Shown here: one piece after another, positions 1 to 64,000 of the stretch
Layout of the letters: each line of letters starts with the position of its first letter
Numbering within the stretch: position 1 is the stretch's first letter
Made by a program: the position numbers and the translations under genes
Assembly (NCBI RefSeq): GCF_028994805.1
Contig: NZ_JAJQQP010000001.1
Coordinates: 413,464 to 477,463 of the forward strand
Direction: 5' to 3'
Length of the DNA stretch: 64,000 bases
Origin: Promicromonospora iranensis
GTDB lineage: Bacteria; Actinomycetota; Actinomycetes; Actinomycetales; Cellulomonadaceae
The notes under the pieces: generated by a model
The model's input: the letters and a program-made list of their open reading frames with translations, nothing else
Database searches by the model: none
What the model was told of the DNA's origin: nothing

Positions 1-678
1 CTCCACGATGTCCGTCGGGATGGCCCGGATCGACGCCGAGAGCAAGGTCATGGCGAAACCGGTCTGGATCCAGATGAGCACGACCATGAGCAGGAAGGTG
101 TTGAGCGGCCGCTCCAGCAGGAACTGCACCGGCGAGCCGCCCAGCCAGACGATGATCTGGTTCAGTAGGCCGGTCTGCTCGACGCTCTCGGGCTTGAACT
201 CGTAGACGAACCGCCAGATGATGCTGGCGCCGACCATGGAGATGGCCATCGGCAGGAACACGAGGGCCTTCGCGAACTTCTCGAACCGGCTGTGGTCCAC
301 CACCACGGCGTAGACCAGGCCGATGAACGTGGCGAGGGCCGGCGCCACCAGCACCCACAGGGCCGTGTTCCCCAGTACGAGCAGGAACGCGGGCTCGGAG
401 AACGCCCTGGCGTAGTTGTCCAGCCCGATGAACTCGGAACCGTTGCGGTTCTGGAACGAGTTCACGATGGTCCCGCCGGCCGGGTAGAACAAGCCGGCTG
501 CAAGGAGCACGAGCGCGGGCCCCACGAATCCCCCCGCCACGAACCACTTCGACGGGTTCCGTCGCCGGTCCACCACCACGAGGATCAGGGCCATCACCGC
601 GACGAACAGCGCGATCGCGATGATCATCAGCAAGAACTTGTGCACCGGGTCGTCCCCGGCACTCAGAAGCCAGTCCAT
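1..678 (-). CDS. Sugar ABC transporter permease (MalF/AglF type), 3' end missing
   Basis: This is an inner-membrane permease subunit of a carbohydrate ABC importer, cut by the window edge; 226 codons of the N-terminal part are visible. The reading begins MDWLLSAGDDPVHKFLLMII and runs on through hydrophobic segments (about residues 13-33, 45-65, 105-130, 145-165 and 205-220). It contains the ASIIWRFVYEFKPE stretch typical of MalF/AglF-like permeases. The ATG at 678 is preceded by a GGAGG ribosome site. It lies 131 bases downstream of the solute-binding protein gene, with a hairpin in the gap, so the two are one operon. The conserved EAA loop that docks the ATPase lies beyond the edge. The likely substrate is an alpha-glucoside, judged from the neighbouring binding protein only. 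Confidence 0.85.
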   Translation of the reverse strand, partial: MDWLLSAGDDPVHKFLLMIIAIALFVAVMALILVVVDRRRNPSKWFVAGGFVGPALVLLAAGLFYPAGGTIVNSFQNRNGSEFIGLDNYARAFSEPAFLLVLGNTALWVLVAPALATFIGLVYAVVVDHSRFEKFAKALVFLPMAISMVGASIIWRFVYEFKPESVEQTGLLNQIIVWLGGSPVQFLLERPLNTFLLMVVLIWIQTGFAMTLLSASIRAIPTDIVE

Positions 679-750
679 GGATCCTCCAGATCCTGGTTGT
701 CGGGTCCGGTCGTCGTCGCCCGGGCCGAATTCTGGGTCCTCAGGCCCGCA

Positions 751-779
751 GAGGCGCGGGACAGGATGTCCCGCGCCTC
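751..779 (-). terminator. Intra-operon hairpin between binding protein and permease genes
   Basis: GAGGCGCGGGAC and its exact complement flank a 5-base loop (12-bp stem, 751-762 and 768-779). There is no U-run. In sugar ABC operons such a hairpin behind the binding-protein gene commonly lets binding protein exceed permease by partial termination or 3' stabilisation; that role is inferred here. Confidence 0.7.
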
Positions 780-809
780 CGCGCGTCACTCAGGACCGAT
801 TGCTGCTGA

Positions 810-2207
810 TCAGTTCTTCGGCCAGGAATTCTCGATGTCGTCGGTGACCTCCTGGCTGCTGGCGTCCGACGCGAACCACTCGGTGATACCGGCCCAGAAG
901 GAGCCGGTGCCGACCTCGGACGGCATCAGGTCGGACGCGTCGAAGCGGGCGACCGTGGCGGGGTCCGCCAGGATCTCGGCCGACAGCCGGTCGAAGTCCG
1001 TCGCCAGCAGCTCCGCGTCCAGCCCGGAGTTGGCGCTCACCCAGCCACCGGCCGGCGTCGCCGCCGCCTTGGCGTTGGCCCAGTCGGGGCTCGACAGGTA
1101 GGTCTGGAAGGCCTGCACCTCGGGGCGGTCCGTGAAGGCACCGATGAACTCACCGGCCACCAGGGTCGGCCGCTCGTCGGTCGTCTCGGCCGGCAGGTAG
1201 AAGGCGTAGACGTCGCCGTCCGGCGCCACGTTGGTGCCCTCGGGCCACTGCGTCTGGTAGAAGTTCGCCGCGCGGTGCATCCAGCAGTTGCCGTCGAGGA
1301 TCGGGTACCCGGCGTCCGTCCACGGGGTGGTCGCGATCGAGTCGACGTCGCCCAGACCACCGTTCACGTGGTCCGGGTTCTTGAGGATCTCGCCCGCGGC
1401 GTCCCATGCCTCGACGATCTGCGGGTCGTTGAACGGGATCTCGTGGGTGTACCACTGGTCATAGACCTCGGGCCCGGCGGTGCGAAGCACCACGTCCTCG
1501 ATCCAGTCGGTGCCCGGCCAGCCGGTGGCGTCACCGGACTCGACACCCGCGCACCAGGGGCGCGTCGCGCCCTCGTTGTCCGCGGCGATCTCCTCGGTGA
1601 GCGTCATCATGTCGTCCCAGGTCTCCGGGACCTCGTAGCCGGCCTCCTCGAACATCGTGGGGGAGTACCAGACGTACGACTTCACGTTCGAGCCCAGCGG
1701 GGCGGCGTAGAACGTGCCGTCGACGGTGCCGTACTCCTTCCAGTCCTCGGACCAGTACTCGTCGACATTGGCCTCGACCTGCTCGGGGGCAGGAAGGACG
1801 GCGTCGTACTGCGTCACCAGGGTGTTCAGCAGACCCGGCTGCGGCAGGATCGCGATGTCCGGCGGGTTGCCGGCCTGGACGCGCACCGGAAGCTGAGCCT
1901 CCATCTCACGTGAGGCCTCGTACTCGACGGTGACGCCTGTGCAGTCCTCGAACGGCTTGTAGGAGTCCTGCTGCGTCTCCGCCTCGGGCTCGACGATCGT
2001 GGTGTAGACGGAGACCGTCGTTCCGTCGAGGTCGCCGAACTCCTCGAAGACGCTGCAGTCGAGCTCGGGCGCGGCCGCGTTGCCGCCGTCGCCCCCGTCG
2101 CCTGCACCGTCATCGGTGTCGGCACAGGCCGACAGGACCAAGGCCAGGCTCGCGCCGGTCGCCGCCAGGGCGACCGCTCGACGTCTGGAAGCTGTCCGGA
2201 TAGTCAT
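810..2207 (-). CDS. Sugar ABC transporter substrate-binding lipoprotein (AglE type)
   Basis: This is the extracellular solute-binding protein that delivers a sugar, probably an alpha-glucoside, to the downstream permease. The 465-residue product starts MTIRTASRRR, followed by a hydrophobic stretch and the lipobox LVLSAC, so it should be a diacylglycerol-anchored lipoprotein. A short Gly/Asp linker follows, then a family 1 binding fold with NPPDIAILPQPG and the YSPTMFEEAGYEVPETWDD segment typical of the family. I chose the ATG at 2207 over an in-frame GTG at 2222 because GGAGGAG lies 6 bases before the ATG and the GTG would overlap that site. The upstream region carries a LacI-like operator half-palindrome. 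The substrate is inferred from resemblance, not shown. Confidence 0.9.
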   Translation of the reverse strand: MTIRTASRRRAVALAATGASLALVLSACADTDDGAGDGGDGGNAAAPELDCSVFEEFGDLDGTTVSVYTTIVEPEAETQQDSYKPFEDCTGVTVEYEASREMEAQLPVRVQAGNPPDIAILPQPGLLNTLVTQYDAVLPAPEQVEANVDEYWSEDWKEYGTVDGTFYAAPLGSNVKSYVWYSPTMFEEAGYEVPETWDDMMTLTEEIAADNEGATRPWCAGVESGDATGWPGTDWIEDVVLRTAGPEVYDQWYTHEIPFNDPQIVEAWDAAGEILKNPDHVNGGLGDVDSIATTPWTDAGYPILDGNCWMHRAANFYQTQWPEGTNVAPDGDVYAFYLPAETTDERPTLVAGEFIGAFTDRPEVQAFQTYLSSPDWANAKAAATPAGGWVSANSGLDAELLATDFDRLSAEILADPATVARFDASDLMPSEVGTGSFWAGITEWFASDASSQEVTDDIENSWPKN

Positions 2208-2337
2208 CTCGTACTCCTCCACTGCTTCGTGGGCTCAGAACCCTCTGACGTGCGGGTACGGCCCGGCGGACCGCCAGGTTGCCCTTCCTCAACGCAACCG
2301 TGGTTCACCGTCCAATGCAAGCCCATACAGCAGCACC

Positions 2338-2359
2338 TTGCATTACGAAACCGTTGCAA
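2338..2359. promoter_or_regulatory. Possible LacI-family operator upstream of sugar ABC operon
   Basis: The region between the sugar operon and map holds TTGCA (2338-2342) and TGCAA (2355-2359) as inverted arms. Within it is GAAAC-C-GTTGC (2347-2357), a near-palindrome centred on C2352 that resembles LacI-family sites. It stands out in this GC-rich gap by its AT content. A LacI regulator for this transporter would be expected outside the window. Weak to moderate call. Confidence 0.4.
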
Positions 2360-2484
2360 TCGCCCGAGTTGCCGACGTCGGGTGAAACCCGGGAGCATGC
2401 CCGCCGAGCACGTCGGCTCGCGGGTCGCCGGCGCGACGTAGGCTTGTGCCGCCAGTTCCCTGGTGCCCCTACGGAAGGACGGAC

Positions 2485-3264
2485 ATGATCGAGCTGAGGA
2501 CGCCGCGCGAGATCGAGGAGATGCGCCCGGCAGGACGCTTCGTCGCCGACGTGCTGCTCGCGGTCCGCGCTGCCGCCGAGGTGGGGGTGAACCTGCTCGA
2601 GCTCGACGAGGTCGCGCACAAGATGATCCGCGACCGCGGCGCGGAGTCGTGCTACATCGACTACCACCCGTCCTTCGGCGCCATGCCCTTCGGCAAGACC
2701 CTCTGCACCTCGGTGAACGACGGCGTGCTGCACGGCCTGCCGCACGACTACACGCTGCAGGACGGCGACCTGCTGTCGATCGACTTCGCCGCGTCCGTGA
2801 ACGGCTGGGTCTCCGACTCGGCGATGTCGTTCGTGGTCGGCACACCCGACCCGAGCCGCGCCGAGGCGGACGCGAAGCTGATCCGCACGACCGAGGTCGC
2901 GCTCGACGCCGGCATCGCCGCCGCGCAGCCGGGCAAGAAGGTCGGCGACATCTCCGCGGCGATCGCGGAGGTCGCGCACGCCGCCGGCTACTCGATCAAC
3001 ACCGACTTCGGCGGCCACGGTGTGGGGCGCACCATGCACGGCGACCCGCACGTGCCGAACAACGGGCGGGCCGGCCGCGGCTTCCCGCTCAAGCCGGGCC
3101 TCGTCATCGCCGTCGAGCCGTGGTTCCTCGAGACCACCGACGAGATCTACACCGACGCCGACGGGTGGACGCTCCGCTCCGCGGACGGGTCCCGGGGCGC
3201 GCACTCGGAGCACACGATCGCGATCACGGAGGACGGCCCGCTGGTCCTGACGGCGCGCGACTGA
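2485..3264 (+). CDS. map: Type I methionine aminopeptidase
   Basis: This cytosolic dimetal hydrolase removes the initiator methionine from new proteins. The 259-residue length fits type I enzymes. The five metal ligands are recognisable: Asp in LLSIDFAASVNG, Asp in VSDSAMSF, His in GGHGVGRTMHGDPH, Glu in VIAVEPWF and Glu in SEHTIAI. The substrate-binding His lies in VLHGLPHD. The ATG at 2485 follows GGAAGG with good spacing; longer in-frame starts add residues with no homology feel. It stands alone and ends in a strong hairpin shared with the convergent HAD gene. Confidence 0.96.
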   Translation: MIELRTPREIEEMRPAGRFVADVLLAVRAAAEVGVNLLELDEVAHKMIRDRGAESCYIDYHPSFGAMPFGKTLCTSVNDGVLHGLPHDYTLQDGDLLSIDFAASVNGWVSDSAMSFVVGTPDPSRAEADAKLIRTTEVALDAGIAAAQPGKKVGDISAAIAEVAHAAGYSINTDFGGHGVGRTMHGDPHVPNNGRAGRGFPLKPGLVIAVEPWFLETTDEIYTDADGWTLRSADGSRGAHSEHTIAITEDGPLVLTARD

Positions 3265-3293
3265 CCCGTGCCGGGGTAGAACCCTGGCGTGAC

Positions 3294-3329
3294 AGAACCC
3301 CAGCGGGCGCCAGTACCCGCTGGGGTTCT
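3294..3329. terminator. Bidirectional terminator hairpin (14-bp stem)
   Basis: Perfect 14-bp arms (3294-3307 and 3316-3329; AGAACCCCAGCGGG and complement) flank an 8-base loop, between the convergent map and HAD genes. A partial direct copy of the arm start, GTAGAACCC, lies just before at 3277-3285. That arrangement recurs at several other hairpins in this window. Confidence 0.85.
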
Positions 3330-3340
3330 ACCTCGGCACT

Positions 3341-4159
3341 TCAGATCAGGGTCTTGAGCGCCTGGATCACGCCGTGCTGGGAGATGTCGCCGACCGTCTC
3401 GTGGGCGATCGCCTTCACCGCCTCCGGGGCGTGCCCCATCGCGACCGCCCGAGCGGCCCAGCTCAGCATCTCGATGTCGTTCAGGCCGTCACCGACGGCG
3501 AACGTGTTGAGCTGCGGGACGCCGAGCGTGGCACGGATGGTCTCCAGCGACGTCGCCTTGCTCAGGTGCCGCGGTGTCACGTCGATCCAGTCCGGACCGG
3601 CCTGTGTGGCGGTGACGCCGTGCCGGCGGAGCGGCTCGAGCAGGTCCAGCACGTCCGGGCCGCGCAGGATGGCGCGCGACGCGGGCAGCACGCCCAGCCC
3701 GCCGACCGGCACCACCCGCTGCGCGCCGTTGACCTCGTGGGGAGCGAACGTCCGGTTCACGCGGTAGCCGACGCCGATCTCCTCGACGCCGATCTGCACG
3801 TCGGGGAACCGGCTCAGCGCCATCTGGGCGACCGGGCCGACGTCGAACGTCAGCACGTCCTCGAGCATGTAGCCGTTGGCGCAGGTGTCGCACAGCCGCG
3901 CCGTCACCGCTCCGTTGGAGGCGACCACCCAGCCGTCGGTGATCCCCAGCTCCTTGGCCACGGGCAGGATTCCCGTCAACGACCGACCCGACGCCAGGAC
4001 CACGTGATGCTTCCGGCTGCGCACGAGCTGCACGGCCAGAACCGTCGGCTCGGGCACTCGCTGCCCGGTCACCAACAGGGTCCCGTCGATGTCGAGAGCG
4101 ACCAGGTGAGGCGCATCGTTGCGCACACGCATGGACACCGGTTGGTCGTCCAGGATCAT
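3341..4159 (-). CDS. Cof-type HAD hydrolase, first paralog
   Basis: This is a haloacid dehalogenase-superfamily phosphatase of the Cof/YidA group, probably acting on small sugar phosphates or flavin phosphates in the cytosol. Motif I is ALDIDGTL, motif II is in VLASGRSLTG and motifs III/IV are in FAVGDGLNDIEMLSWA. A typeII C2 cap lies between them. The start at 4159 gives 272 residues and has a GGGGG tract 6 bases upstream. An in-frame ATG at 4132 begins nearer the first motif and cannot be excluded. It shares much of its sequence with the next gene downstream in coordinates (4296-5102), for example GWVVASNGAVTARL versus SWIVASNGAVTARL, so the pair is a tandem duplication. Confidence 0.88.
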   Translation of the reverse strand: MILDDQPVSMRVRNDAPHLVALDIDGTLLVTGQRVPEPTVLAVQLVRSRKHHVVLASGRSLTGILPVAKELGITDGWVVASNGAVTARLCDTCANGYMLEDVLTFDVGPVAQMALSRFPDVQIGVEEIGVGYRVNRTFAPHEVNGAQRVVPVGGLGVLPASRAILRGPDVLDLLEPLRRHGVTATQAGPDWIDVTPRHLSKATSLETIRATLGVPQLNTFAVGDGLNDIEMLSWAARAVAMGHAPEAVKAIAHETVGDISQHGVIQALKTLI

Positions 4160-4295
4160 CACGTACCCCCATGGCACCGTGAGCGCCGTCACCCTTCGAC
4201 GGATCGCGCCCAAATGTACAGGCATTCGGCTAGTGATCCATACCTTTGCACGGATATCTTTCACCCACGGCGTCAGCCGTTGGCTATTTTTACCC

Positions 4296-5102
4296 TCAAA
4301 GCAGAGATCTGAGCACTTCTACAACGCCATCGTCCTCGATAGAGCCGGTCACTTCATCCGCAGCAGCCTGAACAGTGTCCGACGCATGGCCCATGGCCAC
4401 ACCTCGGCGGGCCCAGCGGAGCATGTCGATGTCGTTGCTGCCGTCGCCCACGGCGACGGTGTTCTCGGCGGCCACGCCGAGCTCCTTGCGTACCTCCTCC
4501 AGCGCGGACGCCTTGGTCACGCCCTGGGGGGCGATGTCCATCCACGCGGACCAGCCGACGGCATAGGTCACGTCGTCGAACCCGAGGCGCGCGGCGATCT
4601 CGTGGAACTCCTCGCTGGTCTCGCCAGGACTGCGCACCACCACGCGGGTGACGTGCCCCGCCCAGAGGTCCTCGAAGTCGACCACGCGATGCTCACCGTT
4701 CAGCTCCCCGTCCGGGAAGAGCTCGGTCATCCGGAAGCCGACACCGACGTCCTCGACCGCGTAGCGCGCGTGCGGGAGCTCCTCCTTGAGCATGCGGAGC
4801 ACCGGCTGCGGGTCGAACATCTCGACACGCTCCAGGGTGTATCCCATGTCGGCGGACGCGTCGAGGCGCGCGGTGACCGCGCCGTTCGACGCGACGATCC
4901 AGGAGTCCTCGATCTTGAGCTCCGCCGCGATGGGCGTCATGGCGATCAGCGACCGCCCCGAGGCCAGCACGACGTGGTGCCCGGCCGCTCGGACGGCGGC
5001 TACGGCGTCCCGCGCGGCATCGGAGAGCACTTCGTCATAGGTGACGAGCGTGCCGTCGATGTCGAGGGCTACGAGGAGCTTTCGGTCGATGTCGCTGGGC
5101 AC
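4296..5102 (-). CDS. Cof-type HAD hydrolase, second paralog
   Basis: This is a 268-residue HAD phosphatase with the same layout as its neighbour: LVALDIDGTLVTYDEVL (motif I, nucleophile Asp), VVLASGRSLIAM (motif II), and VAVGDGSNDIDMLRWARRG (motifs III/IV, Mg-binding Asp pair). The start is GTG at 5102. It lies about 150 bases downstream of serS, on the same strand and behind a long hairpin, and upstream of the first paralog. Substrates of this group are promiscuous phosphosugars; none can be assigned from sequence. In actinobacteria a Cof-type HAD gene often sits close to serS, which agrees with the context. Confidence 0.9.
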   Translation of the reverse strand: MPSDIDRKLLVALDIDGTLVTYDEVLSDAARDAVAAVRAAGHHVVLASGRSLIAMTPIAAELKIEDSWIVASNGAVTARLDASADMGYTLERVEMFDPQPVLRMLKEELPHARYAVEDVGVGFRMTELFPDGELNGEHRVVDFEDLWAGHVTRVVVRSPGETSEEFHEIAARLGFDDVTYAVGWSAWMDIAPQGVTKASALEEVRKELGVAAENTVAVGDGSNDIDMLRWARRGVAMGHASDTVQAAADEVTGSIEDDGVVEVLRSLL

Positions 5103-5184
5103 GATCGCAGCCTACCGACACGAACATGAACGCCAACCGACCAGGGCCCCGAGATCGGCGAAATGTCAGATGATCGCCATGGTT

Positions 5185-5239
5185 GTGAGCGTGACCGTTG
5201 CGCCTACGCGTCCGCGACAGGCGCAACGGTCGTGCTCAC
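5185..5239 (-). terminator. Long hairpin after serS
   Basis: Arms of 21 bases (5185-5205 and 5219-5239) pair at 19 positions around a 13-base loop, directly 3' of the serS stop. There is no U-run. It is likely a terminator or 3'-stabilising hairpin separating serS from the HAD gene. Confidence 0.75.
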
Positions 5240-5250
5240 GGCCCAAGGGG

Positions 5251-6522
5251 CTACTTGGTGGGTTCCAGGAGCTCCAGGCCGCCCAGGTACGGGCGCAGGG
5301 CCTCCGGGACGTACACCGAGCCGTCGGCCTGCTGGTGGTTCTCCAGGAGGGCGACGATCCAGCGCGTCGTACCGAGCGTGCCGTTCAGCGTGGCGACGGT
5401 CCGGGTGGAGCCGTCCTCGGTCCGCTCGCGGATGCCCAGGCGGCGGGCCTGGAACGTCGTGCAGTTCGACGTCGAGGTGAGCTCCAGCCAGCGCTCCTGC
5501 GTGGGCAGCCACGCCTCGCAGTCGAACTTGCGGGCCGCCGACGAGCCGAGGTCGCCCGCTGCCGTGTCGATGACGCGGTAGGGCAGCTCGACCTTGGCCA
5601 TCATGGCCTCCTCCCAGCCCAGCAGGCGCTGGTGCTCCGCCTCCGCGTCCTCCGGGGCGCAGTAGCTGAACATCTCCACCTTGTGGAACTGGTGCACGCG
5701 GATGATCCCGCGCGTGTCGCGGCCCGCCGAGCCGGCCTCGCGCCGGTAGCAGGCGCTCCAGCCGGCGTAGCGCATCGGCCCGTCCGACAGGTCGACGATC
5801 TCGTCGCTGTGATACCCGGCGAGGGCCACCTCGGAGGTGCCGACCAGGTACAGGTCGTCCTTCTCCAGGCGGTAGACCTCGTCGGCGTGCGCACCGAGGA
5901 AGCCGGTGCCCTGCATGGTCTCGGGCTTGACGAGGGTCGGCGTGATCATGGGCGTGAAGCCCTCCTGCACGGCCAGGTCCATCGCCATGTTCAGCAGCGC
6001 GAGCTCCAGGCGCGCACCGATCCCGGTGAGGAAGTAGAACCGCGCACCGGACACCTTGGCGCCCCGCTTGGTGTCGATGGCGCGCAGTCCCTCGCCCAGC
6101 TCCAGGTGGTCCTTCGGCTCGAAGCCCTCGGCCGCGAAGTCACGACGCTCGCCCACCTGCCGGAGCTCGACGAAGTCCTCCTCGCCGCCTGCCGGCGCGC
6201 CCTCGATCACGTTGGCGATGGAGTACAGCACGCGGTCGAGCTCCTGCTCGGCCTCGGTCGCCGTGGCCTGGTGGCTCTTGACGTCCTGGGCGAGCTGCTT
6301 GGTGCGTGCCAACAGCGCCTGCTTCTCGTCGCCCTGCGCCGTGGCCACCTGCTTGCCCAGGGACTTCTGCTCCGCGCGCAGGCTCTCGAACTCGGACAGG
6401 GACGAGCGGCGGCGCGCGTCGGCGTCGAGCGCCACGTCCACGAGGTCGGGGTCGTCGCCGCGAGCCACCTGGCTCGCTCGGACGACGTCGGGGTTGTCGC
6501 GCAGAAGTCGGAGATCGATCAC
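5251..6522 (-). CDS. serS: Seryl-tRNA synthetase
   Basis: This class II synthetase charges tRNA-Ser (and tRNA-Sec if present). The product is 423 residues, normal for bacterial SerRS. The N-terminal antiparallel coiled-coil arm that grips tRNA spans roughly residues 28-105 and is rich in Glu, Gln and Lys. Motif 2 is in [16 protein letters not shown] with the following RVHQFHKVE, and motif 3 is in [17 protein letters not shown]. The [13 protein letters not shown] stretch is also family-typical. The start is GTG at 6522, giving the canonical [17 protein letters not shown] opening. It follows the 1430-residue membrane-protein gene by only 9 bases and is probably cotranscribed with it. Confidence 0.97.
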
Positions 6523-6531
6523 GACCCGAGC

Positions 6532-9500
6532 CTATCGGGGCTGTCCCGTCGATTTCGTCCGCAGCGCGACCAGCGTGAGCAGCGGCACCGCAGGGATGAG
6601 CGCGATCATCGCGATCCGCAGGCCGAAGTCGTTGACCAGAGAGCCCAGCACGGCCATCGCCCACATCGCCACGAGCGCAGGCCGGAAGAACTCCCAGCGC
6701 TCCTGTGCGCGCACGAACCAGCCGGGGGTCAGTCGCTGCCGCCACGCCGCCGGGCCGTACAGCACCAGCCCGACCAGCACGAGCACGAGCACCGTGACCC
6801 AGACGGTAGGCCCACCGGTGATCGAGTTCAGCGCGTACAGAGCCTTGCGCAGCACGGTCGACACGGCCTCGCCGTCGATCACCTGGCCCACGAACCGGCC
6901 GAGGTGCGAGCGGGCCTCGGGTGGCCGCAACCAGTCCAGGACCCCGACGAGCGCGACCACACCGACGCCGGCGGCCCCTACCCAGAGGAACCGCCAGAGG
7001 GTGAGCCGTAGCCCGGAAGCGGCCATGCCGACCACCACGAACGCCGGGACCAGCACCAGCCCGCCGCCGAGATCCGCGCCGAGGGTCGGCCAGACGACGA
7101 TCGCCATCGCGATCACCCCCACCGCGGTCACCGCGAGCGCGGCCAGCACCCGGCGTCCCCGGGTCACGAGCAGCTGGGCGAGCGCCGCCGCCAGGACGAT
7201 CGCCGCCACCGCGTACACGGAGAACGTGGGGTTGCCGAAGCCGTAGAACCTGGCGCCGTAGGTCGGGGCCGAGCCGAGCGGCGCCGCCCGGTTCAGGGGC
7301 GTGCCGAACAGCGCGTCCACCGTGAGCGCGACGAACGTGATGCCGGCGACCACGGCCGGGGCGGCCCACAGCGGTCGTCGCGGGGCGAGCAGGCTGAGCC
7401 CGGCCACGGCCGCCGTCACGAGCGCCGTGGCGCCCACGATCGCGAGCCCCGGCAGGTCGAACCGCCACCAGCCCGTCAGCGAGGCCAGGAACCCGCCGGC
7501 CGGGAGCGCGGCGAGCGCGGTGGCGGCGACCTCGGCGGCGCGCCGCCACGTGCCGGGGACGTCACCGAGCCCGCGTGCCCGGCGCCGGCGCGGCACCCAC
7601 CAGCACATCGCGGCCAGTGCGAGACCCAACCAGAACGGCACGTCCACGAGCCAGATGTAGGCGTCGCGGCGCACGTGGTCACGGGCCGTCATGTCGGCGA
7701 GCTCGTCCGCGGTGAGCCAGGCGGAGGCGGGCCGCTCACCGCCACGCAGCAGCGGCGTCGGGTCGACGTCGGCGGGCAGGTCCACGCCGACGGCGTCGAG
7801 CACCGCGGCCGGAACGTCCATCAGCCGCACCACGCCTTCCGTGCGGGTGGCGGTGCTGGCCAGGTAGCGGGGAAGTCCCTCGTTCGCCGCGGACGGCCGC
7901 GTCATCGCCAGCCCGAGCTCGAGCGCGTGCTCCGGCACGGTCGCGACATCGATCACCAGCACCGTCGTGTCCGCCGGCGCGGCATCGAGCACGCGCCAGA
8001 CCGCGAGGTCCACGTCGGAGACCAGGTCGGCGCGGAGGGCCGCCACCTGCTCCCTGCCGTCCGGCTCCTTCTCCAGCTCCGCACGCTGTGTGACGTCGAG
8101 GAGCGCCGACCCGGCGTCCACGAAGGTGACCGGGCACTCCCACGCGCCCGACCCCTCGGCCACCGCCGTGTCGAAGTCGAAGTACCGGCCCACGCTGCCG
8201 TCCCGGTCGGCGAGCGCCACCGCAGCGCCCGGCCCGACCGCCGTCGTGCACTCGTCCGCCAGGGCCTCGCCGAGCGTGCCCGGGTGGGCGGCGTAGCCCG
8301 ATCCGCGCTGCAGCTCCAGGAAGCGGTCCCACTGGTCGACGACGGCGGGGCTGTCGCCCCGCGCCGGCGTCACGGAGACGTCGTCGCAGATCCAGTGGTT
8401 GTCGGCGTCGCGCTCGTCGGCGATCTCGGCGAGCCGGCCCGCCGACAGGCTGAGCCAGCCGCTGTCCGGGCAGCGCGCCGCACGCCCGTTGGGCAGGGTG
8501 AGGCCCGCGGCGTCCGCACCTCCGGCCAGGAGGCCGTACAGGGTGGGTGCGGGCGCCTTGCCGGTGTCCAGGGACGGCTGGACGTCGGTCCAGCGCAGCC
8601 CCTGGGTGCCGACGACGATGACGCTGCCGCCCGGCGGCACGACCGGTGCCGCGGTGCTGAGCGAGCCGGACTCCTCGCCCGCCGAGTCGGCCCCGGGCAC
8701 CGGCAAGACCGCCGCAGCGAACAGCAGGCTGAGCAGCAGGGCGCCGGACAGGCCGAGCACGGCGGACGGTACGCGGCGCACCGGCTCGGTCTGTCTGCCG
8801 GAGGGCAGCCAGCCGCGCGCGTCGAGGAACCGGGTGAGCAGGTCGGACCGGACCGCGAGCAGCGCGACCAGCCCGAACGGCACCAGCAGGAGCAGCCCGC
8901 GCAGGCGGTCACCCAGGAAGGGCGCCGCGTCGACCCCGACCGTCACGAGCGCCACGGCGGCCACGACGCCGGCCGCGCGCCACACGGGCCGGGACTGCCG
9001 CTCGGTACCGGGGGCTCGCGTGCCGCCGCCCGGCGCCGCGCCGGTTCCGGGCCGCGTACGGCTCCGCACCACGTAGGCCGCGAGGCCACCGGCGAGCACG
9101 AGCCCGGCCACGGCGTAGACCAGGAACGCGACGTCGGAGAACCCGTAGAACCGGTCGGCGGTAGCGAGCGAGGAACCCAGCAGCGAACCTTGCAGCAGCG
9201 TGAAGCCGGTGCTGCCGTCGATGGTGAACACGAGCCAGGTGACCCCCGCCGCCGCGACGGCGTTGCGCCACGGGGCCGGGGGGAGCAGGCGGGACACGGC
9301 GCGCACCGTGAGCGCGACCAGGACCGTCGCAGCGGTGAGCGACAGGGCCAGACCGAACTCGGGCGCGGGCCACACCCACCAGCGGGTCAGGGTCGCGAGG
9401 GCGGCGGCAGCCGGGGCCGACACCGCGAGGAGCAGGGCGCTCAGCGCGAGCCGTTGGCGGTAGGGACCGGGCTCACGGCGTGGCCGCCCCGTGCGGCGGG

Positions 9501-10824
9501 GCAGGACGAGCACCAGCACGGCGATCAGCAGGAACAGCGCGATCGCGCCCGCGAACGCCGGCACCTGTGCCGGGATCGTGTCGGCGAGCACGTTGACGTA
9601 CTGCCGGTTCTCGACGGTGCGGGCGACGGTGGTCCGGCGCGGCTCCCCCACCACGATGGGCATGCCGTCGATCTCCGGCTCCTCGACGGCGGGACCCTCG
9701 TCGGGCTCCTCCGCCTCGGGGCCGGGGAGGGCGCCGCCGGCCTCGGCAGCGGTCGCCGTCAGGTCGGTGAGCTGGACGAACCCGGTGCTGCGCGAGGCGT
9801 CGGACGTCAGCCAGCGCACGCGCGGCACGTCGACCACCCAGTCGACGACCACCTGCAGCCCCTGCTGCGTCAGCGGGGTGTCCGCGATGCCTGCCACGAG
9901 CACGCGCGTGCCGGTCGGCAGTCCGGTGCGCAGGGTGCTGAGAGTGCTGTCCAGGGCGTCGAGCGCGTCGGCCCGCTCGGGACCCTCCGGAAGGCTCCCG
10001 GCGTCGATGACGGTCACCGGGCACTCGGCGAGGACGCCTCTCCAGGCCGGGTCGCCGGGTGCCTCGTCCGACCCCGGCGCGTCGGTCGCCAGCAGCGCGT
10101 CCAGCGAGGGGACGTACCGGCCCACCGTCCCGTCCTCACGGGCGAGCATCACGGCGGCGCCCGGACCGACCGCCGTCGAGCAGGTGTCGGCCTCGGCGAG
10201 CATCTCGCCGAGGAGCCCGGGTGCCGGGGTCCCGGAGGCCTCGGCGGCCTCCTCCTCGTCCGGGTCCTCCTCCTGCTCGGGAAGCTGCGCCCAGCGGTCC
10301 ACCGTCGCAGGGCCCGGCTCGGCGCCCCCGCCGGCCGCCCGGGGGACCGGTGTGCACGACGTCGCCCCGCGCGCCTCGGGCGTCCGGCCGTCCTCTCGCT
10401 CGCGGGCAGGCTCCTCCGCACGTTCGGCACTGCCGGCCGAGACCGTCCGGCTGCCGGCGGACAGCGTGAGCCACGCGTCGAGCGGGCACGTCGCGGGATC
10501 CGCCGTACGGACGTTGATCGAGGCGACCGAACCGCCGCCGATCATGTGCCACAGGTTCGGGGTGGTGCTGCGGGACACGTCGGTCCACCGCAGGCCCGCC
10601 ACGCCGACCACGACCACCGGCGCGGCGGCGTGCGGCGTCGAGGTGGAGCCGGAGGCGGTGGGTCCGGCCCCTCCTGCCGCGCCGGTCCGGGACGCCGCCG
10701 ACGCGGTCGTCGGGCCCAGCAGGCTCAGCAGGACCGCCACGAGCATGGCCAGGACTGCGGGCACGGCCAGAGCTCGTGTGGGACGGGGATTCACCCGCCC
10801 AGGGTAAATGGCCCGAGCCGTCAC
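6532..10824 (-). CDS. Bimodular membrane protein: two fused ectodomain-plus-multi-TM repeats
   Basis: This large envelope protein of 1430 residues has unknown function. After a signal sequence (to about residue 44) comes an extracytoplasmic domain opening VVVVGVAGLRWTDV (about residue 70), resembling alkaline-phosphatase/phosphodiesterase folds. A block of membrane helices follows (about residues 425-680). The whole plan then repeats: VIVVGTQGLRWTDV (about residue 733), CTTAVGPGAAVALADRDGSVGRY (compare TAVGPGAAVMLAREDG earlier), then a second helix block to the C-terminus. RFYGFSDVAFLVYAV and RFYGFGNPTFSVYAV mark equivalent helices about 636 residues apart. The GTG at 10824 overlaps the lipid-kinase stop as GTGA; a GTG at 10794 is the alternative start. 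Most of a metal-binding phosphatase site is not evident, so catalysis is uncertain. Confidence 0.85.
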   Translation of the reverse strand: MTARAIYPGRVNPRPTRALAVPAVLAMLVAVLLSLLGPTTASAASRTGAAGGAGPTASGSTSTPHAAAPVVVVGVAGLRWTDVSRSTTPNLWHMIGGGSVASINVRTADPATCPLDAWLTLSAGSRTVSAGSAERAEEPAREREDGRTPEARGATSCTPVPRAAGGGAEPGPATVDRWAQLPEQEEDPDEEEAAEASGTPAPGLLGEMLAEADTCSTAVGPGAAVMLAREDGTVGRYVPSLDALLATDAPGSDEAPGDPAWRGVLAECPVTVIDAGSLPEGPERADALDALDSTLSTLRTGLPTGTRVLVAGIADTPLTQQGLQVVVDWVVDVPRVRWLTSDASRSTGFVQLTDLTATAAEAGGALPGPEAEEPDEGPAVEEPEIDGMPIVVGEPRRTTVARTVENRQYVNVLADTIPAQVPAFAGAIALFLLIAVLVLVLPRRTGRPRREPGPYRQRLALSALLLAVSAPAAAALATLTRWWVWPAPEFGLALSLTAATVLVALTVRAVSRLLPPAPWRNAVAAAGVTWLVFTIDGSTGFTLLQGSLLGSSLATADRFYGFSDVAFLVYAVAGLVLAGGLAAYVVRSRTRPGTGAAPGGGTRAPGTERQSRPVWRAAGVVAAVALVTVGVDAAPFLGDRLRGLLLLVPFGLVALLAVRSDLLTRFLDARGWLPSGRQTEPVRRVPSAVLGLSGALLLSLLFAAAVLPVPGADSAGEESGSLSTAAPVVPPGGSVIVVGTQGLRWTDVQPSLDTGKAPAPTLYGLLAGGADAAGLTLPNGRAARCPDSGWLSLSAGRLAEIADERDADNHWICDDVSVTPARGDSPAVVDQWDRFLELQRGSGYAAHPGTLGEALADECTTAVGPGAAVALADRDGSVGRYFDFDTAVAEGSGAWECPVTFVDAGSALLDVTQRAELEKEPDGREQVAALRADLVSDVDLAVWRVLDAAPADTTVLVIDVATVPEHALELGLAMTRPSAANEGLPRYLASTATRTEGVVRLMDVPAAVLDAVGVDLPADVDPTPLLRGGERPASAWLTADELADMTARDHVRRDAYIWLVDVPFWLGLALAAMCWWVPRRRRARGLGDVPGTWRRAAEVAATALAALPAGGFLASLTGWWRFDLPGLAIVGATALVTAAVAGLSLLAPRRPLWAAPAVVAGITFVALTVDALFGTPLNRAAPLGSAPTYGARFYGFGNPTFSVYAVAAIVLAAALAQLLVTRGRRVLAALAVTAVGVIAMAIVVWPTLGADLGGGLVLVPAFVVVGMAASGLRLTLWRFLWVGAAGVGVVALVGVLDWLRPPEARSHLGRFVGQVIDGEAVSTVLRKALYALNSITGGPTVWVTVLVLVLVGLVLYGPAAWRQRLTPGWFVRAQERWEFFRPALVAMWAMAVLGSLVNDFGLRIAMIALIPAVPLLTLVALRTKSTGQPR

Positions 10825-11978
10825 GGTGCGCGGACCAGCAGAGCGCCCGCCTCGACGTGGACGTCTATCTCGACCGCCCGCCCGAGCGGGTCGCCGTCGA
10901 CCTGGGCCTCCTCGCCCGCCGGCACTCGGATCCGCGCGCGCCGTGCCTTGGTGTGGTCGATGCGGCCCAGCTTCTCCGGCAGGTCGTTGCGCACCCCCAC
11001 GCCCTGCATGGCGATCTCGAGCGTCAGCTGGGCCCAGCCGAACACCCCGCCGCGGACGTCGACGGCGGCCACGTCGAGCACGCCGTCGTCGAGCACGGCG
11101 TCGGGCAGGAGGGTGACGCCGCCCGGGAGCATGCCGCAGTTGCCGACCATGATCGAGCGGGCGCGGGCCTCCACGGGCGGGCTGTCGTCGAGCTGGAGGG
11201 TGGCGCGCATCCGCCGGGCCTGCATGTGCGACAGGCCCGCCACGAAGTAGGCGACCCAGCCCACCCGCTTCTTCAGGCCGGCATCGGCGGTGGCGACCAT
11301 GGCGGCGTCGAAACCCAGGCCCGCGATCACCAGGAAGATGTGCTCGCGTGCGGTGTCGGGCTCGTGATCGGGCTGGTTGGGGTGGTCCCCGTTGCGGGGC
11401 GAGTCCGCGAACTCGGTCACCCGCAGCCAGCCGACGTCGATGGCGCGGGTGCGGCCGTGCACGATCACGTCGAGAGCGTGGTCCACGCTCGCCAGCGGCA
11501 GCTCGAGGTTCCGGGCCAGGAGGTTGCCGGTGCCGACGGGCAGCACGCCCATCGGCCTGTCCGAGCCGACCATGGTCTCGGCGACCGCGCGCACCGTCCC
11601 GTCACCGCCCGCCGCGACGACGATGTCGGCGCCGTCGTCGAGCGCCTGCTGGGCCTGGCCCTTGCCCGGGTCGTCCACGGTGGTCTCGTACCAGAGCGGT
11701 TCCGGGAGGCCGTGGGCGCTGCAGTGGGCGCGGACCTGGATCCGCAGGCCGCTCGCGCCGTGCTTGGACGGGTTGACGACCACGGCGAGCTGCGGCGCGG
11801 CCTGCACGCTCTGGGGCGTCGCCCGATGCGGGTCGCGTCGCCGCATCCGCGCCTGCTGCGTCCAGACCCCGATGGCGACGGCAAGTGCCAGCACGGCGAC
11901 GACGATCGCGGCAATCCCTAACCAGACTTGCCACCCCATGGGATCAGGGTACGGGGCTGGTGCGGTGGCACCGCCCAT
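10821..11978 (-). CDS. Diacylglycerol/lipid kinase family protein with N-terminal membrane anchor
   Basis: This is a DagK/YegS-type lipid kinase that phosphorylates a diacylglycerol or similar lipid at the membrane face. The catalytic fold shows AVVVNPSKHG, the nucleotide loop AAGGDGTVRAVAE and GVLPVGTGNLLARNL, then IDVGWLRVTEF and the GLGFDAAMV segment. Residues about 16-36 form one transmembrane helix (IAAIVVAVLALAVAIG), which is an extra feature. The ATG at 11978 shares a base with the stop of the glycosyltransferase (TGATG), suggesting translational coupling; an ATG at 11939 is a shorter alternative. A 4-base overlap links it to the giant membrane protein downstream. The pathway is unknown but the context suggests envelope lipid or glycolipid metabolism. 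Confidence 0.88.
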   Translation of the reverse strand: MGGATAPAPYPDPMGWQVWLGIAAIVVAVLALAVAIGVWTQQARMRRRDPHRATPQSVQAAPQLAVVVNPSKHGASGLRIQVRAHCSAHGLPEPLWYETTVDDPGKGQAQQALDDGADIVVAAGGDGTVRAVAETMVGSDRPMGVLPVGTGNLLARNLELPLASVDHALDVIVHGRTRAIDVGWLRVTEFADSPRNGDHPNQPDHEPDTAREHIFLVIAGLGFDAAMVATADAGLKKRVGWVAYFVAGLSHMQARRMRATLQLDDSPPVEARARSIMVGNCGMLPGGVTLLPDAVLDDGVLDVAAVDVRGGVFGWAQLTLEIAMQGVGVRNDLPEKLGRIDHTKARRARIRVPAGEEAQVDGDPLGRAVEIDVHVEAGALLVRAP

Positions 11979-12775
11979 CAGCTGCGGACGTTCGAGCCCG
12001 CGTGCCGCACCGCGTCCACGGCGCCACGCATCTTGCGCGCGTTCACCGCCAGCAGCACGTCGCGGTACTGCGCCGCCCGGTGGATCTGCCCCTTGAGATC
12101 GTTCGTCGACGCGCGGTGCTTGAGATCGCACGGCACCTCGACGGCGACGTAGCCCTTGCGCAGCAGGTCGATGGTCATGCCCGTCTCGACGCCCCACCCG
12201 CGGGCGAGCGGGGTCGCTGCCTCGAAGGCCTCCCGGGTGAGGCAGCGCATGCCGGAGAGCGGCTGCGACGGGCTCCAGCCCGTCATCGCCTCGATCGCCC
12301 GACGGGCCGCACCCACCACGATGCCGCGGCCACCCGCGCCGGCCTGCTTGGGCAGCAGGGCGATCGCGAGGTCGGCCACACCCTCGCGGACGGGGCGCAC
12401 GAGCGGCGCCGTGTTCACGGCGGTGTCGCCGAGGTCACCGTCGATGAACATGAGCAGGCGCGGAGGACGACCGTCGGCGTCGCGCATCGCCACGACCGCA
12501 GCGCCCGTCTCCATCGCGGCGGCCTTGCCACGATTGTGCGAGTGGCGCACGACGACGGCCCCGGCGGCACGCGCAACATGCTGCGTTTCGTCCTCGGAGC
12601 CGTCGTCGACCACGAGCACGAGGTCGACGTGAGGGATCGCACGCGCAGAGCGCACGGTAGCGGCAATGCGCTCGGCCTCGTCCTTGGCGGGGATGACTGC
12701 CGCCACCCGCTGGACGTTCTTGCCTGTCTGAGCATTGCCGGGACGCGTGGTCTTCGCGACCGGGAGAGCGTTCAC
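11978..12775 (-). CDS. Family 2 glycosyltransferase
   Basis: This GT-A fold glycosyltransferase is cytosolic or membrane-associated. It reads VAAVIPAKDEAERIAATV at the N-terminus, then VLVVDDGSEDET, and the metal-binding DxD as FIDGDLGDT. The C-terminal RGWGVETGMTIDLLRKGY resembles glucosyl-3-phosphoglycerate synthase and dolichol-phosphate-sugar synthase relatives. The donor and acceptor cannot be named. I chose the GTG at 12775 (265 residues), with AGG about 6 bases upstream; a TTG at 12844 would add 23 residues without support. It is first in a coupled run glycosyltransferase, lipid kinase, bimodular membrane protein, serS. Confidence 0.88.
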   Translation of the reverse strand: MNALPVAKTTRPGNAQTGKNVQRVAAVIPAKDEAERIAATVRSARAIPHVDLVLVVDDGSEDETQHVARAAGAVVVRHSHNRGKAAAMETGAAVVAMRDADGRPPRLLMFIDGDLGDTAVNTAPLVRPVREGVADLAIALLPKQAGAGGRGIVVGAARRAIEAMTGWSPSQPLSGMRCLTREAFEAATPLARGWGVETGMTIDLLRKGYVAVEVPCDLKHRASTNDLKGQIHRAAQYRDVLLAVNARKMRGAVDAVRHAGSNVRS

Positions 12776-12970
12776 ACCTGTCCTGCCTGAAGCGTCGATT
12801 TGCCTTGGTGGGTGACCGGATAGCCCTTTGCTTGGTGAGTGCAAAGGTTTACCCCTGGAATCCTACTCCCTTGGTCCGCTAGTTGCCGAAACCTGGACCG
12901 CTCGTGGCGATCTTCGGTGACTGCCGACGCGTTCCGGGTCGCTCGCGCCCGACCAGCCAGGGGGTCCGGA

Positions 12971-13795
12971 CTAACGCAGGGTGACCTGCCGAGAGACGAT
13001 ACCTGCTCTTGCGCGTCGCTCGTTCGCATCAAGCGGCTCCTTGATGGAAAGTGCTTTCGTGAGCCTCTCGCCGAGCTCCGTCGCCGGGCCTTCCAGATCG
13101 GCCGCCTCGGTGCCCTTCGGCAGCTCCCAGACGGGCACGACCAGCCCTGACGCACGAAACGCTCCCACGAACTTCCCACCTGCTAGCCCTGACTCGCGCT
13201 TTGCGTGCAGCCGAGAGAGTGCGTCGATCAGGTCGTCCTCCGGCTCGGGACGCGCCCAGCGGAGGAACTCGCGAGTCATGCGGCACCAGTACGCCGACTC
13301 GACCGAGGACACCTTGACCGTGGGGATGGCGCCGTCGGCGGCGTCCTCCAGGTTCTCCTTGAGCTCCGGCGTGATCTCGGCGCTCGGGTCGAGCCAGAAG
13401 TCGAACGTGTCGTGCACGGTGACCTCGAACGGGACGCTCGTGTCGAGCACGTCCTGCAGGCGCGGGCCCGTACCGGGCAGCTCGCCCGACTCGACGGCCG
13501 TGCCCGGCTCGAGCTCCAGCGCCTCGAGGAGGGCCGCGGCGAGGTCACGGCTCACGTCGCCCGTGCTGAGGACTCCCTGCACCGCGAGCAGGATCGTGCC
13601 GTCGGCGCGGTGCAGAGCCGTCCACGCCCCCGGCAGCAGCGTCACGATCGTCACGTCGCGGGATCCGTACTCGGCGGTCGTGCGAGCCGTCGCGGTCGCC
13701 GACGGGACGATCTCGCGCATCGCGACCCAGTCGGTCTCTCCGGGGAGACCTTCGAAGGGCCGGAGCACGAAGTCGGGGGAGGAGTTCTTGGCCAT
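12971..13795 (-). CDS. DUF5926 family protein
   Basis: This is a 274-residue soluble protein beginning MAKNSSPDFVLRPFEGLPGE, which I recognise as the actinobacterial DUF5926 family. No catalytic motif or membrane segment is apparent. It contains an acidic middle (PSAEITPELKENLEDAADG) and a Lys/Arg-rich end. The family has no established biochemical role that I know of. It is separated from the glycosyltransferase by about 195 bases, so it may have its own promoter; the CoA-transferase gene starts 141 bases away on the other strand. Confidence 0.8.
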   Translation of the reverse strand: MAKNSSPDFVLRPFEGLPGETDWVAMREIVPSATATARTTAEYGSRDVTIVTLLPGAWTALHRADGTILLAVQGVLSTGDVSRDLAAALLEALELEPGTAVESGELPGTGPRLQDVLDTSVPFEVTVHDTFDFWLDPSAEITPELKENLEDAADGAIPTVKVSSVESAYWCRMTREFLRWARPEPEDDLIDALSRLHAKRESGLAGGKFVGAFRASGLVVPVWELPKGTEAADLEGPATELGERLTKALSIKEPLDANERRARAGIVSRQVTLR

Positions 13796-13936
13796 GCGGC
13801 GAGTGTATCCGCGCGCATGGTCACAGATCTGTCCGGCCGGTGATGTTTTCGGGAGCGGTCGGTCGCGGTCCCTGAAGCACGTCGTGACCGGGGCGCGACG
13901 CAGACCTCGCCGACGGGCCGGGCCGATGATGGAGCG

Positions 13937-15250
13937 GTGGAACCCTGGCTCGCCGCACACCTGCCCGTCCTCGACCTCGCCCTCGACGCCGTCCGGGCGG
14001 TCCAGCGCGCGTCCGCGCGAGCCTGCCGCCCGGCGGACGGGATCGATCCGGCCCGGCCCGATCCCCCCGACCCCGAACCAGCCCGGCTCGCCGCGGCCTT
14101 CGCCTCCGACCGGGTCTTCGCGCTCGGCGGGCGGGCCGTGGACGGGTTCGCGCCCCTCTCGGGCTTCTTCCGCACCGCCGACGGCTGGGTCCGCACCCAT
14201 GCGAACTACCCGCACCACCGGGAGCGGCTGACCGCCCTGGTCGATCTGCCCGACGACGTCGCGCGCCCCGTCCTCGCCCAACGGCTCACCGAGCTGCCGG
14301 GACAGGAGCTCGAGGACCTCGCGGCAGACATCGGCGCGATCGTGGCGCGCGTGCGGACCGAGCAGGAGTGGCGGGCGTCGGAGCCTGGACGCGCGGCAGC
14401 GTCGGGCCCTCTGGTGCGGACCGGGCCGCGGCCCGCGCCCGCGGCGGATGCCCCGAGGACCGGGTCCCCGGCGCGACGGCCCCTCGCCATCGACGCCGCG
14501 CACGGCGGGACGGCGCCCCTGGCCGGCATCCGGGTGCTCGACCTGACCCGGGTGATCGCGGGCCCCGTCGCCACCCGGACGCTCGCGCTGCTCGGCGCCG
14601 ACGTGCTGCGCGTCGACCCGCCGGACCCCGCGGAGATCGAGTGGCAGCACCTCGACACGGGGCAGGGCAAGCGCAGCACGGTCCTGGACCTCCGGGACGC
14701 CCGTGACCGCCGCACCGCCCAGGACCTGCTCGACGCGGCCGACGTGCTGGTCACCGGCTATCGGCCGGGCGCGATCGACCCGCTCGGGCTCGAGGTGCCG
14801 CACGACGTGGTGACGGGCCGGGTCTCCGCATGGGGCGCCAGCGGGCCGTGGGCCGACCGACGCGGGTTCGACTCGATCGTGCAGGCGGCGAGCGGCATCG
14901 CCCTGCTGGAGGGCCAGGACGGGACGCCAGGAGCGCTGCCCGCCCAGGCCCTCGACCACGCGTCCGGCTATCTGCTGGCGGCAGGCATCGTCGACGCGCT
15001 CACCCGCCGCGGCGACGGGCCGGGCCACGACGTCTCGGTGTCGCTGGCGCGCACGGCCACCTGGCTGCTGGACCTGCCGGGGCGCGACCCGCAGCACCCG
15101 GCCGCGGCGCCGGCGCCAGGGAACGAGACGGTGACGCACGACCGGGTCACCACCGCACGCCCGGCGCTGCCGGGGCACGACGACTACCCGCACCCGGCGC
15201 ACCCCTGGGGACGGGACGCACCGTCCTGGCTCGCCGGCCGGCCGGGCTAG
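13937..15250 (+). CDS. Family III CoA-transferase (CaiB/BaiF), two-part subfamily
   Basis: This is a formyl-CoA transferase-like enzyme moving CoA between carboxylic acids. The second part is the canonical N-terminal lobe: PLAGIRVLDLTRVIAGPVAT, then DVLVTGYRPGAIDPLGL and ALDHASGYLLAAGIVDALTRRG. The first 190 residues are a degenerate lobe with TADGWVRTHANYPHHRERL, so the order looks shuffled relative to single-domain members. This two-part arrangement exists in a known subfamily of about 440-480 residues. The catalytic Asp is not assigned with confidence. The start is GTG at 13937. The substrate is unknown, and no acyl-CoA genes lie nearby. Confidence 0.82.
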   Translation: MEPWLAAHLPVLDLALDAVRAVQRASARACRPADGIDPARPDPPDPEPARLAAAFASDRVFALGGRAVDGFAPLSGFFRTADGWVRTHANYPHHRERLTALVDLPDDVARPVLAQRLTELPGQELEDLAADIGAIVARVRTEQEWRASEPGRAAASGPLVRTGPRPAPAADAPRTGSPARRPLAIDAAHGGTAPLAGIRVLDLTRVIAGPVATRTLALLGADVLRVDPPDPAEIEWQHLDTGQGKRSTVLDLRDARDRRTAQDLLDAADVLVTGYRPGAIDPLGLEVPHDVVTGRVSAWGASGPWADRRGFDSIVQAASGIALLEGQDGTPGALPAQALDHASGYLLAAGIVDALTRRGDGPGHDVSVSLARTATWLLDLPGRDPQHPAAAPAPGNETVTHDRVTTARPALPGHDDYPHPAHPWGRDAPSWLAGRPG

Positions 15251-15277
15251 TCAGCCGGGTGGCGGGCCGACCGCAGG

Positions 15278-16204
15278 TCAGATTTGGACGCGGCTGCGGC
15301 GCGCGAGCAGGAGCGAGCCCGCGCCACCGACCACCAGGGCGCCGGCCGCTGCCGTCAGGGCAGCCGCCTCGGCGCCCGTCGTGGCGAGCCGGACCGGGGC
15401 GTCCAGCGTGGCCTCGGTGAGGGCGGACGCCTCCTGCCCGATGCCATCGGCGTTCCCACCCTCGGACGGCACGTAGGCGGTGAGCTCGGCCCCGGCGGTG
15501 TCGGCCGCCGTCGGGCTGCCCTGCCACTGCTGGCCGGGGGCCTGGACCGCCGCCGGCTCCCGGCTCGCAGCCGCGGCGGGCGCGGCCTCCTGCGCGGGAG
15601 CGGCGACCTCGGCCACCACCGGCGCGGCCTCCGCTGCGGGGGCCGCCTCCTGCACGGGTGCCGCGGCGGGCTGCGTGGCGGTCTCGACCGGCTTCGGCTT
15701 CGGCTCGGCTGCGGGGGCGGCTGCCTCGTTCAGGTGCTCCCGGACGGCCTCGCGCACCCGCTCGCGGTCTGCCTCGTCCCACTCGCCGGGACCCTGCCGG
15801 TCGCCCTTCCACTCACCCTGCCAGTCGCTCTGGTCCTGGCTCTGCGTCCGGGCGCCGCGGTCGCAGTCGTCCTGCTGGGAGCCGTACTGCGGCATGTCGT
15901 AGTTCGGCTCCGCGTAGCTCGAGGGCTCGTACGAGCGCGGGGCCTCGGCGGACCGGTGGTTGCCACCGTGCCCCTGGGCGCGACCGTCACCGCGACCGTC
16001 ACCGTGGTCAGAGCGACCCTCACCACGGTCATAGCCGTGGCCGTTGCCCCCGGAGTGGCCGTGGTGGCCACCGTGGCCACCACCCTCGTGGGCCATCGCC
16101 GGGCTGGCGACAGCGGTCGCTGCGGTGGCGAGCGCGATCGTCGCCACGACACGGGAGGCCGTGGACCTGGCGACGGACGAAGGCTTGACTGCGGCGTGCT
16201 TCAT
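15278..16204 (-). CDS. Secreted His/Gly- and Ala/Pro-rich surface protein with LATTG sortase signal
   Basis: The 308-residue precursor has a Sec signal peptide (ATIALATAATAVASPAMA) and a mature His/Gly/Asp-rich start (HEGGGHGGHHGHSGG). It then has an acidic helical stretch and an Ala/Glu/Pro-rich stalk. The C-terminus carries LATTG at residues 273-277, a hydrophobic helix (AAALTAAAGALVVGG) and a basic tail RRSR. LAXTG is the motif recognised by class E sortases of high-GC Gram-positives, so it is probably cell-wall anchored; no sortase gene lies in the window. The His-rich segment might bind metal, which is speculation. The ATG at 16204 follows GGAG. The opening KHAA plus helix matches the signal region of the paralogous gene at 16455-17861. 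Confidence 0.75.
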   Translation of the reverse strand: MKHAAVKPSSVARSTASRVVATIALATAATAVASPAMAHEGGGHGGHHGHSGGNGHGYDRGEGRSDHGDGRGDGRAQGHGGNHRSAEAPRSYEPSSYAEPNYDMPQYGSQQDDCDRGARTQSQDQSDWQGEWKGDRQGPGEWDEADRERVREAVREHLNEAAAPAAEPKPKPVETATQPAAAPVQEAAPAAEAAPVVAEVAAPAQEAAPAAAASREPAAVQAPGQQWQGSPTAADTAGAELTAYVPSEGGNADGIGQEASALTEATLDAPVRLATTGAEAAALTAAAGALVVGGAGSLLLARRSRVQI

Positions 16205-16316
16205 GGGAGCTGCTCCAGCTGATCGGCTACAACGGCCCGGAACCCGGGGACGCGACGACGTTACCGGATCGGGAATAGAAGGAAAAAGGGGTACATCGGA
16301 AAAACCTGTTCCGATG

Positions 16317-16332
16317 GTAACGATCCGATAAC
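16317..16332 (-). promoter_or_regulatory. Direct-repeat box GTAAC-N6-ATAAC upstream of LATTG protein gene
   Basis: GTAAC (16317-16321), six bases, and ATAAC (16328-16332) lie about 115 bases upstream of the start, within an AT-richer promoter region. The same layout, GTTAC-N6-GTAAC, occurs upstream of the other secreted-protein gene (17953-17968). It resembles the GTNAC-type direct repeats bound by MtrA or GlnR in actinobacteria. The assignment to either is inference. Confidence 0.4.
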
Positions 16333-16380
16333 AACGGTCGAAACAATGGAACCTTGACAAAGCCCTGGAAAACGTAAACA

Positions 16381-16407
16381 GGGTGGAGCGCCAATGGCGC
16401 TCCACCC
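16381..16407 (-). terminator. Terminator hairpin after repetitive secreted-protein gene
   Basis: GGGTGGAGCGCC, a 3-base loop AAT, and the exact complement form a perfect 12-bp hairpin 48 bases beyond the stop of the gene at 16455. Confidence 0.85.
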
Positions 16408-16454
16408 TGCTACGTCAAGTCCGAAGAGGCTGGGGTCCTCTTGGTGGTCTCAGA

Positions 16455-17861
16455 TCAGGAGTTGCCTCCGAGCAGGCCGCCGGTGAGGCCGCTCACGGCA
16501 CCGCCGGTCAGGCCGTCCACGGTGTCCGTGACGCCGCCGACGGTGTCCGTCACGGCGCCGCCGGCGACACCCTTGACGGTGCCGCCCACCGCGTCCACGG
16601 CCGGCTTGGCGACGCCGTCCACGACGACGTCCTTCACGACCGGCTTCGCGACGCCGTCGACGACGACGTCCTTGACCAGCGGCTTGGCGACGCTGTCCAC
16701 GACCGTGTCCTTCACGACCGGCTTCACGACCTTGTCGACCGCGTTGTCCTTGACGGCACCCTTGACCACACCGTCGAGGACGACGTCCTCGACGACGGGT
16801 CGGGCCACGCCGTTCACGGCGCCCGGGACGACGTCGCCCGCGACGGTGCCCACGGCACCCGGCACGACGGAGCCCGCCACGTTGCCGACGGCCGCGGTGG
16901 CGCCCGGCACGACGGTGCCCTGCACGGAGCCGACGGCGCCCGGGACCACCTGGGTGGCGACCGGCTCGACGACGCCGTCCACGGCGACGTCGCCCACGAC
17001 GGTCTCGACCGCACCGGCGGCCGGGGTGGTGACCTTGGCCACGACACCCGGTACACCGGCGACCACGCCGGGCACCTGCGACACGACGCTGTTCACCACG
17101 CTGCCCACGCCACCGAGCACGCCCGGCAGGTTGGCCGTGAGGCCGGCGACCGGAGCGGTCACGCCGCCCAGGACGTTCGGCACGTTGCGGATCACGTCGG
17201 CGACGGTGGAGGGCGCACCCTCGACCACGCCGCCCGCGACGCCGGTCACGGTGCCCGTGGCGCCGGACACGATGTCACCGGAGGCCACACCGGCGACGAC
17301 GCCCGAGGCGGCGCCCTTCGCGCCGTTCACGACCCCGCCGGCCACGCCGGTGGCGGTGCCGGCAGCACCGGTCGCGGTGCCGACGACGCTGCCGCCGAGC
17401 ACGTTCGCGAGAGCCGAGTGGGCGGTGCCGGTCGCACCGGAGACGGCAGATCCGTTGGTCACGCCGCCCACGGCGCCCGAGACGACCTGCGGTGCGGCGC
17501 CCTGCAGGGCACCCGACACGAACTGGGCCGGCTCGTAGTTCGGGGCGAGGGCCGTGGTGGGAGCGATGGAGGCGGGAAGCTCCTTGGCCGCCTTGGTCGC
17601 CTTCGTCGCCTTGCTCACCGCGTCGGCCGCGGGCACGGCGGCGGTGAGCTCGTTCAGGTCGATCGACGTCGACGAGAGGGCGGGGAGACCCGCCTTGAGG
17701 CCTTCGGCGGTGGTGCCGAGGTCACCGAGGGAGTCCAGCGACGAGGCCTCGGCGGCCATGGCCGGGGCGGCCATGCTCGTGGCCGCGGTCGCGATGGCGA
17801 CGGTCGCGATGGTCCGCGCGCCCGCCGATGCGGTCTTCTTCTTGGGTGCTGCGTGCTTCAA
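16455..17861 (-). CDS. Secreted repetitive Val/Gly/Pro-rich protein
   Basis: The precursor is 468 residues. After a signal peptide (TIATVAIATAATSMAAPAMA) it is composed of degenerate repeats such as VVPGAVGTVAGD, VVKDVVVDGVAKP and GVAGGVV, low in complexity and without Cys. It ends GGLTGGLLGGNS with no sorting signal. It probably forms an extended, elastic or adhesive surface layer; function unknown. I set the start at a TTG at 17861, not the upstream ATG at 17888: the bases GCTGGAGCA...TGAAGCACGC before and around this codon align with the Shine-Dalgarno and start of the neighbouring LATTG gene, giving MKHAAPKKK versus MKHAAVKPS. It is transcribed away from hemA's 3' end; a GTNAC-type box lies upstream. 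Confidence 0.75.
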   Translation of the reverse strand: MKHAAPKKKTASAGARTIATVAIATAATSMAAPAMAAEASSLDSLGDLGTTAEGLKAGLPALSSTSIDLNELTAAVPAADAVSKATKATKAAKELPASIAPTTALAPNYEPAQFVSGALQGAAPQVVSGAVGGVTNGSAVSGATGTAHSALANVLGGSVVGTATGAAGTATGVAGGVVNGAKGAASGVVAGVASGDIVSGATGTVTGVAGGVVEGAPSTVADVIRNVPNVLGGVTAPVAGLTANLPGVLGGVGSVVNSVVSQVPGVVAGVPGVVAKVTTPAAGAVETVVGDVAVDGVVEPVATQVVPGAVGSVQGTVVPGATAAVGNVAGSVVPGAVGTVAGDVVPGAVNGVARPVVEDVVLDGVVKGAVKDNAVDKVVKPVVKDTVVDSVAKPLVKDVVVDGVAKPVVKDVVVDGVAKPAVDAVGGTVKGVAGGAVTDTVGGVTDTVDGLTGGAVSGLTGGLLGGNS

Positions 17862-17952
17862 AAGGTGCTCCAGCATCTCGTTGCGCATAAGCGCGTTCGG
17901 TCCTTGAGCCCCCGAACTTAGTCTTCACCCCCGGGTGAATAAAATCACCCTT

Positions 17953-17968
17953 GTTACGATTAGGTAAC
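17953..17968 (-). promoter_or_regulatory. Direct-repeat box GTTAC-N6-GTAAC upstream of repetitive secreted-protein gene
   Basis: GTTAC (17953-17957), GATTAG, GTAAC (17964-17968), about 92 bases before the proposed start. It is also an inverted repeat when read as GTTAC/GTAAC. It is shared in layout with the box at 16317-16332. Confidence 0.4.
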
Positions 17969-18033
17969 GATGGCCGAATTGGACCCTGGAAGCCGGTCCG
18001 TCCGGCTTGTTCCGCCGGTTCTCGCCAGAAGTG

Positions 18034-19491
18034 TTATCGGCGGCGGGACGGATCGGCGTCTCGCTGTGCGGACGCCTCCAGCGTCAGAGCCTCTGCGCCC
18101 TGGACCAGGGCGGCCTCGGCGGCCCGCGCCTCGGCGGTGGCCTTCGCCCGGACCTCGACGATCTTGTCGTGCAGCTCGGCGTGCACCCGCTTGCGCACCT
18201 GACGTGCGATGACGTCGACGTCGGCCTCGTCCGGGGCGGGCTCGCCGCGCGCGGCCAGCTCGGCCGTGAGCCGGTCGACGGAGTCGGCGATCTCGGCGGC
18301 CACGCGGACCTCCGCCTCGTCCAGGAGGGCGATCACCGCGGCGTCGGCCTCGCGGCCCAGCCGGGTCTCCTCGAAGCGCCGGGCGGCCGCGTCCACGATC
18401 CGCTGCGCCTGCGCGACGACGTCGTGCGCCACGGCGGGCGCGTGCGCCTTCAGCGTGGCGAGGTCGAAGAGCAGCACGCCCTCGACGTCCGCCACGCCCG
18501 GGTCGACGTCGCGGTGCAGCGCGAGGTCGAGGATCACGAGCGGCCGGGGCTCCGGCTCGTCGCCGGCCCGGTCGGCGGCACGCTCCCGCGCGCGGACGAG
18601 CGCGGCGGCGTCCAGCACGTGACCGAGGCTCGCCTCGGGCCCACGTTCTCCGACCAGGCCGGGGAGGTGGTTCTCGGCGGGCTCGACCACCAGGTCGGCG
18701 AGCTCGGGCCGGCCGGCCAGCGCGCGGCCGCGAGCGCCGCTGCAGCTGACCACGAGGTCGGCGTCCGCCAGCGCCTCGACGAGTGATTCCACCGGCTGCA
18801 CGCCGTGCGACTCGGCGAACGCCTCGGCGCGGCCGGACTGCGAGTAGACACGGATGTCGTCGCAGCCGCGCGCCCGGAGGGCGGCGACGGACGCGCCGGC
18901 GTACGAGCCGGTGCCGATGAGGACGGCACGGGTGCCGTCCCACGGAGGCAGCTCGCGCTCGGCGAGGTCCAGGGCGAGCGCGACGACCGACCGGCCTGCC
19001 GCGCCGAGCTCCGTGTCGGTGCCGACCCGCTTCGAGGTGCGCGACGCCGTCTGGAAGAGCAGCTCGAGCGTCTTGGACGTGGTCTCCTGCTCACGCGCCA
19101 CCGCCAGCGACCGCTTGACCTGGCCGGCGATCTCACGCTCGCCCACGACCATGGCGTCCAGCCCCGACGCCACGGCGAACAGGTGCTCGGTGACCTCCGG
19201 CCCGGTCCGGACGGTGAAGCTGCGTGCGGCGACGTCGCCCGTGACGCCGGAGGCGTGGGCCACGAGCTCGGCCACGTGCCGCGTCGCGTGCCGCACGCTG
19301 TCGCCGCTGAGCGGCGCGTCGACGTCGAGGTAGAGCTCGAAACGGTTGCACGTCGAGATGATCACGGCGCCCGCGACGGGGCCGCACGAGCCCACGACGA
19401 CACGGCCCACTGACGACGAACCCGTGGACAGGCGTTCCAGCGCGTCGAGATCGAGCTCGCGGTGGCTGGCGGTGAGGGAGAGGAGAACCAC
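18034..19491 (-). CDS. hemA: Glutamyl-tRNA reductase
   Basis: This enzyme carries out the first committed step of C5-pathway heme synthesis, NADPH reduction of glutamyl-tRNA to glutamate-1-semialdehyde. It is 485 residues. The nucleophilic Cys is in STCNRFELYLD (about residue 48), followed by GREIAGQVKRSL and the NADP-binding VLIGTGSYAGASVAAL with VYSQSGRAEAFA. Then comes the C-terminal dimerisation helix, which is long and charged (from about residue 400) and ends in a disordered Arg-rich tail. The start is GTG at 19491. It is divergent from hemE with only 49 bases between starts, so promoters must be shared or overlapping. Confidence 0.97.
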   Translation of the reverse strand: MVLLSLTASHRELDLDALERLSTGSSSVGRVVVGSCGPVAGAVIISTCNRFELYLDVDAPLSGDSVRHATRHVAELVAHASGVTGDVAARSFTVRTGPEVTEHLFAVASGLDAMVVGEREIAGQVKRSLAVAREQETTSKTLELLFQTASRTSKRVGTDTELGAAGRSVVALALDLAERELPPWDGTRAVLIGTGSYAGASVAALRARGCDDIRVYSQSGRAEAFAESHGVQPVESLVEALADADLVVSCSGARGRALAGRPELADLVVEPAENHLPGLVGERGPEASLGHVLDAAALVRARERAADRAGDEPEPRPLVILDLALHRDVDPGVADVEGVLLFDLATLKAHAPAVAHDVVAQAQRIVDAAARRFEETRLGREADAAVIALLDEAEVRVAAEIADSVDRLTAELAARGEPAPDEADVDVIARQVRKRVHAELHDKIVEVRAKATAEARAAEAALVQGAEALTLEASAQRDADPSRRR

Positions 19492-19540
19492 AGTGCTCCA
19501 ACTTTATGCATTCCGGCGCGGCAGGGCAGAATCTTGAAGC

Positions 19541-20626
19541 GTGAAGTCCACCACGATCGCCCCTGTTCATCCGCTCGCTGACGGGCGGACCTCTGCCGCA
19601 CCCCTGGTGCAGGCCCTCCGGGGTGAACGTGCCGGCCACACGCCCGTCTGGTTCATGCGCCAGGCCGGCCGCTCCCTCCCCGAGTACCGCGAGGTGCGCC
19701 AGGGCACCGGCATGCTCGAGGCCTGCCTGCGACCGGAGCTCGCGTCGGAGATCACCCTGCAGCCGGTCCGCCGGCACGGGGTGGACGCCGCCGTCTTCTT
19801 CTCCGACATCGTGGTGCCGCTCAAGCTCGCCGGCGTCGGCGTGGACATCAAGGCGGGTGTCGGCCCGGTGATGGACCAGCCGTACCGCACCGCCGACGAC
19901 GTCGCGCGGCTCGTCTCCCGGTCGCTCGACGACGCGGCCCTGGAGCCGATCCGGGAGGCCGTCGCTCTGACCGTCGCCGAGCTGGGCTCGACGCCCCTCC
20001 TCGGTTTCGGCGGCGCGCCGTTCACGCTCGCCGCCTATCTCGTGGAGGGCCGGCCGTCGCGCGACCACCTGGCCGCGCGCACCCTGATGCACGCCGACCC
20101 GGCGACGTGGGACGCCCTGGTGACGTGGACCGCCGACCTCACCGGTGCGTTCCTCCGGGCGCAGGTCGAGGCGGGCGCGAGCGCCGTGCAGCTGTTCGAC
20201 TCCTGGGCGGGTTCGCTCTCGCTCGCCGACTACACGTCGCGCGTCGCCCCCTCGTCGACCCGGGCGCTGGCCTACGTGGCGGACACCGGGGTGCCGGGCA
20301 TCCACTTCGGCACCGGCACCGGGCACCTGCTGCCCGCCATGCGGTCCGTGCTGGTCTCGGCCGGGATCACCGACCACGCCGTCGGCATCGACTACCGGAC
20401 GCCGCTCGACGAGGCCGCGGCCCTGCTGCCCGGGGTGCCGCTGCAGGGCAACATCGACCCTGCCCTGCTGGGCGCGCCCTGGGACGTGCTGGAGGCGCAC
20501 GTGCGCGACGTCGTCGCGCGCGGCCGCACGGCGCCCGGGCACGTGGTCAACCTGGGCCACGGTGTGCCGCCCGAGACCGACCCGACGGTGCTGACCCGCG
20601 TGGTCGAGCTGGTGCACGCGTTGTGA
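19541..20626 (+). CDS. hemE: Uroporphyrinogen decarboxylase
   Basis: This cytosolic enzyme decarboxylates uroporphyrinogen III to coproporphyrinogen III. Its 361 residues begin MKSTTIAPVHPLADG. The signature TPVWFMRQAGRSLPEYR is intact (substrate-binding Arg), and there are FSDIVVPLKLAGVGVDI (catalytic Asp), FGGAPFTLAAYLVEG, QLFDSWAGSLS and GNIDPALLGAPWDVL. The start is GTG at 19541. Its stop overlaps the hemY start by 4 bases (GTGA), indicating translational coupling. Confidence 0.97.
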   Translation: MKSTTIAPVHPLADGRTSAAPLVQALRGERAGHTPVWFMRQAGRSLPEYREVRQGTGMLEACLRPELASEITLQPVRRHGVDAAVFFSDIVVPLKLAGVGVDIKAGVGPVMDQPYRTADDVARLVSRSLDDAALEPIREAVALTVAELGSTPLLGFGGAPFTLAAYLVEGRPSRDHLAARTLMHADPATWDALVTWTADLTGAFLRAQVEAGASAVQLFDSWAGSLSLADYTSRVAPSSTRALAYVADTGVPGIHFGTGTGHLLPAMRSVLVSAGITDHAVGIDYRTPLDEAAALLPGVPLQGNIDPALLGAPWDVLEAHVRDVVARGRTAPGHVVNLGHGVPPETDPTVLTRVVELVHAL

Positions 20627-22206
20627 CAGATCCTGCCGGTCCGGCGGTCGAGCAGGCCGACGCCGTCGTCGTCGGGGCCGGGATCGGCGGGCTCGTCACC
20701 GCGCACACGCTCGCCGCCCGCGGGCTGCGCGTCGTCGTGCTGGAGGCCGCCGACCGGGCCGGCGGGCCGATCCGGGGCGGGGCGTTCGACTCGCTGCCGG
20801 ACGTGCCGCTGGACCTGGGCGCCGAGTCGTTCGCGGTGCGGGGCGGCGCCGTCGAGCGGCTGGCCGGGGAGCTCGGCCTGACCGTCGAGGTGCCCGCCGG
20901 GCTCCCGGCCTGGGGCTACGCGGCCGGCCGGGCGTTCCCGCTGCCCGCCGCCGGGGTGCTGGGCATCCCGTCGCGGCCGTGGGCCCCGGACGTGCGGCGT
21001 GCCGTCGGCTGGCCGGGCGTGCTGCGCGGCTCGCTGGACCGCGTGCTGCCCGCGCGGCTCGTCGACACCACCGACCTCGGGACGCTCACGCGGTCGCGGC
21101 TCGGGTCGCGTGTGGCGGACCGGCTGGTGACCCCCGTCGCGGCCGGCGTGCACTCGGCGCCGCTCGACCGGCTCGACGTCGCCGCCGTCGCGCCCGGGCT
21201 GCTCGACGCGTACACACGGACCGGGTCCCTCTCGCGAGCGGTGGCGTCCCTGCGGGCGGCGGCTCCGGCGGGGTCGGCCGTGCGCGGGATCGACGGCGGC
21301 ATCCACGCGCTGGTGAATGCCCTGGTGGAGCGGCTGGACGTGCGGTTCGGGACCCGTGTGGTGGGTGTGGAACGGGTGCCGGCGGTCGAGCGGGCGCCCG
21401 GTGACGCCGCAGCAGGCGCCGGAACGGGTACCGCTGATCCCGGTCTGGCCGGACCGGGTGGCGCCAGCTGGCTGGTACGCCTCGAGGGGAGCGAGGCGGT
21501 ACTCGCAGCACGGTTGGTGCTCGCGACGCGCCCCGACTTCGGTCCCTTGCTGACTGCCGATCGCGACTTCGGTCGGTTGCCTCGAGATCGGTCAATCGAA
21601 CGACCGATCTCAGAGCGACCGACCGAAGTCGAAACGAAGGACGCGCAGCCGCCGTCCAGCGACCTGATCCCGCCGCCGGCGCCCGAGCGCGGCGCGGACA
21701 TCCGCCTCGTGACGCTGCTCCTGGAGGCTCCCGAGCTCGATACCGCCCCACGCGGTTCGGGGATGCTCGTCGCCCCCGGCACGGCGCCGGGCACGGTGCG
21801 CGCCAAGGCACTGACCCACGCGACGGCGAAGTGGCCGTGGCTGGCCCGGCGGGTGCGCGCCACCCTCGGGCCGGGGTGGCACGTGGTGCGGCTCAGCTAC
21901 GGCCGCATCGGCGAGCCGACGCCCGAACCCACCGCCGAGGAGGCCGCCCGCGATGCGTCTGCCCTGCTCGGCGTCGAGCTGGCCGGCCGGGTGCACGACA
22001 GCCTGCACCAGCGGTGGGACGGGTCGCTGCCCCCGCCGACCCCTGCCTACCGGGCCGCGATCAAGCAGTTCGAGCAGGCAGTACGGGCCGAGCCGGGCCT
22101 CGACGTCACGGGCGGCTGGATCGCGGGGACAGGCCTCGCGGCGATCGTCGGCCACGCGTGGCGCACGGCGGAACGGCTCGGGGATCCGGCACCGGACGGG
22201 CGCTGA
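20623..22206 (+). CDS. hemY: Coproporphyrinogen III/protoporphyrinogen oxidase with in-frame hairpin insert
   Basis: This FAD-dependent oxidase (527 residues) is of the HemY type. In actinobacteria these act on coproporphyrinogen III in the coproporphyrin branch (also named cgoX), which is family knowledge, not visible here. The FAD motif is VVVGAGIGGLVTAHTLAARG, with GAESFAVRGGAVERL downstream and the C-terminal GGWIAGTGLAAIVGHAW. Between the conserved core blocks is an extra segment. Residues about 303-337 are encoded by a 30-base direct repeat followed by a 30-bp near-perfect inverted repeat (21534-21631), giving a charged RDFGRLPRDRSIERPI insert. The GTG at 20623 overlaps the hemE stop by 4 bases. 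Confidence 0.92.
   Translation: MTDPAGPAVEQADAVVVGAGIGGLVTAHTLAARGLRVVVLEAADRAGGPIRGGAFDSLPDVPLDLGAESFAVRGGAVERLAGELGLTVEVPAGLPAWGYAAGRAFPLPAAGVLGIPSRPWAPDVRRAVGWPGVLRGSLDRVLPARLVDTTDLGTLTRSRLGSRVADRLVTPVAAGVHSAPLDRLDVAAVAPGLLDAYTRTGSLSRAVASLRAAAPAGSAVRGIDGGIHALVNALVERLDVRFGTRVVGVERVPAVERAPGDAAAGAGTGTADPGLAGPGGASWLVRLEGSEAVLAARLVLATRPDFGPLLTADRDFGRLPRDRSIERPISERPTEVETKDAQPPSSDLIPPPAPERGADIRLVTLLLEAPELDTAPRGSGMLVAPGTAPGTVRAKALTHATAKWPWLARRVRATLGPGWHVVRLSYGRIGEPTPEPTAEEAARDASALLGVELAGRVHDSLHQRWDGSLPPPTPAYRAAIKQFEQAVRAEPGLDVTGGWIAGTGLAAIVGHAWRTAERLGDPAPDGR
21564..21631. repeat. Inverted repeat inside hemY (30-nt arms, 8-nt loop)
   Basis: Arms 21564-21593 and 21602-21631 begin and end CGACTTCGGTCGGT and its complement. 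They pair at about 26 of 30 positions. A partial direct copy of the arm (CGACTTCGGTCCCTTGC) starts at 21534, exactly 30 bases earlier. The element is in frame (no stop) and its loop is 8 bases, as in other hairpins of the window. Confidence 0.85.
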
Positions 22207-22328
22207 GGGCCGGGGAGAGGGAGCCGGACCGCCAGGTTCTGGCCCAACGTTCTGACAGCCCGCCAGCAACGTTGTGAGATGAGCCCTCGGGTTTCCCCCC
22301 GACGGGGGTTCGGGTAGAGACTGGGATA

Positions 22329-23393
22329 GTGACCCCGACCCCCCTCGCCGTCAGCACCTCCGGAAGCACACCGGGCGACCCCGTGCCGATCCGTCTCGGT
22401 ACGCGCGCGAGCGCCCTCGCCACCACCCAGAGCGGCCTGGTGGCCAAGCGCCTCGAGGAGCTGACCGGCCGACCGGTCGAGCTGGTGCACATCAAGACCG
22501 AGGGCGACGTGAAGACCGGCAGCCTCGCCAGCCTCGGCGGCACGGGTGTGTTCGTGACGGCCCTGCGGGAAGCCCTGCTGGACGGCCGCTGCGACGTCGC
22601 CGTCCACTCGCTCAAGGACCTCCCGACCACTCCGGCGCCCGACCTCACCTTCGTGACCCCCGAGCGGGCCGACCCGCGCGACGCCCTGTGCGCCCGCGAC
22701 GGCCTCACCCTCGCGACGCTCGGGCACAACGCACGGGTCGGTACGGGTTCGCCGCGGCGGGCAGCGCAGATCCGCGCCGCCCGGCCGGACCTGGACGTCG
22801 TCGACATCCGTGGCAACGTCGGCACCCGCCTCAACCGCGCGCTCGGTCCGGACGCCGACCTCGACGCCGTCGTCCTCGCGTACGCCGGGCTCGCACGGCT
22901 CGACCGCACCGAGGTGATCAGCGAGGTGCTCGACGTCGACGTCGTCGCCCCCGCACCGGGCCAGGGCGCCCTCGCCGTGGAGGTCCGGACCGCTGACATC
23001 GTGGCCGGCCCGTCGACGGGGCAGGAGCAGGGCACCGCACCTCGCGTGCCCGACCTCGCCGAGGCGATCCACCTGCTCGACCACCGGCCGACCCGCCTCG
23101 CGGTCCTCGCCGAACGCTCGGTCCTGGCCCGGCTCGAGGCCGGCTGCGCCGCGCCCGTCGGCGCCCATGCGACGGTGTCCGGCACCGTGCTCCGGCTGCG
23201 GGCGGTGGTCGCCGCCGTGGACGGCTCGGAGCAGATGTCGAGCGCAGGCGAGGCCCTGCTCTCCCAGGACGTCGCACCCGACGTGATCGACGCCACGGCG
23301 CGCGCGCTCGGCACCTCCGTGGCCGAGGACCTGCTGGCCGACGGCGCCGAGCGGCTCGCCCCGCTCAGCGCCACCGTCCCGGAGAAGGCGTGA
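22329..23393 (+). CDS. hemC: Hydroxymethylbilane synthase (porphobilinogen deaminase)
   Basis: This enzyme polymerises four porphobilinogens into hydroxymethylbilane. It is 354 residues, with a proline/Ser-rich start of about 20 residues. Conserved blocks are RLGTRASALATTQSGLVA, VHSLKDLPTTPAPDL, GTGSPRRAAQIRAARPDL, DIRGNVGTRLNRA and the catalytic APGQGALAVEVR. The dipyrromethane cofactor Cys is in LEAGCAAPVGAHA. There is a 121-base gap after hemY, so an additional promoter may exist there. It overlaps hemD by 4 bases. Confidence 0.97.
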   Translation: MTPTPLAVSTSGSTPGDPVPIRLGTRASALATTQSGLVAKRLEELTGRPVELVHIKTEGDVKTGSLASLGGTGVFVTALREALLDGRCDVAVHSLKDLPTTPAPDLTFVTPERADPRDALCARDGLTLATLGHNARVGTGSPRRAAQIRAARPDLDVVDIRGNVGTRLNRALGPDADLDAVVLAYAGLARLDRTEVISEVLDVDVVAPAPGQGALAVEVRTADIVAGPSTGQEQGTAPRVPDLAEAIHLLDHRPTRLAVLAERSVLARLEAGCAAPVGAHATVSGTVLRLRAVVAAVDGSEQMSSAGEALLSQDVAPDVIDATARALGTSVAEDLLADGAERLAPLSATVPEKA

Positions 23394-24256
23394 CCGAGCC
23401 GGACCCTCGTACGGCCGGACGTCCCCGGGCGGACGACCAGCCCGACGTGCTGGTCGCGCGGGCTCCGGAGCAGGCCGCCGGGCTCCTCACACTGCTTCGT
23501 GAGCGCGGTCTGCACCCGGTGGCGGCACCCGTGATCGAGCGGGCGGCCGTCGATGATCCGGCGGAGCTCGATGCCGCCCGCTCCCGCCTCGCCCAGGGCA
23601 GGTACGCCTGGGTGGCGATCACGAGCGTGAACGCGGCGGACGCACTGCTCGGACCGGCGCCGAGCGACGCGGCTGCTCGGGAGGCAACACAGCCCCCGGC
23701 AGAGGGCCGCACCTCCGGCGACGCCTCCCACGACACCTCCCCCGACACGCCGGGCACCACCCGGTGGGCCGCCGTCGGACCCGCGACGCGGCGCGCACTG
23801 ACCGAGCGTGGTGTCCTCGTCGAGCTCGTCCCGAGCATCGCCACCGGTGCGGGGCTCGCCGAGGCCTTCCCTCAGGCACCCGGCACCGCCGGCAGCTCGG
23901 ACGTCGGCCCGACGACCCAGCCGCGCGTGCTGCTCCCGCTCGGCAACCTGGCTTCGGGCACCCTCCGGACCGGCCTCGAGGCCAAGGGGTGGGCCGTCGA
24001 CGTCGTGACGGCCTACCGGACGGTCACGCGCGAGCTGCCCGCCGAGCTTCGGCGACCGTACGACGTCGTCGTGGTCGCCTCGGGCTCGGCGGCCCGCCAG
24101 GTCGCCGCCCAGCTGGGCCCGCAGCGGGTGGTCACGATCGGGGAGCCGTCGGCTCGCGCAGCGGGCGCCGCCGGGCACACGGTGCTCGCGGTCGCCGCGG
24201 CACCCACGGACGAGGCCCTGGCCGACGCCGTGACCGAGGCACTCGTCAGGACCTGA
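23390..24256 (+). CDS. hemD: Uroporphyrinogen-III synthase
   Basis: This enzyme cyclises and inverts ring D of hydroxymethylbilane. The family is poorly conserved in sequence; here 288 residues fit in length, and the gene order hemC-hemD-hemB supports the call. Recognisable pieces are VLVARAPEQAAGLLTLL near the start, WVAITSVNAADALLG, and the C-terminal YDVVVVASGSAARQVAAQLG with VVTIGEPSARAAGAAG. A low-complexity insertion rich in Thr/Asp/Ser lies near residues 92-125. The start is GTG at 23390, overlapping the hemC stop by 4 bases. Confidence 0.9.
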   Translation: MTEPDPRTAGRPRADDQPDVLVARAPEQAAGLLTLLRERGLHPVAAPVIERAAVDDPAELDAARSRLAQGRYAWVAITSVNAADALLGPAPSDAAAREATQPPAEGRTSGDASHDTSPDTPGTTRWAAVGPATRRALTERGVLVELVPSIATGAGLAEAFPQAPGTAGSSDVGPTTQPRVLLPLGNLASGTLRTGLEAKGWAVDVVTAYRTVTRELPAELRRPYDVVVVASGSAARQVAAQLGPQRVVTIGEPSARAAGAAGHTVLAVAAAPTDEALADAVTEALVRT

Positions 24257-24298
24257 GCACAGCACAGGCTCCATCGTCAGAACAGAGAGAAGGACACC

Positions 24299-25297
24299 TT
24301 GAGCTCCACCGGGATCGTGTACCGACCGCGTCGTCTGCGTGCCACACCGGGCATGCGCCGCCTTGTCGCGGAGACCCGGCTGCACGCCGCCGACCTGGTG
24401 CTGCCGCTCTTCGTCAAGGAAGGGCTGACCGAGCCCGCGCCGCTCGCAAGCATGCCCGGGCAGGTGCAGCACACCGAGGACTCCCTGGTCGAGGCCGTGC
24501 GCGCCGCGCGGGACGCCGGCCTGGGCGGCGTGATGCTGTTCGGCATCCCCGCGGCCAAGGACGCGAACGGCTCGCAGGGTGACGCAGCGGACGGGATCCT
24601 GCAGCGGGCGCTGCGGGCGTCACGCACGGTGCTGGACGAGGTCCCGGCGGGCACGGCCACCCCGGTGCTCATGGCCGACACCTGCCTCGACGAGTTCACC
24701 GACCACGGCCACTGCGGCGTCCTCACGTCCACAGGGGCTGTGGACAACGACGCCACGCTCACGCGCTACGCCTCCATGGCGGTGGCGCAGGCGAAGGCGG
24801 GCGCCGACGTCATCTCGCCGTCGGGCATGATGGACGGCCAGGTCGCGACGATCCGGGATGCCCTGGACGACGCCGGCTTCGCCGACACGAGCATCCTGGC
24901 CTACAGCGCGAAGTACGCGAGCGCGTACTACGGCCCGTTCCGGGAAGCCGTGGACTCGGAGCTCACGGGCGACCGCAAGACGTACCAGATGGACTTCGCG
25001 AACGCCCGCGAGGGGCTGCGCGAGGCCGACCTGGACCTCGCCGAGGGCGCGGACATGGTGATGGTGAAGCCTGCCGGGTCGTACCTGGACGTGCTGCGCG
25101 CCGTCGCCGACCGGAGCGACGTGCCGGTGGCCGCGTACCAGGTGTCCGGCGAGTACGCGATGATCGAGGCGGCCGGCGCGAACGGCTGGATCGACCGCGA
25201 CCGGGCGGTCATGGAGTCGGTGACGAGCATCAAGCGGGCGGGCGCGGACGTCATCCTGACGTACTGGGCCCTGGAGCTGGCGGACTGGCTCCGCTGA
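24299..25297 (+). CDS. hemB: Delta-aminolevulinic acid dehydratase (porphobilinogen synthase)
   Basis: This enzyme condenses two 5-aminolevulinates into porphobilinogen. It is 332 residues, normal for the family. Motifs include [36 protein letters not shown] (metal-ligand Cys/His region), [23 protein letters not shown] and [15 protein letters not shown]. The Schiff-base lysine is in [14 protein letters not shown]. The start is a TTG at 24299 behind AGAAGGA (ribosome site with 4 bases spacing). Confidence 0.97.
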
Positions 25298-25304
25298 CCT
25301 CCGC

Positions 25305-25361
25305 TGAGTGCTGGGTATTTGTTGCCCCGCACCCACTCAGACCACAGATACCCAGCACTCA
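25305..25361 (+). terminator. Long hairpin between hemB and hemL
   Basis: TGAGTGCTGGGTAT (25305-25318) and its complement (25348-25361) form a perfect 14-bp stem, extendable by about four pairs including a wobble. The loop is wide. It sits directly before the hemL ribosome site, so it may attenuate or separate hemL from the upstream heme genes. Confidence 0.75.
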
Positions 25362-25376
25362 ACGAGAAGGACGGGC

Positions 25377-26747
25377 ATGAGCGAAGCGATCGAGAGCCAG
25401 GGGCTGCGTCGGGAGCCCGAGGCGAACCACGCGGCGTTCCTGCGCGCGCAGGGCGCGATCCCGGGCGGCGTGAACTCGCCGGTCCGGGCGTACCGCAGCG
25501 TGGGCGGCGACCCCCGCTTCCTCGCCTCGGCCCGCGGCCCGTACGTCACGGACGTGGCGGGGCGCGAGTACGCGGACCTGGTGTGCTCGTGGGGTCCCGC
25601 GCTGCTCGGCCACGCGCACCCCGAGGTCGTGGCGGCGGTACAGGAGGCTGCGGCGCGCGGGCTGTCGTTCGGCGCCCCGACGCTCGCGGAGGTCGACCTC
25701 GCGGAGGAGGTGCGACGCCGGGTGCCGCCCGCCGAGCGGGTGCGTCTCGTCTCCACCGGCACCGAGGCGACGATGACCGCGATCCGGCTGGCCCGCGGGG
25801 TCACGGGCCGGCCGCTGGTCATCAAGTTCGCCGGCTGCTACCACGGGCACATGGACGCCCTGCTCGCCGAGGCCGGCTCGGGCGTCGCGACGCTCGCGCT
25901 GCCGGGTTCGGCCGGTGTGACCGAGGCGACCGCCGCCGAGACGCTGGTGCTGCCCTACAACGACCTCGCGGCCGTCGAGGCGGCGTTCGCGCAGCGCGGC
26001 AGCGAGATCGCGGCGGTCATCACGGAGGCGTCGCCCGCGAACATGGGCGTGGTGCCCCCGGTGGAGGGCTTCAACGAGGGCCTCCGGCGGATCACCGCCC
26101 GGCACGGTGCGCTGTTCGTCATGGACGAGGTGCTCACCGGTTTCCGCGTGGGGCCGTCCGGCTGGTGGGGGCTGGAGAACGACGCGATCCGCGCCGCCGG
26201 TGGCGAGGGCTACACGCCCGACCTGTTCACGTTCGGCAAGGTCATCGGCGGCGGCATGCCCGTGGCGGCGCTCGGCGGGCCGGCGGCGATCATGGACCAC
26301 CTGGCGCCGCTCGGGCCCGTCTACCAGGCCGGCACGCTCTCCGGTAACCCGGTAGCGGTCGCCTCGGGCCTCACGACCCTCCGCCTGGCCGACGACGCCG
26401 TGTACGCCCGGGTGAACGAGGTGGCCGCCACGCTGTCGGACGCCGTCGGCGCGGCCCTGAGCGCCGAGGGCGTGGAGCACCGGGTGCAGCGGGCGGGGTC
26501 CCTGTTCTCGGTGTTCTTCGGCCCGCTGGCCGCCGCGTCCGGGGTGCGCGACTACGCGCAGGCCCAGGCGCAGGAGACCTTCCGGTACACGGCTCTGTTC
26601 CACTCGATGCTGGAGTCCGGGGTCAACCTGCCGCCGTCGGTCTTCGAGGCCTGGTTCGTGTCCGCGGCGCACGACGACGCCGCGGTGGACCGGATCCTGG
26701 AGGCGCTCCCCGCGGCCGCGAGGGCGGCTGCGGCGGCTACCCACTGA
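25377..26747 (+). CDS. hemL: Glutamate-1-semialdehyde 2,1-aminomutase
   Basis: This PLP-dependent aminomutase makes 5-aminolevulinate from the HemA product. It is 456 residues starting [16 protein letters not shown], with [36 protein letters not shown] and [16 protein letters not shown]. The PLP lysine lies in [17 protein letters not shown] and there is [14 protein letters not shown]. The ATG at 25377 follows GAAGGACGGG. It is last in the heme cluster, behind a hairpin. Its position at the end, away from hemA, is a common actinobacterial order. Confidence 0.97.
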
Positions 26748-26788
26748 CCCCTCGGCGCCATGGACCCTGGAGCGTGGAGCCTGGACAC

Positions 26789-26816
26789 TTGACTCTCTAC
26801 CCCCTCGGGGTATCTG
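26789..26816 (+). promoter_or_regulatory. Promoter of csoR-copZ-copA with CsoR operator
   Basis: The -35-like TTGACT (26789-26794) and a -10-like TATCTG (26811-26816) are spaced by 16 bases. Between and overlapping them is the palindrome TACCCC-CTC-GGGGTA (26798-26812), which matches the established CsoR operator pattern of G/C-tract arms. Apo-CsoR bound there should block RNA polymerase, and Cu(I) should release it. Confidence 0.85.
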
Positions 26817-26824
26817 ATGGAGAG

Positions 26825-27193
26825 ATGACCGAGGCGACGGAGACCACCGAGGCGGCAGTGGTCGCCGTCGAGCAGCATGACCACCATGACACGGACGGCG
26901 CGCACGACGGGCCGCACGGCTACGCGTCCGACAAGCCCGCGTACCTCAAACGGATGCGCCGCATCGAGGGGCAGGTACGCGGGATCGCGCGCATGATCGA
27001 CGAGGACGCCTACTGCATCGACGTGCTCACGCAGGTCAGTGCCGTGACCAAGGCCCTGCAGGCCGTGAGCCTCGCGCTCGTCGAGGATCATCTGGGGCAC
27101 TGCGTGGTGGACGCCGCCAAGGCGTCCGACGACGGCGGCGCCGCCAAGGTGAAGGAAGCCTCCGAGGCGATCGCCCGCCTCGTCCGCATGTGA
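26825..27193 (+). CDS. csoR: Copper-sensing repressor CsoR
   Basis: This Cu(I)-responsive repressor has the DUF156 all-alpha fold and is 122 residues. The Cys-His-Cys Cu(I) ligands are visible: Cys in DAYCIDVLTQV and His-Cys in DHLGHCVVDAA. The RMRRIEGQVRGIARMI stretch is the conserved DNA-binding face. The N-terminal HDHHDTDGAHDGPHG tail is His-rich and may add metal contacts. The ATG at 26825 is preceded by GGAGAG. The operator lies directly upstream, so it autoregulates. The copZ-like gene follows within 32 bases. Confidence 0.95.
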   Translation: MTEATETTEAAVVAVEQHDHHDTDGAHDGPHGYASDKPAYLKRMRRIEGQVRGIARMIDEDAYCIDVLTQVSAVTKALQAVSLALVEDHLGHCVVDAAKASDDGGAAKVKEASEAIARLVRM

Positions 27194-27225
27194 ACGCCAA
27201 CGAGCCCGCCATCCGAGGAGACGAC

Positions 27226-27534
27226 ATGACCACCGTGACCAAGCTGGCCGTGACCGGTATGACCTGCGGGCACTGCGTGTCCGCCGTGACCAACGAGCTG
27301 AAGGGCGTCCGCGACGTCCAGGACGTCAGCGTCGAGCTGCACGCCGGTGAGACCTCGCTGGTCCGCGTGATCTCCAGGCTGCCCCTCGCCGAGGCACCGC
27401 TGCGGGACGCGATCGACGAGGCCGGCTACGACGTGACCGACGTCGAGGTGCTCGAGAACGCGGTCGCCGCCGAGTCCGCGGCGCAGGCCCCGGCCCGCCA
27501 GGCGAACCGCACTCTTCCGATCGTCTCGTCCTGA
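27226..27534 (+). CDS. copZ: Copper chaperone (heavy-metal-associated domain)
   Basis: This small cytosolic copper chaperone (102 residues) hands Cu(I) to the P-type ATPase encoded next. The metal motif is GMTCGHC near residue 10 in KLAVTGMTCGHCVSAVTNEL. The HMA fold extends to about residue 75. A 25-residue Ala/Pro-rich tail is unusual for CopZ, which is normally about 70 residues. The ATG at 27226 has GAGGAG upstream; a GTG at 27190 overlapping the csoR stop by 4 bases is an alternative. Confidence 0.9.
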   Translation: MTTVTKLAVTGMTCGHCVSAVTNELKGVRDVQDVSVELHAGETSLVRVISRLPLAEAPLRDAIDEAGYDVTDVEVLENAVAAESAAQAPARQANRTLPIVSS

Positions 27535-27592
27535 CCGTCCCGGCTCCGGGCCGGCCGCCGGGTGATCCTGGGTCCGGCCGGCCGCCGCCACA

Positions 27593-27660
27593 CCTCTTCG
27601 AGGCCTAAGTTTCTCGCTTCTGAACCGATTCAAGACGGAGAAACTTAGACCTCGAAGAGG
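27593..27660. terminator. 68-base near-perfect palindrome between copZ and copA
   Basis: Arms of 23 bases (27593-27615 and 27638-27660) match at 22 positions. The 22-base loop itself holds a weaker TTCTGAA/TTCAAGA hairpin. It is unusually AT-rich in the CTAAGTTTCTC part. It sits between copZ and copA, about 36 bases before the copA start, and could terminate or attenuate. Confidence 0.8.
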
Positions 27661-27695
27661 TCTCGGTCAGCACCCACCCCACGACAAGGAGAACC

Positions 27696-30110
27696 GTGAC
27701 CACCGTTGAGGCCCCGTACCCCGTCGGCGAGGTCGAGCTCGCCGTGTCCGGGATGACGTGCGCCTCGTGCGTGGCCCGGGTCGAGCGCAAGCTCAACCGG
27801 CTCGACGGCGTCGCCGCGACCGTGAACCTGCCCCTGGAGTCGGCGCACGTCACGCTCTCGTCGCAGGTCACCGACCAGGACCTGGTCGGCGCCGTCGAGT
27901 CGGCCGGGTACACGGCGCACGTGACACGGCGCCGAACGGCGAACGCGGCCGGGACCGGGACCGGCGCCGACGGCGCACCCGACGAGGCCCGCGGCACACC
28001 CGCCGACGCCGAGTACCGCGGCGAGGACCTGCTCCGCCGCCTGCGCGTCTCGGCGGTGCTGACCGCCCCGGTGCTCCTGCTGTCGATGGTGCCTGCTCTG
28101 TCCTTCCCGGGCAGCGAGTGGGCGCTCGCCGCGCTCGCGCTCCCCGTCGTCGCGTGGGGGGCCTGGCCGTTCCACACCGCTGCCGCCCGAGCGGCGCGGC
28201 ACGCGACCTCCACGATGGACACGCTCGTGTCGATCGGGGTCATCGCGGCGACCCTGTGGTCGCTGTGGGTGCTGGTCGCCGGCACGTTCTCGCCCACGGA
28301 CGCCGGCGCCGGGCACGGGCTGTACTTCGAGGTCGGCGCAGTGGTGACCACCTTCCTCCTGGCCGGGCGGTACGCCGAGCACCGGTCGCGGCGCCGCGCC
28401 GGCGATGCCCTGCGCGCGCTCCTCGACCTGGGCGCCAAGGATGCCGAGCGCATCGCGCTCGGCCCGGACGGCACCCCCCTACGGCTGCCCGACGGCGGCT
28501 GGCGCACCACCCCCGTGCCGGTCACCGCACTGCAGCTCGGGGACGTGTTCGCGGTGCGCCCCGGCGGCACCGTCGCCACCGACGGGACCGTGCTGGAGGG
28601 CACCTCCGCCCTCGACACCTCCCTGGTCACCGGCGAGCCGGTGCCGGTCGACGTGGCACCGGGCGACGACGTCGTGGGCGGCACGGTCAGCACCTCGGGC
28701 CACCTGCTGGTGCGAGCCACCCGCGTGGGCGAGGACACGATGCTGGCCCGCATCGGGCGGCTCGTGGCGCAGGCCCAGACGGGCAAGGCCCCCGTGGCGC
28801 GGCTCGCGGACCGCATCTCCGCGGTGTTCGTACCGGTGGTGCTCGTGCTCGCCGTGCTCACGCTCGCCGGCTGGCTGGCCGTCACGGGGGACGTCGAGCC
28901 GGCGTTCACCGCCGCCGTCGCCGTGCTGATCATCGCGTGCCCCTGTGCGCTGGGGCTGGCCACACCCACCGCGATCCTGGTCGGCACCGGCCGCGGCGCC
29001 CAGCTCGGCGTGCTGATCCGTGGCCCGGAGATCCTGGAGAGCACGCGCCGCGTCGACACGGTGGTGCTCGACAAGACCGGCACGGTCACCGAGGGCCGCA
29101 TGCGGGTGGTCGACGTGTGGAGCACCGGGACCCGGCAGCCGCAGGCCGAGCCGGTCGAGCCGGTCGAGCCGGTCGAGACCGACGACGCCAACCACCTCAC
29201 CGACGCGCCCGACGTGCTGCGGTACGCGGCGGCCGTCGAGTCGCTGAGCGAGCACCCGATCGCGAGCGCGATCGCGGCGGCCGGACGAGCCGGCGGCGAG
29301 CCGGACACCGAGACGCCGCTCGAGGTCACGGGCTTCATCGCGCACCCGGGCGGCGGCGTCGAAGGACTGGTCCGGCGGGCGCACTCCGGCCTCGCTCTCG
29401 GCGGAGCGCTGAACACCCGCCGAGTGCTGGTCGGACGTGTCGACTGGCTCACCGAGCAGGGAATCACGGTCCCGGAGGAGGTGCGCACCGCCGTCGGGCA
29501 GCAGGAGCGGGCCGGAGCCACCGCCGTGGCAGTGGCCTGGAACGGGGCCGCCGGCGGGGTGATCGCGCTGCGTGACCCGGCCAAGCCGACGTCGGCCCCG
29601 GCCGTCGCGGAGCTCCGGGAGCTGGGTCTGCGGCCCTACCTGCTGACCGGCGACTCCGAGGGTGCCGCCCGGGTAGCCGCGCAGGCCGTGGGCATCCCTG
29701 ACGCGGACGTGTTCGCCCGGGTGCTGCCCGCCGACAAGGCCGCCGTGGTGGCCCGGCTCCAGGCCGAGGGGCGCACGGTGGCGATGGTGGGCGACGGTGT
29801 GAACGACGCCGCCGCGCTCGCGACCGCCGACCTCGGCCTCGCGATGGGCACGGGCACCGACGTCGCCATCGAGGCGAGCGACATCACGCTGGTCCGCGGC
29901 GACCTGCGGGCCGCCGCGAGCGCCGTACGCCTGTCCCGGAAGACTCTGCGGGTCATCAAGCAGAACCTGTTCTGGGCGTTCGCGTACAACGTCGCGGCGA
30001 TCCCGCTGGCGGCGGCCGGCCTCCTCAGCCCGATGATCGCGGGCGGTGCGATGGCGGCGAGCAGCGTCCTGGTGGTGGCCAACTCCCTCCGCCTCCGCCG
30101 CGCGGAGTAG
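27696..30110 (+). CDS. copA: Copper-exporting P1B-type ATPase
   Basis: This membrane pump exports Cu(I), with 804 residues. One N-terminal HMA domain has GMTCASC (residues 19-25). The membrane Cys-Pro-Cys is C415-P416-C417 in IIACPCALGLATPTAI. The phosphorylated Asp is D459 in VLDKTGTVTEG. The hinge region is VGDGVNDAAALATADLGLAMG, and the final helices carry FAYNVAAIPLAAAGLLSPM. The start is GTG behind AAGGAGAACC. A GAGCCGGTC tandem triplet (about 29149-29175) gives EPVEPVEPVE in the ATP-binding domain region, a small in-frame expansion. It is cotranscribed with csoR and copZ unless the hairpin upstream terminates. Confidence 0.96.
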   Translation: MTTVEAPYPVGEVELAVSGMTCASCVARVERKLNRLDGVAATVNLPLESAHVTLSSQVTDQDLVGAVESAGYTAHVTRRRTANAAGTGTGADGAPDEARGTPADAEYRGEDLLRRLRVSAVLTAPVLLLSMVPALSFPGSEWALAALALPVVAWGAWPFHTAAARAARHATSTMDTLVSIGVIAATLWSLWVLVAGTFSPTDAGAGHGLYFEVGAVVTTFLLAGRYAEHRSRRRAGDALRALLDLGAKDAERIALGPDGTPLRLPDGGWRTTPVPVTALQLGDVFAVRPGGTVATDGTVLEGTSALDTSLVTGEPVPVDVAPGDDVVGGTVSTSGHLLVRATRVGEDTMLARIGRLVAQAQTGKAPVARLADRISAVFVPVVLVLAVLTLAGWLAVTGDVEPAFTAAVAVLIIACPCALGLATPTAILVGTGRGAQLGVLIRGPEILESTRRVDTVVLDKTGTVTEGRMRVVDVWSTGTRQPQAEPVEPVEPVETDDANHLTDAPDVLRYAAAVESLSEHPIASAIAAAGRAGGEPDTETPLEVTGFIAHPGGGVEGLVRRAHSGLALGGALNTRRVLVGRVDWLTEQGITVPEEVRTAVGQQERAGATAVAVAWNGAAGGVIALRDPAKPTSAPAVAELRELGLRPYLLTGDSEGAARVAAQAVGIPDADVFARVLPADKAAVVARLQAEGRTVAMVGDGVNDAAALATADLGLAMGTGTDVAIEASDITLVRGDLRAAASAVRLSRKTLRVIKQNLFWAFAYNVAAIPLAAAGLLSPMIAGGAMAASSVLVVANSLRLRRAE

Positions 30111-30117
30111 CCCTCTT

Positions 30118-30182
30118 GGTCGTGGGCGGGATCGTTGCGCGTCGAACGGGCACGGAGCCGCGACGATCACGCCCACGACCAG
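30118..30182. terminator. Bidirectional long hairpin after copA and the ABC-2 operon
   Basis: Arms 30118-30140 and 30160-30182 pair at 21 of 23 positions (TGGTCGTGGGCG ... complement). It lies between convergent copA and the permease gene at 30190, so it can terminate both. Confidence 0.8.
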
Positions 30183-30189
30183 AGAGCGG

Positions 30190-30969
30190 TCAGCGGAAGC
30201 GGCGGCCCTCGTCGTTGCGGTAGGCGACGGTCGCCAGCACGACGAACAGCAGCGTCCAGCCCGCCAGGACGGGAAGCGCCAGGGCGTAGGCCTCCGCCCC
30301 CGTCGTGGCCTGGACCAGCAGGTCCCGGCCCGCTCGGGTCGGGGTGGCCTGCGAGATCGCGTCGAGCCAGCCCGGGAACATCTGGGGCGGCAGGAACAGC
30401 CCGCCCGCGAAGGCCATCGGGAACAGGACGATCTGCACGACGGGCAGCGCGGCCTTGGCCGACAACGAGTACCCGATGGTCATGCCGAGCAGCACGAACG
30501 GCACCGACACGGCAAGGATGGTGCCGATGCCGGCGAGCAGCTGTCCCAAGGTCACGGTCGCCGACGTGAACAGCCAGCCGATGATGATCAGCGGCAGCAG
30601 GCCGAACAGGGAGAAGATCCCGCCGTTCAGCACACGCGCCACCATCTGCGGGCCAGGCCCGGCGGGCAGCGAGCGCAGGAAGGGGTAGAACGGCAGCTGC
30701 CGGTCCTCGGCCACGCCGAGGCCGTAGGTGAACAGGCTGGCCGAGCACACGGCGAACAGGCTGAGCCCGGCGACGGCGGTGGTCGCGAACAGGGGGTTGT
30801 TTGCGACGCCCGTCTGCGGCACGACGAAGAAGAACATGGTCAGCGAGGGGAACAGCATGTTCCCGAGCACCGCAATGGGGATGCGGACGGTCTCGAGGAA
30901 CTGGTACTTGAGGTGCAGCCAGGACAGCGCCAGGAAGGGCTGGGTCCGGGTCCGGTCCGTCGCGCTCAT
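30190..30969 (-). CDS. ABC-2 type transporter permease
   Basis: This six-helix ABC-2 exporter permease has 259 residues. Predicted segments lie near residues 33-53, 64-82, 115-135, 144-166, 178-196 and 232-252. The sequence includes LPFYPFLRSLPAGP and LFPMAFAGGLFLPPQMFPGWL, the loop typical of this class near a periplasmic amphipathic helix. Its start overlaps the ATPase stop by 4 bases (ATGA). The substrate is unknown; such small regulator-coupled pairs are usually stress- or drug-linked. Confidence 0.85.
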   Translation of the reverse strand: MSATDRTRTQPFLALSWLHLKYQFLETVRIPIAVLGNMLFPSLTMFFFVVPQTGVANNPLFATTAVAGLSLFAVCSASLFTYGLGVAEDRQLPFYPFLRSLPAGPGPQMVARVLNGGIFSLFGLLPLIIIGWLFTSATVTLGQLLAGIGTILAVSVPFVLLGMTIGYSLSAKAALPVVQIVLFPMAFAGGLFLPPQMFPGWLDAISQATPTRAGRDLLVQATTGAEAYALALPVLAGWTLLFVVLATVAYRNDEGRRFR

Positions 30970-31814
30970 CGCACTGCTCCTTCCGGGGTGTCGTGGTTGA
31001 CCAGCTGCCCGAAGGCCTCCTCGAGCGACGCGCCCCGGATCTCCAGGTCGCGGAACACGGTCCCGGACGTGACCAGGTCGCGGACGAAGGCGTCGGAGTC
31101 CGGGACGAGGTGCTCCTGACGCGTGCCGGCGGCGTCCGTCAGCAGGACCCGGCGTACGCCCACGTGGCGCAGCACGGTCTCGAGGGAGTCGTCCGCGAGC
31201 ACCTTCCCGCGGTCGACCACGACCACGCGCTCGGCGAGCGCCTGCACCTCCTCGAGGTAGTGCGAGGTCAGCAGGACCGTGCCCCCGTCGGCGTGGTACT
31301 GGCGGATGGCGTCCCAGAGGGCGGTGCGCCCGGAGACGTCGAGCCCGGTGGTGGGCTCGTCGAGCAGCACCACGCTCGGCCTGCCCACCAGGGACAGCGC
31401 GACGGCGAGGCGCCGCTTCTGCCCGCCGGACAGCGCGCCGGTCTGGCGCTTGCCCAGGTCGGCGAGCCCGAACTGCTCGAGCAGCTCGCCGGTCGGCACG
31501 GGGTCGGGGTAGTGCCCGGCCACGAAGTCGATCACCTCGCGCACGCGGAGCGTCGCGGGCAGCCCGGTCTCCTGCGGGGTGAGGCCGAGCACCATGCGCG
31601 TCGCGGGTTCCCGCGGGTCTCGGCCGTCCAGGCGCACCACCCCGGCGTCGGGCCGCCGCTGGCCACTGACCAGCGACAACAGCGTGGACTTTCCCGCCCC
31701 GTTGGGACCGAGCATGCCGACCAGCTCGCCGTGCCCCACCTCCAGCGAGACGTCGTCGAGGGCCACGACGTCGCCGAAGCGACGGGTCACCCCCCTGACC
31801 TCTACCGCACTCAT
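30966..31814 (-). CDS. ABC transporter ATP-binding protein
   Basis: This ATPase partner of the permease has 282 residues. Walker A is GPNGAGKST (about residues 36-44), the Q-loop is LGLTPQETGL, the signature is LSGGQKRRLAVAL, Walker B is VVLLDEPTTGLD and the H-loop is LLTSHYLEEV. A C-terminal domain of about 70 residues follows. The start is ATG at 31814, overlapping the regulator's stop by 4 bases. It is coupled in one operon with a winged-helix regulator upstream. Confidence 0.95.
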   Translation of the reverse strand: MSAVEVRGVTRRFGDVVALDDVSLEVGHGELVGMLGPNGAGKSTLLSLVSGQRRPDAGVVRLDGRDPREPATRMVLGLTPQETGLPATLRVREVIDFVAGHYPDPVPTGELLEQFGLADLGKRQTGALSGGQKRRLAVALSLVGRPSVVLLDEPTTGLDVSGRTALWDAIRQYHADGGTVLLTSHYLEEVQALAERVVVVDRGKVLADDSLETVLRHVGVRRVLLTDAAGTRQEHLVPDSDAFVRDLVTSGTVFRDLEIRGASLEEAFGQLVNHDTPEGAVR

Positions 31815-32113
31815 CCCTGTGTTCCCTTCAGCAGTTCCATCAGTGCCGCCTGGTAGTCCGCGAACGCGGTGCGGCCGGTATCGGTGAGGGCCAGGTACGT
31901 CGCCGGCATCCGGCCCTCATGAGTCTTGGTGACCCGCACGTAGCCGGCGTCCTCCAGCTTGCGCAGGTGGGTGGACAGGTTTCCGGCGGTCATGTCGAGC
32001 AGCTTCCGCAGCTTGGGAAAGGCCACCTCGTCCCCGTGGCCGAGAGCCGCGAGCGACGCCACCACCCGCAGTCGTGCGGGCGCGTGGATGACGGGGTCGA
32101 GCTCCTCAGGCAC
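31811..32113 (-). CDS. Winged-helix transcriptional regulator (HTH_34/ArsR-like)
   Basis: This DNA-binding repressor of 100 residues has VPEELDPVIHAPARLRVVAS at the N-terminus and the recognition region KLLDMTAGNLSTHLRKLEDAGYV. The family (PF13601-like) often sits beside ABC-2 exporters and a membrane protein, as here. The GTG at 32113 overlaps the membrane-protein stop by 8 bases. Its likely operator is the palindrome at 32841-32859 ahead of the operon. The ligand is unknown. Confidence 0.85.
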   Translation of the reverse strand: MPEELDPVIHAPARLRVVASLAALGHGDEVAFPKLRKLLDMTAGNLSTHLRKLEDAGYVRVTKTHEGRMPATYLALTDTGRTAFADYQAALMELLKGTQG

Positions 32114-32822
32114 CCCGCCCACCGCCCTCCGTCCGGCGCGTGGCGGACCCGGGTGACCGGCGTCGGGCACGGAACCACTGCTCCACCGCGACCATGGCCA
32201 GGAACCCGCCACCGCCCGCGACGGCCATCACCAGGTAGGTGTTCGGCATGCCCGCGAACGCGGCCAGCACCGCGGTGACCAGCATCCACACGCCGACGGC
32301 GGCCATGCGGTTCTCGCCGAACAGCAGACCGCCCGCGATGTACATGAGCCCGACGATCAGGCAGGCGAAGCCGTTGGCGGCGATCGCCATGACCTCCGGC
32401 GGGGCACCGGCGTCGCCCATCGCACCGACGAGGGCGCCGAAGGCCGTGAACGCGAGGAACCAGGTCCACCCGTAGGTCGCACCCACCCGGGCGCTCGCGC
32501 CACGCGTCCCAGCGGTCCGGGTGATGCTGTGCACGATGGTGAACGCCATGGCGCCGACGATGCAGCCGGCGAGCACCCAGCCGGCCCAGGGCTCGGGCAG
32601 ACCCGTGTCGCGCGCGGTCGTCCACAGGGCGAGGTAGCCGATCAGCCACGCGAGGCCCCACGCCCCGAACAGCAGGCGCCCGTCCGGCTCGACCGCGTCC
32701 CGCGCGGCCTCCTGCTGCTGCCGGATCATCCGCAGCGTCTCGGCAGGGCTCAGACCGGTGGAGGACGCCGCGCCGTCGTCGCTCGTTCGTGCCGGCTCGC
32801 TCGCCGGGATGTCGTCCGTCAT
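32106..32822 (-). CDS. Multi-pass membrane protein of unknown function
   Basis: The 238-residue protein has a short cytosolic N-terminus containing TLRMIRQQQEAARDAV. Four to six hydrophobic segments follow (for example WGLAWLIGYLALWTTA, WVLAGCIVGAMAFTIVHSIT, FLAFTAFGALVGAM and GFACLIVGLMYIAGGLLFG). It ends in a basic tail RARRRSPGSATRR. I do not recognise a named family. It is first in the operon with regulator and ABC exporter, so it probably belongs to the same stress response. The ATG at 32822 follows GAGGCGGAGACG. Confidence 0.7.
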   Translation of the reverse strand: MTDDIPASEPARTSDDGAASSTGLSPAETLRMIRQQQEAARDAVEPDGRLLFGAWGLAWLIGYLALWTTARDTGLPEPWAGWVLAGCIVGAMAFTIVHSITRTAGTRGASARVGATYGWTWFLAFTAFGALVGAMGDAGAPPEVMAIAANGFACLIVGLMYIAGGLLFGENRMAAVGVWMLVTAVLAAFAGMPNTYLVMAVAGGGGFLAMVAVEQWFRARRRSPGSATRRTEGGGRGA

Positions 32823-32840
32823 CGTCTCCGCCTCGTCGTT

Positions 32841-32859
32841 TGGTTTGTACTGCAAACCA
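32841..32859 (-). promoter_or_regulatory. Palindromic operator TGGTTTG-N5-CAAACCA
   Basis: A perfect 7-bp inverted repeat (32841-32847 and 32853-32859) sits 19 bases upstream of the start of the membrane protein/regulator/ABC operon, at the expected promoter. Its AT-rich TACTG centre contrasts with the surroundings. It is a candidate autoregulatory site for the winged-helix repressor. Confidence 0.6.
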
Positions 32860-32973
32860 GTTTGCCGGACGCCGCCCTCGAGCGCAAGCACTTTTCCGCT
32901 CGGGTGTGCCCGGCCTACGCCACCCGCGGAATCCCCTGGAGGCCGCTTCCTCGGGCGGGGTAGGTTCCCGGGC

Positions 32974-34487
32974 GTGACCGACGACGAGAAGACGAAGCAG
33001 ACCGACACCACGGCGACGAGCGCCCCGGGACCGGCGAAGTCCGAGCCCACCGACGACCTCGTCACCACGGCGCACACGCTGAGCACGCCGCAGGGCGACC
33101 TGTCCTACACCGCGACGACCGGCCGGATCGTGCTGCGCCAGGAGGTCCTCACCGACGACAAGTACGACGGCCGCAAGCCCAAGGCCGAGGTCTCGATCAC
33201 GTACTACACGCTCGACCCCTCGACAGGCTCAGGACAGCGGACACCGACGTGACGCACCGGCCGGTGACCTTCGCGTTCAACGGTGGCCCCGGCTCGTCGT
33301 CGGTGTGGCTGCACCTGGGCCTGCTCGGGCCCCGCCGGGTCGACTCGGGCGACGTCGGCAACCTGACCGCACCGCCGTACGGGCTGGTCGACAACCTGGA
33401 GACGCTGCTGCACGTCTCCGACCTCGTGTTCATCGATCCCGTCTCCACGGGCTTCTCGCGCGCCACCGAGGGCGAGCAGGCCAAGCCGTTCCACGGGTTC
33501 ACGGGCGACCTCGAGTCCGTCGGCGAGATCATCCGCCTGTGGACGAGCCGCAACGACCGGTGGATGAGCCCCAAGTTCCTGATCGGCGAGTCGTACGGCG
33601 GCACCCGCGGCGCGGCCCTCGCGGAGTACCTGCAGCAGCGCTTCGGCATGTTCTTCAACGGCGTCATGCTCGTGGCTCCGGCGCTGAACCTGGAGGCGCT
33701 GTTCGACGGCGAGCACTCCAACCTGCCGCACCCCCTGTTCCTCCCGCTCTACGCCGCGACCGCGCAGTACCACGGCCTCCTCGGCGACCGCACGCTGGAC
33801 GACGTCGTCGCCGAGGCCAAGGACTGGGCCGAGACCTACGCCTCCATCCTCGCTCGCGGGGCACGCGTGCCCGACGACGAGCGCGCCGCCGCCGTCACGA
33901 AGATCGCGTCCCTGACCGGGCTCAGCGAGGACTACGTCGACCGCGCCAACCTGCGGCTCGAGCACACCCGCGTCTACGCGGAGCTGCTGCGCTCACGCCG
34001 TCTCGTCACGGGGCGCCTCGACACCCGGTTCACCGGGCCCGCCGACCACTACATCCACGAGCAGATGCCGTACGACCCGTTCATGACCGCCATCTCCGGG
34101 CCGTACACCGCGGCGCTGCACCACTACCTGCGCGGCGAGCTGGAGTACGAGCACGACGCGATCTACGAGGTGCTGTCCCGTCAGGTGCACCCCTGGTCGT
34201 ACAAGGAGTTCGAGGGCCAGGCGGTCGACGTCGCCGACAAGCTCGCCACGGCGATGATCATCAACCCGCACCTGCGGGTGCACATCGCCATGGGCCGCTA
34301 CGACGGCGGTGTGCCCGTCGAGGCGATCGAGTACAGCCTCGACCAGATGGCGATCCCGGCGTCCTACCGCGACCGCGTCGAGACCAAGGTGTACCCGGCG
34401 GGCCACATGATGTACATCCACCCCGAGTCCCGGGTGGCGCAGGCCGCGGACCTCGCGGACTTCGTCCGCCGCGCCTCCAACCGCTGA
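32974..34487 (+). pseudogene. S10 family serine carboxypeptidase gene, frameshifted by a 23-nt insertion
   Basis: The N-terminal part (GTG at 32974) reads AEVSITYYTLD and then hits an alien stretch ending TGSGQRTPT and a stop at 33252. The rest of the protein continues in another frame as VTHRPVTFAFNGGPGSSSVW from 33249. The catalytic parts are present: GESYGG with the nucleophilic Ser (about 33585), and GHMMYIHPESR near the end. Exactly 23 bases (33217-33239) containing CCTCGACAGGCTCAGGACA separate CTCGAC from the in-frame GACACCGACGTG, giving the frameshift. The downstream part could be translated from GTG 33249, but it would lack about 80 residues. Alternatives are programmed frameshifting or a sequence error, but the added bases look like a repeat. 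Confidence 0.75.
33217..33239. repeat. TCGACAGGCTCAGG-type short repeat inserted in S10 peptidase gene
   Basis: The 23-base segment contains TCGACAGGCTCAGG, which resembles a short repeat I recall from many high-GC genomes. I saw no second copy in this window. Its length is not a multiple of three, so it breaks the gene. Confidence 0.5.
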
Positions 34488-34492
34488 TCGGT

Positions 34493-34554
34493 GGTCGGCA
34501 GGACGTCACGTGTTCGGCACCTCGAGCTGCCGATCACCTGACGTCCTGCCGACC
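34493..34554. repeat. GGTCGGCAGGACGTC hairpin element, copy 1
   Basis: Arms of 27 bases (34493-34519 and 34528-34554) with 25 matches and an 8-base loop, immediately after the S10 stop. The arm is nearly identical to the element at 44976-45037 (right arms differ at one base). It also works as a terminator for the peptidase gene. Confidence 0.85.
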
Positions 34555-34593
34555 GGCGACGAGCTGCCAGGACCAGCGGGTAAGTTTCCTGGC

Positions 34594-35391
34594 GTGAGCG
34601 TCAGCCAGCAGCCAGTCTTCCGCCGTCGTGTCGCCGCCGAGGTGTGGATCGTGCTCGGGCTCAGCCTGGGCCAGTCCGCGGTGTACGCCCTCGTCAACAT
34701 CGCGGCCCGCCTCACTGCCGAGACCCCCCTCGCGGAGCAGACCGCCACGCTCAACGCGAGCCAGTCCGAGCGCCCGTACCTCGACCTGGTCTACCAGCTG
34801 CTGAGCATCGGTTTCGCGCTGGTCCCGGTGGCCCTGGCCCTCTATCTGCTCAGCGAGCACGGCCGCAGCGCCGTCCGCAGCCTGGGCCTGGACCGGTCCC
34901 GCCCGGCCCGGGACCTCGGCTGGGGTGTCGCCCTGGCCGCTGCCATCGGCATCCCGGGGCTCGCGTTCTATGTCCTCGGCCGCGCCCTCGGCATCACCGT
35001 CGAGGTGCAGGCCAGCGCCCTGGACACCCACTGGTGGACGGTCCCGGTGCTGCTGCTGAGCGCGTTCCAGAACGGGCTGCTCGAAGAGGTGATCGCCGTC
35101 GGCTACCTCTACGAACGCACGCGGGAGCTCGGCTGGAACCGGGTGAAGTTCATCGTCGCCAGCTCGCTCCTGCGCGGTTCGTACCACCTGTACCAGGGCA
35201 TCGGGCCGTTCCTCGGGAACGTGGTGATGGGCGTCGTCTTCTCGTGGTTCTACACCTCGCCGAGGTTCCAGCCCGACGGCCGGCGCCGTGTCATCCCGCT
35301 GGTCGTCGCCCATACCCTGCTCGACGTCGTGGCGTTCGTCGGCTACGCGCTCGTACCCGCCGAGTGGCGAGAGGCCCTGGGGATCCGGTGA
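34594..35391 (+). CDS. CPBP family intramembrane metalloprotease
   Basis: This integral membrane protease (265 residues) has the CAAX-protease/bacteriocin-processing (Abi) fold. The first motif E164-E165 is in LLEEVIAVGYLYERTREL, a basic region follows, then HLYQGIGPFLGNVVMG, and the last His in VVAHTLLDVVAFVG. About seven hydrophobic segments are visible. The GTG at 34594 is chosen because earlier residues read through the hairpin element. It may process or protect against small peptides; the substrate is unknown. It is followed by the flippase fusion at a distance of 107 bases. Confidence 0.88.
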   Translation: MSVSQQPVFRRRVAAEVWIVLGLSLGQSAVYALVNIAARLTAETPLAEQTATLNASQSERPYLDLVYQLLSIGFALVPVALALYLLSEHGRSAVRSLGLDRSRPARDLGWGVALAAAIGIPGLAFYVLGRALGITVEVQASALDTHWWTVPVLLLSAFQNGLLEEVIAVGYLYERTRELGWNRVKFIVASSLLRGSYHLYQGIGPFLGNVVMGVVFSWFYTSPRFQPDGRRRVIPLVVAHTLLDVVAFVGYALVPAEWREALGIR

Positions 35392-35498
35392 ACGAGGGCA
35401 GGCAGACACCAAGAACGTCACGGACCTGACCCGGATATAACGGGTGTCACTCCAGCACCTCCGGTCATGCGCGGCCCAACGCCCCTAGAATCCGATTC

Positions 35499-38051
35499 AT
35501 GTCCACCTCGCGCACCGGCCGTGCTGACGCCGGTGCCGAACTGACCGACGCACCGCACACCGCACCGGCCGCCTCCGACCTCGTTCGCGTCGTCGACACG
35601 CCGGAAGAGCGCGTGCGGCACCCCCGCGCGCTGGTGTGGATGATCGGGTGCGCGCTCGGCGTCGCGGGCGTCATGTTCCTGTCGGTGGCCGCGCACGGCA
35701 CCACGGCGGGCGTCACCGAGGACGTCCGAAGCTTCAACGACCTGCTGGCCACGCTGCTGTTCGTGCCCGTCGCGGTGCTGCAGGGTCTGGTCAGCCTGTT
35801 CGCCCCGGTCGCCGTGATGATCGAGCTGGGGGTCCGCCGCCTGGGCCGGCAGATCGTCGAGTCGATCATCGGTGCCGTCCTCGGCCTGCTCCTGGGGGTC
35901 CTCACCACCGTCCTGCTGCACCAGTTCGGCTCGGACGAGCTCGTGCGGGGCATGTCGGTGTGGGAACGCGGGACCGGCTACGTGCTGGCCATCCCGGAGT
36001 ACGCGGTAGCCGTGACGGCGATGCTCACGGTCGCCGGCCCGGCCACCCGGCGTCGGACGGTCCGCATCTCGTGGAACCTGATGTTCGCGGCCCTGCTCAT
36101 CGTGCTGATCACCGGCCAGGTGTCGCTGCCGGGCGTGCTCGTCGCCCTGCTGCTCGGCCGGCTCGCCGGCTCGTCGGTGCAGTACGTCTCGGGCACCCGC
36201 AGCGAGCGGGCCTACGGGGCGGACCTCGTGGCGGCCGTGCGGCGCGCGGGCTTCGTGCCGACATCGCTGGCCCGCGTGCACGCCGAGCCGGAGCAGGCCG
36301 GCGACCCGGCCACGGCGTCCGCCCAGGCCGCCCGGAGCGCCGCCCCGGACGCAGCGCCGGCCGACCCGGTAGCCCTCGCGCTGAGCCGCGCGGGCGACCA
36401 CCGCGTGTACGCCCTCTACTGCGACGACGACGTGCGCCGCGACGTCGTGGTGCTCGACGGCGACCGTCAGGTCGTCGGGCTCATCACGCGCCTCTGGCGG
36501 GCCCTGCGGCTGCGCGGCATCGAGGGCCGGGCCGCCATCTCGCTCAAGGCCGTCGCCGAGCGCACCGCCCTCCTGTCCTTCGCCGCGACCGCTGCCGGGG
36601 TCCGCACCCCCCGGCTCCTGGGGATCGGCGAGTTCGGCGACTCGATCGCACTCGTCCTGGAGCACGCCTCCCCCGCCCGGTCGCTCCGGGACCTGCCCGA
36701 CGACGAGGTGCACGACGACGTCCTCGCCGAGGCCTGGGAACAGCTCGGCCGGGCCCACGGCACCGGGCTCACGCACCGTGCCCTCACGCAGGACGTCCTG
36801 CTCACGCACCGTGACCCCGACGGCGGCCCGCACGTGTGGATCACCGGCTGGGAGCAGGGCGACATCGCGTCGTCACCGCTGTCGCGGCGCCTCGACCTCG
36901 TGCAGATGCTGGCGCTCATCGGGCTGCGGGTCGGCCCGCGCCGCGCCGTCGCCTCGGCGGTCCGCGCCCTGCCCGACGCCGACATCGCCGCCATCGGGCC
37001 CCTGATCCAGTCGATCGCCCTGCCGCGCACCACCCGCGAGGAGGTGCGCCGCGCGAAGGGCCTCCTCGGAGAGCTGCGGGACGCGCTGGTGGAGCGGCTG
37101 CCCGAGGCCAGCGTGCAGCCGCAGCGCATCTCCCGGTTCAGCGCCCGCACGGTGTTCACCACGACGCTGATGATCATCGCGGTCGCCGTGATCGTCACCA
37201 CCATCAACTTCAACGAGATCGCGCAGGCCGTGCGCGAGGCCAACCCCTGGTGGATCGCGGTGGCGTTCGCTCTCGCCATCACCACCTGGTTCGGCGCCGG
37301 CCTCACGCTCGTCGCGTTCTCGCCGGCCCGCGTGCCGATCGGGCGCGCCACGCTCACTGCGGCGGCGGGCTCGTTCGTGGCGCTGGCGGCCCCGGCCGGG
37401 ATCGGTCCGGCGGCCCTGAACCTGCGGCTCCTGACCCAGCGCGGGGTCTCGATGTCGATGGCGGTCGCCACCGTGGCGCTGGTGCAGGTCTCGCAGTTCG
37501 TCGTCACGGTGCTGCTGCTCGTGGCCCTGTCGATCTTCACCGGGTCCGGTGCGCTCGTCGAGCTGCCGTCACCGGCGGTCCTGTTCACGCTGGCGGGCGT
37601 CGCGCTCGTCGTCGTCGCGACGCTGATGGTGCCGCCCGTGCGGCGCTGGGGCATGGGGTACATCGGGCCGCGGCTGCGGCAGGTGTGGCCCCGGCTCGCC
37701 CAGATGCTGAGCCACCCCGGCCGGCTGGCGCTCGGTGTGGCGGGCAACCTCATCATGACGCTCGGCTACATCGTCGCGCTGTGGTGCTGCCTCGCAGCCT
37801 TCGGGGAGTCGCTCTCGCTGGTCGACATCGCGCTCGTCAACCTCGTCGGCAACGCGCTGGGTGCGCTCATCCCGACGCCCGGCGGCCTGGGCGGTGTCGA
37901 GGGCGCCCTGACGGCCGGTCTGACGGCCGCCGGCGTGCCGGCCACCATCGCGTTCTCCGCGACCATCCTGTACCGCCTGTGCACCTACTGGGGCCGCGTG
38001 CCGATGGGCTGGGTCGCGATGAAGTACCTGGAGCGCAAGGGCGACCTCTGA
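35499..38051 (+). CDS. Kinase-like domain fused to a lysylphosphatidylglycerol-synthase-type membrane domain
   Basis: The 850-residue membrane protein has an N-terminal helix block (residues about 45-235), then a soluble middle (about 290-530). The middle contains LTQDVLLTHRDPDGGPHVWITGWEQGDIASSP, a kinase/APH-like pattern with an altered catalytic loop. It also has an earlier nucleotide-region-like stretch FAATAAGVRTPRLLGIGEF. The C-terminal ten-helix block (about 550-845) carries ALIPTPGGLGGVEGALTAGL, the conserved signature of the UPF0104/LPG-synthase TM flippase family. Such fusions are known in actinobacteria as putative lipid flippases with a regulatory kinase-like part; the function is not demonstrated. 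The ATG is at 35499. Confidence 0.82.
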   Translation: MSTSRTGRADAGAELTDAPHTAPAASDLVRVVDTPEERVRHPRALVWMIGCALGVAGVMFLSVAAHGTTAGVTEDVRSFNDLLATLLFVPVAVLQGLVSLFAPVAVMIELGVRRLGRQIVESIIGAVLGLLLGVLTTVLLHQFGSDELVRGMSVWERGTGYVLAIPEYAVAVTAMLTVAGPATRRRTVRISWNLMFAALLIVLITGQVSLPGVLVALLLGRLAGSSVQYVSGTRSERAYGADLVAAVRRAGFVPTSLARVHAEPEQAGDPATASAQAARSAAPDAAPADPVALALSRAGDHRVYALYCDDDVRRDVVVLDGDRQVVGLITRLWRALRLRGIEGRAAISLKAVAERTALLSFAATAAGVRTPRLLGIGEFGDSIALVLEHASPARSLRDLPDDEVHDDVLAEAWEQLGRAHGTGLTHRALTQDVLLTHRDPDGGPHVWITGWEQGDIASSPLSRRLDLVQMLALIGLRVGPRRAVASAVRALPDADIAAIGPLIQSIALPRTTREEVRRAKGLLGELRDALVERLPEASVQPQRISRFSARTVFTTTLMIIAVAVIVTTINFNEIAQAVREANPWWIAVAFALAITTWFGAGLTLVAFSPARVPIGRATLTAAAGSFVALAAPAGIGPAALNLRLLTQRGVSMSMAVATVALVQVSQFVVTVLLLVALSIFTGSGALVELPSPAVLFTLAGVALVVVATLMVPPVRRWGMGYIGPRLRQVWPRLAQMLSHPGRLALGVAGNLIMTLGYIVALWCCLAAFGESLSLVDIALVNLVGNALGALIPTPGGLGGVEGALTAGLTAAGVPATIAFSATILYRLCTYWGRVPMGWVAMKYLERKGDL

Positions 38052-38082
38052 CCGCACGCCGACCGCGCCGCGCTCCGGACGT

Positions 38083-38121
38083 GCGAAGGCCCGACCCCCT
38101 GGTGGGGAGCCGGGCCTTCGC
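38083..38121. terminator. Terminator between flippase fusion and HU genes
   Basis: GCGAAGGCCCG and its complement (38083-38093 and 38111-38121) form an 11-bp stem. The two genes converge here, and an A-tract/T-tract (TAAAAATCA) lies on the HU side. Confidence 0.8.
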
Positions 38122-38148
38122 GTCGCTGTAAAAATCAGCGGCGAAGCG

Positions 38149-38430
38149 TCACTTCGCGACGGCCTTCTTCAGCAGCGAGCCGGCGCTGATCTTGACACCG
38201 AAGTTCGCCGGGATCTGGATCTCCTCGCCGGTGCGCGGGTTACGACCCGTGCGGGCGGCACGCTCGACGCGCTCGGCCGAGAGGAAGCCCGTCACCTTGA
38301 CGGCCTCGCCCTTGGCGAGCGACTCGATCAGCACCTCCTGGAAGGCGTTGAGCGCGGCCTCGGCCTCGGTCTTGTTGATCTCAGCCTTGTTGGCGATGGC
38401 CGAGACGAGCTCGGACTTGTTGAGCGACAT
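38149..38430 (-). CDS. hup: HU family DNA-binding protein
   Basis: This nucleoid-associated histone-like protein has 93 residues. It reads MSLNKSELVSAIANKAEINK, with the beta-arm RTGRNPRTGEEIQIPAN that enters the minor groove. There is no Lys/Ala-rich C-terminal extension as found in mycobacterial HU. The ATG at 38430 follows AAGGGAA. It stands alone and is expected to be highly expressed. Confidence 0.96.
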   Translation of the reverse strand: MSLNKSELVSAIANKAEINKTEAEAALNAFQEVLIESLAKGEAVKVTGFLSAERVERAARTGRNPRTGEEIQIPANFGVKISAGSLLKKAVAK

Positions 38431-38703
38431 GCGGTTCCCTTCTTCGGTCACGTCGTGCGGCGGTACCCGCCCGACGACGAGGCCCCATACTGCCAGCAGA
38501 TCGGCAGGAATTCGCGGAGAACGGGCACTTCTACGGCGAGTCGTGGGTAACTTTCTGCTCTCAGAGGACGCGAACCTGTGTACGAGCCTGTGGACGACGA
38601 CGGTGAAGGGCCTCCGAGGCAGTGTCACCCCGCACTATCCGATGACTTCCGCAACCCATAGCGGTCTACCGTTCCGGTACTGCTACGCCAATGAGAGGAA
38701 ATC

Positions 38704-40146
38704 GTGGAGAAACCGCCGCCCGAGGTCCCAGCCACCGTCGAAGGCGCCGTGAACGGCTCCCAGGACGCCACGGAACCCGGCGTTCCCGCTCCCGCGGACG
38801 TGCCGCACGCCCGCCGCAACCTGGTCGTGCTCGTGTTCAGCAACCTGCTGGCGGGGGTCGGGGTCGCGTCGGGTGCCGCCGTCGGCGCGCTGCTCGCCGA
38901 GAGCCTAGGTGGGACGTCCATGGCCGGCCTGGCACAGGCCGTCGGCGTGCTCGCCGCCGCGGTCGCCTCGATCCCGCTCGCGACGCTCGCGCAGGTCCGC
39001 GGACGCCGGTGGGCGCTGTCGCTCGGCTACGCCCTGTCCACGATCGGCGCGCTGCTCATCGTGACGGCGGCGGTGGTGGGGCAGCTCGTCGTGCTGCTGG
39101 TGGGCCTCACCCTGTACGGCGTCGCGAACGCGACCAACCTGCAGTCCCGGTACGCGGCCGCCGACAACGTCGGTTCGGGGGCCCGGGCCAGGACCATGTC
39201 GGTCGTCCTGTGGTCCACCACGGTCGGCTCCGTGGTCGGGCCCAACCTCGCGGCGCCCGGTGCGGTGGTGGGCAGCGGGCTCGGCGTGCCCGCGCTCGGC
39301 GGTCCCTATCTCTTCTCGATCGTCGCGTACCTGCTGGCCGGGCTCGTGCTCGCGGTGCTGTACCGGGACCCGGTGGGCAGCGTCGCGGTGGCGGCCGCCA
39401 CCACCGCCGCCGGGCGGCCGAGGACGCAGGACGACGGCGCCGCGCGCGCCGAGCCCCGGCGGACCGGTGCCCTGGCCGCGCTGCGGTGGGCGTGGGCCCA
39501 CCCGCGGGCACGGTTCGCCGTGGTGACCACCGCCGTGGCGCACGGCGTGATGATCATGGTGATGGTGATGACGCCGGTGCACATGCAGCACGGCGGGATG
39601 TCGCTGCAGCTCGTCGGCATCGTGATCAGCCTGCACGTGCTGGGGATGTTCGCGTTCAGCCCGGTGTTCGGGTGGCTGGCCGACCGGTTCGGCCCGCTGC
39701 GGGTCGCCGTCGGCGGGATGGTGCTCCAGGGTGCGGCGGTCGTCCTGGGCTTCACGGCGGCGGCTTTGGTGCCCGAATCCGGTACGGCGGCCGGTGCGCA
39801 CGCCGGGCACGGCGGCGCCGGGCCGGCACTCGACACGGAGGTGCTCACGGCGGTCGCGCTCGTGCTGCTCGGGCTCGGCTGGTCGGCGTGCGTGATCGCG
39901 TCGTCGGCGGTGCTGGCTTCCGTGGCGGAGCCGCACGTCAAGCTGCCCCTGCAGGGTGCGACGGACGCGCTGATGAACTACTTCGGCGCGGGCTCCGCCG
40001 CTCTCGCCGGCCCGCTCCTGGCCTGGGGCGGGTTCCAGGCGGTCAACACGGCGGGCGCCATCCTGCTCGTGCCGGCCGTCGTGACGGTGGTCCTGGCGGT
40101 CCGAGCGGCGAGGACACCGCGGACCGCCGACGACCCGGCACGCTAG
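38704..40146 (+). CDS. MFS transporter
   Basis: This twelve-helix major facilitator has 480 residues. The N-terminal half includes RRNLVVLVFSNLLAGVGVA and QVRGRRWALSLGYA, with the loop 2-3 motif region weakly conserved. The C-terminal half has VFGWLADRFGPLRVAVGGM (the motif A repeat) and a His-rich loop GAHAGHGGAG near residue 365. The central linker is long and Arg-rich. The start is GTG at 38704 behind GAGAGGAA. The substrate is unknown; its neighbour is a copper-binding CopC. It ends in a palindromic CTAG shared with the stop of that gene. Confidence 0.85.
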   Translation: MEKPPPEVPATVEGAVNGSQDATEPGVPAPADVPHARRNLVVLVFSNLLAGVGVASGAAVGALLAESLGGTSMAGLAQAVGVLAAAVASIPLATLAQVRGRRWALSLGYALSTIGALLIVTAAVVGQLVVLLVGLTLYGVANATNLQSRYAAADNVGSGARARTMSVVLWSTTVGSVVGPNLAAPGAVVGSGLGVPALGGPYLFSIVAYLLAGLVLAVLYRDPVGSVAVAAATTAAGRPRTQDDGAARAEPRRTGALAALRWAWAHPRARFAVVTTAVAHGVMIMVMVMTPVHMQHGGMSLQLVGIVISLHVLGMFAFSPVFGWLADRFGPLRVAVGGMVLQGAAVVLGFTAAALVPESGTAAGAHAGHGGAGPALDTEVLTAVALVLLGLGWSACVIASSAVLASVAEPHVKLPLQGATDALMNYFGAGSAALAGPLLAWGGFQAVNTAGAILLVPAVVTVVLAVRAARTPRTADDPAR

Positions 40147-40895
40147 CCCTTCGGCTTGTCGTCCGGGTTGGCGTTGTGCCTCTCGCCGTCCAGGTCGTCC
40201 GGGTCGGGCTCGTTGGCCTGGCGCAGCCGGTCGTTCTCGAGGATCTTGCGGCGCATCATCACCACGACCCCCAGCACGACCAGCACCGCGGCGACGATCC
40301 CACCGGTCACGGCCAGGCCGCTGACACCGGCGCCGTCCCCGGCACCGGCCAGCTGGGACGGCGCGGTCGGCTGCTCGACGCCGTCGGGGGCCGACGTGCC
40401 GGCCTCGGCCGGCTCGGCCTCCTGGGTGGACATCTCGGGCTCTTCGGTGGACTCGGCGCTCGGGGTCGCGGTGGGCTCGGCGGCGCCCTCCACCACGTAG
40501 CTGAACTCGCCGTCGATGGGGTGGCCGTCGGAGGAGACCACGTGCCACGCGACGTCGTAGCTGCCGGCGGGCAGGTCATCGGCGATCTGGGCGGTCACCA
40601 CCTTGTCGTCGACCTGGATGTCCTGGCCCTGCGCGGTGGCGCCGTCGGGGCCGACCAGGGCGATCTCGATGCCCGTGTCGAGGGGCGCCGCGCTGAAGGT
40701 GAGCGAGATGCTCGTCGGGTGCTCGTCGAGCGTCGCGCCGTCCTTCGGGTCGGACGACAGGAGCTGGTCGTGAGCGCTCGCCGGACCGCCCACCAGCAGG
40801 AGTGCCGCACAGGTGAGCACCGCCGCGAACAGAGTGATCACGCGGACGAGGCGACGGTTCCCGGGCCGAGCCAGGGCAACGGAGACGGCAGGCAT
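40143..40895 (-). CDS. CopC domain copper-resistance protein
   Basis: This secreted or anchored CopC-like protein has 250 residues. The signal peptide ends ...PASA, leaving the copper-ligand His at the mature N-terminus (HDQLLSSDPKDGATL). The CopC beta-sandwich then runs to SDGHPIDGEFSYVV, where the second ligand His lies. An Ala/Glu/Pro/Thr linker and one C-terminal transmembrane helix (VTGGIVAAVLVVLGVVVMM) followed by a charged tail suggest membrane anchoring. It is convergent to the MFS gene with a 4-base overlap. The ATG at 40895 is the best start. Confidence 0.88.
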   Translation of the reverse strand: MPAVSVALARPGNRRLVRVITLFAAVLTCAALLLVGGPASAHDQLLSSDPKDGATLDEHPTSISLTFSAAPLDTGIEIALVGPDGATAQGQDIQVDDKVVTAQIADDLPAGSYDVAWHVVSSDGHPIDGEFSYVVEGAAEPTATPSAESTEEPEMSTQEAEPAEAGTSAPDGVEQPTAPSQLAGAGDGAGVSGLAVTGGIVAAVLVVLGVVVMMRRKILENDRLRQANEPDPDDLDGERHNANPDDKPKG

Positions 40896-40987
40896 ACGTG
40901 GCACCTTACCTGCCCCGGTCCGGGGCGTGAGCGTCGCCGCGGTCTGTCCGCCACGAGCGTGACGACCGCGCCCGCGACCCGGCCCGA

Positions 40988-43096
<2,109 letters not shown>

Positions 43097-43189
43097 GGGT
43101 TCGAGTCTATGGATGCGGGCGCAGGGTGCCCGTCGTCGCACGAGCTCGTGCACCGTCGATGTCAGTGGTGGCTGGCATCCTTTCCGGCC

Positions 43190-43234
43190 ATGGGGATCCT
43201 CACCGACTACTTCATCGCTGCCTCCGACGCCTGA
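43190..43234 (+). pseudogene. Possible relic: isolated N-terminus MGILTDYFIAASDA
   Basis: A 14-codon frame in the nadE upstream gap reads MGILTDYFIAASDA then a stop. This resembles the opening of actinobacterial hypothetical proteins that begin MG(I/V)LTDYF and continue for 150 residues. It could be a truncated gene or chance; there is no good ribosome site. Confidence 0.25.
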
Positions 43235-43359
43235 GCCGTCCGGCCGAGCGCTGTGCGGCAGCCCGCGCGACGACCGATGAGATCCGCCGTCGGGCGGCGT
43301 CTGTCCTGCCAGAACGCGGTGCCCGCCGGTACCGCACGTCCATGTGAAAGGGAGTCTCC

Positions 43360-43656
43360 ATGTCATTCCAGGCCTATCTCGACGCCGTCGAGACCAAGAC
43401 CGGCCACACCCCGCGCGAGCTCATCAGGCTCGCGGAGGAGCGTGGGTTCGACGCGTCCACCAAGGCCGGTCCGATCCTCGAGTGGCTCAAGGAGGACTAC
43501 GGTCTGGGCCGCGGGCACGGCATGGCGATGGTCCACGTCATCACCAAGGGCCCGCAGATCAGCACCAAGCACGTGGGCACGGCCGGGACGCACCGCGACG
43601 AGTCCGACACCCTCTGGCTCGACGGCAAGGCGACCAACCCGGCGGCGTCCGGCTGA
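43360..43656 (+). CDS. DUF4287 domain protein
   Basis: This is a 98-residue cytosolic protein. It reads MSFQAYLDAVETKTGHTPRE, then STKAGPILEWLKEDYGLGRGHGMAMVHVI, the pattern of the DUF4287 family. Function unknown; family members are small and single-domain. The ATG at 43360 is preceded by AAAGGGAG. It is monocistronic by position, with an amidohydrolase gene about 56 bases after its end. Confidence 0.85.
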   Translation: MSFQAYLDAVETKTGHTPRELIRLAEERGFDASTKAGPILEWLKEDYGLGRGHGMAMVHVITKGPQISTKHVGTAGTHRDESDTLWLDGKATNPAASG

Positions 43657-43712
43657 GTGGCCGGCCGGGCCGGGTGTCCTGACGCCTCGTTACCTCGGGT
43701 AATGATGTACCC

Positions 43713-44948
43713 ATGACAACCCGCTCCACCATCGCCATCGTCAACGCCCACGTCGTCCCCGTCGCCACCGAGGCGATCGAGCACGGGACGGTCCTCATCG
43801 AGGACGGCGTCATCACCGCCGTCGGGCCGGACGTGGCCGTCCCGGACGGCATCCGGACCATCGACGCGCAGGGCCGGTGGCTCCTGCCGGGGTTCGTCGA
43901 GGCCCACGGCCACCTCGGTGTGCACGAGGAGGGCGAGGGCTGGGCCGGCAACGACACCAACGAGATGACCGATCCTGACGGTTCCGCGCTGCGCGCCCTC
44001 GACGCCATCCACATCGACGAGGAGGGCTTCCGTGACGCTCTCGCCGGCGGCGTGACGACGGCGGTCATCAAGCCGGGGTCGGGCAACCCGATCGGCGGCC
44101 AGACCGTCGCGATCAAGACCTGGGGCGGCCGTACCGTCGACGAGCAGGTCCTCAGCGACTCGGTGTCGGTCAAGAGCGCGCTCGGCGAGAACCCGAAGCG
44201 CGTCTACGGGGACAAGAAGCAGCTGCCGTCGACCCGCCTGGGCGTCGCCGCGGTGATCCGCAAGGCGTTCGTCGACGCCCAGAACTACATCGCCAGGCGT
44301 GACGCCGCGGCGGCCGAGGGCAAGCCGTTCGAGCGCGACCTCGCCAAGGAGACCCTGGCCCGCGTCCTGGCCGGCGAGCTCGCCTGGGACCAGCACACCC
44401 ACCGCGCCGACGACATCGCGACGGCGATCCGGCTCTCCGAGGAGTTCGGCTACCGCCTCGTCATCAACCACGGTACCGAGGGTCACAAGGTCGCCGACGT
44501 CCTCGCCGAGAAGGACATCCCGGTCATCTACGGCCCCATGTTCACGTCCCGCTCCAAGGTCGAGCTGCGCGACCGCTCGATCCTCAACCTGGTCAAGATG
44601 GCCGACGCCGGCGTCCGTGTCGCGATCACCACCGACCACCCCGTCATCCCGATCAACTTCCTGGTGCACCAGGCGACCTTCGCCCTGCGCGACGGCCTGC
44701 CCTGGGCCACGGCCCTGGCCGCGATCACCACCAACCCGGCGTCGTTCCTCGGCCTGGACGACCGGGTGGGCGCCATCAAGGAAGGGCTCGACGGCGACGT
44801 CGTGCTCTGGTCCGGCGACCCGCTCGACACGACGGCGCGCGCCGAGCGCGTCTTCATCACAGGCACCGAGGTCTACACCTGGGACCCCGCCGCGGAAGCC
44901 GGCCGCGGAGCCGGCCGCGTCCTGGAACGCTCAACCCGCTTCGCCTGA
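43713..44948 (+). CDS. Amidohydrolase (imidazolonepropionase-like)
   Basis: This metal-dependent hydrolase has a TIM-barrel fold and 411 residues. It has the N-terminal beta-domain MTTRSTIAIVNAHVVPVATE and the first metal-site region LLPGFVEAHGHLGVHEEG, where the usual HxH is written HGH. A lysine or glutamate follows in TTAVIKPGSGNPIGGQ, and the late Asp ligand sits in VAITTDHPVIPINFL. Known relatives hydrolyse cyclic amides or small amidine substrates; the exact substrate is unclear. No operon partners are evident, and it is followed by the second hairpin element. Confidence 0.85.
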   Translation: MTTRSTIAIVNAHVVPVATEAIEHGTVLIEDGVITAVGPDVAVPDGIRTIDAQGRWLLPGFVEAHGHLGVHEEGEGWAGNDTNEMTDPDGSALRALDAIHIDEEGFRDALAGGVTTAVIKPGSGNPIGGQTVAIKTWGGRTVDEQVLSDSVSVKSALGENPKRVYGDKKQLPSTRLGVAAVIRKAFVDAQNYIARRDAAAAEGKPFERDLAKETLARVLAGELAWDQHTHRADDIATAIRLSEEFGYRLVINHGTEGHKVADVLAEKDIPVIYGPMFTSRSKVELRDRSILNLVKMADAGVRVAITTDHPVIPINFLVHQATFALRDGLPWATALAAITTNPASFLGLDDRVGAIKEGLDGDVVLWSGDPLDTTARAERVFITGTEVYTWDPAAEAGRGAGRVLERSTRFA

Positions 44949-44956
44949 CCCCACGC

Positions 44957-45037
44957 GGTCGGCAGAACGTCGCATGGTCGGCAGAACGTCAGGTGGTCGG
45001 TACCCCGGAATGCCGATCACCTGACGTTCTGCCGACC
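44957..45037. repeat. GGTCGGCAGAACGTC hairpin element, copy 2
   Basis: A direct copy of the unit GGTCGGCAGAACGTC (44957-44971) precedes a hairpin with 27-base arms (44976-45002 and 45011-45037) and an 8-base loop. The arms pair at 25 of 27 positions, with the other two as wobbles. The unit spacing is 19 bases. It sits between the amidohydrolase and DUF418 genes, and the DUF418 stop lies inside the left arm. Confidence 0.9.
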
Positions 45038-46269
45038 GCCCCACCGGGCGGTCCGGCCCCCTCATCCAGCAGCCTGGGTCCGTAGGTGAGTCGGCGCAGC
45101 AGGACTTCGAACGGCCCGCGCTTGCCCGCCTTGTCGAGCAGGACCGCGACGACGACGGTGAGCACCCAGGTCCCGAACGCGAACCCGAACGCCGTCAGGT
45201 AGCCCATGTCGTCACCGAGGCCGAAGCCCCAGGCGGTGAGCAGCGGCGCCATGATGATCGACTGCAGCAGGTAGCAGGTGAGCGAGCGCTCGCCGACTGC
45301 CGCGAGTGCTCCCGGCACGCCGCGGCGTCCGTAGCCGCGGAGCTTGTGGGCGAGGAGCGCGAAGCCGCAGATGTACCCGATGCCGGCGTACATGCCACCC
45401 AGGAGGGTCAGCCCGACCGCGACCGTGTGGGTCCCTCCCGCCGGGTCCCACACGCCGAGGCCGATGAGGGCGACCGGCAGCGAGCTGGCGAGGTTCACGG
45501 CCATGCCGGTGAGGAACACGAGCTTGAGTCGGCGCAGGTGCTCCTCGGGGCGGTCGAGCCAGCCTGAGCGTTGGAGCAGGATGCCGACGAGGATCATCGG
45601 GATGAACTCCGCCAGGACGAGCGCCCCGGCCATGTTGATGAGCGAGGAGAGCGGCCCGAAGGCGAGCTGCTCCAGGTACGGGTGCAGCTCGGCGGGGGCC
45701 GGCGACTCGCCACCCTCGCTCGCGGTGACCCAGCTCATCACCGGCACCGTGATCACGAGCACGTACACCGAGCTCCAGATCAGCCAGCGCTTCAGGGCGG
45801 GTGTGGAGAGGTGCAGGAAGAACAGGGCGACGAGCGCGGTGGCGCCGTAGCGGGCGAGGATGTCGCCGTCGAACAGGAAGGTGGCGTGGACCAGGCCGAA
45901 GGCCACGAGCCACCAGGAGCGGCGCCGCATCACCGTGCGGACGTCCTTGACCTCCATGCCCCGCGTGAACATGCGCGAGGCCATGACGGCCATGCCGAAG
46001 CCGAAGAGGACGGCGAACATCGGACGGGAGCGCTCGGCCACGATGAGCTGCTCGAAGAACAGTCCGATGTGGTCGGCGGTGCCGAGGCCGGAGAGGTGGC
46101 CGTAGGCGTCGGACTCCCTGCCCCACAGGTAGAGCGGGACGTTGGCGAGCGCGATGAACAGGAGCATCCCGCCCCGGGCGATGTCGGGGGCGAGCGAGCG
46201 CTCGGACCTGGTGATCGGCCTTGGCGTTCGAGGCGGCCCGGCGACGGCGGCTGGGGGTGCGGTGGTCAC
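44989..46269 (-). CDS. DUF418 domain membrane protein
   Basis: This polytopic membrane protein has 426 residues and about ten hydrophobic segments. The DUF418 hallmark GERSLTCYLLQSIIMAPLL is present, as are FAVLFGFGMAVMASRM and YAGIGYICGFALLAHKL. The family is of unknown function, possibly acyltransferase-like membrane proteins. The start is GTG at 46269 with AGGAGTCCCT upstream. The last residues (VGRTSGDRHSGVPTT) are encoded by the hairpin element and are not part of the family domain. The open frame therefore ends in a repeat. Confidence 0.85.
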   Translation of the reverse strand: MTTAPPAAVAGPPRTPRPITRSERSLAPDIARGGMLLFIALANVPLYLWGRESDAYGHLSGLGTADHIGLFFEQLIVAERSRPMFAVLFGFGMAVMASRMFTRGMEVKDVRTVMRRRSWWLVAFGLVHATFLFDGDILARYGATALVALFFLHLSTPALKRWLIWSSVYVLVITVPVMSWVTASEGGESPAPAELHPYLEQLAFGPLSSLINMAGALVLAEFIPMILVGILLQRSGWLDRPEEHLRRLKLVFLTGMAVNLASSLPVALIGLGVWDPAGGTHTVAVGLTLLGGMYAGIGYICGFALLAHKLRGYGRRGVPGALAAVGERSLTCYLLQSIIMAPLLTAWGFGLGDDMGYLTAFGFAFGTWVLTVVVAVLLDKAGKRGPFEVLLRRLTYGPRLLDEGAGPPGGAVGRTSGDRHSGVPTT

Positions 46270-46382
46270 AGGGACTCCTCAGGTACGGGCGCTGGTTGTC
46301 GTTGCGAGCCTAGGGAGCACCGGGTGCACAAAGCGGTAGTGCAGACCCCCCGACCTCGCCTCCGGTCTGCGGTACCCACCGC

Positions 46383-46424
46383 GGTTCTCCGGGCCGCCAG
46401 AACCTCAGATGGTCGGTAGAACCT
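46383..46424. repeat. Degenerate relative of the GGTCGG-AGAACG element
   Basis: AGAACC occurs at 46399 and 46418, spaced 19 bases like the units of the element at 44957. Over 46398-46424 it matches at most positions (CAGAAC.TC..ATGGTCGG.AGAAC.T). A GGTTCT...AGAACC hairpin (46383-46404) overlaps it. It lies in the upstream region of the two-component genes. Confidence 0.6.
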
Positions 46425-46506
46425 TGCTCGGGCGGGCACCCCGGTGCCGGGTGAGGTGGTACCGGAGGCCGAGGCGTTCGGGAGCGGCGCGGCGTAGCGT
46501 GCGAGC

Positions 46507-47886
46507 ATGCTGGGCACCCCCCGTCCCACGAGCGACGTCCCTACCGACCCGCACGCCCCCGGTCCGTTCGACCGCGCGCGGCCCCGCGTGTTCGTCGCTG
46601 TCGCCACCGTTCTCGCCACCAACCTGGGCTCGATCGGTGCCGCGCACGGTCAGACCTGGGCTGCGGAACCCGGCCTCGTCGGGTTCCTCCTCCTGCTGGT
46701 CTCGCCCGCGGCGCTGCTCTTTCTCCTGCCGCTACGGCCGGCGCTCGCCACAGTGCTCTCGGTCGCGGCGACCGTCACGTTCCTGCTGCTCGGGTTCCCG
46801 TGGGGACCGGTGTTCCTCGGCCCGCTCGCCGTGCTCGCCGCAGTCATGCTCAGCGGCGAGATGCGCAGGGCCCGGCTGATCGCGTGGTCGGGCGCCGCCC
46901 TGCTCGCCGGGGGCATCGGCGCCGCGGCCTCGCTGATCGCACCGCGCGTCGAGCAGCTGGTGGTCGAGCGGCCGCAGTGGCCGCACGACGACTGGGGGCC
47001 GGGCTCCGGCGGTCCGAGGTGGAGCGGCGGGGACAGCGCCTGGTTCCTCACCCCGTCGGCTCTGATCGCGGCGGCCGCGTGGCTCGCCGTCGTGCTGCTG
47101 ATGGCGAGCGCCGCGCGGGACCGGATCACACGACGCGTGGCAACGCGGGCCGCGGCGCAGGCGACGGCCGCGGAGCGGGAACGCACCGCCGTCGCCTCGG
47201 AACGCCTCCGTATCGCCCGCGAGCTGCACGACGTCCTCGCCCACTCCCTGTCGGCCATCAACGTCCAGGCCGGAGTGGGCCTCCACCTGCTCGAGAAGAA
47301 TCCCGGGCAGGCCCGCGAGGCGCTGACCAACATCCGTGACACCAGCAAGGACGCCCTCGCGGAGGTCCGCACGGTGCTGGGCATCGTCCGCGAGGGCGCC
47401 TCCCCACCCGCCCTGGACGCGCTGCCCGACGCCGCCGCCCCGCTCGCCCCCACCTGGGACCTCACCGGGCTCCGGGACCTGGCCGACCAGGCGCGGGCCG
47501 ACGGCCTCGACGTCACCGTCGAGCTCGCCGCCGACGTCGACGACCTGCCCGACCACGTAGCCGGCGTCGTGCACCGCGTGGTGCAGGAGTCGCTGACCAA
47601 CGTGCGCAGGCACGCGCCGTCGGCCCGCCGCGTGACCCTGCGGGTCACCCGGGGCGAGGGCGTCGAGGTCGTCGTGACCGACGACGGCGTCCCGGCGGGC
47701 GGGCCGGTCGAGCCCGGCTACGGGCTCCTCGGGATGCGCGAACGGGTCGAGGGCTCCGGCGGCACGCTCACCGCCGGCCCACGCCCGGACGGCACCGGCT
47801 GGGAGGTCCGGGCTACGCTGCCGGCGCCGAGGCAGGCGGGCACGAGGAGCGAGACAGCACCGACCGAGACCGGAGAACCCGCATGA
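46507..47886 (+). CDS. Sensor histidine kinase, HisKA_3 type
   Basis: This membrane sensor of the NarL/LuxR class has 459 residues. The N-terminal half has four to five hydrophobic segments (for example PGLVGFLLLLVSPAALLFLLP). The phosphoacceptor His is in RIARELHDVLAHSLSAI (about residue 240). The ATPase domain has VVQESLTNVRRHAPSARR and GYGLLGMRERVEGSGG. It ends overlapping its response regulator by 4 bases (ATGA), so they form a cognate pair. The signal is unknown. Its upstream region carries a degenerate repeat. Confidence 0.93.
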   Translation: MLGTPRPTSDVPTDPHAPGPFDRARPRVFVAVATVLATNLGSIGAAHGQTWAAEPGLVGFLLLLVSPAALLFLLPLRPALATVLSVAATVTFLLLGFPWGPVFLGPLAVLAAVMLSGEMRRARLIAWSGAALLAGGIGAAASLIAPRVEQLVVERPQWPHDDWGPGSGGPRWSGGDSAWFLTPSALIAAAAWLAVVLLMASAARDRITRRVATRAAAQATAAERERTAVASERLRIARELHDVLAHSLSAINVQAGVGLHLLEKNPGQAREALTNIRDTSKDALAEVRTVLGIVREGASPPALDALPDAAAPLAPTWDLTGLRDLADQARADGLDVTVELAADVDDLPDHVAGVVHRVVQESLTNVRRHAPSARRVTLRVTRGEGVEVVVTDDGVPAGGPVEPGYGLLGMRERVEGSGGTLTAGPRPDGTGWEVRATLPAPRQAGTRSETAPTETGEPA

Positions 47887-48569
47887 TCGACGTCCTGCTC
47901 GCCGATGACCAGGCCCTGGTACGCGGCGGGTTCCGCGCGCTGATCGACTCCGAGGACGACATGCGCGTCGTCGCCCAGGCCGCCACCGGCAGCGAGGCCG
48001 TGGCGCTCACTCTCGAGCACCTCCCCCAGGTGGTGCTCATGGACATCCGGATGCCGGGCCTGGACGGGCTCGAGGCGACACGGCGGATCATCGCCGAGCC
48101 CCGGGCGGCGGGCGTGCACGTGGTCGTGGTGACGACGTTCGAGCTCGACGAATACGTCACCGAGGCCATCCGCGCGGGCGCCTCCGGCTTCCTCGTCAAG
48201 GACACCGAGCCGGCGGAGCTGGTGCGGGCGGTGCGGGTGGCGGCGTCGGGCAACGCGCTCCTGTCACCCACCGTGACCCGGCGGCTGCTGGCCAAGGTGG
48301 CGGAGGCGACGCGCGCGGTCCGGCCGGTGCCCGCGCTCGCCGAGCTCACCCCGCGCGAACGTGAGGTACTCGTCGAGGTGGCGGGCGGGCTGGCGAACGA
48401 CGAGATCGCCCGCAGGCTGTACCTCTCGGAGTCGACGGTGAAGACGCACGTCTCCCGGGTGCTGATGAAGACTCGCTCGCGCGACCGCGCGCAGCTCGTG
48501 GTGCTCGCGTACGAGGCGGGCCTCGTCCGCCCCGGCTGGGCCGGAGGCGCAGCGCAGGGTGGGGGCTGA
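47883..48569 (+). CDS. LuxR-family response regulator
   Basis: This DNA-binding partner of the kinase has 228 residues. The receiver domain has VLLADDQALVRGGFRALI, the phosphorylated Asp in VVLMDIRMPGLDGLEATR, Thr in VTTFELDEYV and Lys in FLVKDTEPAELV. The C-terminal LuxR HTH is LTPREREVLVEVAGGLANDE with STVKTHVSRVLMKTRSRDRA. The last codons (GWAGGAAQGGG) fall in a 31-base sequence that recurs 88 bases further on. Confidence 0.96.
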   Translation: MIDVLLADDQALVRGGFRALIDSEDDMRVVAQAATGSEAVALTLEHLPQVVLMDIRMPGLDGLEATRRIIAEPRAAGVHVVVVTTFELDEYVTEAIRAGASGFLVKDTEPAELVRAVRVAASGNALLSPTVTRRLLAKVAEATRAVRPVPALAELTPREREVLVEVAGGLANDEIARRLYLSESTVKTHVSRVLMKTRSRDRAQLVVLAYEAGLVRPGWAGGAAQGGG

Positions 48570-48654
48570 GGAACGAGGCACCCGCCCGGAGCGGAACCGC
48601 AGGCCCAGCCGGAACAAGCAGAACTGGGCCGGAGGTGCAGCGCAGGGTGGGGGC
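48536..48654. repeat. 31-base direct repeat at end of response regulator gene
   Basis: A CTGGGCCGGAGG start and GGGTGGGGGC end define copies 48536-48566 and 48624-48654, one mismatch in 31, offset 88. The first copy encodes the final codons of the response regulator, and the second is intergenic. Between them GGCCCAG (48602-48608) pairs with CTGGGCC (48624-48630), a possible terminator. Confidence 0.8.
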
Positions 48655-48791
48655 CGCTGACACCGCACCGCGACGGGCGGCACCACGGGTGTAGGGGAGC
48701 AGGTACGCGGGGGTGACGACCCCGGCGTCGGACGGCGACAGCCTGGTGCCGTAGCCGGAACGACCGGCCGAACCGAATGCTGGAGGTCGAC

Positions 48792-49196
48792 ATGCTCACC
48801 GCGACGACGGAGGTCCTCGCCGACGGGCCGCACTACGGCTGGGGCGGACCCGGCCCGTTCTTCTTCATCTTGCCCCTGCTCTGGTTCCTGCTGTTCCTCA
48901 CGGTGATCATCCTGATCGCGCGGCGAGCCCGGCGTGGGCCGCGTGCCGGCTGGGGCGGTCCCTGGGCGGCGCACTCCGCCGCCGGCACCGACCCGGTGAC
49001 GCTGCTGGGCACCCGCTTCGCCCGCGGGGAGATCGACGAGGCCGAGTACCGTTCGCGCCTCACCGTGCTCCGCTCGGCGGACCCGTACCCGACCGCTCAC
49101 CCGGCCGCCGGTACGAGCACCGGCCCGACGGCGACCGACGCTCCGCCCGCCGCCACGACGTCGCAGGACCAGCCGCCGGCCGACGGCGACCGCTGA
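48792..49196 (+). CDS. Small membrane protein with SHOCT domain
   Basis: This 134-residue protein has one transmembrane segment (FFFILPLLWFLLFLTVIILIA, about residues 24-44) and a basic stretch ARRARRGPR. The SHOCT motif follows (DPVTLLGTRFARGEIDEAEYRSRL, about residues 68-91), then a Thr/Pro-rich tail. SHOCT domains are thought to mediate oligomerisation or regulate envelope proteins. The ATG at 48792 is chosen because GGAGG precedes it by 5 bases, with an earlier in-frame ATG at 48777 lacking that. It lies next to the two-component pair, with a role in envelope stress possible. Confidence 0.85.
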   Translation: MLTATTEVLADGPHYGWGGPGPFFFILPLLWFLLFLTVIILIARRARRGPRAGWGGPWAAHSAAGTDPVTLLGTRFARGEIDEAEYRSRLTVLRSADPYPTAHPAAGTSTGPTATDAPPAATTSQDQPPADGDR

Positions 49197-49246
49197 CGGC
49201 CGCTGACGGTCACCGCTCGGCTCCTGGTGCAGCCGTCGGAGCAGGC

Positions 49247-49288
49247 CCCGGACGCCCCGGTCACCTCGGTGACCGGGGCGTCCGGGGC
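49247..49288 (+). terminator. Perfect 19-bp terminator hairpin
   Basis: CCCCGGACGCCCCGGTCAC (49247-49265), a 4-base loop, and the exact complement (49270-49288) end the SHOCT transcript. Confidence 0.9.
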
Positions 49289-49435
49289 ACGCCCGGCCGA
49301 TCCGGGCGGTACGAGGCTCGGAGCCTTCTCGTCGTACGGCAACGATTGGTCTTCTGTTGCGGCCGGGACGCTAGACTCGCGGTCGAGTGCGACCGAACGC
49401 ACTTTTCTGACCCGATGACGTGAGGGAAGTAGATC

Positions 49436-49903
49436 GTGAGCACCAGCAAGAACTGGGTGACCGCCGCACTGGTCTCCTGCGCACTCCTGCTGTCCGGATG
49501 CGCGGCCCTCGAGGACATGGCCAGCGACTTCACGCCTTCGGGCGAGGAGGTGGCGCAGAGCGCCCCGTCGCCCGTCGTCGAGGCTCCCGTCAGCACGGGC
49601 GAGTACGACCTGGTCGAGTCCTGCAACGCCTTCTTCTCCACCCGGCTGGTCTCGGACATCACCGATGTCGCCCCGGCCGTCGCGGCCCCGCTCGACGAGG
49701 AGCGGACCGGCGCCTTCAGCACCATCAGCAAGTCCCTCGGCCTGCTGATCGGTAAGGCCGACGAGGTGAGCATCGCCCACCTCGAGGCGGTCCGCGCGCC
49801 GTTCGACCAGGCCCTCGACGGCTCCATCGCCCGCCCGAAGGCGGTCACCGCGGCCGTCAAGTCCTACAAGGCCGCCTGCACCGAGGCCGGCTTCACGGGC
49901 TGA
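49436..49903 (+). CDS. Hypothetical lipoprotein
   Basis: The 155-residue precursor has lipobox LLLSGC (Cys about residue 22). The mature part reads AALEDMASDFTPSGEEVAQS, then VESCNAFFSTRLVSDITDVAP and a C-terminal helical region ending SYKAACTEAGFTG. The two mature Cys beyond the lipobox (VESCNAFF, KAACTEA) may form a disulfide. I do not recognise the family. The GTG at 49436 has GAGGGAAG upstream. It is flanked by terminators on both sides, so it is monocistronic. Confidence 0.7.
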   Translation: MSTSKNWVTAALVSCALLLSGCAALEDMASDFTPSGEEVAQSAPSPVVEAPVSTGEYDLVESCNAFFSTRLVSDITDVAPAVAAPLDEERTGAFSTISKSLGLLIGKADEVSIAHLEAVRAPFDQALDGSIARPKAVTAAVKSYKAACTEAGFTG

Positions 49904-49912
49904 TCCGGCGAT

Positions 49913-49952
49913 CCCCGGTCGAGCTGGTCGGATCTGGACGAGCCGACCGGGG
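49913..49952. terminator. Hairpin between convergent lipoprotein and PBP genes
   Basis: CCCCGGTCG (49913-49921) and complement CGACCGGGG (49944-49952) form a 9-bp stem. It lies 10 bases past the lipoprotein stop and 10 bases short of the PBP stop. Confidence 0.65.
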
Positions 49953-49961
49953 ACCGGCCGG

Positions 49962-52046
49962 CTACCTGCCCGTGAGGAACTCGTGCATCACCGGGCCGGC
50001 CGTGGTCGAGCCCAGCTCCCCCTCCTCGATGAACACGACCGCCGCGAGGTCGTCCGTGATCGCGAGCATCCAGACGTGGGCCTTGTTCCCGTCCCCGAAC
50101 TGAGCGGTGCCCGTCTTCGCGCCGGCGATCCCGGGCACGTCCTGCAGCGCGGTCGCCGAGCCCTCCTGCACCACGCCGTTCATCAGGCTGCGCAGCGTGG
50201 CCGCCTCGTCAGCCGTCAGGTCGCCCGCCGGCGCCTCGTCGGCGGCCTCCTCGCCGGTCGGCTCCACCAGCCACGGTGACACCGTGTGACCTGCGGAGAC
50301 GCTCGCCGCGACGGTCGCCATCGCGAGCGGCGTGGCCAGCACCTGACCCTGGCCGATCATCGACGCGGCGTGCTCGGTGCCCTCCGCCTCCGTCGGGACG
50401 TCGCCCATCGCGGCCGCCGCACCGAAGGCCGTGGCGTCGACGCCCAGGCCGAGCGACGCGGCGGCGTCGTGCAGCTGCTGCTGCGAGATCTCCTGGTGCT
50501 GCGAGATGAAGCCCGTGTTGCACGAGTTGGCGAACACCGTCCGGAACGGCACGGCGTCACCCATCGCGGACTCGGGGTACCCGGGCACGTTCTGGAACTG
50601 GCGGCCCTCGACGTTGATGGTCGCCGTGCAGGGCAGCGGGGTCTCCGGCGTGATGCCCGAGCGAAGCATCGCGAGGGACGTCGCGATCTTGAACGTGGAC
50701 CCCGGCGGGTACTGCCCCAGCGTCGCGGTGCTGTACCCCTCGGAGCCCGGGCCCGACGCCGCCGCGACCACCTCACCGGTCGACGGCTTGATCGCGACGA
50801 TGGCGCTCGCCAGGTTGTCGAGGTCGGCCAGCGCTGCCTCGGCCCGGAGCTGCGTCTCCGGGTCGAGAGTGATCGCCACCGGCTCGCCGTCCTTCTTCTC
50901 GATGGTGAACGCCTCGCGGTCCTCACCGCCCTCGGTGGGCTTGATGGTCACGGCCAGGCCCGGCACCCCGCGGAGCTGCTCGTCGTGGGCGGCCTGCAGG
51001 CCGGAGAGCCCGACCATGTCGCCGGGCTTGATGGTGCCCTCCGACTCCTCGACGATCTCCGCGGTGGCCTCACCCACCGACCCGAGGAGGGGCCGCGCGA
51101 AGTCGCGGTCCCTCGCGAGCGGCAGCTCGTCGGGGATCCCGACGACGCCGTCGATCGCCATGGCGGCCTGGAAGTCGTACTCGGGGTCGTTGTCGCGGAT
51201 CGTGATGACCTCGACGAACGCCTTCTCCCCGGCCGAGTCGACCTGCGCGGCGATGTCGTCGGTGGTCGCCCTGTCGAACTCCAGCACGTTCCCGAGCTTC
51301 TCGGCAGCGGTGTCCCAGCCCGGACGGGTCTTGTCGATGCCCACGTGGTGCACGGGCGTGAGGCCCACGAGCGTCTCGCCCGTGGTCGTGACGATCTCGC
51401 CACGCGCCGGTTCGGTGCGCTCGACAGCGAGCCGCTCACCCGGCTCCAGGCCCGGTACCATCACGCCGGTGTTCCAGGCGGCCTCCCACTCCCCGGCCTC
51501 ACCGTCCGTCGCACCGGGATAGGTCAGCTGGGCGACGGTCTCGTACTCCCAGGCGGCCGTCGTCGCGACGGGCCACGTCCAGGCGAGTGTCGCGGTGGCC
51601 GTCGCGGTACCGCCGTCACCTTCCTGGACCGGCGTGACGCTCTTGACCGCCACGGTCCCGGAGTCCTCGCCGACGGCGGTCAGGAGCTGCTCGAACACCT
51701 GGGCGTACTGCTCGTCCGGCGACGCCGACGTGTCCATCGCGAGCGGGAAGTCAGCGGGCGTGCCCTCCTGGAGCGCTGCCGCGAGCTCCTCGGCGGCGGG
51801 TTCGGGGTCGGGGATCGGCGGTTCCCGGAACAGGAACCACAGGCCGAACCCGACCGCCAGCAGCAGGACGACGACGGTGCCGATGATCAGCGCCAGCCTG
51901 CCCGTGCGCCGGGGCGCCGGCGCGGTGGGCGGTGGGCCGGCTGCCGGCGGCACCTGCGCGTACCCGACCTCTGCATACCCACCTGGCGGAGGCGGGACCG
52001 GCGCATGACCATCCGCAGGTCCATGGGGTGAAGAGTGTCCGCTCAT
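49962..52046 (-). CDS. Penicillin-binding protein, transpeptidase with NTF2-like domain
   Basis: This cell-wall transpeptidase of the Rv2864c/PbpLipo type has 694 residues. A proline-rich cytosolic N-terminus is followed by one transmembrane segment (LALIIGTVVVLLLAVGFGLWF). An NTF2-like (MecA_N) domain and a PBP dimer domain precede the transpeptidase domain. The transpeptidase motifs are intact: SxxK as STFK in YPPGSTFKIATSL, SxN as SCN in VFANSCNTGF, and KTG in AGAKTGTAQFG. Signal peptide processing is absent, so it is type II-anchored. The ATG at 52046 gives MSGHSSPHGPADG. Confidence 0.93.
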   Translation of the reverse strand: MSGHSSPHGPADGHAPVPPPPGGYAEVGYAQVPPAAGPPPTAPAPRRTGRLALIIGTVVVLLLAVGFGLWFLFREPPIPDPEPAAEELAAALQEGTPADFPLAMDTSASPDEQYAQVFEQLLTAVGEDSGTVAVKSVTPVQEGDGGTATATATLAWTWPVATTAAWEYETVAQLTYPGATDGEAGEWEAAWNTGVMVPGLEPGERLAVERTEPARGEIVTTTGETLVGLTPVHHVGIDKTRPGWDTAAEKLGNVLEFDRATTDDIAAQVDSAGEKAFVEVITIRDNDPEYDFQAAMAIDGVVGIPDELPLARDRDFARPLLGSVGEATAEIVEESEGTIKPGDMVGLSGLQAAHDEQLRGVPGLAVTIKPTEGGEDREAFTIEKKDGEPVAITLDPETQLRAEAALADLDNLASAIVAIKPSTGEVVAAASGPGSEGYSTATLGQYPPGSTFKIATSLAMLRSGITPETPLPCTATINVEGRQFQNVPGYPESAMGDAVPFRTVFANSCNTGFISQHQEISQQQLHDAAASLGLGVDATAFGAAAAMGDVPTEAEGTEHAASMIGQGQVLATPLAMATVAASVSAGHTVSPWLVEPTGEEAADEAPAGDLTADEAATLRSLMNGVVQEGSATALQDVPGIAGAKTGTAQFGDGNKAHVWMLAITDDLAAVVFIEEGELGSTTAGPVMHEFLTGR

Positions 52047-52123
52047 GCCCTGGAGCCTAAGGGCCCGGCCATGATCGGCACGTGTTATCTCCTGGGTGAA
52101 ATGGGGTGGGTCCTGGTGAAAGT

Positions 52124-52163
52124 GGGCGGGGCCGCCGAACCCCCTGGATCTGCGGCCCCGCCC
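52124..52163 (-). terminator. Terminator after small ORF
   Basis: GGGCGGGGCCGC (52124-52135) and complement (52152-52163) form a 12-bp stem, seven bases downstream of the stop of the 61-residue gene at 52171. Confidence 0.8.
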
Positions 52164-52170
52164 GGGGACG

Positions 52171-52356
52171 TCACGCGTCCGGGAACCGCCAGCGGTCACG
52201 GGGGCGCGTGGCGAGCTTGAGGTACGAGATCGCCGGCACCGCACGACCGGCGGCACGAAGCCTGTGCTCGCGCCGGTTGAGCAGCTCCATGCGCCGCAGG
52301 TCACGCTCGCTCGCGGCGACATCGGTGCCCGTGAGCGCTGCTGTGCTGGTCGTCAT
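52171..52356 (-). CDS. Small hypothetical protein, 61 residues
   Basis: The protein reads MTTSTAALTGTDVAASERDL and continues in a basic pattern (RRMELLNRREHRLRAAGRAV) to RDRWRFPDA. I do not recognise a family. It has a GGGG-type ribosome site before ATG 52356 and its own terminator directly after, which supports it as a real gene. It sits between the PBP and sigma-factor genes. Confidence 0.5.
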   Translation of the reverse strand: MTTSTAALTGTDVAASERDLRRMELLNRREHRLRAAGRAVPAISYLKLATRPRDRWRFPDA

Positions 52357-52476
52357 GGTCGATCCCCGTTCCTTGGCCCCTCGCGGTAGGCGCCCTCAGT
52401 CGGACAGGACGCACCAGGAGCTCGTTTCGTTGGTAGGGAGGCCCTGACCCGAGATTTGTGACCGCGGCGACAGAGT

Positions 52477-53736
52477 TCACCCGGCCACGGCGGCCGCCCG
52501 GTCGGCCAGAAAGACCCGCAAGGCGGGGTCGGTGGTGAGCGAACGCGCCTTGGCGTAGGCGACGCGGGCGGCGGCCGCCGCACCGGACTCCGCCAGCAGG
52601 TGGGCCCGCGTGGCCCACCACGGCTGGAACCTGCCCGACGCCGGGTCCGACGCCGCGACCTCGTCCAGCTCGGCGAGCCCGGCCTCCGGACCGTCGACCC
52701 TGCCGAGGACCGCTGCGAGCGCCACCCGTCCCCCGAGCATCGGAGCAACGTGGAGCAGCGCCCGGTGCAGGGTGAGCAGCGCCGGCCAGTCGGTCCGTCC
52801 GGTGCGGGCCCGCGCGCAGTGCGCGGACTGGACGGCGGCCTCGAGCCGGAACCGGCCGGGTGGTCCGGCGGGCGCAGGACCGGAGCCGGCGAGCGCGCGC
52901 CGGAGCAGTGCCTCCCCGCGCTCGATCAGACCGGCGTCCCAGCGGGCGACGTCCTGCTCGTCGAGGGGCACGAACGCGCCGTCGGCCTCACGGGCGTCGG
53001 CGCGGGCGACGGAGAAGCAGAGCAGCGCGGCCAGGCCGAGCACCTCGGGCTCGGGTAGCAGGTGCGCGAGCAGCAGGGCGAGGGTGAGTGCGTCGCCGGT
53101 GAGCGAGCCGCGCACCTCCGGCGCGGCTCCGCGCCAGTCGATCGCGTACGCGCCGTACACCGCCTCCAGTACCGGCGACAGCCGCGCGGGCACCTCGTCG
53201 CGGGCGGGGACGCGGAACGGGATGCGCGCGTCACGGATGCGGCGCTTGGCCCGGACCAGCCGCTGCGCCATCGTGGGCGCCGGCACGGCGAACGCCGCCG
53301 CGATGTCCCGTGCCTCGACGCCCAGCACCGTCTGCAGCATGAGCGGTGTACGGATGCCTGCCTCGACCGCGGGGTGGGCGCAGACGAACATGAGCTCCAG
53401 GCGGTGGTCGCCGATCTGGCCCGGGTCGGGGTCCTCGGGTGGGACCCCGGGCTCGGGTCCGGTGTCGGTCCCGGCCGCGGTGCGGTGGGCGGCTGAGCGG
53501 TACAGGTCCCGCATCCGGTTGCGGGCCACGGTCAGGAGCCAGCCGTCCGGGTTGTGCGGCACCCCGTCCTCGGGCCAGTGCCGCAGGGCGCGCTCGAACG
53601 CGTCCGCGAGGGCGTCCTCGGCCCGCTGGATGTCGCCGTCGCGGGCCGCGAGCAGGGCGAGCAGGCGGCCGTACGACGTGCGGGCCGCCGCTTCCGCGGC
53701 GGCCCGCACGTCCGGGTGCCCGGTCAGCGCGTCCAC
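52477..53736 (-). CDS. SigK/YCII-associated RNA polymerase sigma factor with DUF6596
   Basis: This ECF-like sigma factor has 419 residues. Region 2 spans about residues 15-80 (QRAEDALADAFERALRHWPEDG, then PDGWLLTVARNRMRDLYR). Region 4 is about residues 130-190 (LGVEARDIAAAFAVPAPTMAQRLVRAKRRIRDA). The large C-terminal helical DUF6596 domain runs to the end and is typical of this group, where a YCII-domain gene lies next door. The GTG at 53736 overlaps the end of that gene by 13 bases. No separate anti-sigma gene is seen. Confidence 0.9.
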   Translation of the reverse strand: MDALTGHPDVRAAAEAAARTSYGRLLALLAARDGDIQRAEDALADAFERALRHWPEDGVPHNPDGWLLTVARNRMRDLYRSAAHRTAAGTDTGPEPGVPPEDPDPGQIGDHRLELMFVCAHPAVEAGIRTPLMLQTVLGVEARDIAAAFAVPAPTMAQRLVRAKRRIRDARIPFRVPARDEVPARLSPVLEAVYGAYAIDWRGAAPEVRGSLTGDALTLALLLAHLLPEPEVLGLAALLCFSVARADAREADGAFVPLDEQDVARWDAGLIERGEALLRRALAGSGPAPAGPPGRFRLEAAVQSAHCARARTGRTDWPALLTLHRALLHVAPMLGGRVALAAVLGRVDGPEAGLAELDEVAASDPASGRFQPWWATRAHLLAESGAAAAARVAYAKARSLTTDPALRVFLADRAAAVAG

Positions 53737-54092
53737 GCGCCGTTCTCGAAGCGAGTGGCCGACGGGCGCACCTCCACGGTGCCCCACTGGACCGACGGCG
53801 CCTTCTGCGCCCAGGCCAGCGCGGCGTCGAGGTCAGGCACGTCGACGACGAACGTGCCGCCCAGCTGCTCCTTCGTGTCGGCGAACGGGCCGTCCTGGAT
53901 CCGCAGCTCACCGTCGCGCACGGCGACGGTCGTGCTGGACGACGACGGCTGCAGCACCTCGGCCGAGACGAGCACCCCTGCCTGGTCGAGCGCCGTGGCG
54001 TAGGCGTGGAAGGCACGCTGGCCCTCCTCCTGGCCGGCGCCGAGCTCGTCGGCCGTCATCTCCGGGTAGTGCAGCAGGAACGTGTAGCGCAT
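53724..54092 (-). CDS. YCII-domain protein (YciI-like)
   Basis: This 122-residue YCII-domain protein is the usual partner of DUF6596 sigma factors. It begins MRYTFLLHYPEMTADELGAG, with TALDQAGVLVSAEVLQP, and ends in GPFADTKEQLGGTFVVDVPDLDAALAWAQKAP, which is the DGPFxExKE pattern. It may bind or modify a small molecule that controls the sigma factor; the role is unproven. The ATG at 54092 has GGAGGACAGAACC before it. Confidence 0.93.
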   Translation of the reverse strand: MRYTFLLHYPEMTADELGAGQEEGQRAFHAYATALDQAGVLVSAEVLQPSSSSTTVAVRDGELRIQDGPFADTKEQLGGTFVVDVPDLDAALAWAQKAPSVQWGTVEVRPSATRFENGAWTR

Positions 54093-54198
54093 GGTTCTGT
54101 CCTCCGGTCGATGTCTGTCTGACACCGGGGTGACGATCTCGCGGGCACCCGATCGACAGGTTCGGGAAACTCGCCGGAGACGGCGCGGGGACATGACT

Positions 54199-54233
54199 CG
54201 GGCCGGGGCGACCCCCTGGTACGCCCCGGCCCG
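54199..54233 (-). terminator. Terminator hairpin before YCII gene region
   Basis: CGGGCCGGGGCG (54199-54210), an 11-base loop, and complement (54222-54233), 12 bp perfect. It terminates the gene at 54256 (minus strand). Confidence 0.8.
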
Positions 54234-54255
54234 TTCCCCCTGTTCAGCCTGTTCG

Positions 54256-54960
54256 TCAGGCGGTCGGTGCCGCCTTCACCACCGGACCCCAGGCCAGCGG
54301 GTCGAGCGAGCGGGCGTCGTCGTCCGCGTTGCCGGCCCAGCGGCGCGCATCGTCGATCGTGGCGGCGAGCAGGTCGCGCAGCCGAGCGTCGACGTCGGGC
54401 ACGAAGGCCTCCGAGATGCCCTGCACCGCGGTGGAGACCACGCTCGGTGCGGCGTCACGGACGAACCGCTTGGGCCGCACGCTCGTGCCGGCGCAGAAGC
54501 GCTCCGCCCAGGCTGCCGTCTTCGGCACGGCCGCGAGCGCGTCCTTGCTCTCCGGTGCCAGCGTGCCGGAGGGCCGGTCCTCCAGGACGTCGAGCATGCG
54601 CTCGGAGCCGAGGATCGCCACGGCCAGCGTCTGCTGCCGGTCGGCGGGCGAGACGGGCAGCGCCGTCTGCGCGGCACGCAGCGCGATGCGCACGTCCCAG
54701 CGCGGGTCGGTGCTGGTCAGGCCGATGACCGACGGGATGAGCGGAGCGAGCTGCGGACGGGCGTGGTCCGCCGTGAGGTCGTTCACCGCACGGGCCAGCA
54801 TGGCGATCAGCGGGTGTGTGCAGGCGGGGTGGTCGCTCCACTTCTCGCCTGCGAGAAAGGATGCGAGCTCCATGAAGCACGCGCCCTTCTTGGGGTTGCG
54901 GTGCTTTCCTCGACCCAGCATGGGCAAGATGTCGTACGTTCCAGCTTCGGTTCCGGTCAC
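54256..54960 (-). CDS. Conserved actinobacterial hypothetical protein
   Basis: The 234-residue protein opens with DILPMLGRGKHRNPKKGACFMEL, a run I recognise from conserved actinobacterial hypothetical proteins with no assigned function. Then there is SDHPACTHPLIAMLARAVND. Two Cys and two or three His in this opening could bind a metal. It continues as helical, low-motif sequence. The start is GTG at 54960. It is monocistronic, with a terminator downstream. Confidence 0.7.
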   Translation of the reverse strand: MTGTEAGTYDILPMLGRGKHRNPKKGACFMELASFLAGEKWSDHPACTHPLIAMLARAVNDLTADHARPQLAPLIPSVIGLTSTDPRWDVRIALRAAQTALPVSPADRQQTLAVAILGSERMLDVLEDRPSGTLAPESKDALAAVPKTAAWAERFCAGTSVRPKRFVRDAAPSVVSTAVQGISEAFVPDVDARLRDLLAATIDDARRWAGNADDDARSLDPLAWGPVVKAAPTA

Positions 54961-55278
54961 GATTCCACCCCCGAATTGGGTTCGCTACTTGCTCCAGTGT
55001 GCGTCCGGTGTGACGTAGATCGCAATAGAGAGCCTGTGAACCCACTGAATCCAGTGCGTCGCAGGGTCCCGCCCGGAGTCCTGAGCTGCTTCGGCGTTGT
55101 GCCTCCGGCCACCTCAGGGGTACCTCAGACGGCATCAGGGCTACCTCAGACGCGTGTCTGAGGTAGCCCGCCCGCCAGGACTGCCCGACCGCCCGATCCG
55201 GCGGGCCCGGCCTCAGGACGAGTGTCTTCCTCATCAGCCGGACGGGCGCACGGCCCGCCGGGGACATCCGGAGGAATC
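54961..55278. other. 318-base intergenic region with direct repeats and a hairpin
   Basis: It holds divergent promoters. Near the middle are copies of a TACCTCAGACG unit (55121-55131 and 55142-55152), spaced 21 bases. The second lies in a perfect 14-bp hairpin GGGCTACCTCAGAC, loop GCGT, complement (55138-55169). The plan matches other hairpins here: a partial direct copy and then the inverted pair. I see no gene in it. Confidence 0.7.
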
Positions 55279-55533
55279 ATGTCGCTGTGGGGACCCGCCG
55301 TCGAGGCGGAGATCGAGTACCGGCAGGCCGAGGCCAGGAAGGCCTGGGGCGGCCGAGGAACGAGCGGTGCGGACCGTGCCGGCCGGGCGGAGCGCCGGGC
55401 CGCGCGCCGGGCGGAGCGCACGGTCGAGCGTCGCTCGGAACGCCAGGTGCGCGCCGACCGTGCCGAGCAGATCAGGGAGGGCATAGCGGGCATGCGCCCG
55501 GCGTCCACCGGACGTCGCGGCCTGTTCGCGTGA
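55279..55533 (+). CDS. Small Arg-rich hypothetical protein
   Basis: The 84-residue protein starts MSLWGPAVEAEIEYRQAEA and then becomes basic (RAERRAARRAERTVERRSER). It is probably a charged coiled coil. I recognise no family. GGAGGAATC gives a textbook ribosome site 3 bases before the ATG. It lies 66 bases upstream of the LuxR regulator on the same strand and may share its transcript. Confidence 0.65.
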   Translation: MSLWGPAVEAEIEYRQAEARKAWGGRGTSGADRAGRAERRAARRAERTVERRSERQVRADRAEQIREGIAGMRPASTGRRGLFA

Positions 55534-55598
55534 TCGAGGTGGGCGGCGGGGCGCAAAAGCCTGGGGGGACTGTCGGTGAGCGGTGGCACGATGTGCAG

Positions 55599-58500
55599 GT
55601 GCGACGCTCCACGACGGTCCCCCTGGTCTCCCGGCAGGAGCAGGTTGCCTCCCTCCTGCTGGCGGTAGGGCGCGCCTCCGCGGGCCGGCCCGGCCTCGTG
55701 CTCGTCGGCGGCGACGCCGGCGTGGGCAAGACCCGGCTGATCAGTCATGTCGCCGAGGCGGCCGGGCAGGCGGGGGCGAGCGCCGTCGTCGTGCACTGCG
55801 TCGACCTGGGGCAGGTCGGCATCCCGTACCTCGCGTTCACCGACGCGCTGACCCAGCTGCAGACCGGGGCCGCGGGGCCGGATGCCGCCGCCCGGGTGGC
55901 GGAGCTCGTGGCCGAGCGGCCTGCGCTGTGGCGGCTCCTGGAACCCGGCAGCAGCGGTGACGCCGACCACGACGAGCGGCTCCAGCTGTTCGAGGGCATC
56001 GTGCGCAGCCTCGCGGTGGCGGGCGAGCCCGAGCGGCCACTGGTGCTGGTGGTCGAGGACGCCCACTGGGCCGACGCCTCGACGCGCGACGTGCTGCGCT
56101 TCCTCGCGGCCCGCGCTCGTTCGGAGAACCTCCTGATCGTCGTGACGTACCGGTCGGACGACGTCGACCGCCGTCATCCGCTGCGCCCCCTGCTCGCCGA
56201 GCTGTCCCGGCTGGAGCACGTCGAGCGGATGGATCTCCAGCCGTTCGACGAGAAGGAGCTGCGCGAGTTCACCACCGCCCTCGCCGGCCGGCCCCTGGCG
56301 GCCGGGAGCTTCGCCGAGGTGCTGGACCGGTCCGAGGGAAACGCCTTCTTCGCCGAGGAGCTCCTGGATGCCGGGCCGTCCTCGGCGGGCCTGCCCTGGA
56401 CGCTCACCGAGGTGCTCCGCACCCGGCTCGAACGGCTGGACCCCGAGGTGCAGCAGGTGCTGCGCATCGCGTCGGTCGCCGGACGCCGTGTGCGGGAGGA
56501 GCTGCTGCGGTCCGCCGCCGCCCGCTGGGGTGCGCTGGACGTCGACACCGCCCTGCGCGAGGCCGTGACCCAGCAGGTCCTCGTGGTGTCCGGGGCACAC
56601 CTGGAGTTCCGCCACGCCCTGCTGGCCGAGGCCCTCTACGCCGACCTCCTGCCGGGCGAACGCTCGGCGGTACACCGCGCCTACCTCGCGGTGATCGAGC
56701 AGGACGGGCCCGACGGCATGCCGATCGGCAGCGCGGCCGAGCGTGCGCACCATGCCTTCGAGGGGCACGATCTGCCCGCCGCCCTGAGCGCGTCCCGTGA
56801 CGCCGCCCTGCGCGCCCGCCGGCTGCTCGCTCCCGAGGAAGAGCTGAAGCACTGGGAACAGGTGCTGGCCCTCTGGGAGTCCGTCCCGGACGCCGAGGAG
56901 CGGATCGGCAGCGACCGGGTCGCTGTCGCGCTGTCCGCGGGCGAGGCCGCCGCGCGGGCGGGCGACCCGGTGCGCGCGGTCAAGCTGACCCGGCGCGCGG
57001 TGGACGGGGTCGACGACCCCGTGCGACGCGCCGGCATCCAGCACGTGCTCGTGCACCGCTATCTCGACCTGCCGACCTGGGACGAGACACCGGGCCAGGT
57101 CGAAGCGGCGATCGCGGACCTGCGGGCCGCCCTGGAGATCCTGCCGGAGCGCAGCCCGGAGCGGATCTGGACCAACGCCCTGCTCGCTCGGATCGCGATG
57201 ATCGTGGACCAGGACGACGACGCCCGCGTGCATGCCGACTGTGCCATCGAGGAGGCGCGTGCCACGGGCCAGTCCGGCGCGCTCGCCTGGGCACTGTCCA
57301 CCCTCGCGGTGCTGGACGTCGCCGACCCGGACCGGGCCTCGGCACTCCTCGACGAGGCCCGGACGGCCGCCGCCGAGGCCGGCGACGTGCTCACCGAGAT
57401 GCGCACCCTGTACAGCGGTGCGGCCAACCGCTTCTACGCGGGGGAGCTCGAGGCCGCCGAGCAGCGGGTGCAGCACGCGCTGACCAGGGCGGAGGAGCTG
57501 GGACTGGCCTGGAGCACACCCACCCTCAACCTCCGGATCCTGCAGGAGGTCATGCTCTACTTCCGCGGTGACCTCGCGGAGCGGAACAGTGCGGGCGTGC
57601 CGAGCACCGCCAGGCACGTCATGGACGCGACCCGGATGTACGCGGCGGTCGCGCGCGGCGACGACGACGTGATCACGCGCGGCGAGGCCCTCCTGGACCA
57701 CTGGCAGAGCGACGGCCAGATCGCCCTGATCGGTGGCGGCAGCCTCGTGGACGCCTTGACCTGGGCCGGCCGGTACGACGACGCCGCGGCGCTGGCCGTA
57801 CGCATCACCGACCACCTCGGCGAGGTGTGGACCGAGGTGTTCCTCGGCCGGATCTGGCTGTCCGCGCTGGCGATCGCCGCGCTGGCCGACGCGGCGGAGG
57901 CCGACCGGTCCGCCGGGCGCGCCGGCGCGCCAGGATCTGCCGCGGCGACAGCCGTGGGGTCTCGCGCAGCCGCCCGGATCGACAGCGGAGACTCGCTCCT
58001 CGCCATCGCGAGGGAGACCGCACAGCGTGGCCGCCCCCGCGGCGGTGTGCTCGGGCCCGAGGGCCGAGCCTGGCTGCAGCGGGCGACCGCGGAGAACGCC
58101 CGCCTGCACGCCGTGGTCGGCAACGTCCCGGGATCGACGGGCACCGAGGGCGAGGCACCGGCGGCGGGCGAGCTGTGGCGCACGGCCGCCGCGGCGTGGC
58201 AGGACACGGTCAACGCCTTCGACTTCGGCTACCGCTACGAGGTGGCGCGTTCCCGCTATCGCTGGGCCGAGGCCCTGCTGGGGGCCGGTGAGCGGGAGGC
58301 CGCCGAGGTCGAGGCGGCCGAGGCGCTCTCGGAGGCGCAGGACATGGGCGCCAGGCCCTTGGCCGACGCCGTCCGCGCGCTGGCCCGGCGGGCCCGGCTC
58401 GACCTGCCCGGGGTACGTCGTGCCACCGCGTCGACCCTGACCGACCGCGAGGAGGAGGTGCTCGGTCTCGTCGCGCAGGGCCTGTCGAACCGGCAGATCG

Positions 58501-58628
58501 GCGAGCGGCTGTTCATCTCCACCAAGACGGTGAGCGTGCACGTGTCCAACCTGCTCGCCAAGCTCGGCGCGTCGGGGCGGGCGGAAGCGGTGAGCCTCGC
58601 GCACCAGCGTGGTCTGCTCGAAGTCTGA
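55599..58628 (+). CDS. Large LuxR-family transcriptional regulator with AAA ATPase (LAL type)
   Basis: This STAND-type regulator has about 1009 residues. Walker A is VLVGGDAGVGKTRLI near residue 35, and Walker B is LVLVVEDAHWADAS near residue 155. A long helical solenoid, TPR-like (about 330-870), follows. The C-terminal LuxR HTH is LTDREEEVLGLVAQGLSNRQ plus STKTVSVHVSNLLAKLGASG. It probably oligomerises on inducer binding and activates nearby genes. The start is uncertain; GTG 55599 gives RRSTTVPLVSRQEQVASLLL. It precedes a SpoIIE phosphatase gene by 91 bases. Confidence 0.9.
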   Translation: MRRSTTVPLVSRQEQVASLLLAVGRASAGRPGLVLVGGDAGVGKTRLISHVAEAAGQAGASAVVVHCVDLGQVGIPYLAFTDALTQLQTGAAGPDAAARVAELVAERPALWRLLEPGSSGDADHDERLQLFEGIVRSLAVAGEPERPLVLVVEDAHWADASTRDVLRFLAARARSENLLIVVTYRSDDVDRRHPLRPLLAELSRLEHVERMDLQPFDEKELREFTTALAGRPLAAGSFAEVLDRSEGNAFFAEELLDAGPSSAGLPWTLTEVLRTRLERLDPEVQQVLRIASVAGRRVREELLRSAAARWGALDVDTALREAVTQQVLVVSGAHLEFRHALLAEALYADLLPGERSAVHRAYLAVIEQDGPDGMPIGSAAERAHHAFEGHDLPAALSASRDAALRARRLLAPEEELKHWEQVLALWESVPDAEERIGSDRVAVALSAGEAAARAGDPVRAVKLTRRAVDGVDDPVRRAGIQHVLVHRYLDLPTWDETPGQVEAAIADLRAALEILPERSPERIWTNALLARIAMIVDQDDDARVHADCAIEEARATGQSGALAWALSTLAVLDVADPDRASALLDEARTAAAEAGDVLTEMRTLYSGAANRFYAGELEAAEQRVQHALTRAEELGLAWSTPTLNLRILQEVMLYFRGDLAERNSAGVPSTARHVMDATRMYAAVARGDDDVITRGEALLDHWQSDGQIALIGGGSLVDALTWAGRYDDAAALAVRITDHLGEVWTEVFLGRIWLSALAIAALADAAEADRSAGRAGAPGSAAATAVGSRAAARIDSGDSLLAIARETAQRGRPRGGVLGPEGRAWLQRATAENARLHAVVGNVPGSTGTEGEAPAAGELWRTAAAAWQDTVNAFDFGYRYEVARSRYRWAEALLGAGEREAAEVEAAEALSEAQDMGARPLADAVRALARRARLDLPGVRRATASTLTDREEEVLGLVAQGLSNRQIGERLFISTKTVSVHVSNLLAKLGASGRAEAVSLAHQRGLLEV

Positions 58629-58719
58629 CCACGAACGCGGCAGGCTACCTGCCCGGCGCAAAAGGGACACATCCGGTACATCTGTCGCGCACACGCCCTT
58701 CTCTCGCAATACTGAGGAG

Positions 58720-60915
58720 ATGCCGACGGACCTCCAGGCGTTGCGAGACCTCGAGCACGTCGGTCTCGGTGCTCCCACTGCTGATGAGGCCTTTGACCGG
58801 TTCGCCCGCCTGGTTCGCCGCCACCTGAAGGTGCCGGCCGCTGTCGTCTACTTCGTGGTCCCGCAGGGCCAGGTGCTCGCCGGCGCTTCCGGTATGCCGG
58901 AGCCGATGCAGTCGAACCGCCTGCTGCAGTATCCAGGCACGCTCACGAACATGATCGCCACGCGCGGTGAGCCGGTCGTGTCGTCGGACGCCCGCCTGGA
59001 CCCGCTCCTGCGCGACAACTATCTCGTCCGTGAGATGGGCCTGGTCGCCATGGCCGGCTACCCGGTCTTCGACCTCCGCGGTCGAGCCGTCGGCGCGCTG
59101 TGCGCGGTGGTGGACGAGCCCCGCGAGTGGTCCGAGGACGACCTGGCCTCCCTCGCCGACCTGGCCGCAGCCTGCACCGCCGAGCTACGGCTCCGGGCCG
59201 AGCGGGAGCGGGCGCGCCGGATCCAGCAGACGGCGGTCCGGGCCAACCGCCGGAGCAGGTTCCTGCTCTCCCTGAGCGAGGCGTTCGCGAACGCCAACAC
59301 CATGGACCAGGTCGAAGAGGTGATCGTCGAGGTCGGTACCGCAGGGATCGGCGCACGGTACTGCGCGTTCGCCGTGACCGACGCCGACGGGCGGGGCATC
59401 ACCTACCGGTCGCTGGTCCACGCGGAGCCGCAGTTCCCGCAGCGCCTGCGGCAGGCCAAGCTGGACGACCAGCGACCGCTGGCGGAGGCGGCCCGCACCG
59501 GACGTCCCCTGTTCTTCCGGACGGGCGAGGAGCTGTTCTCCGCCTTCCCCGAGGTCAGGGACCTCTGCGACCCGGGAGTCGGGGCCCGGGCCTTCCTTCC
59601 GGTGGTGACGGCCGGTGCCGTGGTCGCCGTCATCGTGCTGGCGTGGGAGCGGGACCGTGGGCCGGACAAGGACTCGTACGCGCTCCAGACCGGCCTTGCG
59701 CACTACACGGGGCACGCACTCGAACGAGCGCGCCTCCTGGAGGAGCGCAGGGAGTCGGCGAAGACGCTGCAGCGGGCGATGCTCAGCCGCCTGCCCGAGG
59801 TGCCGCACCTCGACATGGCAGCCACGTACTCCCCCGCCACGCGCTCCGACCAGATCGGTGGCGACTGGTACGACGCGGTAGCCGTGGACGACGACGCGAC
59901 GATGTTCATGATCGGCGACGTGACCGGCCACGACATGCGCGCCGCGGCGAAGATGGGCCAGCTCCGGTCCCTGCTGCGCGCGTTCGCGTGGAGCCACGAC
60001 GAGTCGCCGTCGGCCCTCCTGACCCTGCTCGACAAGGCCAACTCGGGTCTGGGGCTGCTCGCCAGCGGGACCGCCGTGGTGGCCCGGCTGGAGCGGGTCG
60101 CGGGGGCCTACCAGCTCACGTGGTCCACCGCCGGCCATCCCCCGCCGCTGGTGCTGCGCGAGGACGGGACGGTAGAGCGCCTCTCGGTGCTGCCGGACAT
60201 GATGCTGGGCGTGCGACCGACGGCCAAACGCACCGACCATGTCGCGGCCCTCCACCCCGGCGACACGCTCCTGCTCTACACCGACGGCCTCGCCGAGCAG
60301 CGCGGTACGACACCCGACCAGTGGCTGAACCGCCTGCAGAAGACGCTCGGCGTGCTGGGTGACACCGCCACGGCCGCGCTGCCCGTCACGCTCGTGCGCC
60401 GCCTCGCGTCGGACGACCAGCGCGACGACGTCGCCGTGCTCGCCGTGCGGGTGCGGGCGGCAGCGCCGTCGGGGCCGCCATCGCCCGGACGTCCCGCCAC
60501 CGCGGAACGCAAGCTCGCCCCGTCGCTGTGCGACGTCGGCCCCGCCCGCATCTGGGTCGACGACGTCCTGGAGAGCTGCGGCGTGCCGATGCCGCTGCGG
60601 CGCACGGTGATGCTGCTGACGTCGGAGGTGCTGACCAACGCCGTCGACCACGGGCAGGCGCCGTTCACCGCCACCGTCGAGGTGGACATGGGACGCCTGC
60701 GTGTCGGGGTGCGCGACTCCTCGACCGCGCAGCCCGAGCTCCGCGACCCGACGGTCACGGACTTCGGCGGGCGGGGCGTGCAGTTCCTCGAGCGGCTCGC
60801 GTCCCGCTGGGGTGTGGACCGGCACGGCGAGTCCAGCACCACGCAGCGGCGGACCGGGCAGCGGGAGAGCCGGCGGACCGGCAAGACCGTGTGGTTCGAG
60901 CTCGACCTGAGGTAG
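58720..60915 (+). CDS. SpoIIE-type PP2C phosphatase with GAF and HATPase domains
   Basis: This multi-domain partner-switching regulator has 731 residues. GAF-like sensors span about 10-165 and 185-330. The PP2C-type SpoIIE domain runs about 345-560, with IGGDWYDAVAVDDDATMFMIGDVTGHDM (metal Asp residues) and DTLLLYTDGLAEQRG. A C-terminal HATPase_c_2 anti-sigma-kinase-like domain (about 590-725) has LLTSEVLTNAVDHGQAPF and DFGGRGVQFLERLAS. It likely dephosphorylates anti-anti-sigma factors and may also act as an anti-sigma kinase. The ATG at 58720 is chosen because earlier residues overlap the LuxR gene end. Confidence 0.92.
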   Translation: MPTDLQALRDLEHVGLGAPTADEAFDRFARLVRRHLKVPAAVVYFVVPQGQVLAGASGMPEPMQSNRLLQYPGTLTNMIATRGEPVVSSDARLDPLLRDNYLVREMGLVAMAGYPVFDLRGRAVGALCAVVDEPREWSEDDLASLADLAAACTAELRLRAERERARRIQQTAVRANRRSRFLLSLSEAFANANTMDQVEEVIVEVGTAGIGARYCAFAVTDADGRGITYRSLVHAEPQFPQRLRQAKLDDQRPLAEAARTGRPLFFRTGEELFSAFPEVRDLCDPGVGARAFLPVVTAGAVVAVIVLAWERDRGPDKDSYALQTGLAHYTGHALERARLLEERRESAKTLQRAMLSRLPEVPHLDMAATYSPATRSDQIGGDWYDAVAVDDDATMFMIGDVTGHDMRAAAKMGQLRSLLRAFAWSHDESPSALLTLLDKANSGLGLLASGTAVVARLERVAGAYQLTWSTAGHPPPLVLREDGTVERLSVLPDMMLGVRPTAKRTDHVAALHPGDTLLLYTDGLAEQRGTTPDQWLNRLQKTLGVLGDTATAALPVTLVRRLASDDQRDDVAVLAVRVRAAAPSGPPSPGRPATAERKLAPSLCDVGPARIWVDDVLESCGVPMPLRRTVMLLTSEVLTNAVDHGQAPFTATVEVDMGRLRVGVRDSSTAQPELRDPTVTDFGGRGVQFLERLASRWGVDRHGESSTTQRRTGQRESRRTGKTVWFELDLR

Positions 60916-61056
60916 ACCGGCCGGGATCGCTGGATCGGCGGCTCTACGGGGATCGGAACGGCTCCGAGCGGCTCTGCCGGGTGATTTTCGGCCGGTGGCT
61001 TCGGCCACGGTCGAATCCACGGGAGCGTGTCAGTGGTGCCGCGTACCGTGTGATCC

Positions 61057-62070
61057 ATGGCACAGACAGCGTCACATCCTCGGCAGAGCACAGGTGAGAC
61101 CCTGGCCGCGGACGAGCTCTCCGCGCAGCTGGAGGTCTACCGCCGCGAGCTCACCGGATATTGCTACCGACTGCTGGGCGGCGCCTTCGACGCCGACGAC
61201 GCGGTACAGGAGACCCTCCTGCGTGCGTGGCGGTCCTACGAGCGGTTCGAGGGCCGTTCCTCGCTGCGCACCTGGCTGTACCGGATCGCCACCAACGTGT
61301 GCTTCGACCAGCTGGGTTCCAGCCGGGCCAAGCGGGAGCGGCCCATGGGTCTCGGCGCCGCGGTCGAACCGGTCGAGGAGAGCCTCGCGACCGTGCTGCC
61401 CGAGTACGCGTGGGTGGAACCCGTACCGACCGAGCACGTCCTGCCCGGTGCCGGCGACCCTGCGGACACGACCGTGGCGCGCGAGTCGGTACGCCTGGCG
61501 TTCGTCGCAGCGCTGCAGCACCTGCCGGCCAAGCAGCGCGCCGTGCTCATCCTCCGCGAGGTGCTGCGCTGGCCCGCGACCGAGGTCGCGACGCTGCTCG
61601 ACACCTCGGTGGCCTCGGTGAACAGTGCGCTGCAGCGGGCACGCGCCACGCTCGCCGACAAGGCGCCGGACAGGTCGGGCCCCTCGGCGCCGCCGTCGGC
61701 GGACGAGTCCGAGCTGCTGGAGCGGTACGTCGCGGCCTTCGAGCGCTACGACATGAAGGCGCTGGCCAACCTCCTCCGCGAGGACGCGGTCATGAACATG
61801 CCGCCGTACGCCATGTGGCTGGAGGGCATCGAGAACATCCAGGCGTGGATGACCGGGCCCGGCCACGAGTGCGAGGGATCCCGCTGTGTGCCCATCCACG
61901 TCAACGGCACTCCGGGGTTCGCCCAGTACCGGCCGGACCCGAAGGGCGGTCATTTCCCGTGGGGGATCGTGGTGCTGGAGAACGACGGCAAGCACGTCAC
62001 CGGCATCACCACGTTTCTCGACACGGAGAAGTGGTTCTCCCGATTCGGCCTGCCGGACCACCTCGACTAG
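61057..62070 (+). CDS. sigG: ECF sigma factor of the SigG type with SnoaL-like C-terminal domain
   Basis: This sigma factor has 337 residues. Region 2 is GGAFDADDAVQETLLRAWRSYERFEGRSS and LRTWLYRIATNVCFDQL. Region 4 is LQHLPAKQRAVLILREVLRWPATEVATLLDTSVASVNSAL. The C-terminal domain (about 215-330) is SnoaL-like, as in the ECF56/SigG group, where it replaces an anti-sigma factor. An AAVEPVEESLATVLPEYAWVEP linker is typical. The upstream region has a GTGGC-TTCG-GCCAC hairpin. It is followed by a universal stress gene. Confidence 0.9.
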   Translation: MAQTASHPRQSTGETLAADELSAQLEVYRRELTGYCYRLLGGAFDADDAVQETLLRAWRSYERFEGRSSLRTWLYRIATNVCFDQLGSSRAKRERPMGLGAAVEPVEESLATVLPEYAWVEPVPTEHVLPGAGDPADTTVARESVRLAFVAALQHLPAKQRAVLILREVLRWPATEVATLLDTSVASVNSALQRARATLADKAPDRSGPSAPPSADESELLERYVAAFERYDMKALANLLREDAVMNMPPYAMWLEGIENIQAWMTGPGHECEGSRCVPIHVNGTPGFAQYRPDPKGGHFPWGIVVLENDGKHVTGITTFLDTEKWFSRFGLPDHLD

Positions 62071-62094
62071 GCGTTTGGACATACCCTCACAAGG

Positions 62095-62556
62095 GTGACT
62101 GTGCGATCCGTGGTGGTCGGCGTTGACCACAAGCACCCGGACCTGGCTCGGCGGGCAGCGTCGCTCGTCCAGTCCCTGGGTGGAAGCCTGATCGAGCTCG
62201 TATGTGTGTGGGTCGACGAGACCGCCGTCTCGGACTCACGAGGGTTCACCGTGTCGGTGGACCCGGACATCGCCGTGTCCTCGGACGCGTACGGGGCGGA
62301 CGTCCTGGCGGGGCTGAACCGGGCGATGGCTGATGTCGGCCTGCCGTGGAGCGCCCTCCGGGGCGCCGGCGACCCGGCCGCAGAGCTGGGCCGGGTGGCC
62401 GACGAGGTGGAGGCCGCCATGATCGTCGTCGGCGCACGGCGTTCCGGCCTGCGCGGCTGGACCACGAACATCGTGGGCGGAACGGTCGCCGGGCGGCTCA
62501 TTCACAACCAGCCGCGCCCCGTCGTGGTCCTTCCCGGGACGGGATCGACGTCGTGA
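62095..62556 (+). CDS. Universal stress protein family
   Basis: This UspA-like protein has 153 residues. The N-terminus is TVRSVVVGVDHKHPDLARRA. The nucleotide-binding pattern near the end is AAMIVVGARRSGLRGWTTNIVGGTVAGRL (G-2x-G-9x-G type), followed by NQPRPVVVLPG. ATP-binding is therefore likely. The GTG at 62095 is the start. It overlaps the next gene by 4 bases (GTGA), so coupling with the CrcB pair is expected. Confidence 0.88.
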   Translation: MTVRSVVVGVDHKHPDLARRAASLVQSLGGSLIELVCVWVDETAVSDSRGFTVSVDPDIAVSSDAYGADVLAGLNRAMADVGLPWSALRGAGDPAAELGRVADEVEAAMIVVGARRSGLRGWTTNIVGGTVAGRLIHNQPRPVVVLPGTGSTS

Positions 62557-63083
62557 GCGATAGGTTCTTCCACAACTGGTCGACCGTTCACGAAGGGGCA
62601 CACCGAGTGACGCGAGCGCCACATCGCGACTGGCGGTACATCGGTCTCGTCGCGCTCGGCGGAGCAGGTGGCTCGGCCGCCCGCCACCTGGTGAGCGGTT
62701 GGTCGACGGCTCCGCTGAACCTGGTGTCCGTCACGCCCGGTGGCGCCGTCCCGGTGCTGCTCCTGTTCCCGGTCGGCACGTTCGTCGTGAACCTCGTGGG
62801 CGCGTTCGCCCTGGGCTACCTCCTGGAGGCGCTCTCGCGGCGTGGCCGCGAGACCGTCCGGCGGCGGAAGATCCGGCTCGGCATCGGCACCGGCGTCCTG
62901 GGCGGGTTCACGACCTACTCGGCGCTGGCGCTGGAGACACAGCACCTGCTGACCCAGGGCGCCGCCGGGCTGGCCCTGCTGTACGTCGTGCTCACCCTCG
63001 TCGGCGGCACGACGGCGTGCCTCGGCGGGATCGCGATCGCCGCACGCGCCGACCGGCACCGAGAGCAGAGGTCACGCCCATGA
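62553..63083 (+). CDS. crcB: Fluoride channel CrcB, first subunit
   Basis: This Fluc-family fluoride channel subunit has 176 residues. The N-terminal extension of about 25 residues (or a start at GTG 62607) is followed by ALGGAGGSAARHLVSGW, FPVGTFVVNLVGAFALGYLLE and GTGVLGGFTTYSALALE. These are the Fluc helices, with the conserved Asn and the FTTYS motif. Two different Fluc genes in tandem usually form a heterodimer in Gram-positives. It overlaps the second subunit by 4 bases (ATGA). Confidence 0.92.
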   Translation: MSDRFFHNWSTVHEGAHRVTRAPHRDWRYIGLVALGGAGGSAARHLVSGWSTAPLNLVSVTPGGAVPVLLLFPVGTFVVNLVGAFALGYLLEALSRRGRETVRRRKIRLGIGTGVLGGFTTYSALALETQHLLTQGAAGLALLYVVLTLVGGTTACLGGIAIAARADRHREQRSRP

Positions 63084-63475
63084 TCGAGCTGCTCGTGGTG
63101 GCCGCCGGCGGCGGCGTGGGCGCCGCTGCCCGGTTCATGGTCGACGGCGAGATCCGCGCCCGGCACAGCGGGGGGTTCCCGTGGGGCACGTTCGTGGTGA
63201 ACGTCGTGGGCTCGTTCCTCATCGGGGTGCTCGCGACGCTGACCTTCGCGCTCGTCGAGCGGGGCGCCCCGGAAGACGTCGCCTCCGTGCTGCTGCTCGC
63301 CCTCACGGTGGGACTGTGCGGCGGGTTCACCACGTTCTCCACGGCCACCATGGAGTCGGTGCGCCTTGCCCAGTCCGGTCGGCTGCGCCTCGCGCTGGCC
63401 AACTCGCTGGGCACCCTCGCCGTGACCGTCACAGCCGCCGGGCTGGGCATGGCGGTGGGCGGCCTGTTCGGCTGA
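63080..63475 (+). CDS. crcB: Fluoride channel CrcB, second subunit
   Basis: The 131-residue partner starts MIELLVVAAGGGVGAAARF. It has PWGTFVVNVVGSFLIGVLATL (helix with the conserved Asn) and LTVGLCGGFTTFSTATMESV (FTTFS motif). Four transmembrane helices are expected. It is coupled to the first subunit by overlap. A strong terminator follows. Confidence 0.94.
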   Translation: MIELLVVAAGGGVGAAARFMVDGEIRARHSGGFPWGTFVVNVVGSFLIGVLATLTFALVERGAPEDVASVLLLALTVGLCGGFTTFSTATMESVRLAQSGRLRLALANSLGTLAVTVTAAGLGMAVGGLFG

Positions 63476-63484
63476 CCCACGCGA

Positions 63485-63514
63485 GAGCGCCGCCGATCGC
63501 CGCCGGCGGCGCTC
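63485..63514. terminator. Terminator after crcB pair
   Basis: GAGCGCCGCC (63485-63494), a 10-base loop, and complement (63505-63514), followed by a short T-rich CATTCTTTA. A convergent gene starts its 3' end at 63553. Confidence 0.85.
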
Positions 63515-63552
63515 CGCATTCTTTACTCGGGCATCCTCCACACAGTCGTCCC

Positions 63553-63951
63553 TCAGGCCGGCGCCTCGCCAGGCGTGATCGCACCGAGGAACAGCTCGGC
63601 CAGGAGCGTCCACTCCTTGAGCGGTCGGTCGCCGACGAACCGCGCCGCTTCCTCGGGCGTCCGGTTCACCAGCGCGATGTCGACGACGAACGAGCCGTCG
63701 CCCTCCCGCCAGACGACCGCGGCGTTCGTCCGCCGGCTCGACCCGCTGATCCCGGCCCGGAGCTCGTTCTCCGGCTTCTGCACCCGCTCGATCAACGGGT
63801 AGTCGCTGGTGTGTTCCCAGCTCGACCACGCGTAGCTCAGCGCACGCTCGAGGTCCGCCTTCGCAGAGGTCACTCGCGTCTCGCCGATCGCCGCCAGGCC
63901 AAGGCCGAGGCCCTCGATGACCTCGGTCACCTGCTGTTCTTTGCTCTCCAT
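63553..63951 (-). CDS. Hypothetical protein, 132 residues
   Basis: The product starts MESKEQQVTEVIEGLGLGLA and contains SYAWSSWEHTSDYPLIERVQ, RTNAAVVWREGDGSFVVDIAL, and a Pro-poor end. I do not recognise a family. Codon use is like its neighbours. The ATG at 63951 is plausible. It converges on the crcB pair. Confidence 0.6.
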   Translation of the reverse strand: MESKEQQVTEVIEGLGLGLAAIGETRVTSAKADLERALSYAWSSWEHTSDYPLIERVQKPENELRAGISGSSRRTNAAVVWREGDGSFVVDIALVNRTPEEAARFVGDRPLKEWTLLAELFLGAITPGEAPA

Positions 63952-64000
63952 GGTCGGACACTACGGGCACTCCAGGCCTGAACCGGCGCTCGGGCGCCAT

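What the first reader, a model, noticed from the sequence alone, without database searches (positions are those of the whole stretch)
34493..46424. Dispersed hairpin family with near-identical arms (GGTCGGCAGAACGTC unit)
Seen in sequence: two hairpins 10.5 kb apart (34493-34554 and 44976-45037) have 27-nt arms, 8-nt loops, and right arms that differ at one base. The second is preceded by an extra copy of the unit with 19-nt spacing, and a third degenerate relative with the same 19-nt spacing is at 46398-46424. Flanking genes are unrelated. This looks like a small mobile or copied palindromic element (REP/MITE-like) with no transposase seen here.
Basis: partly seen in the sequence, partly recalled or inferred. 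Interest (0 to 1): 0.75.

Follow-up and report, generated by a model that had tools for sequence, protein, structure and literature searches.

The report
Dispersed palindromic hairpins in Promicromonospora
The two hairpins belong to a family of 62-base palindromes scattered through a group of actinobacteria, mostly just after genes but sometimes in frame inside them, and the enzyme that usually moves such repeats was not found.

Summary
The two 62-bp hairpins (27-nt arms, 8-nt loop) belong to a dispersed family: 90 strand-hits, about 45 elements, in this Promicromonospora genome. It occurs in all 13 genus genomes searched, in 5 of 12 others of the family, and in 0 of 14 from other families. 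Of 32 examined copies outside called genes, 26 lie within 50 nt of a stop codon facing them (null 17.5%), and 12 sit between convergent genes (null 8.4%). Three more lie inside genes (cydC, lutC, mshB-like), all in the same frame; in cydC and lutC some relatives lack the segment. Orthologous copies differ at 6.8% of sites against 23.4% in their flanks, and at 3 of 560 block positions. No Y1/RAYT transposase was found in 23 genomes, and no excess of target duplications. Best reading: a REP- or RPE-like miniature palindromic element without a RAYT, probably working as a two-way transcript-end hairpin at gene ends. Dispersal and in-frame residence are shown; termination is inferred and the mover is unknown. 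It is a new variant of a known kind.

The parts
34493..34554 (.). Family-A palindrome 1, 5 nt after the stop of ORF 33249-34487; orthologue present in P. iranensis with 3 differences
44976..45037 (.). Family-A palindrome 2, 27 nt after the stop of ORF 43713-44948; the stop of the minus-strand ORF 44989-46269 lies inside it; orthologue in P. iranensis with 6 differences
44957..44975 (+). Extra 19-nt unit in front of palindrome 2 (no partner on the other side)
46392..46425 (+). Two degenerate units 19 nt apart; possible decayed copy, not significant alone
21564..21631 (.). Distant relative (family F, 68 nt) lying in frame inside a protoporphyrinogen-oxidase-like ORF

Best explanation
This is a family of miniature palindromic elements of fixed 62-bp geometry (paired at least 2 bp further in half of the copies), dispersed as whole units by an activity that I could not identify and for which no Y1/RAYT transposase was found. 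Copies survive in two kinds of place. Most sit just after stop codons, often between convergent genes, where the transcript of either strand would fold into a very stable hairpin; there the element most likely acts as a two-way transcript-end (terminator or 3'-protecting) hairpin. A few sit in frame inside genes, where they add about 22 residues. Shown: dispersal, geometry, location, covariation between arms among copies, differences in presence between species, in-frame residence in genes, and slower change than the flanks. Inferred: that the in-gene copies were inserted into a short form, transcription through the copies, termination, and recognition of the TCGG.A and GTCA blocks by some factor. 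Unknown: how the element moves.
For: Copies and range. Location against a null. Fold on both strands. Covariation on 34 copies: 55 cells changed on both sides against 31.5 in shuffles (0 of 500 as high) and 5-28 in slid versions. At the site of palindrome 1, P. sukumoe, MEB111 and P. kroppenstedtii have an ordinary GC-rich hairpin starting at the 5th or 6th base after the same stop, where palindrome 1 starts at the 6th. In cydC the segment is present in 9 of 11 genus genomes readable there and absent in 2; residues 422-445 have no counterpart in the solved CydC 8ipq; G014 and G015 skip them, and G015 and G020 show short forms. In lutC it is present in 7 of 12 and absent in 5. mshB-like gene. 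In G014, of another genus, a family hairpin lies in frame at a different place in cydC, the linker before the ATPase domain. Orthologous copies: 84 of 1240 sites differ against 374 of 1600 in flanks; blocks 3 of 560 against 81 of 680 elsewhere. Recent spread: three identical 62-mers at unrelated places in G015.
Against: No T-run follows: TTTT within 12 nt in 1 of 34 copies on one strand and 0 of 34 on the other, so a classical intrinsic terminator is not supported. REPs of other bacteria also lie at gene ends, so location alone does not prove termination. Compensatory double changes between own and P. iranensis orthologues are few (3 Watson-Crick to Watson-Crick; 5 coincident changes against 2.0 expected), so the covariation among copies may be old or may come from template-switch repair. 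In G022, of the same family, CydC has a different segment of about 20 residues at the insert position, so replacement of a segment followed by loss in some species is not excluded. The shared open frame is about what the column frequencies give (97.7% per copy), and the G014 in-gene copy uses another frame, so the frame is no independent sign of coding selection. No empty site was clean enough to show insertion ends.
Confidence: 0.7

Rival explanations
1. True REP/REPIN elements moved by a RAYT (Y1 tyrosine transposase).
For: Palindromic, dispersed, at gene 3' ends, with intragenic copies, as reported for REPs.
Against: PF01797 found nothing in 23 genomes including all 13 of the genus, while it rang in 5 of 14 control genomes. 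No terminal GTAG/CGTC tag, and 27-bp arms instead of 5-13 bp stems. No transposase family among the 25 commonest Pfam families of 67 neighbouring proteins; 86 further families were not displayed.
Confidence: 0.06
2. MITEs: ends of a lost or distant DDE transposon, moved through 27-bp terminal inverted repeats.
For: Inverted arms, small size, dispersal; extra units outside the arms could be end-binding sites.
Against: No target duplications beyond chance (mean 0.76 against 0.76 for shuffled partners). Nearly all arms in the listed own-genome hits have a partner at the 62-bp spacing, and no long element with these ends was noticed. The arms co-vary and the geometry is fixed across genera.
Confidence: 0.12
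3. Not mobile: ordinary gene-end terminators whose likeness comes from a shared binding factor and selection alone.
For: Blocks almost unchanged between orthologues (3 of 560); many other gene-end hairpins exist in these genomes.
Against: Whole units lie in frame inside cydC and lutC and are missing in some relatives; three identical copies stand at unrelated places in G015.
Confidence: 0.1
4. DNA-uptake words arranged as inverted pairs in terminators, as in Neisseria and Haemophilus.
For: Inverted words at gene ends; words differ between genera; DUS pairs form terminators (passages of PMC2397512).
Against: Of 104 hits of the 15-mer, 63 lie in or beside the 35 collected copies; the other 41 compare with 26 controls, and about 10 elements were not collected, so single words show little or no excess. 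About 45 elements, not hundreds to thousands of words.
Confidence: 0.04

Closest known systems
Rickettsia palindromic elements (RPE)
   Same: Palindromic, dispersed, found in frame inside unrelated genes and adding a short peptide (passages of the review PMC10969869).
   Different: RPEs are described there as about 150 bp with nearly half of them inside genes; here 62 bp with 3 of 35 examined copies inside genes. Different phylum; no sequence kinship tested.
CGTC-tagged REPs (Di Nocera 2013, PMC3733652)
   Same: No dedicated transposase, downstream of genes and between convergent genes, intragenic units, often 20-100 units, uneven among species (parts 1-2 of 8, passages, and part 1 of 2 of the Discussion seen). 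They include RPE-4 and RPE-6.
   Different: Those have 8-9 bp stems, 4-5 nt loops, an unpaired CGTC tag and a 3-nt tail; here 27-bp arms and no unpaired tag. The word Actinobacteria does not occur in that paper's main text.
REPINs / GTAG REPs with RAYT
   Same: Gene-end location, hairpin, dispersal.
   Different: No Y1 transposase found, no GTAG tag.
DUS inverted pairs acting as terminators
   Same: Inverted words at gene ends.
   Different: Little or no excess of single words.

Membership tests
REP/REPIN with RAYT | Y1 (RAYT) transposase in the genome | tested here: not met
   0 of 23 genomes; 5 of 14 controls ring
Tagged REPs (GTAG or CGTC) | unpaired tetranucleotide tag at one end, stem 5-13 bp, 20-40 bp in all | tested here: not met
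   62 bp, 27-bp arms paired to the ends, no unpaired tag (definition)
Rickettsia palindromic elements | palindrome in frame in protein genes, absent in some orthologues | tested here: met
   cydC and lutC; the mshB-like gene is in frame, relatives not examined
Rickettsia palindromic elements | sequence kinship with described RPE families | not tested
   no RPE sequence was fetched
MITE | target-site duplication | tested here: not met
   no excess over shuffled partners; no clean empty site
MITE | autonomous partner with the same terminal repeats | tested here: inconclusive
   none noticed in the listed hits; own genome is in 31 contigs
Intrinsic terminator | hairpin followed by a T-run | tested here: not met
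   1 of 34 and 0 of 34; the scan of the region does not list these sites
DNA uptake sequence | genome-wide excess of single words | tested here: not met
   41 hits outside the collected copies against 26 controls, with about 10 elements not collected
Described RNA family | Rfam match | tested here: not met
   0 matches at gathering score in the window

The most novel reading that the evidence does not exclude
A protein-coding, mobile palindrome of the Rickettsia kind in Actinobacteria, kept at fixed 62-bp geometry while its words change from genus to genus. A dedicated recognition factor (not Y1) would read the TCGG.A and GTCA blocks, both to move the element and to use it as a transcript-end module that can take the place of ordinary terminators.
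Probability: 0.25. Interest if true: 0.75.

Novelty: new variant of a known kind. Interest (0 to 1): 0.5.

Why it matters
In-frame palindromes are described for Rickettsia and for tagged REPs of other phyla. Here they occur in an actinobacterial family with many species sequenced, so gain, loss and tolerance of such inserts can be dated. The lack of a RAYT makes the open question of how RAYT-less palindromes move directly testable. The same junctions in related species carry different gene-end hairpins, which offers a natural series for studying turnover of transcript ends.

Tried and rejected
RAYT link: no Y1 transposase. Rfam: nothing in the window. Viral contigs: one exact degenerate pattern, no match. 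Phages and plasmids: one 101-base query, no match. Chromosomal clustering near ori or ter: positions in G001 and G005 with dnaA were looked at by eye only; spread out with local clusters, no clear pattern. Recurrent neighbour gene: none obvious. Gene conversion as the cause of conservation: the orthologue is strictly nearest in 14 of 20 pairs with 1 tie and 5 against, so it is not the main reading but not excluded. Literature, one open-access library only: searches listed 0 papers; some searches listed 1, 7, 1 and 1, judged by title and abstract start, none on this element; two searches listed 6 each, of which I opened PMC2267715 (abstract, passages), PMC2397512 (passages), PMC10969869 (passages) and PMC3733652 (parts as told above). 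The lutC nucleotide alignment anchored wrongly for two genomes and is not used; its protein alignment is.

Limits. Genes were called by my own simple codon-usage script, not a standard gene finder. The P. iranensis stretches were partly chosen around known copies there, so the share of shared copies (20 of 26) is biased upwards; 9 of 35 copies had no flank in the fetched stretches. The six counted as absent include one with only one flank and two with gaps over 1 kb. One marginal copy (L079:13281, 13 mismatches) is in the counts but was left out of the alignment and (frames). Strand-hits of the model count each palindrome up to twice, and only 138-150 candidates per genome were scored, so copy numbers are approximate. 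In one search, 13 loci were examined and 2 dropped (a partial one and a paralogue); the AC04 copy is shortened at the loop. G012 and G011 are named from contig lengths. The names of some gene products are recalled and come from no call.

Full report
The observation. The two hairpins are as described: 62 bp, 27-nt arms, 8-nt loop, right arms differing at one base, with one extra unit 19 nt before the second. They fold to -62.3 to -70.1 kcal/mol on either strand. The third site (46392-46425) is only suggestive.

A dispersed family. The window lies at G000:C1:413464-477463 of a 5.84-Mb genome in 31 contigs; the closest named relatives are Promicromonospora species. The 27-nt arm with up to 3 mismatches has 59 hits in this genome and 0 for the reversed control. 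I collected 35 copies from fetched stretches and aligned 34. A covariance model built from them has 90 strand-hits here. It hits 18 of 39 genomes: all 13 of the genus, 5 of 12 others of the family (two of these with only 5 and 1 hits), and 0 of 14 from other families. P. citrea has only 5 strand-hits. In other genera the 62-bp geometry and the TCGG blocks remain while other letters change. In G015 three copies are letter-identical at unrelated places, with flanks that differ beyond a few bases, which is direct evidence of recent spread.

Anatomy. Positions TCGG (3-6), A8, GTCA (13-16), TCGG (22-25), A27 and their partners hardly vary among copies. Positions 10-12, 19-21 and 28-30 vary and co-vary. 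Covariation exceeds every one of 500 shuffles and all slid versions, with the tool's caution that related sequences can do so without structure. Extra 19-nt units stand outside some arms. Flanking GT on the left and AC on the right are common (20 and 22 of 34), and pairing runs at least 2 bp further in 17 of 34.

Where copies lie. Of 35 copies, 3 are inside called genes. Of the other 32, 26 are within 50 nt of a facing stop (null 17.5%), 12 are convergent (null 8.4%) and 3 divergent (null 28.4%). The null is every 62-bp placement in intergenic gaps of 364 kb of this genome.

Turnover and constraint. Among 26 copies with a flank found in P. iranensis, 20 have an orthologous hairpin and 6 do not. 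Hairpins differ at 84 of 1240 sites; 40-nt flanks differ at 374 of 1600. The conserved blocks changed at 3 of 560 positions, the rest at 81 of 680. The orthologue is strictly nearest in 14 of 20 pairs, with 1 tie, so most copies keep their own letters. Across species the same junction carries different hairpins. After the stop before palindrome 1, P. sukumoe, MEB111 and P. kroppenstedtii have an ordinary hairpin, AC04 another one further on, and P. thailandica and Myceligenerans none. At junction 5102-5251 MEB111 has a full copy, this genome and P. iranensis show what looks like a one-armed remnant, and this genome also has another hairpin there (by eye). After 44948 the hairpins differ again between species.

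Inside genes. In cydC the element encodes about 22 residues in the form SAERQxVG..YRSPDxLPT. Of 13 loci examined I dropped a partial one and a paralogue; of the remaining 11, 9 have the segment and 2 lack it. The solved CydC chain 8ipq lacks these residues, G014 and G015 skip them, and G015 and G020 show short forms. G022, however, has a different segment of about 20 residues there. Insertion into a short form is thus the simpler reading, but not proven. In lutC 7 of 12 loci have it and 5 lack it. A third copy lies in an mshB-like gene in the same frame; its relatives were not examined. In G014 a family hairpin of that genus lies in frame, in another frame, at a different place in cydC, which looks like an independent event. 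The frame used in this genome is open in 34 of 34 copies on both strands, the others in at most 16 and 1, but column frequencies alone predict 97.7%. A distant relative lies in frame in a protoporphyrinogen-oxidase-like ORF of the window.

What moves it. No Y1 transposase was found in 23 genomes searched. No excess of target duplications is seen, and no transposase is among the 25 commonest Pfam families of 67 neighbours (86 further families not displayed). The viral pattern scan and the phage and plasmid queries gave no match. The mover is unknown.

Comparison. The behaviour is that of Rickettsia palindromic elements and of CGTC REPs, which also lack a dedicated transposase. The tag, stem length and size that define tagged REPs are not met. 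I therefore file it as a new variant of the palindromic-element kind, not as a member of the REP/RAYT or tagged-REP families. That no paper on this element was found rests in one open-access library.

Noticed in passing
21564-21631: Family-F hairpin in frame inside a protoporphyrinogen-oxidase-like ORF; P. iranensis has it with paired changes in both arms, MEB111 lacks it.
   Followed up: partly
44989-46269: A DUF418/YeiB-like minus-strand ORF lies between palindrome 2 and the degenerate units at 46392-46425, with its stop codon inside the palindrome. It is absent at this junction in six of seven relatives compared; the seventh runs into masked bases.
   Followed up: partly
L305:1728-1789: In G014 (another genus) a family hairpin lies in frame in the linker of cydC, a different place from the Promicromonospora copies.
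   Followed up: partly
L178-L192, L193-L212: Many other gene-end hairpin families with tandem units in their arms in this genus, such as CGAGGTAGTCACC, GTTGAGTGCTGGGTATTTG and, in P. thailandica, GCCGAGATCTGGTG.
   Followed up: partly
3264-3341 and orthologous junctions: A convergent junction with a hairpin in each of five species, of differing sequence (two of the five partly alike).
   Followed up: partly
L068:7098: Beside an orthologous copy P. iranensis lacks about 170 nt present here, so gene ends next to copies may be unstable.
   Followed up: no
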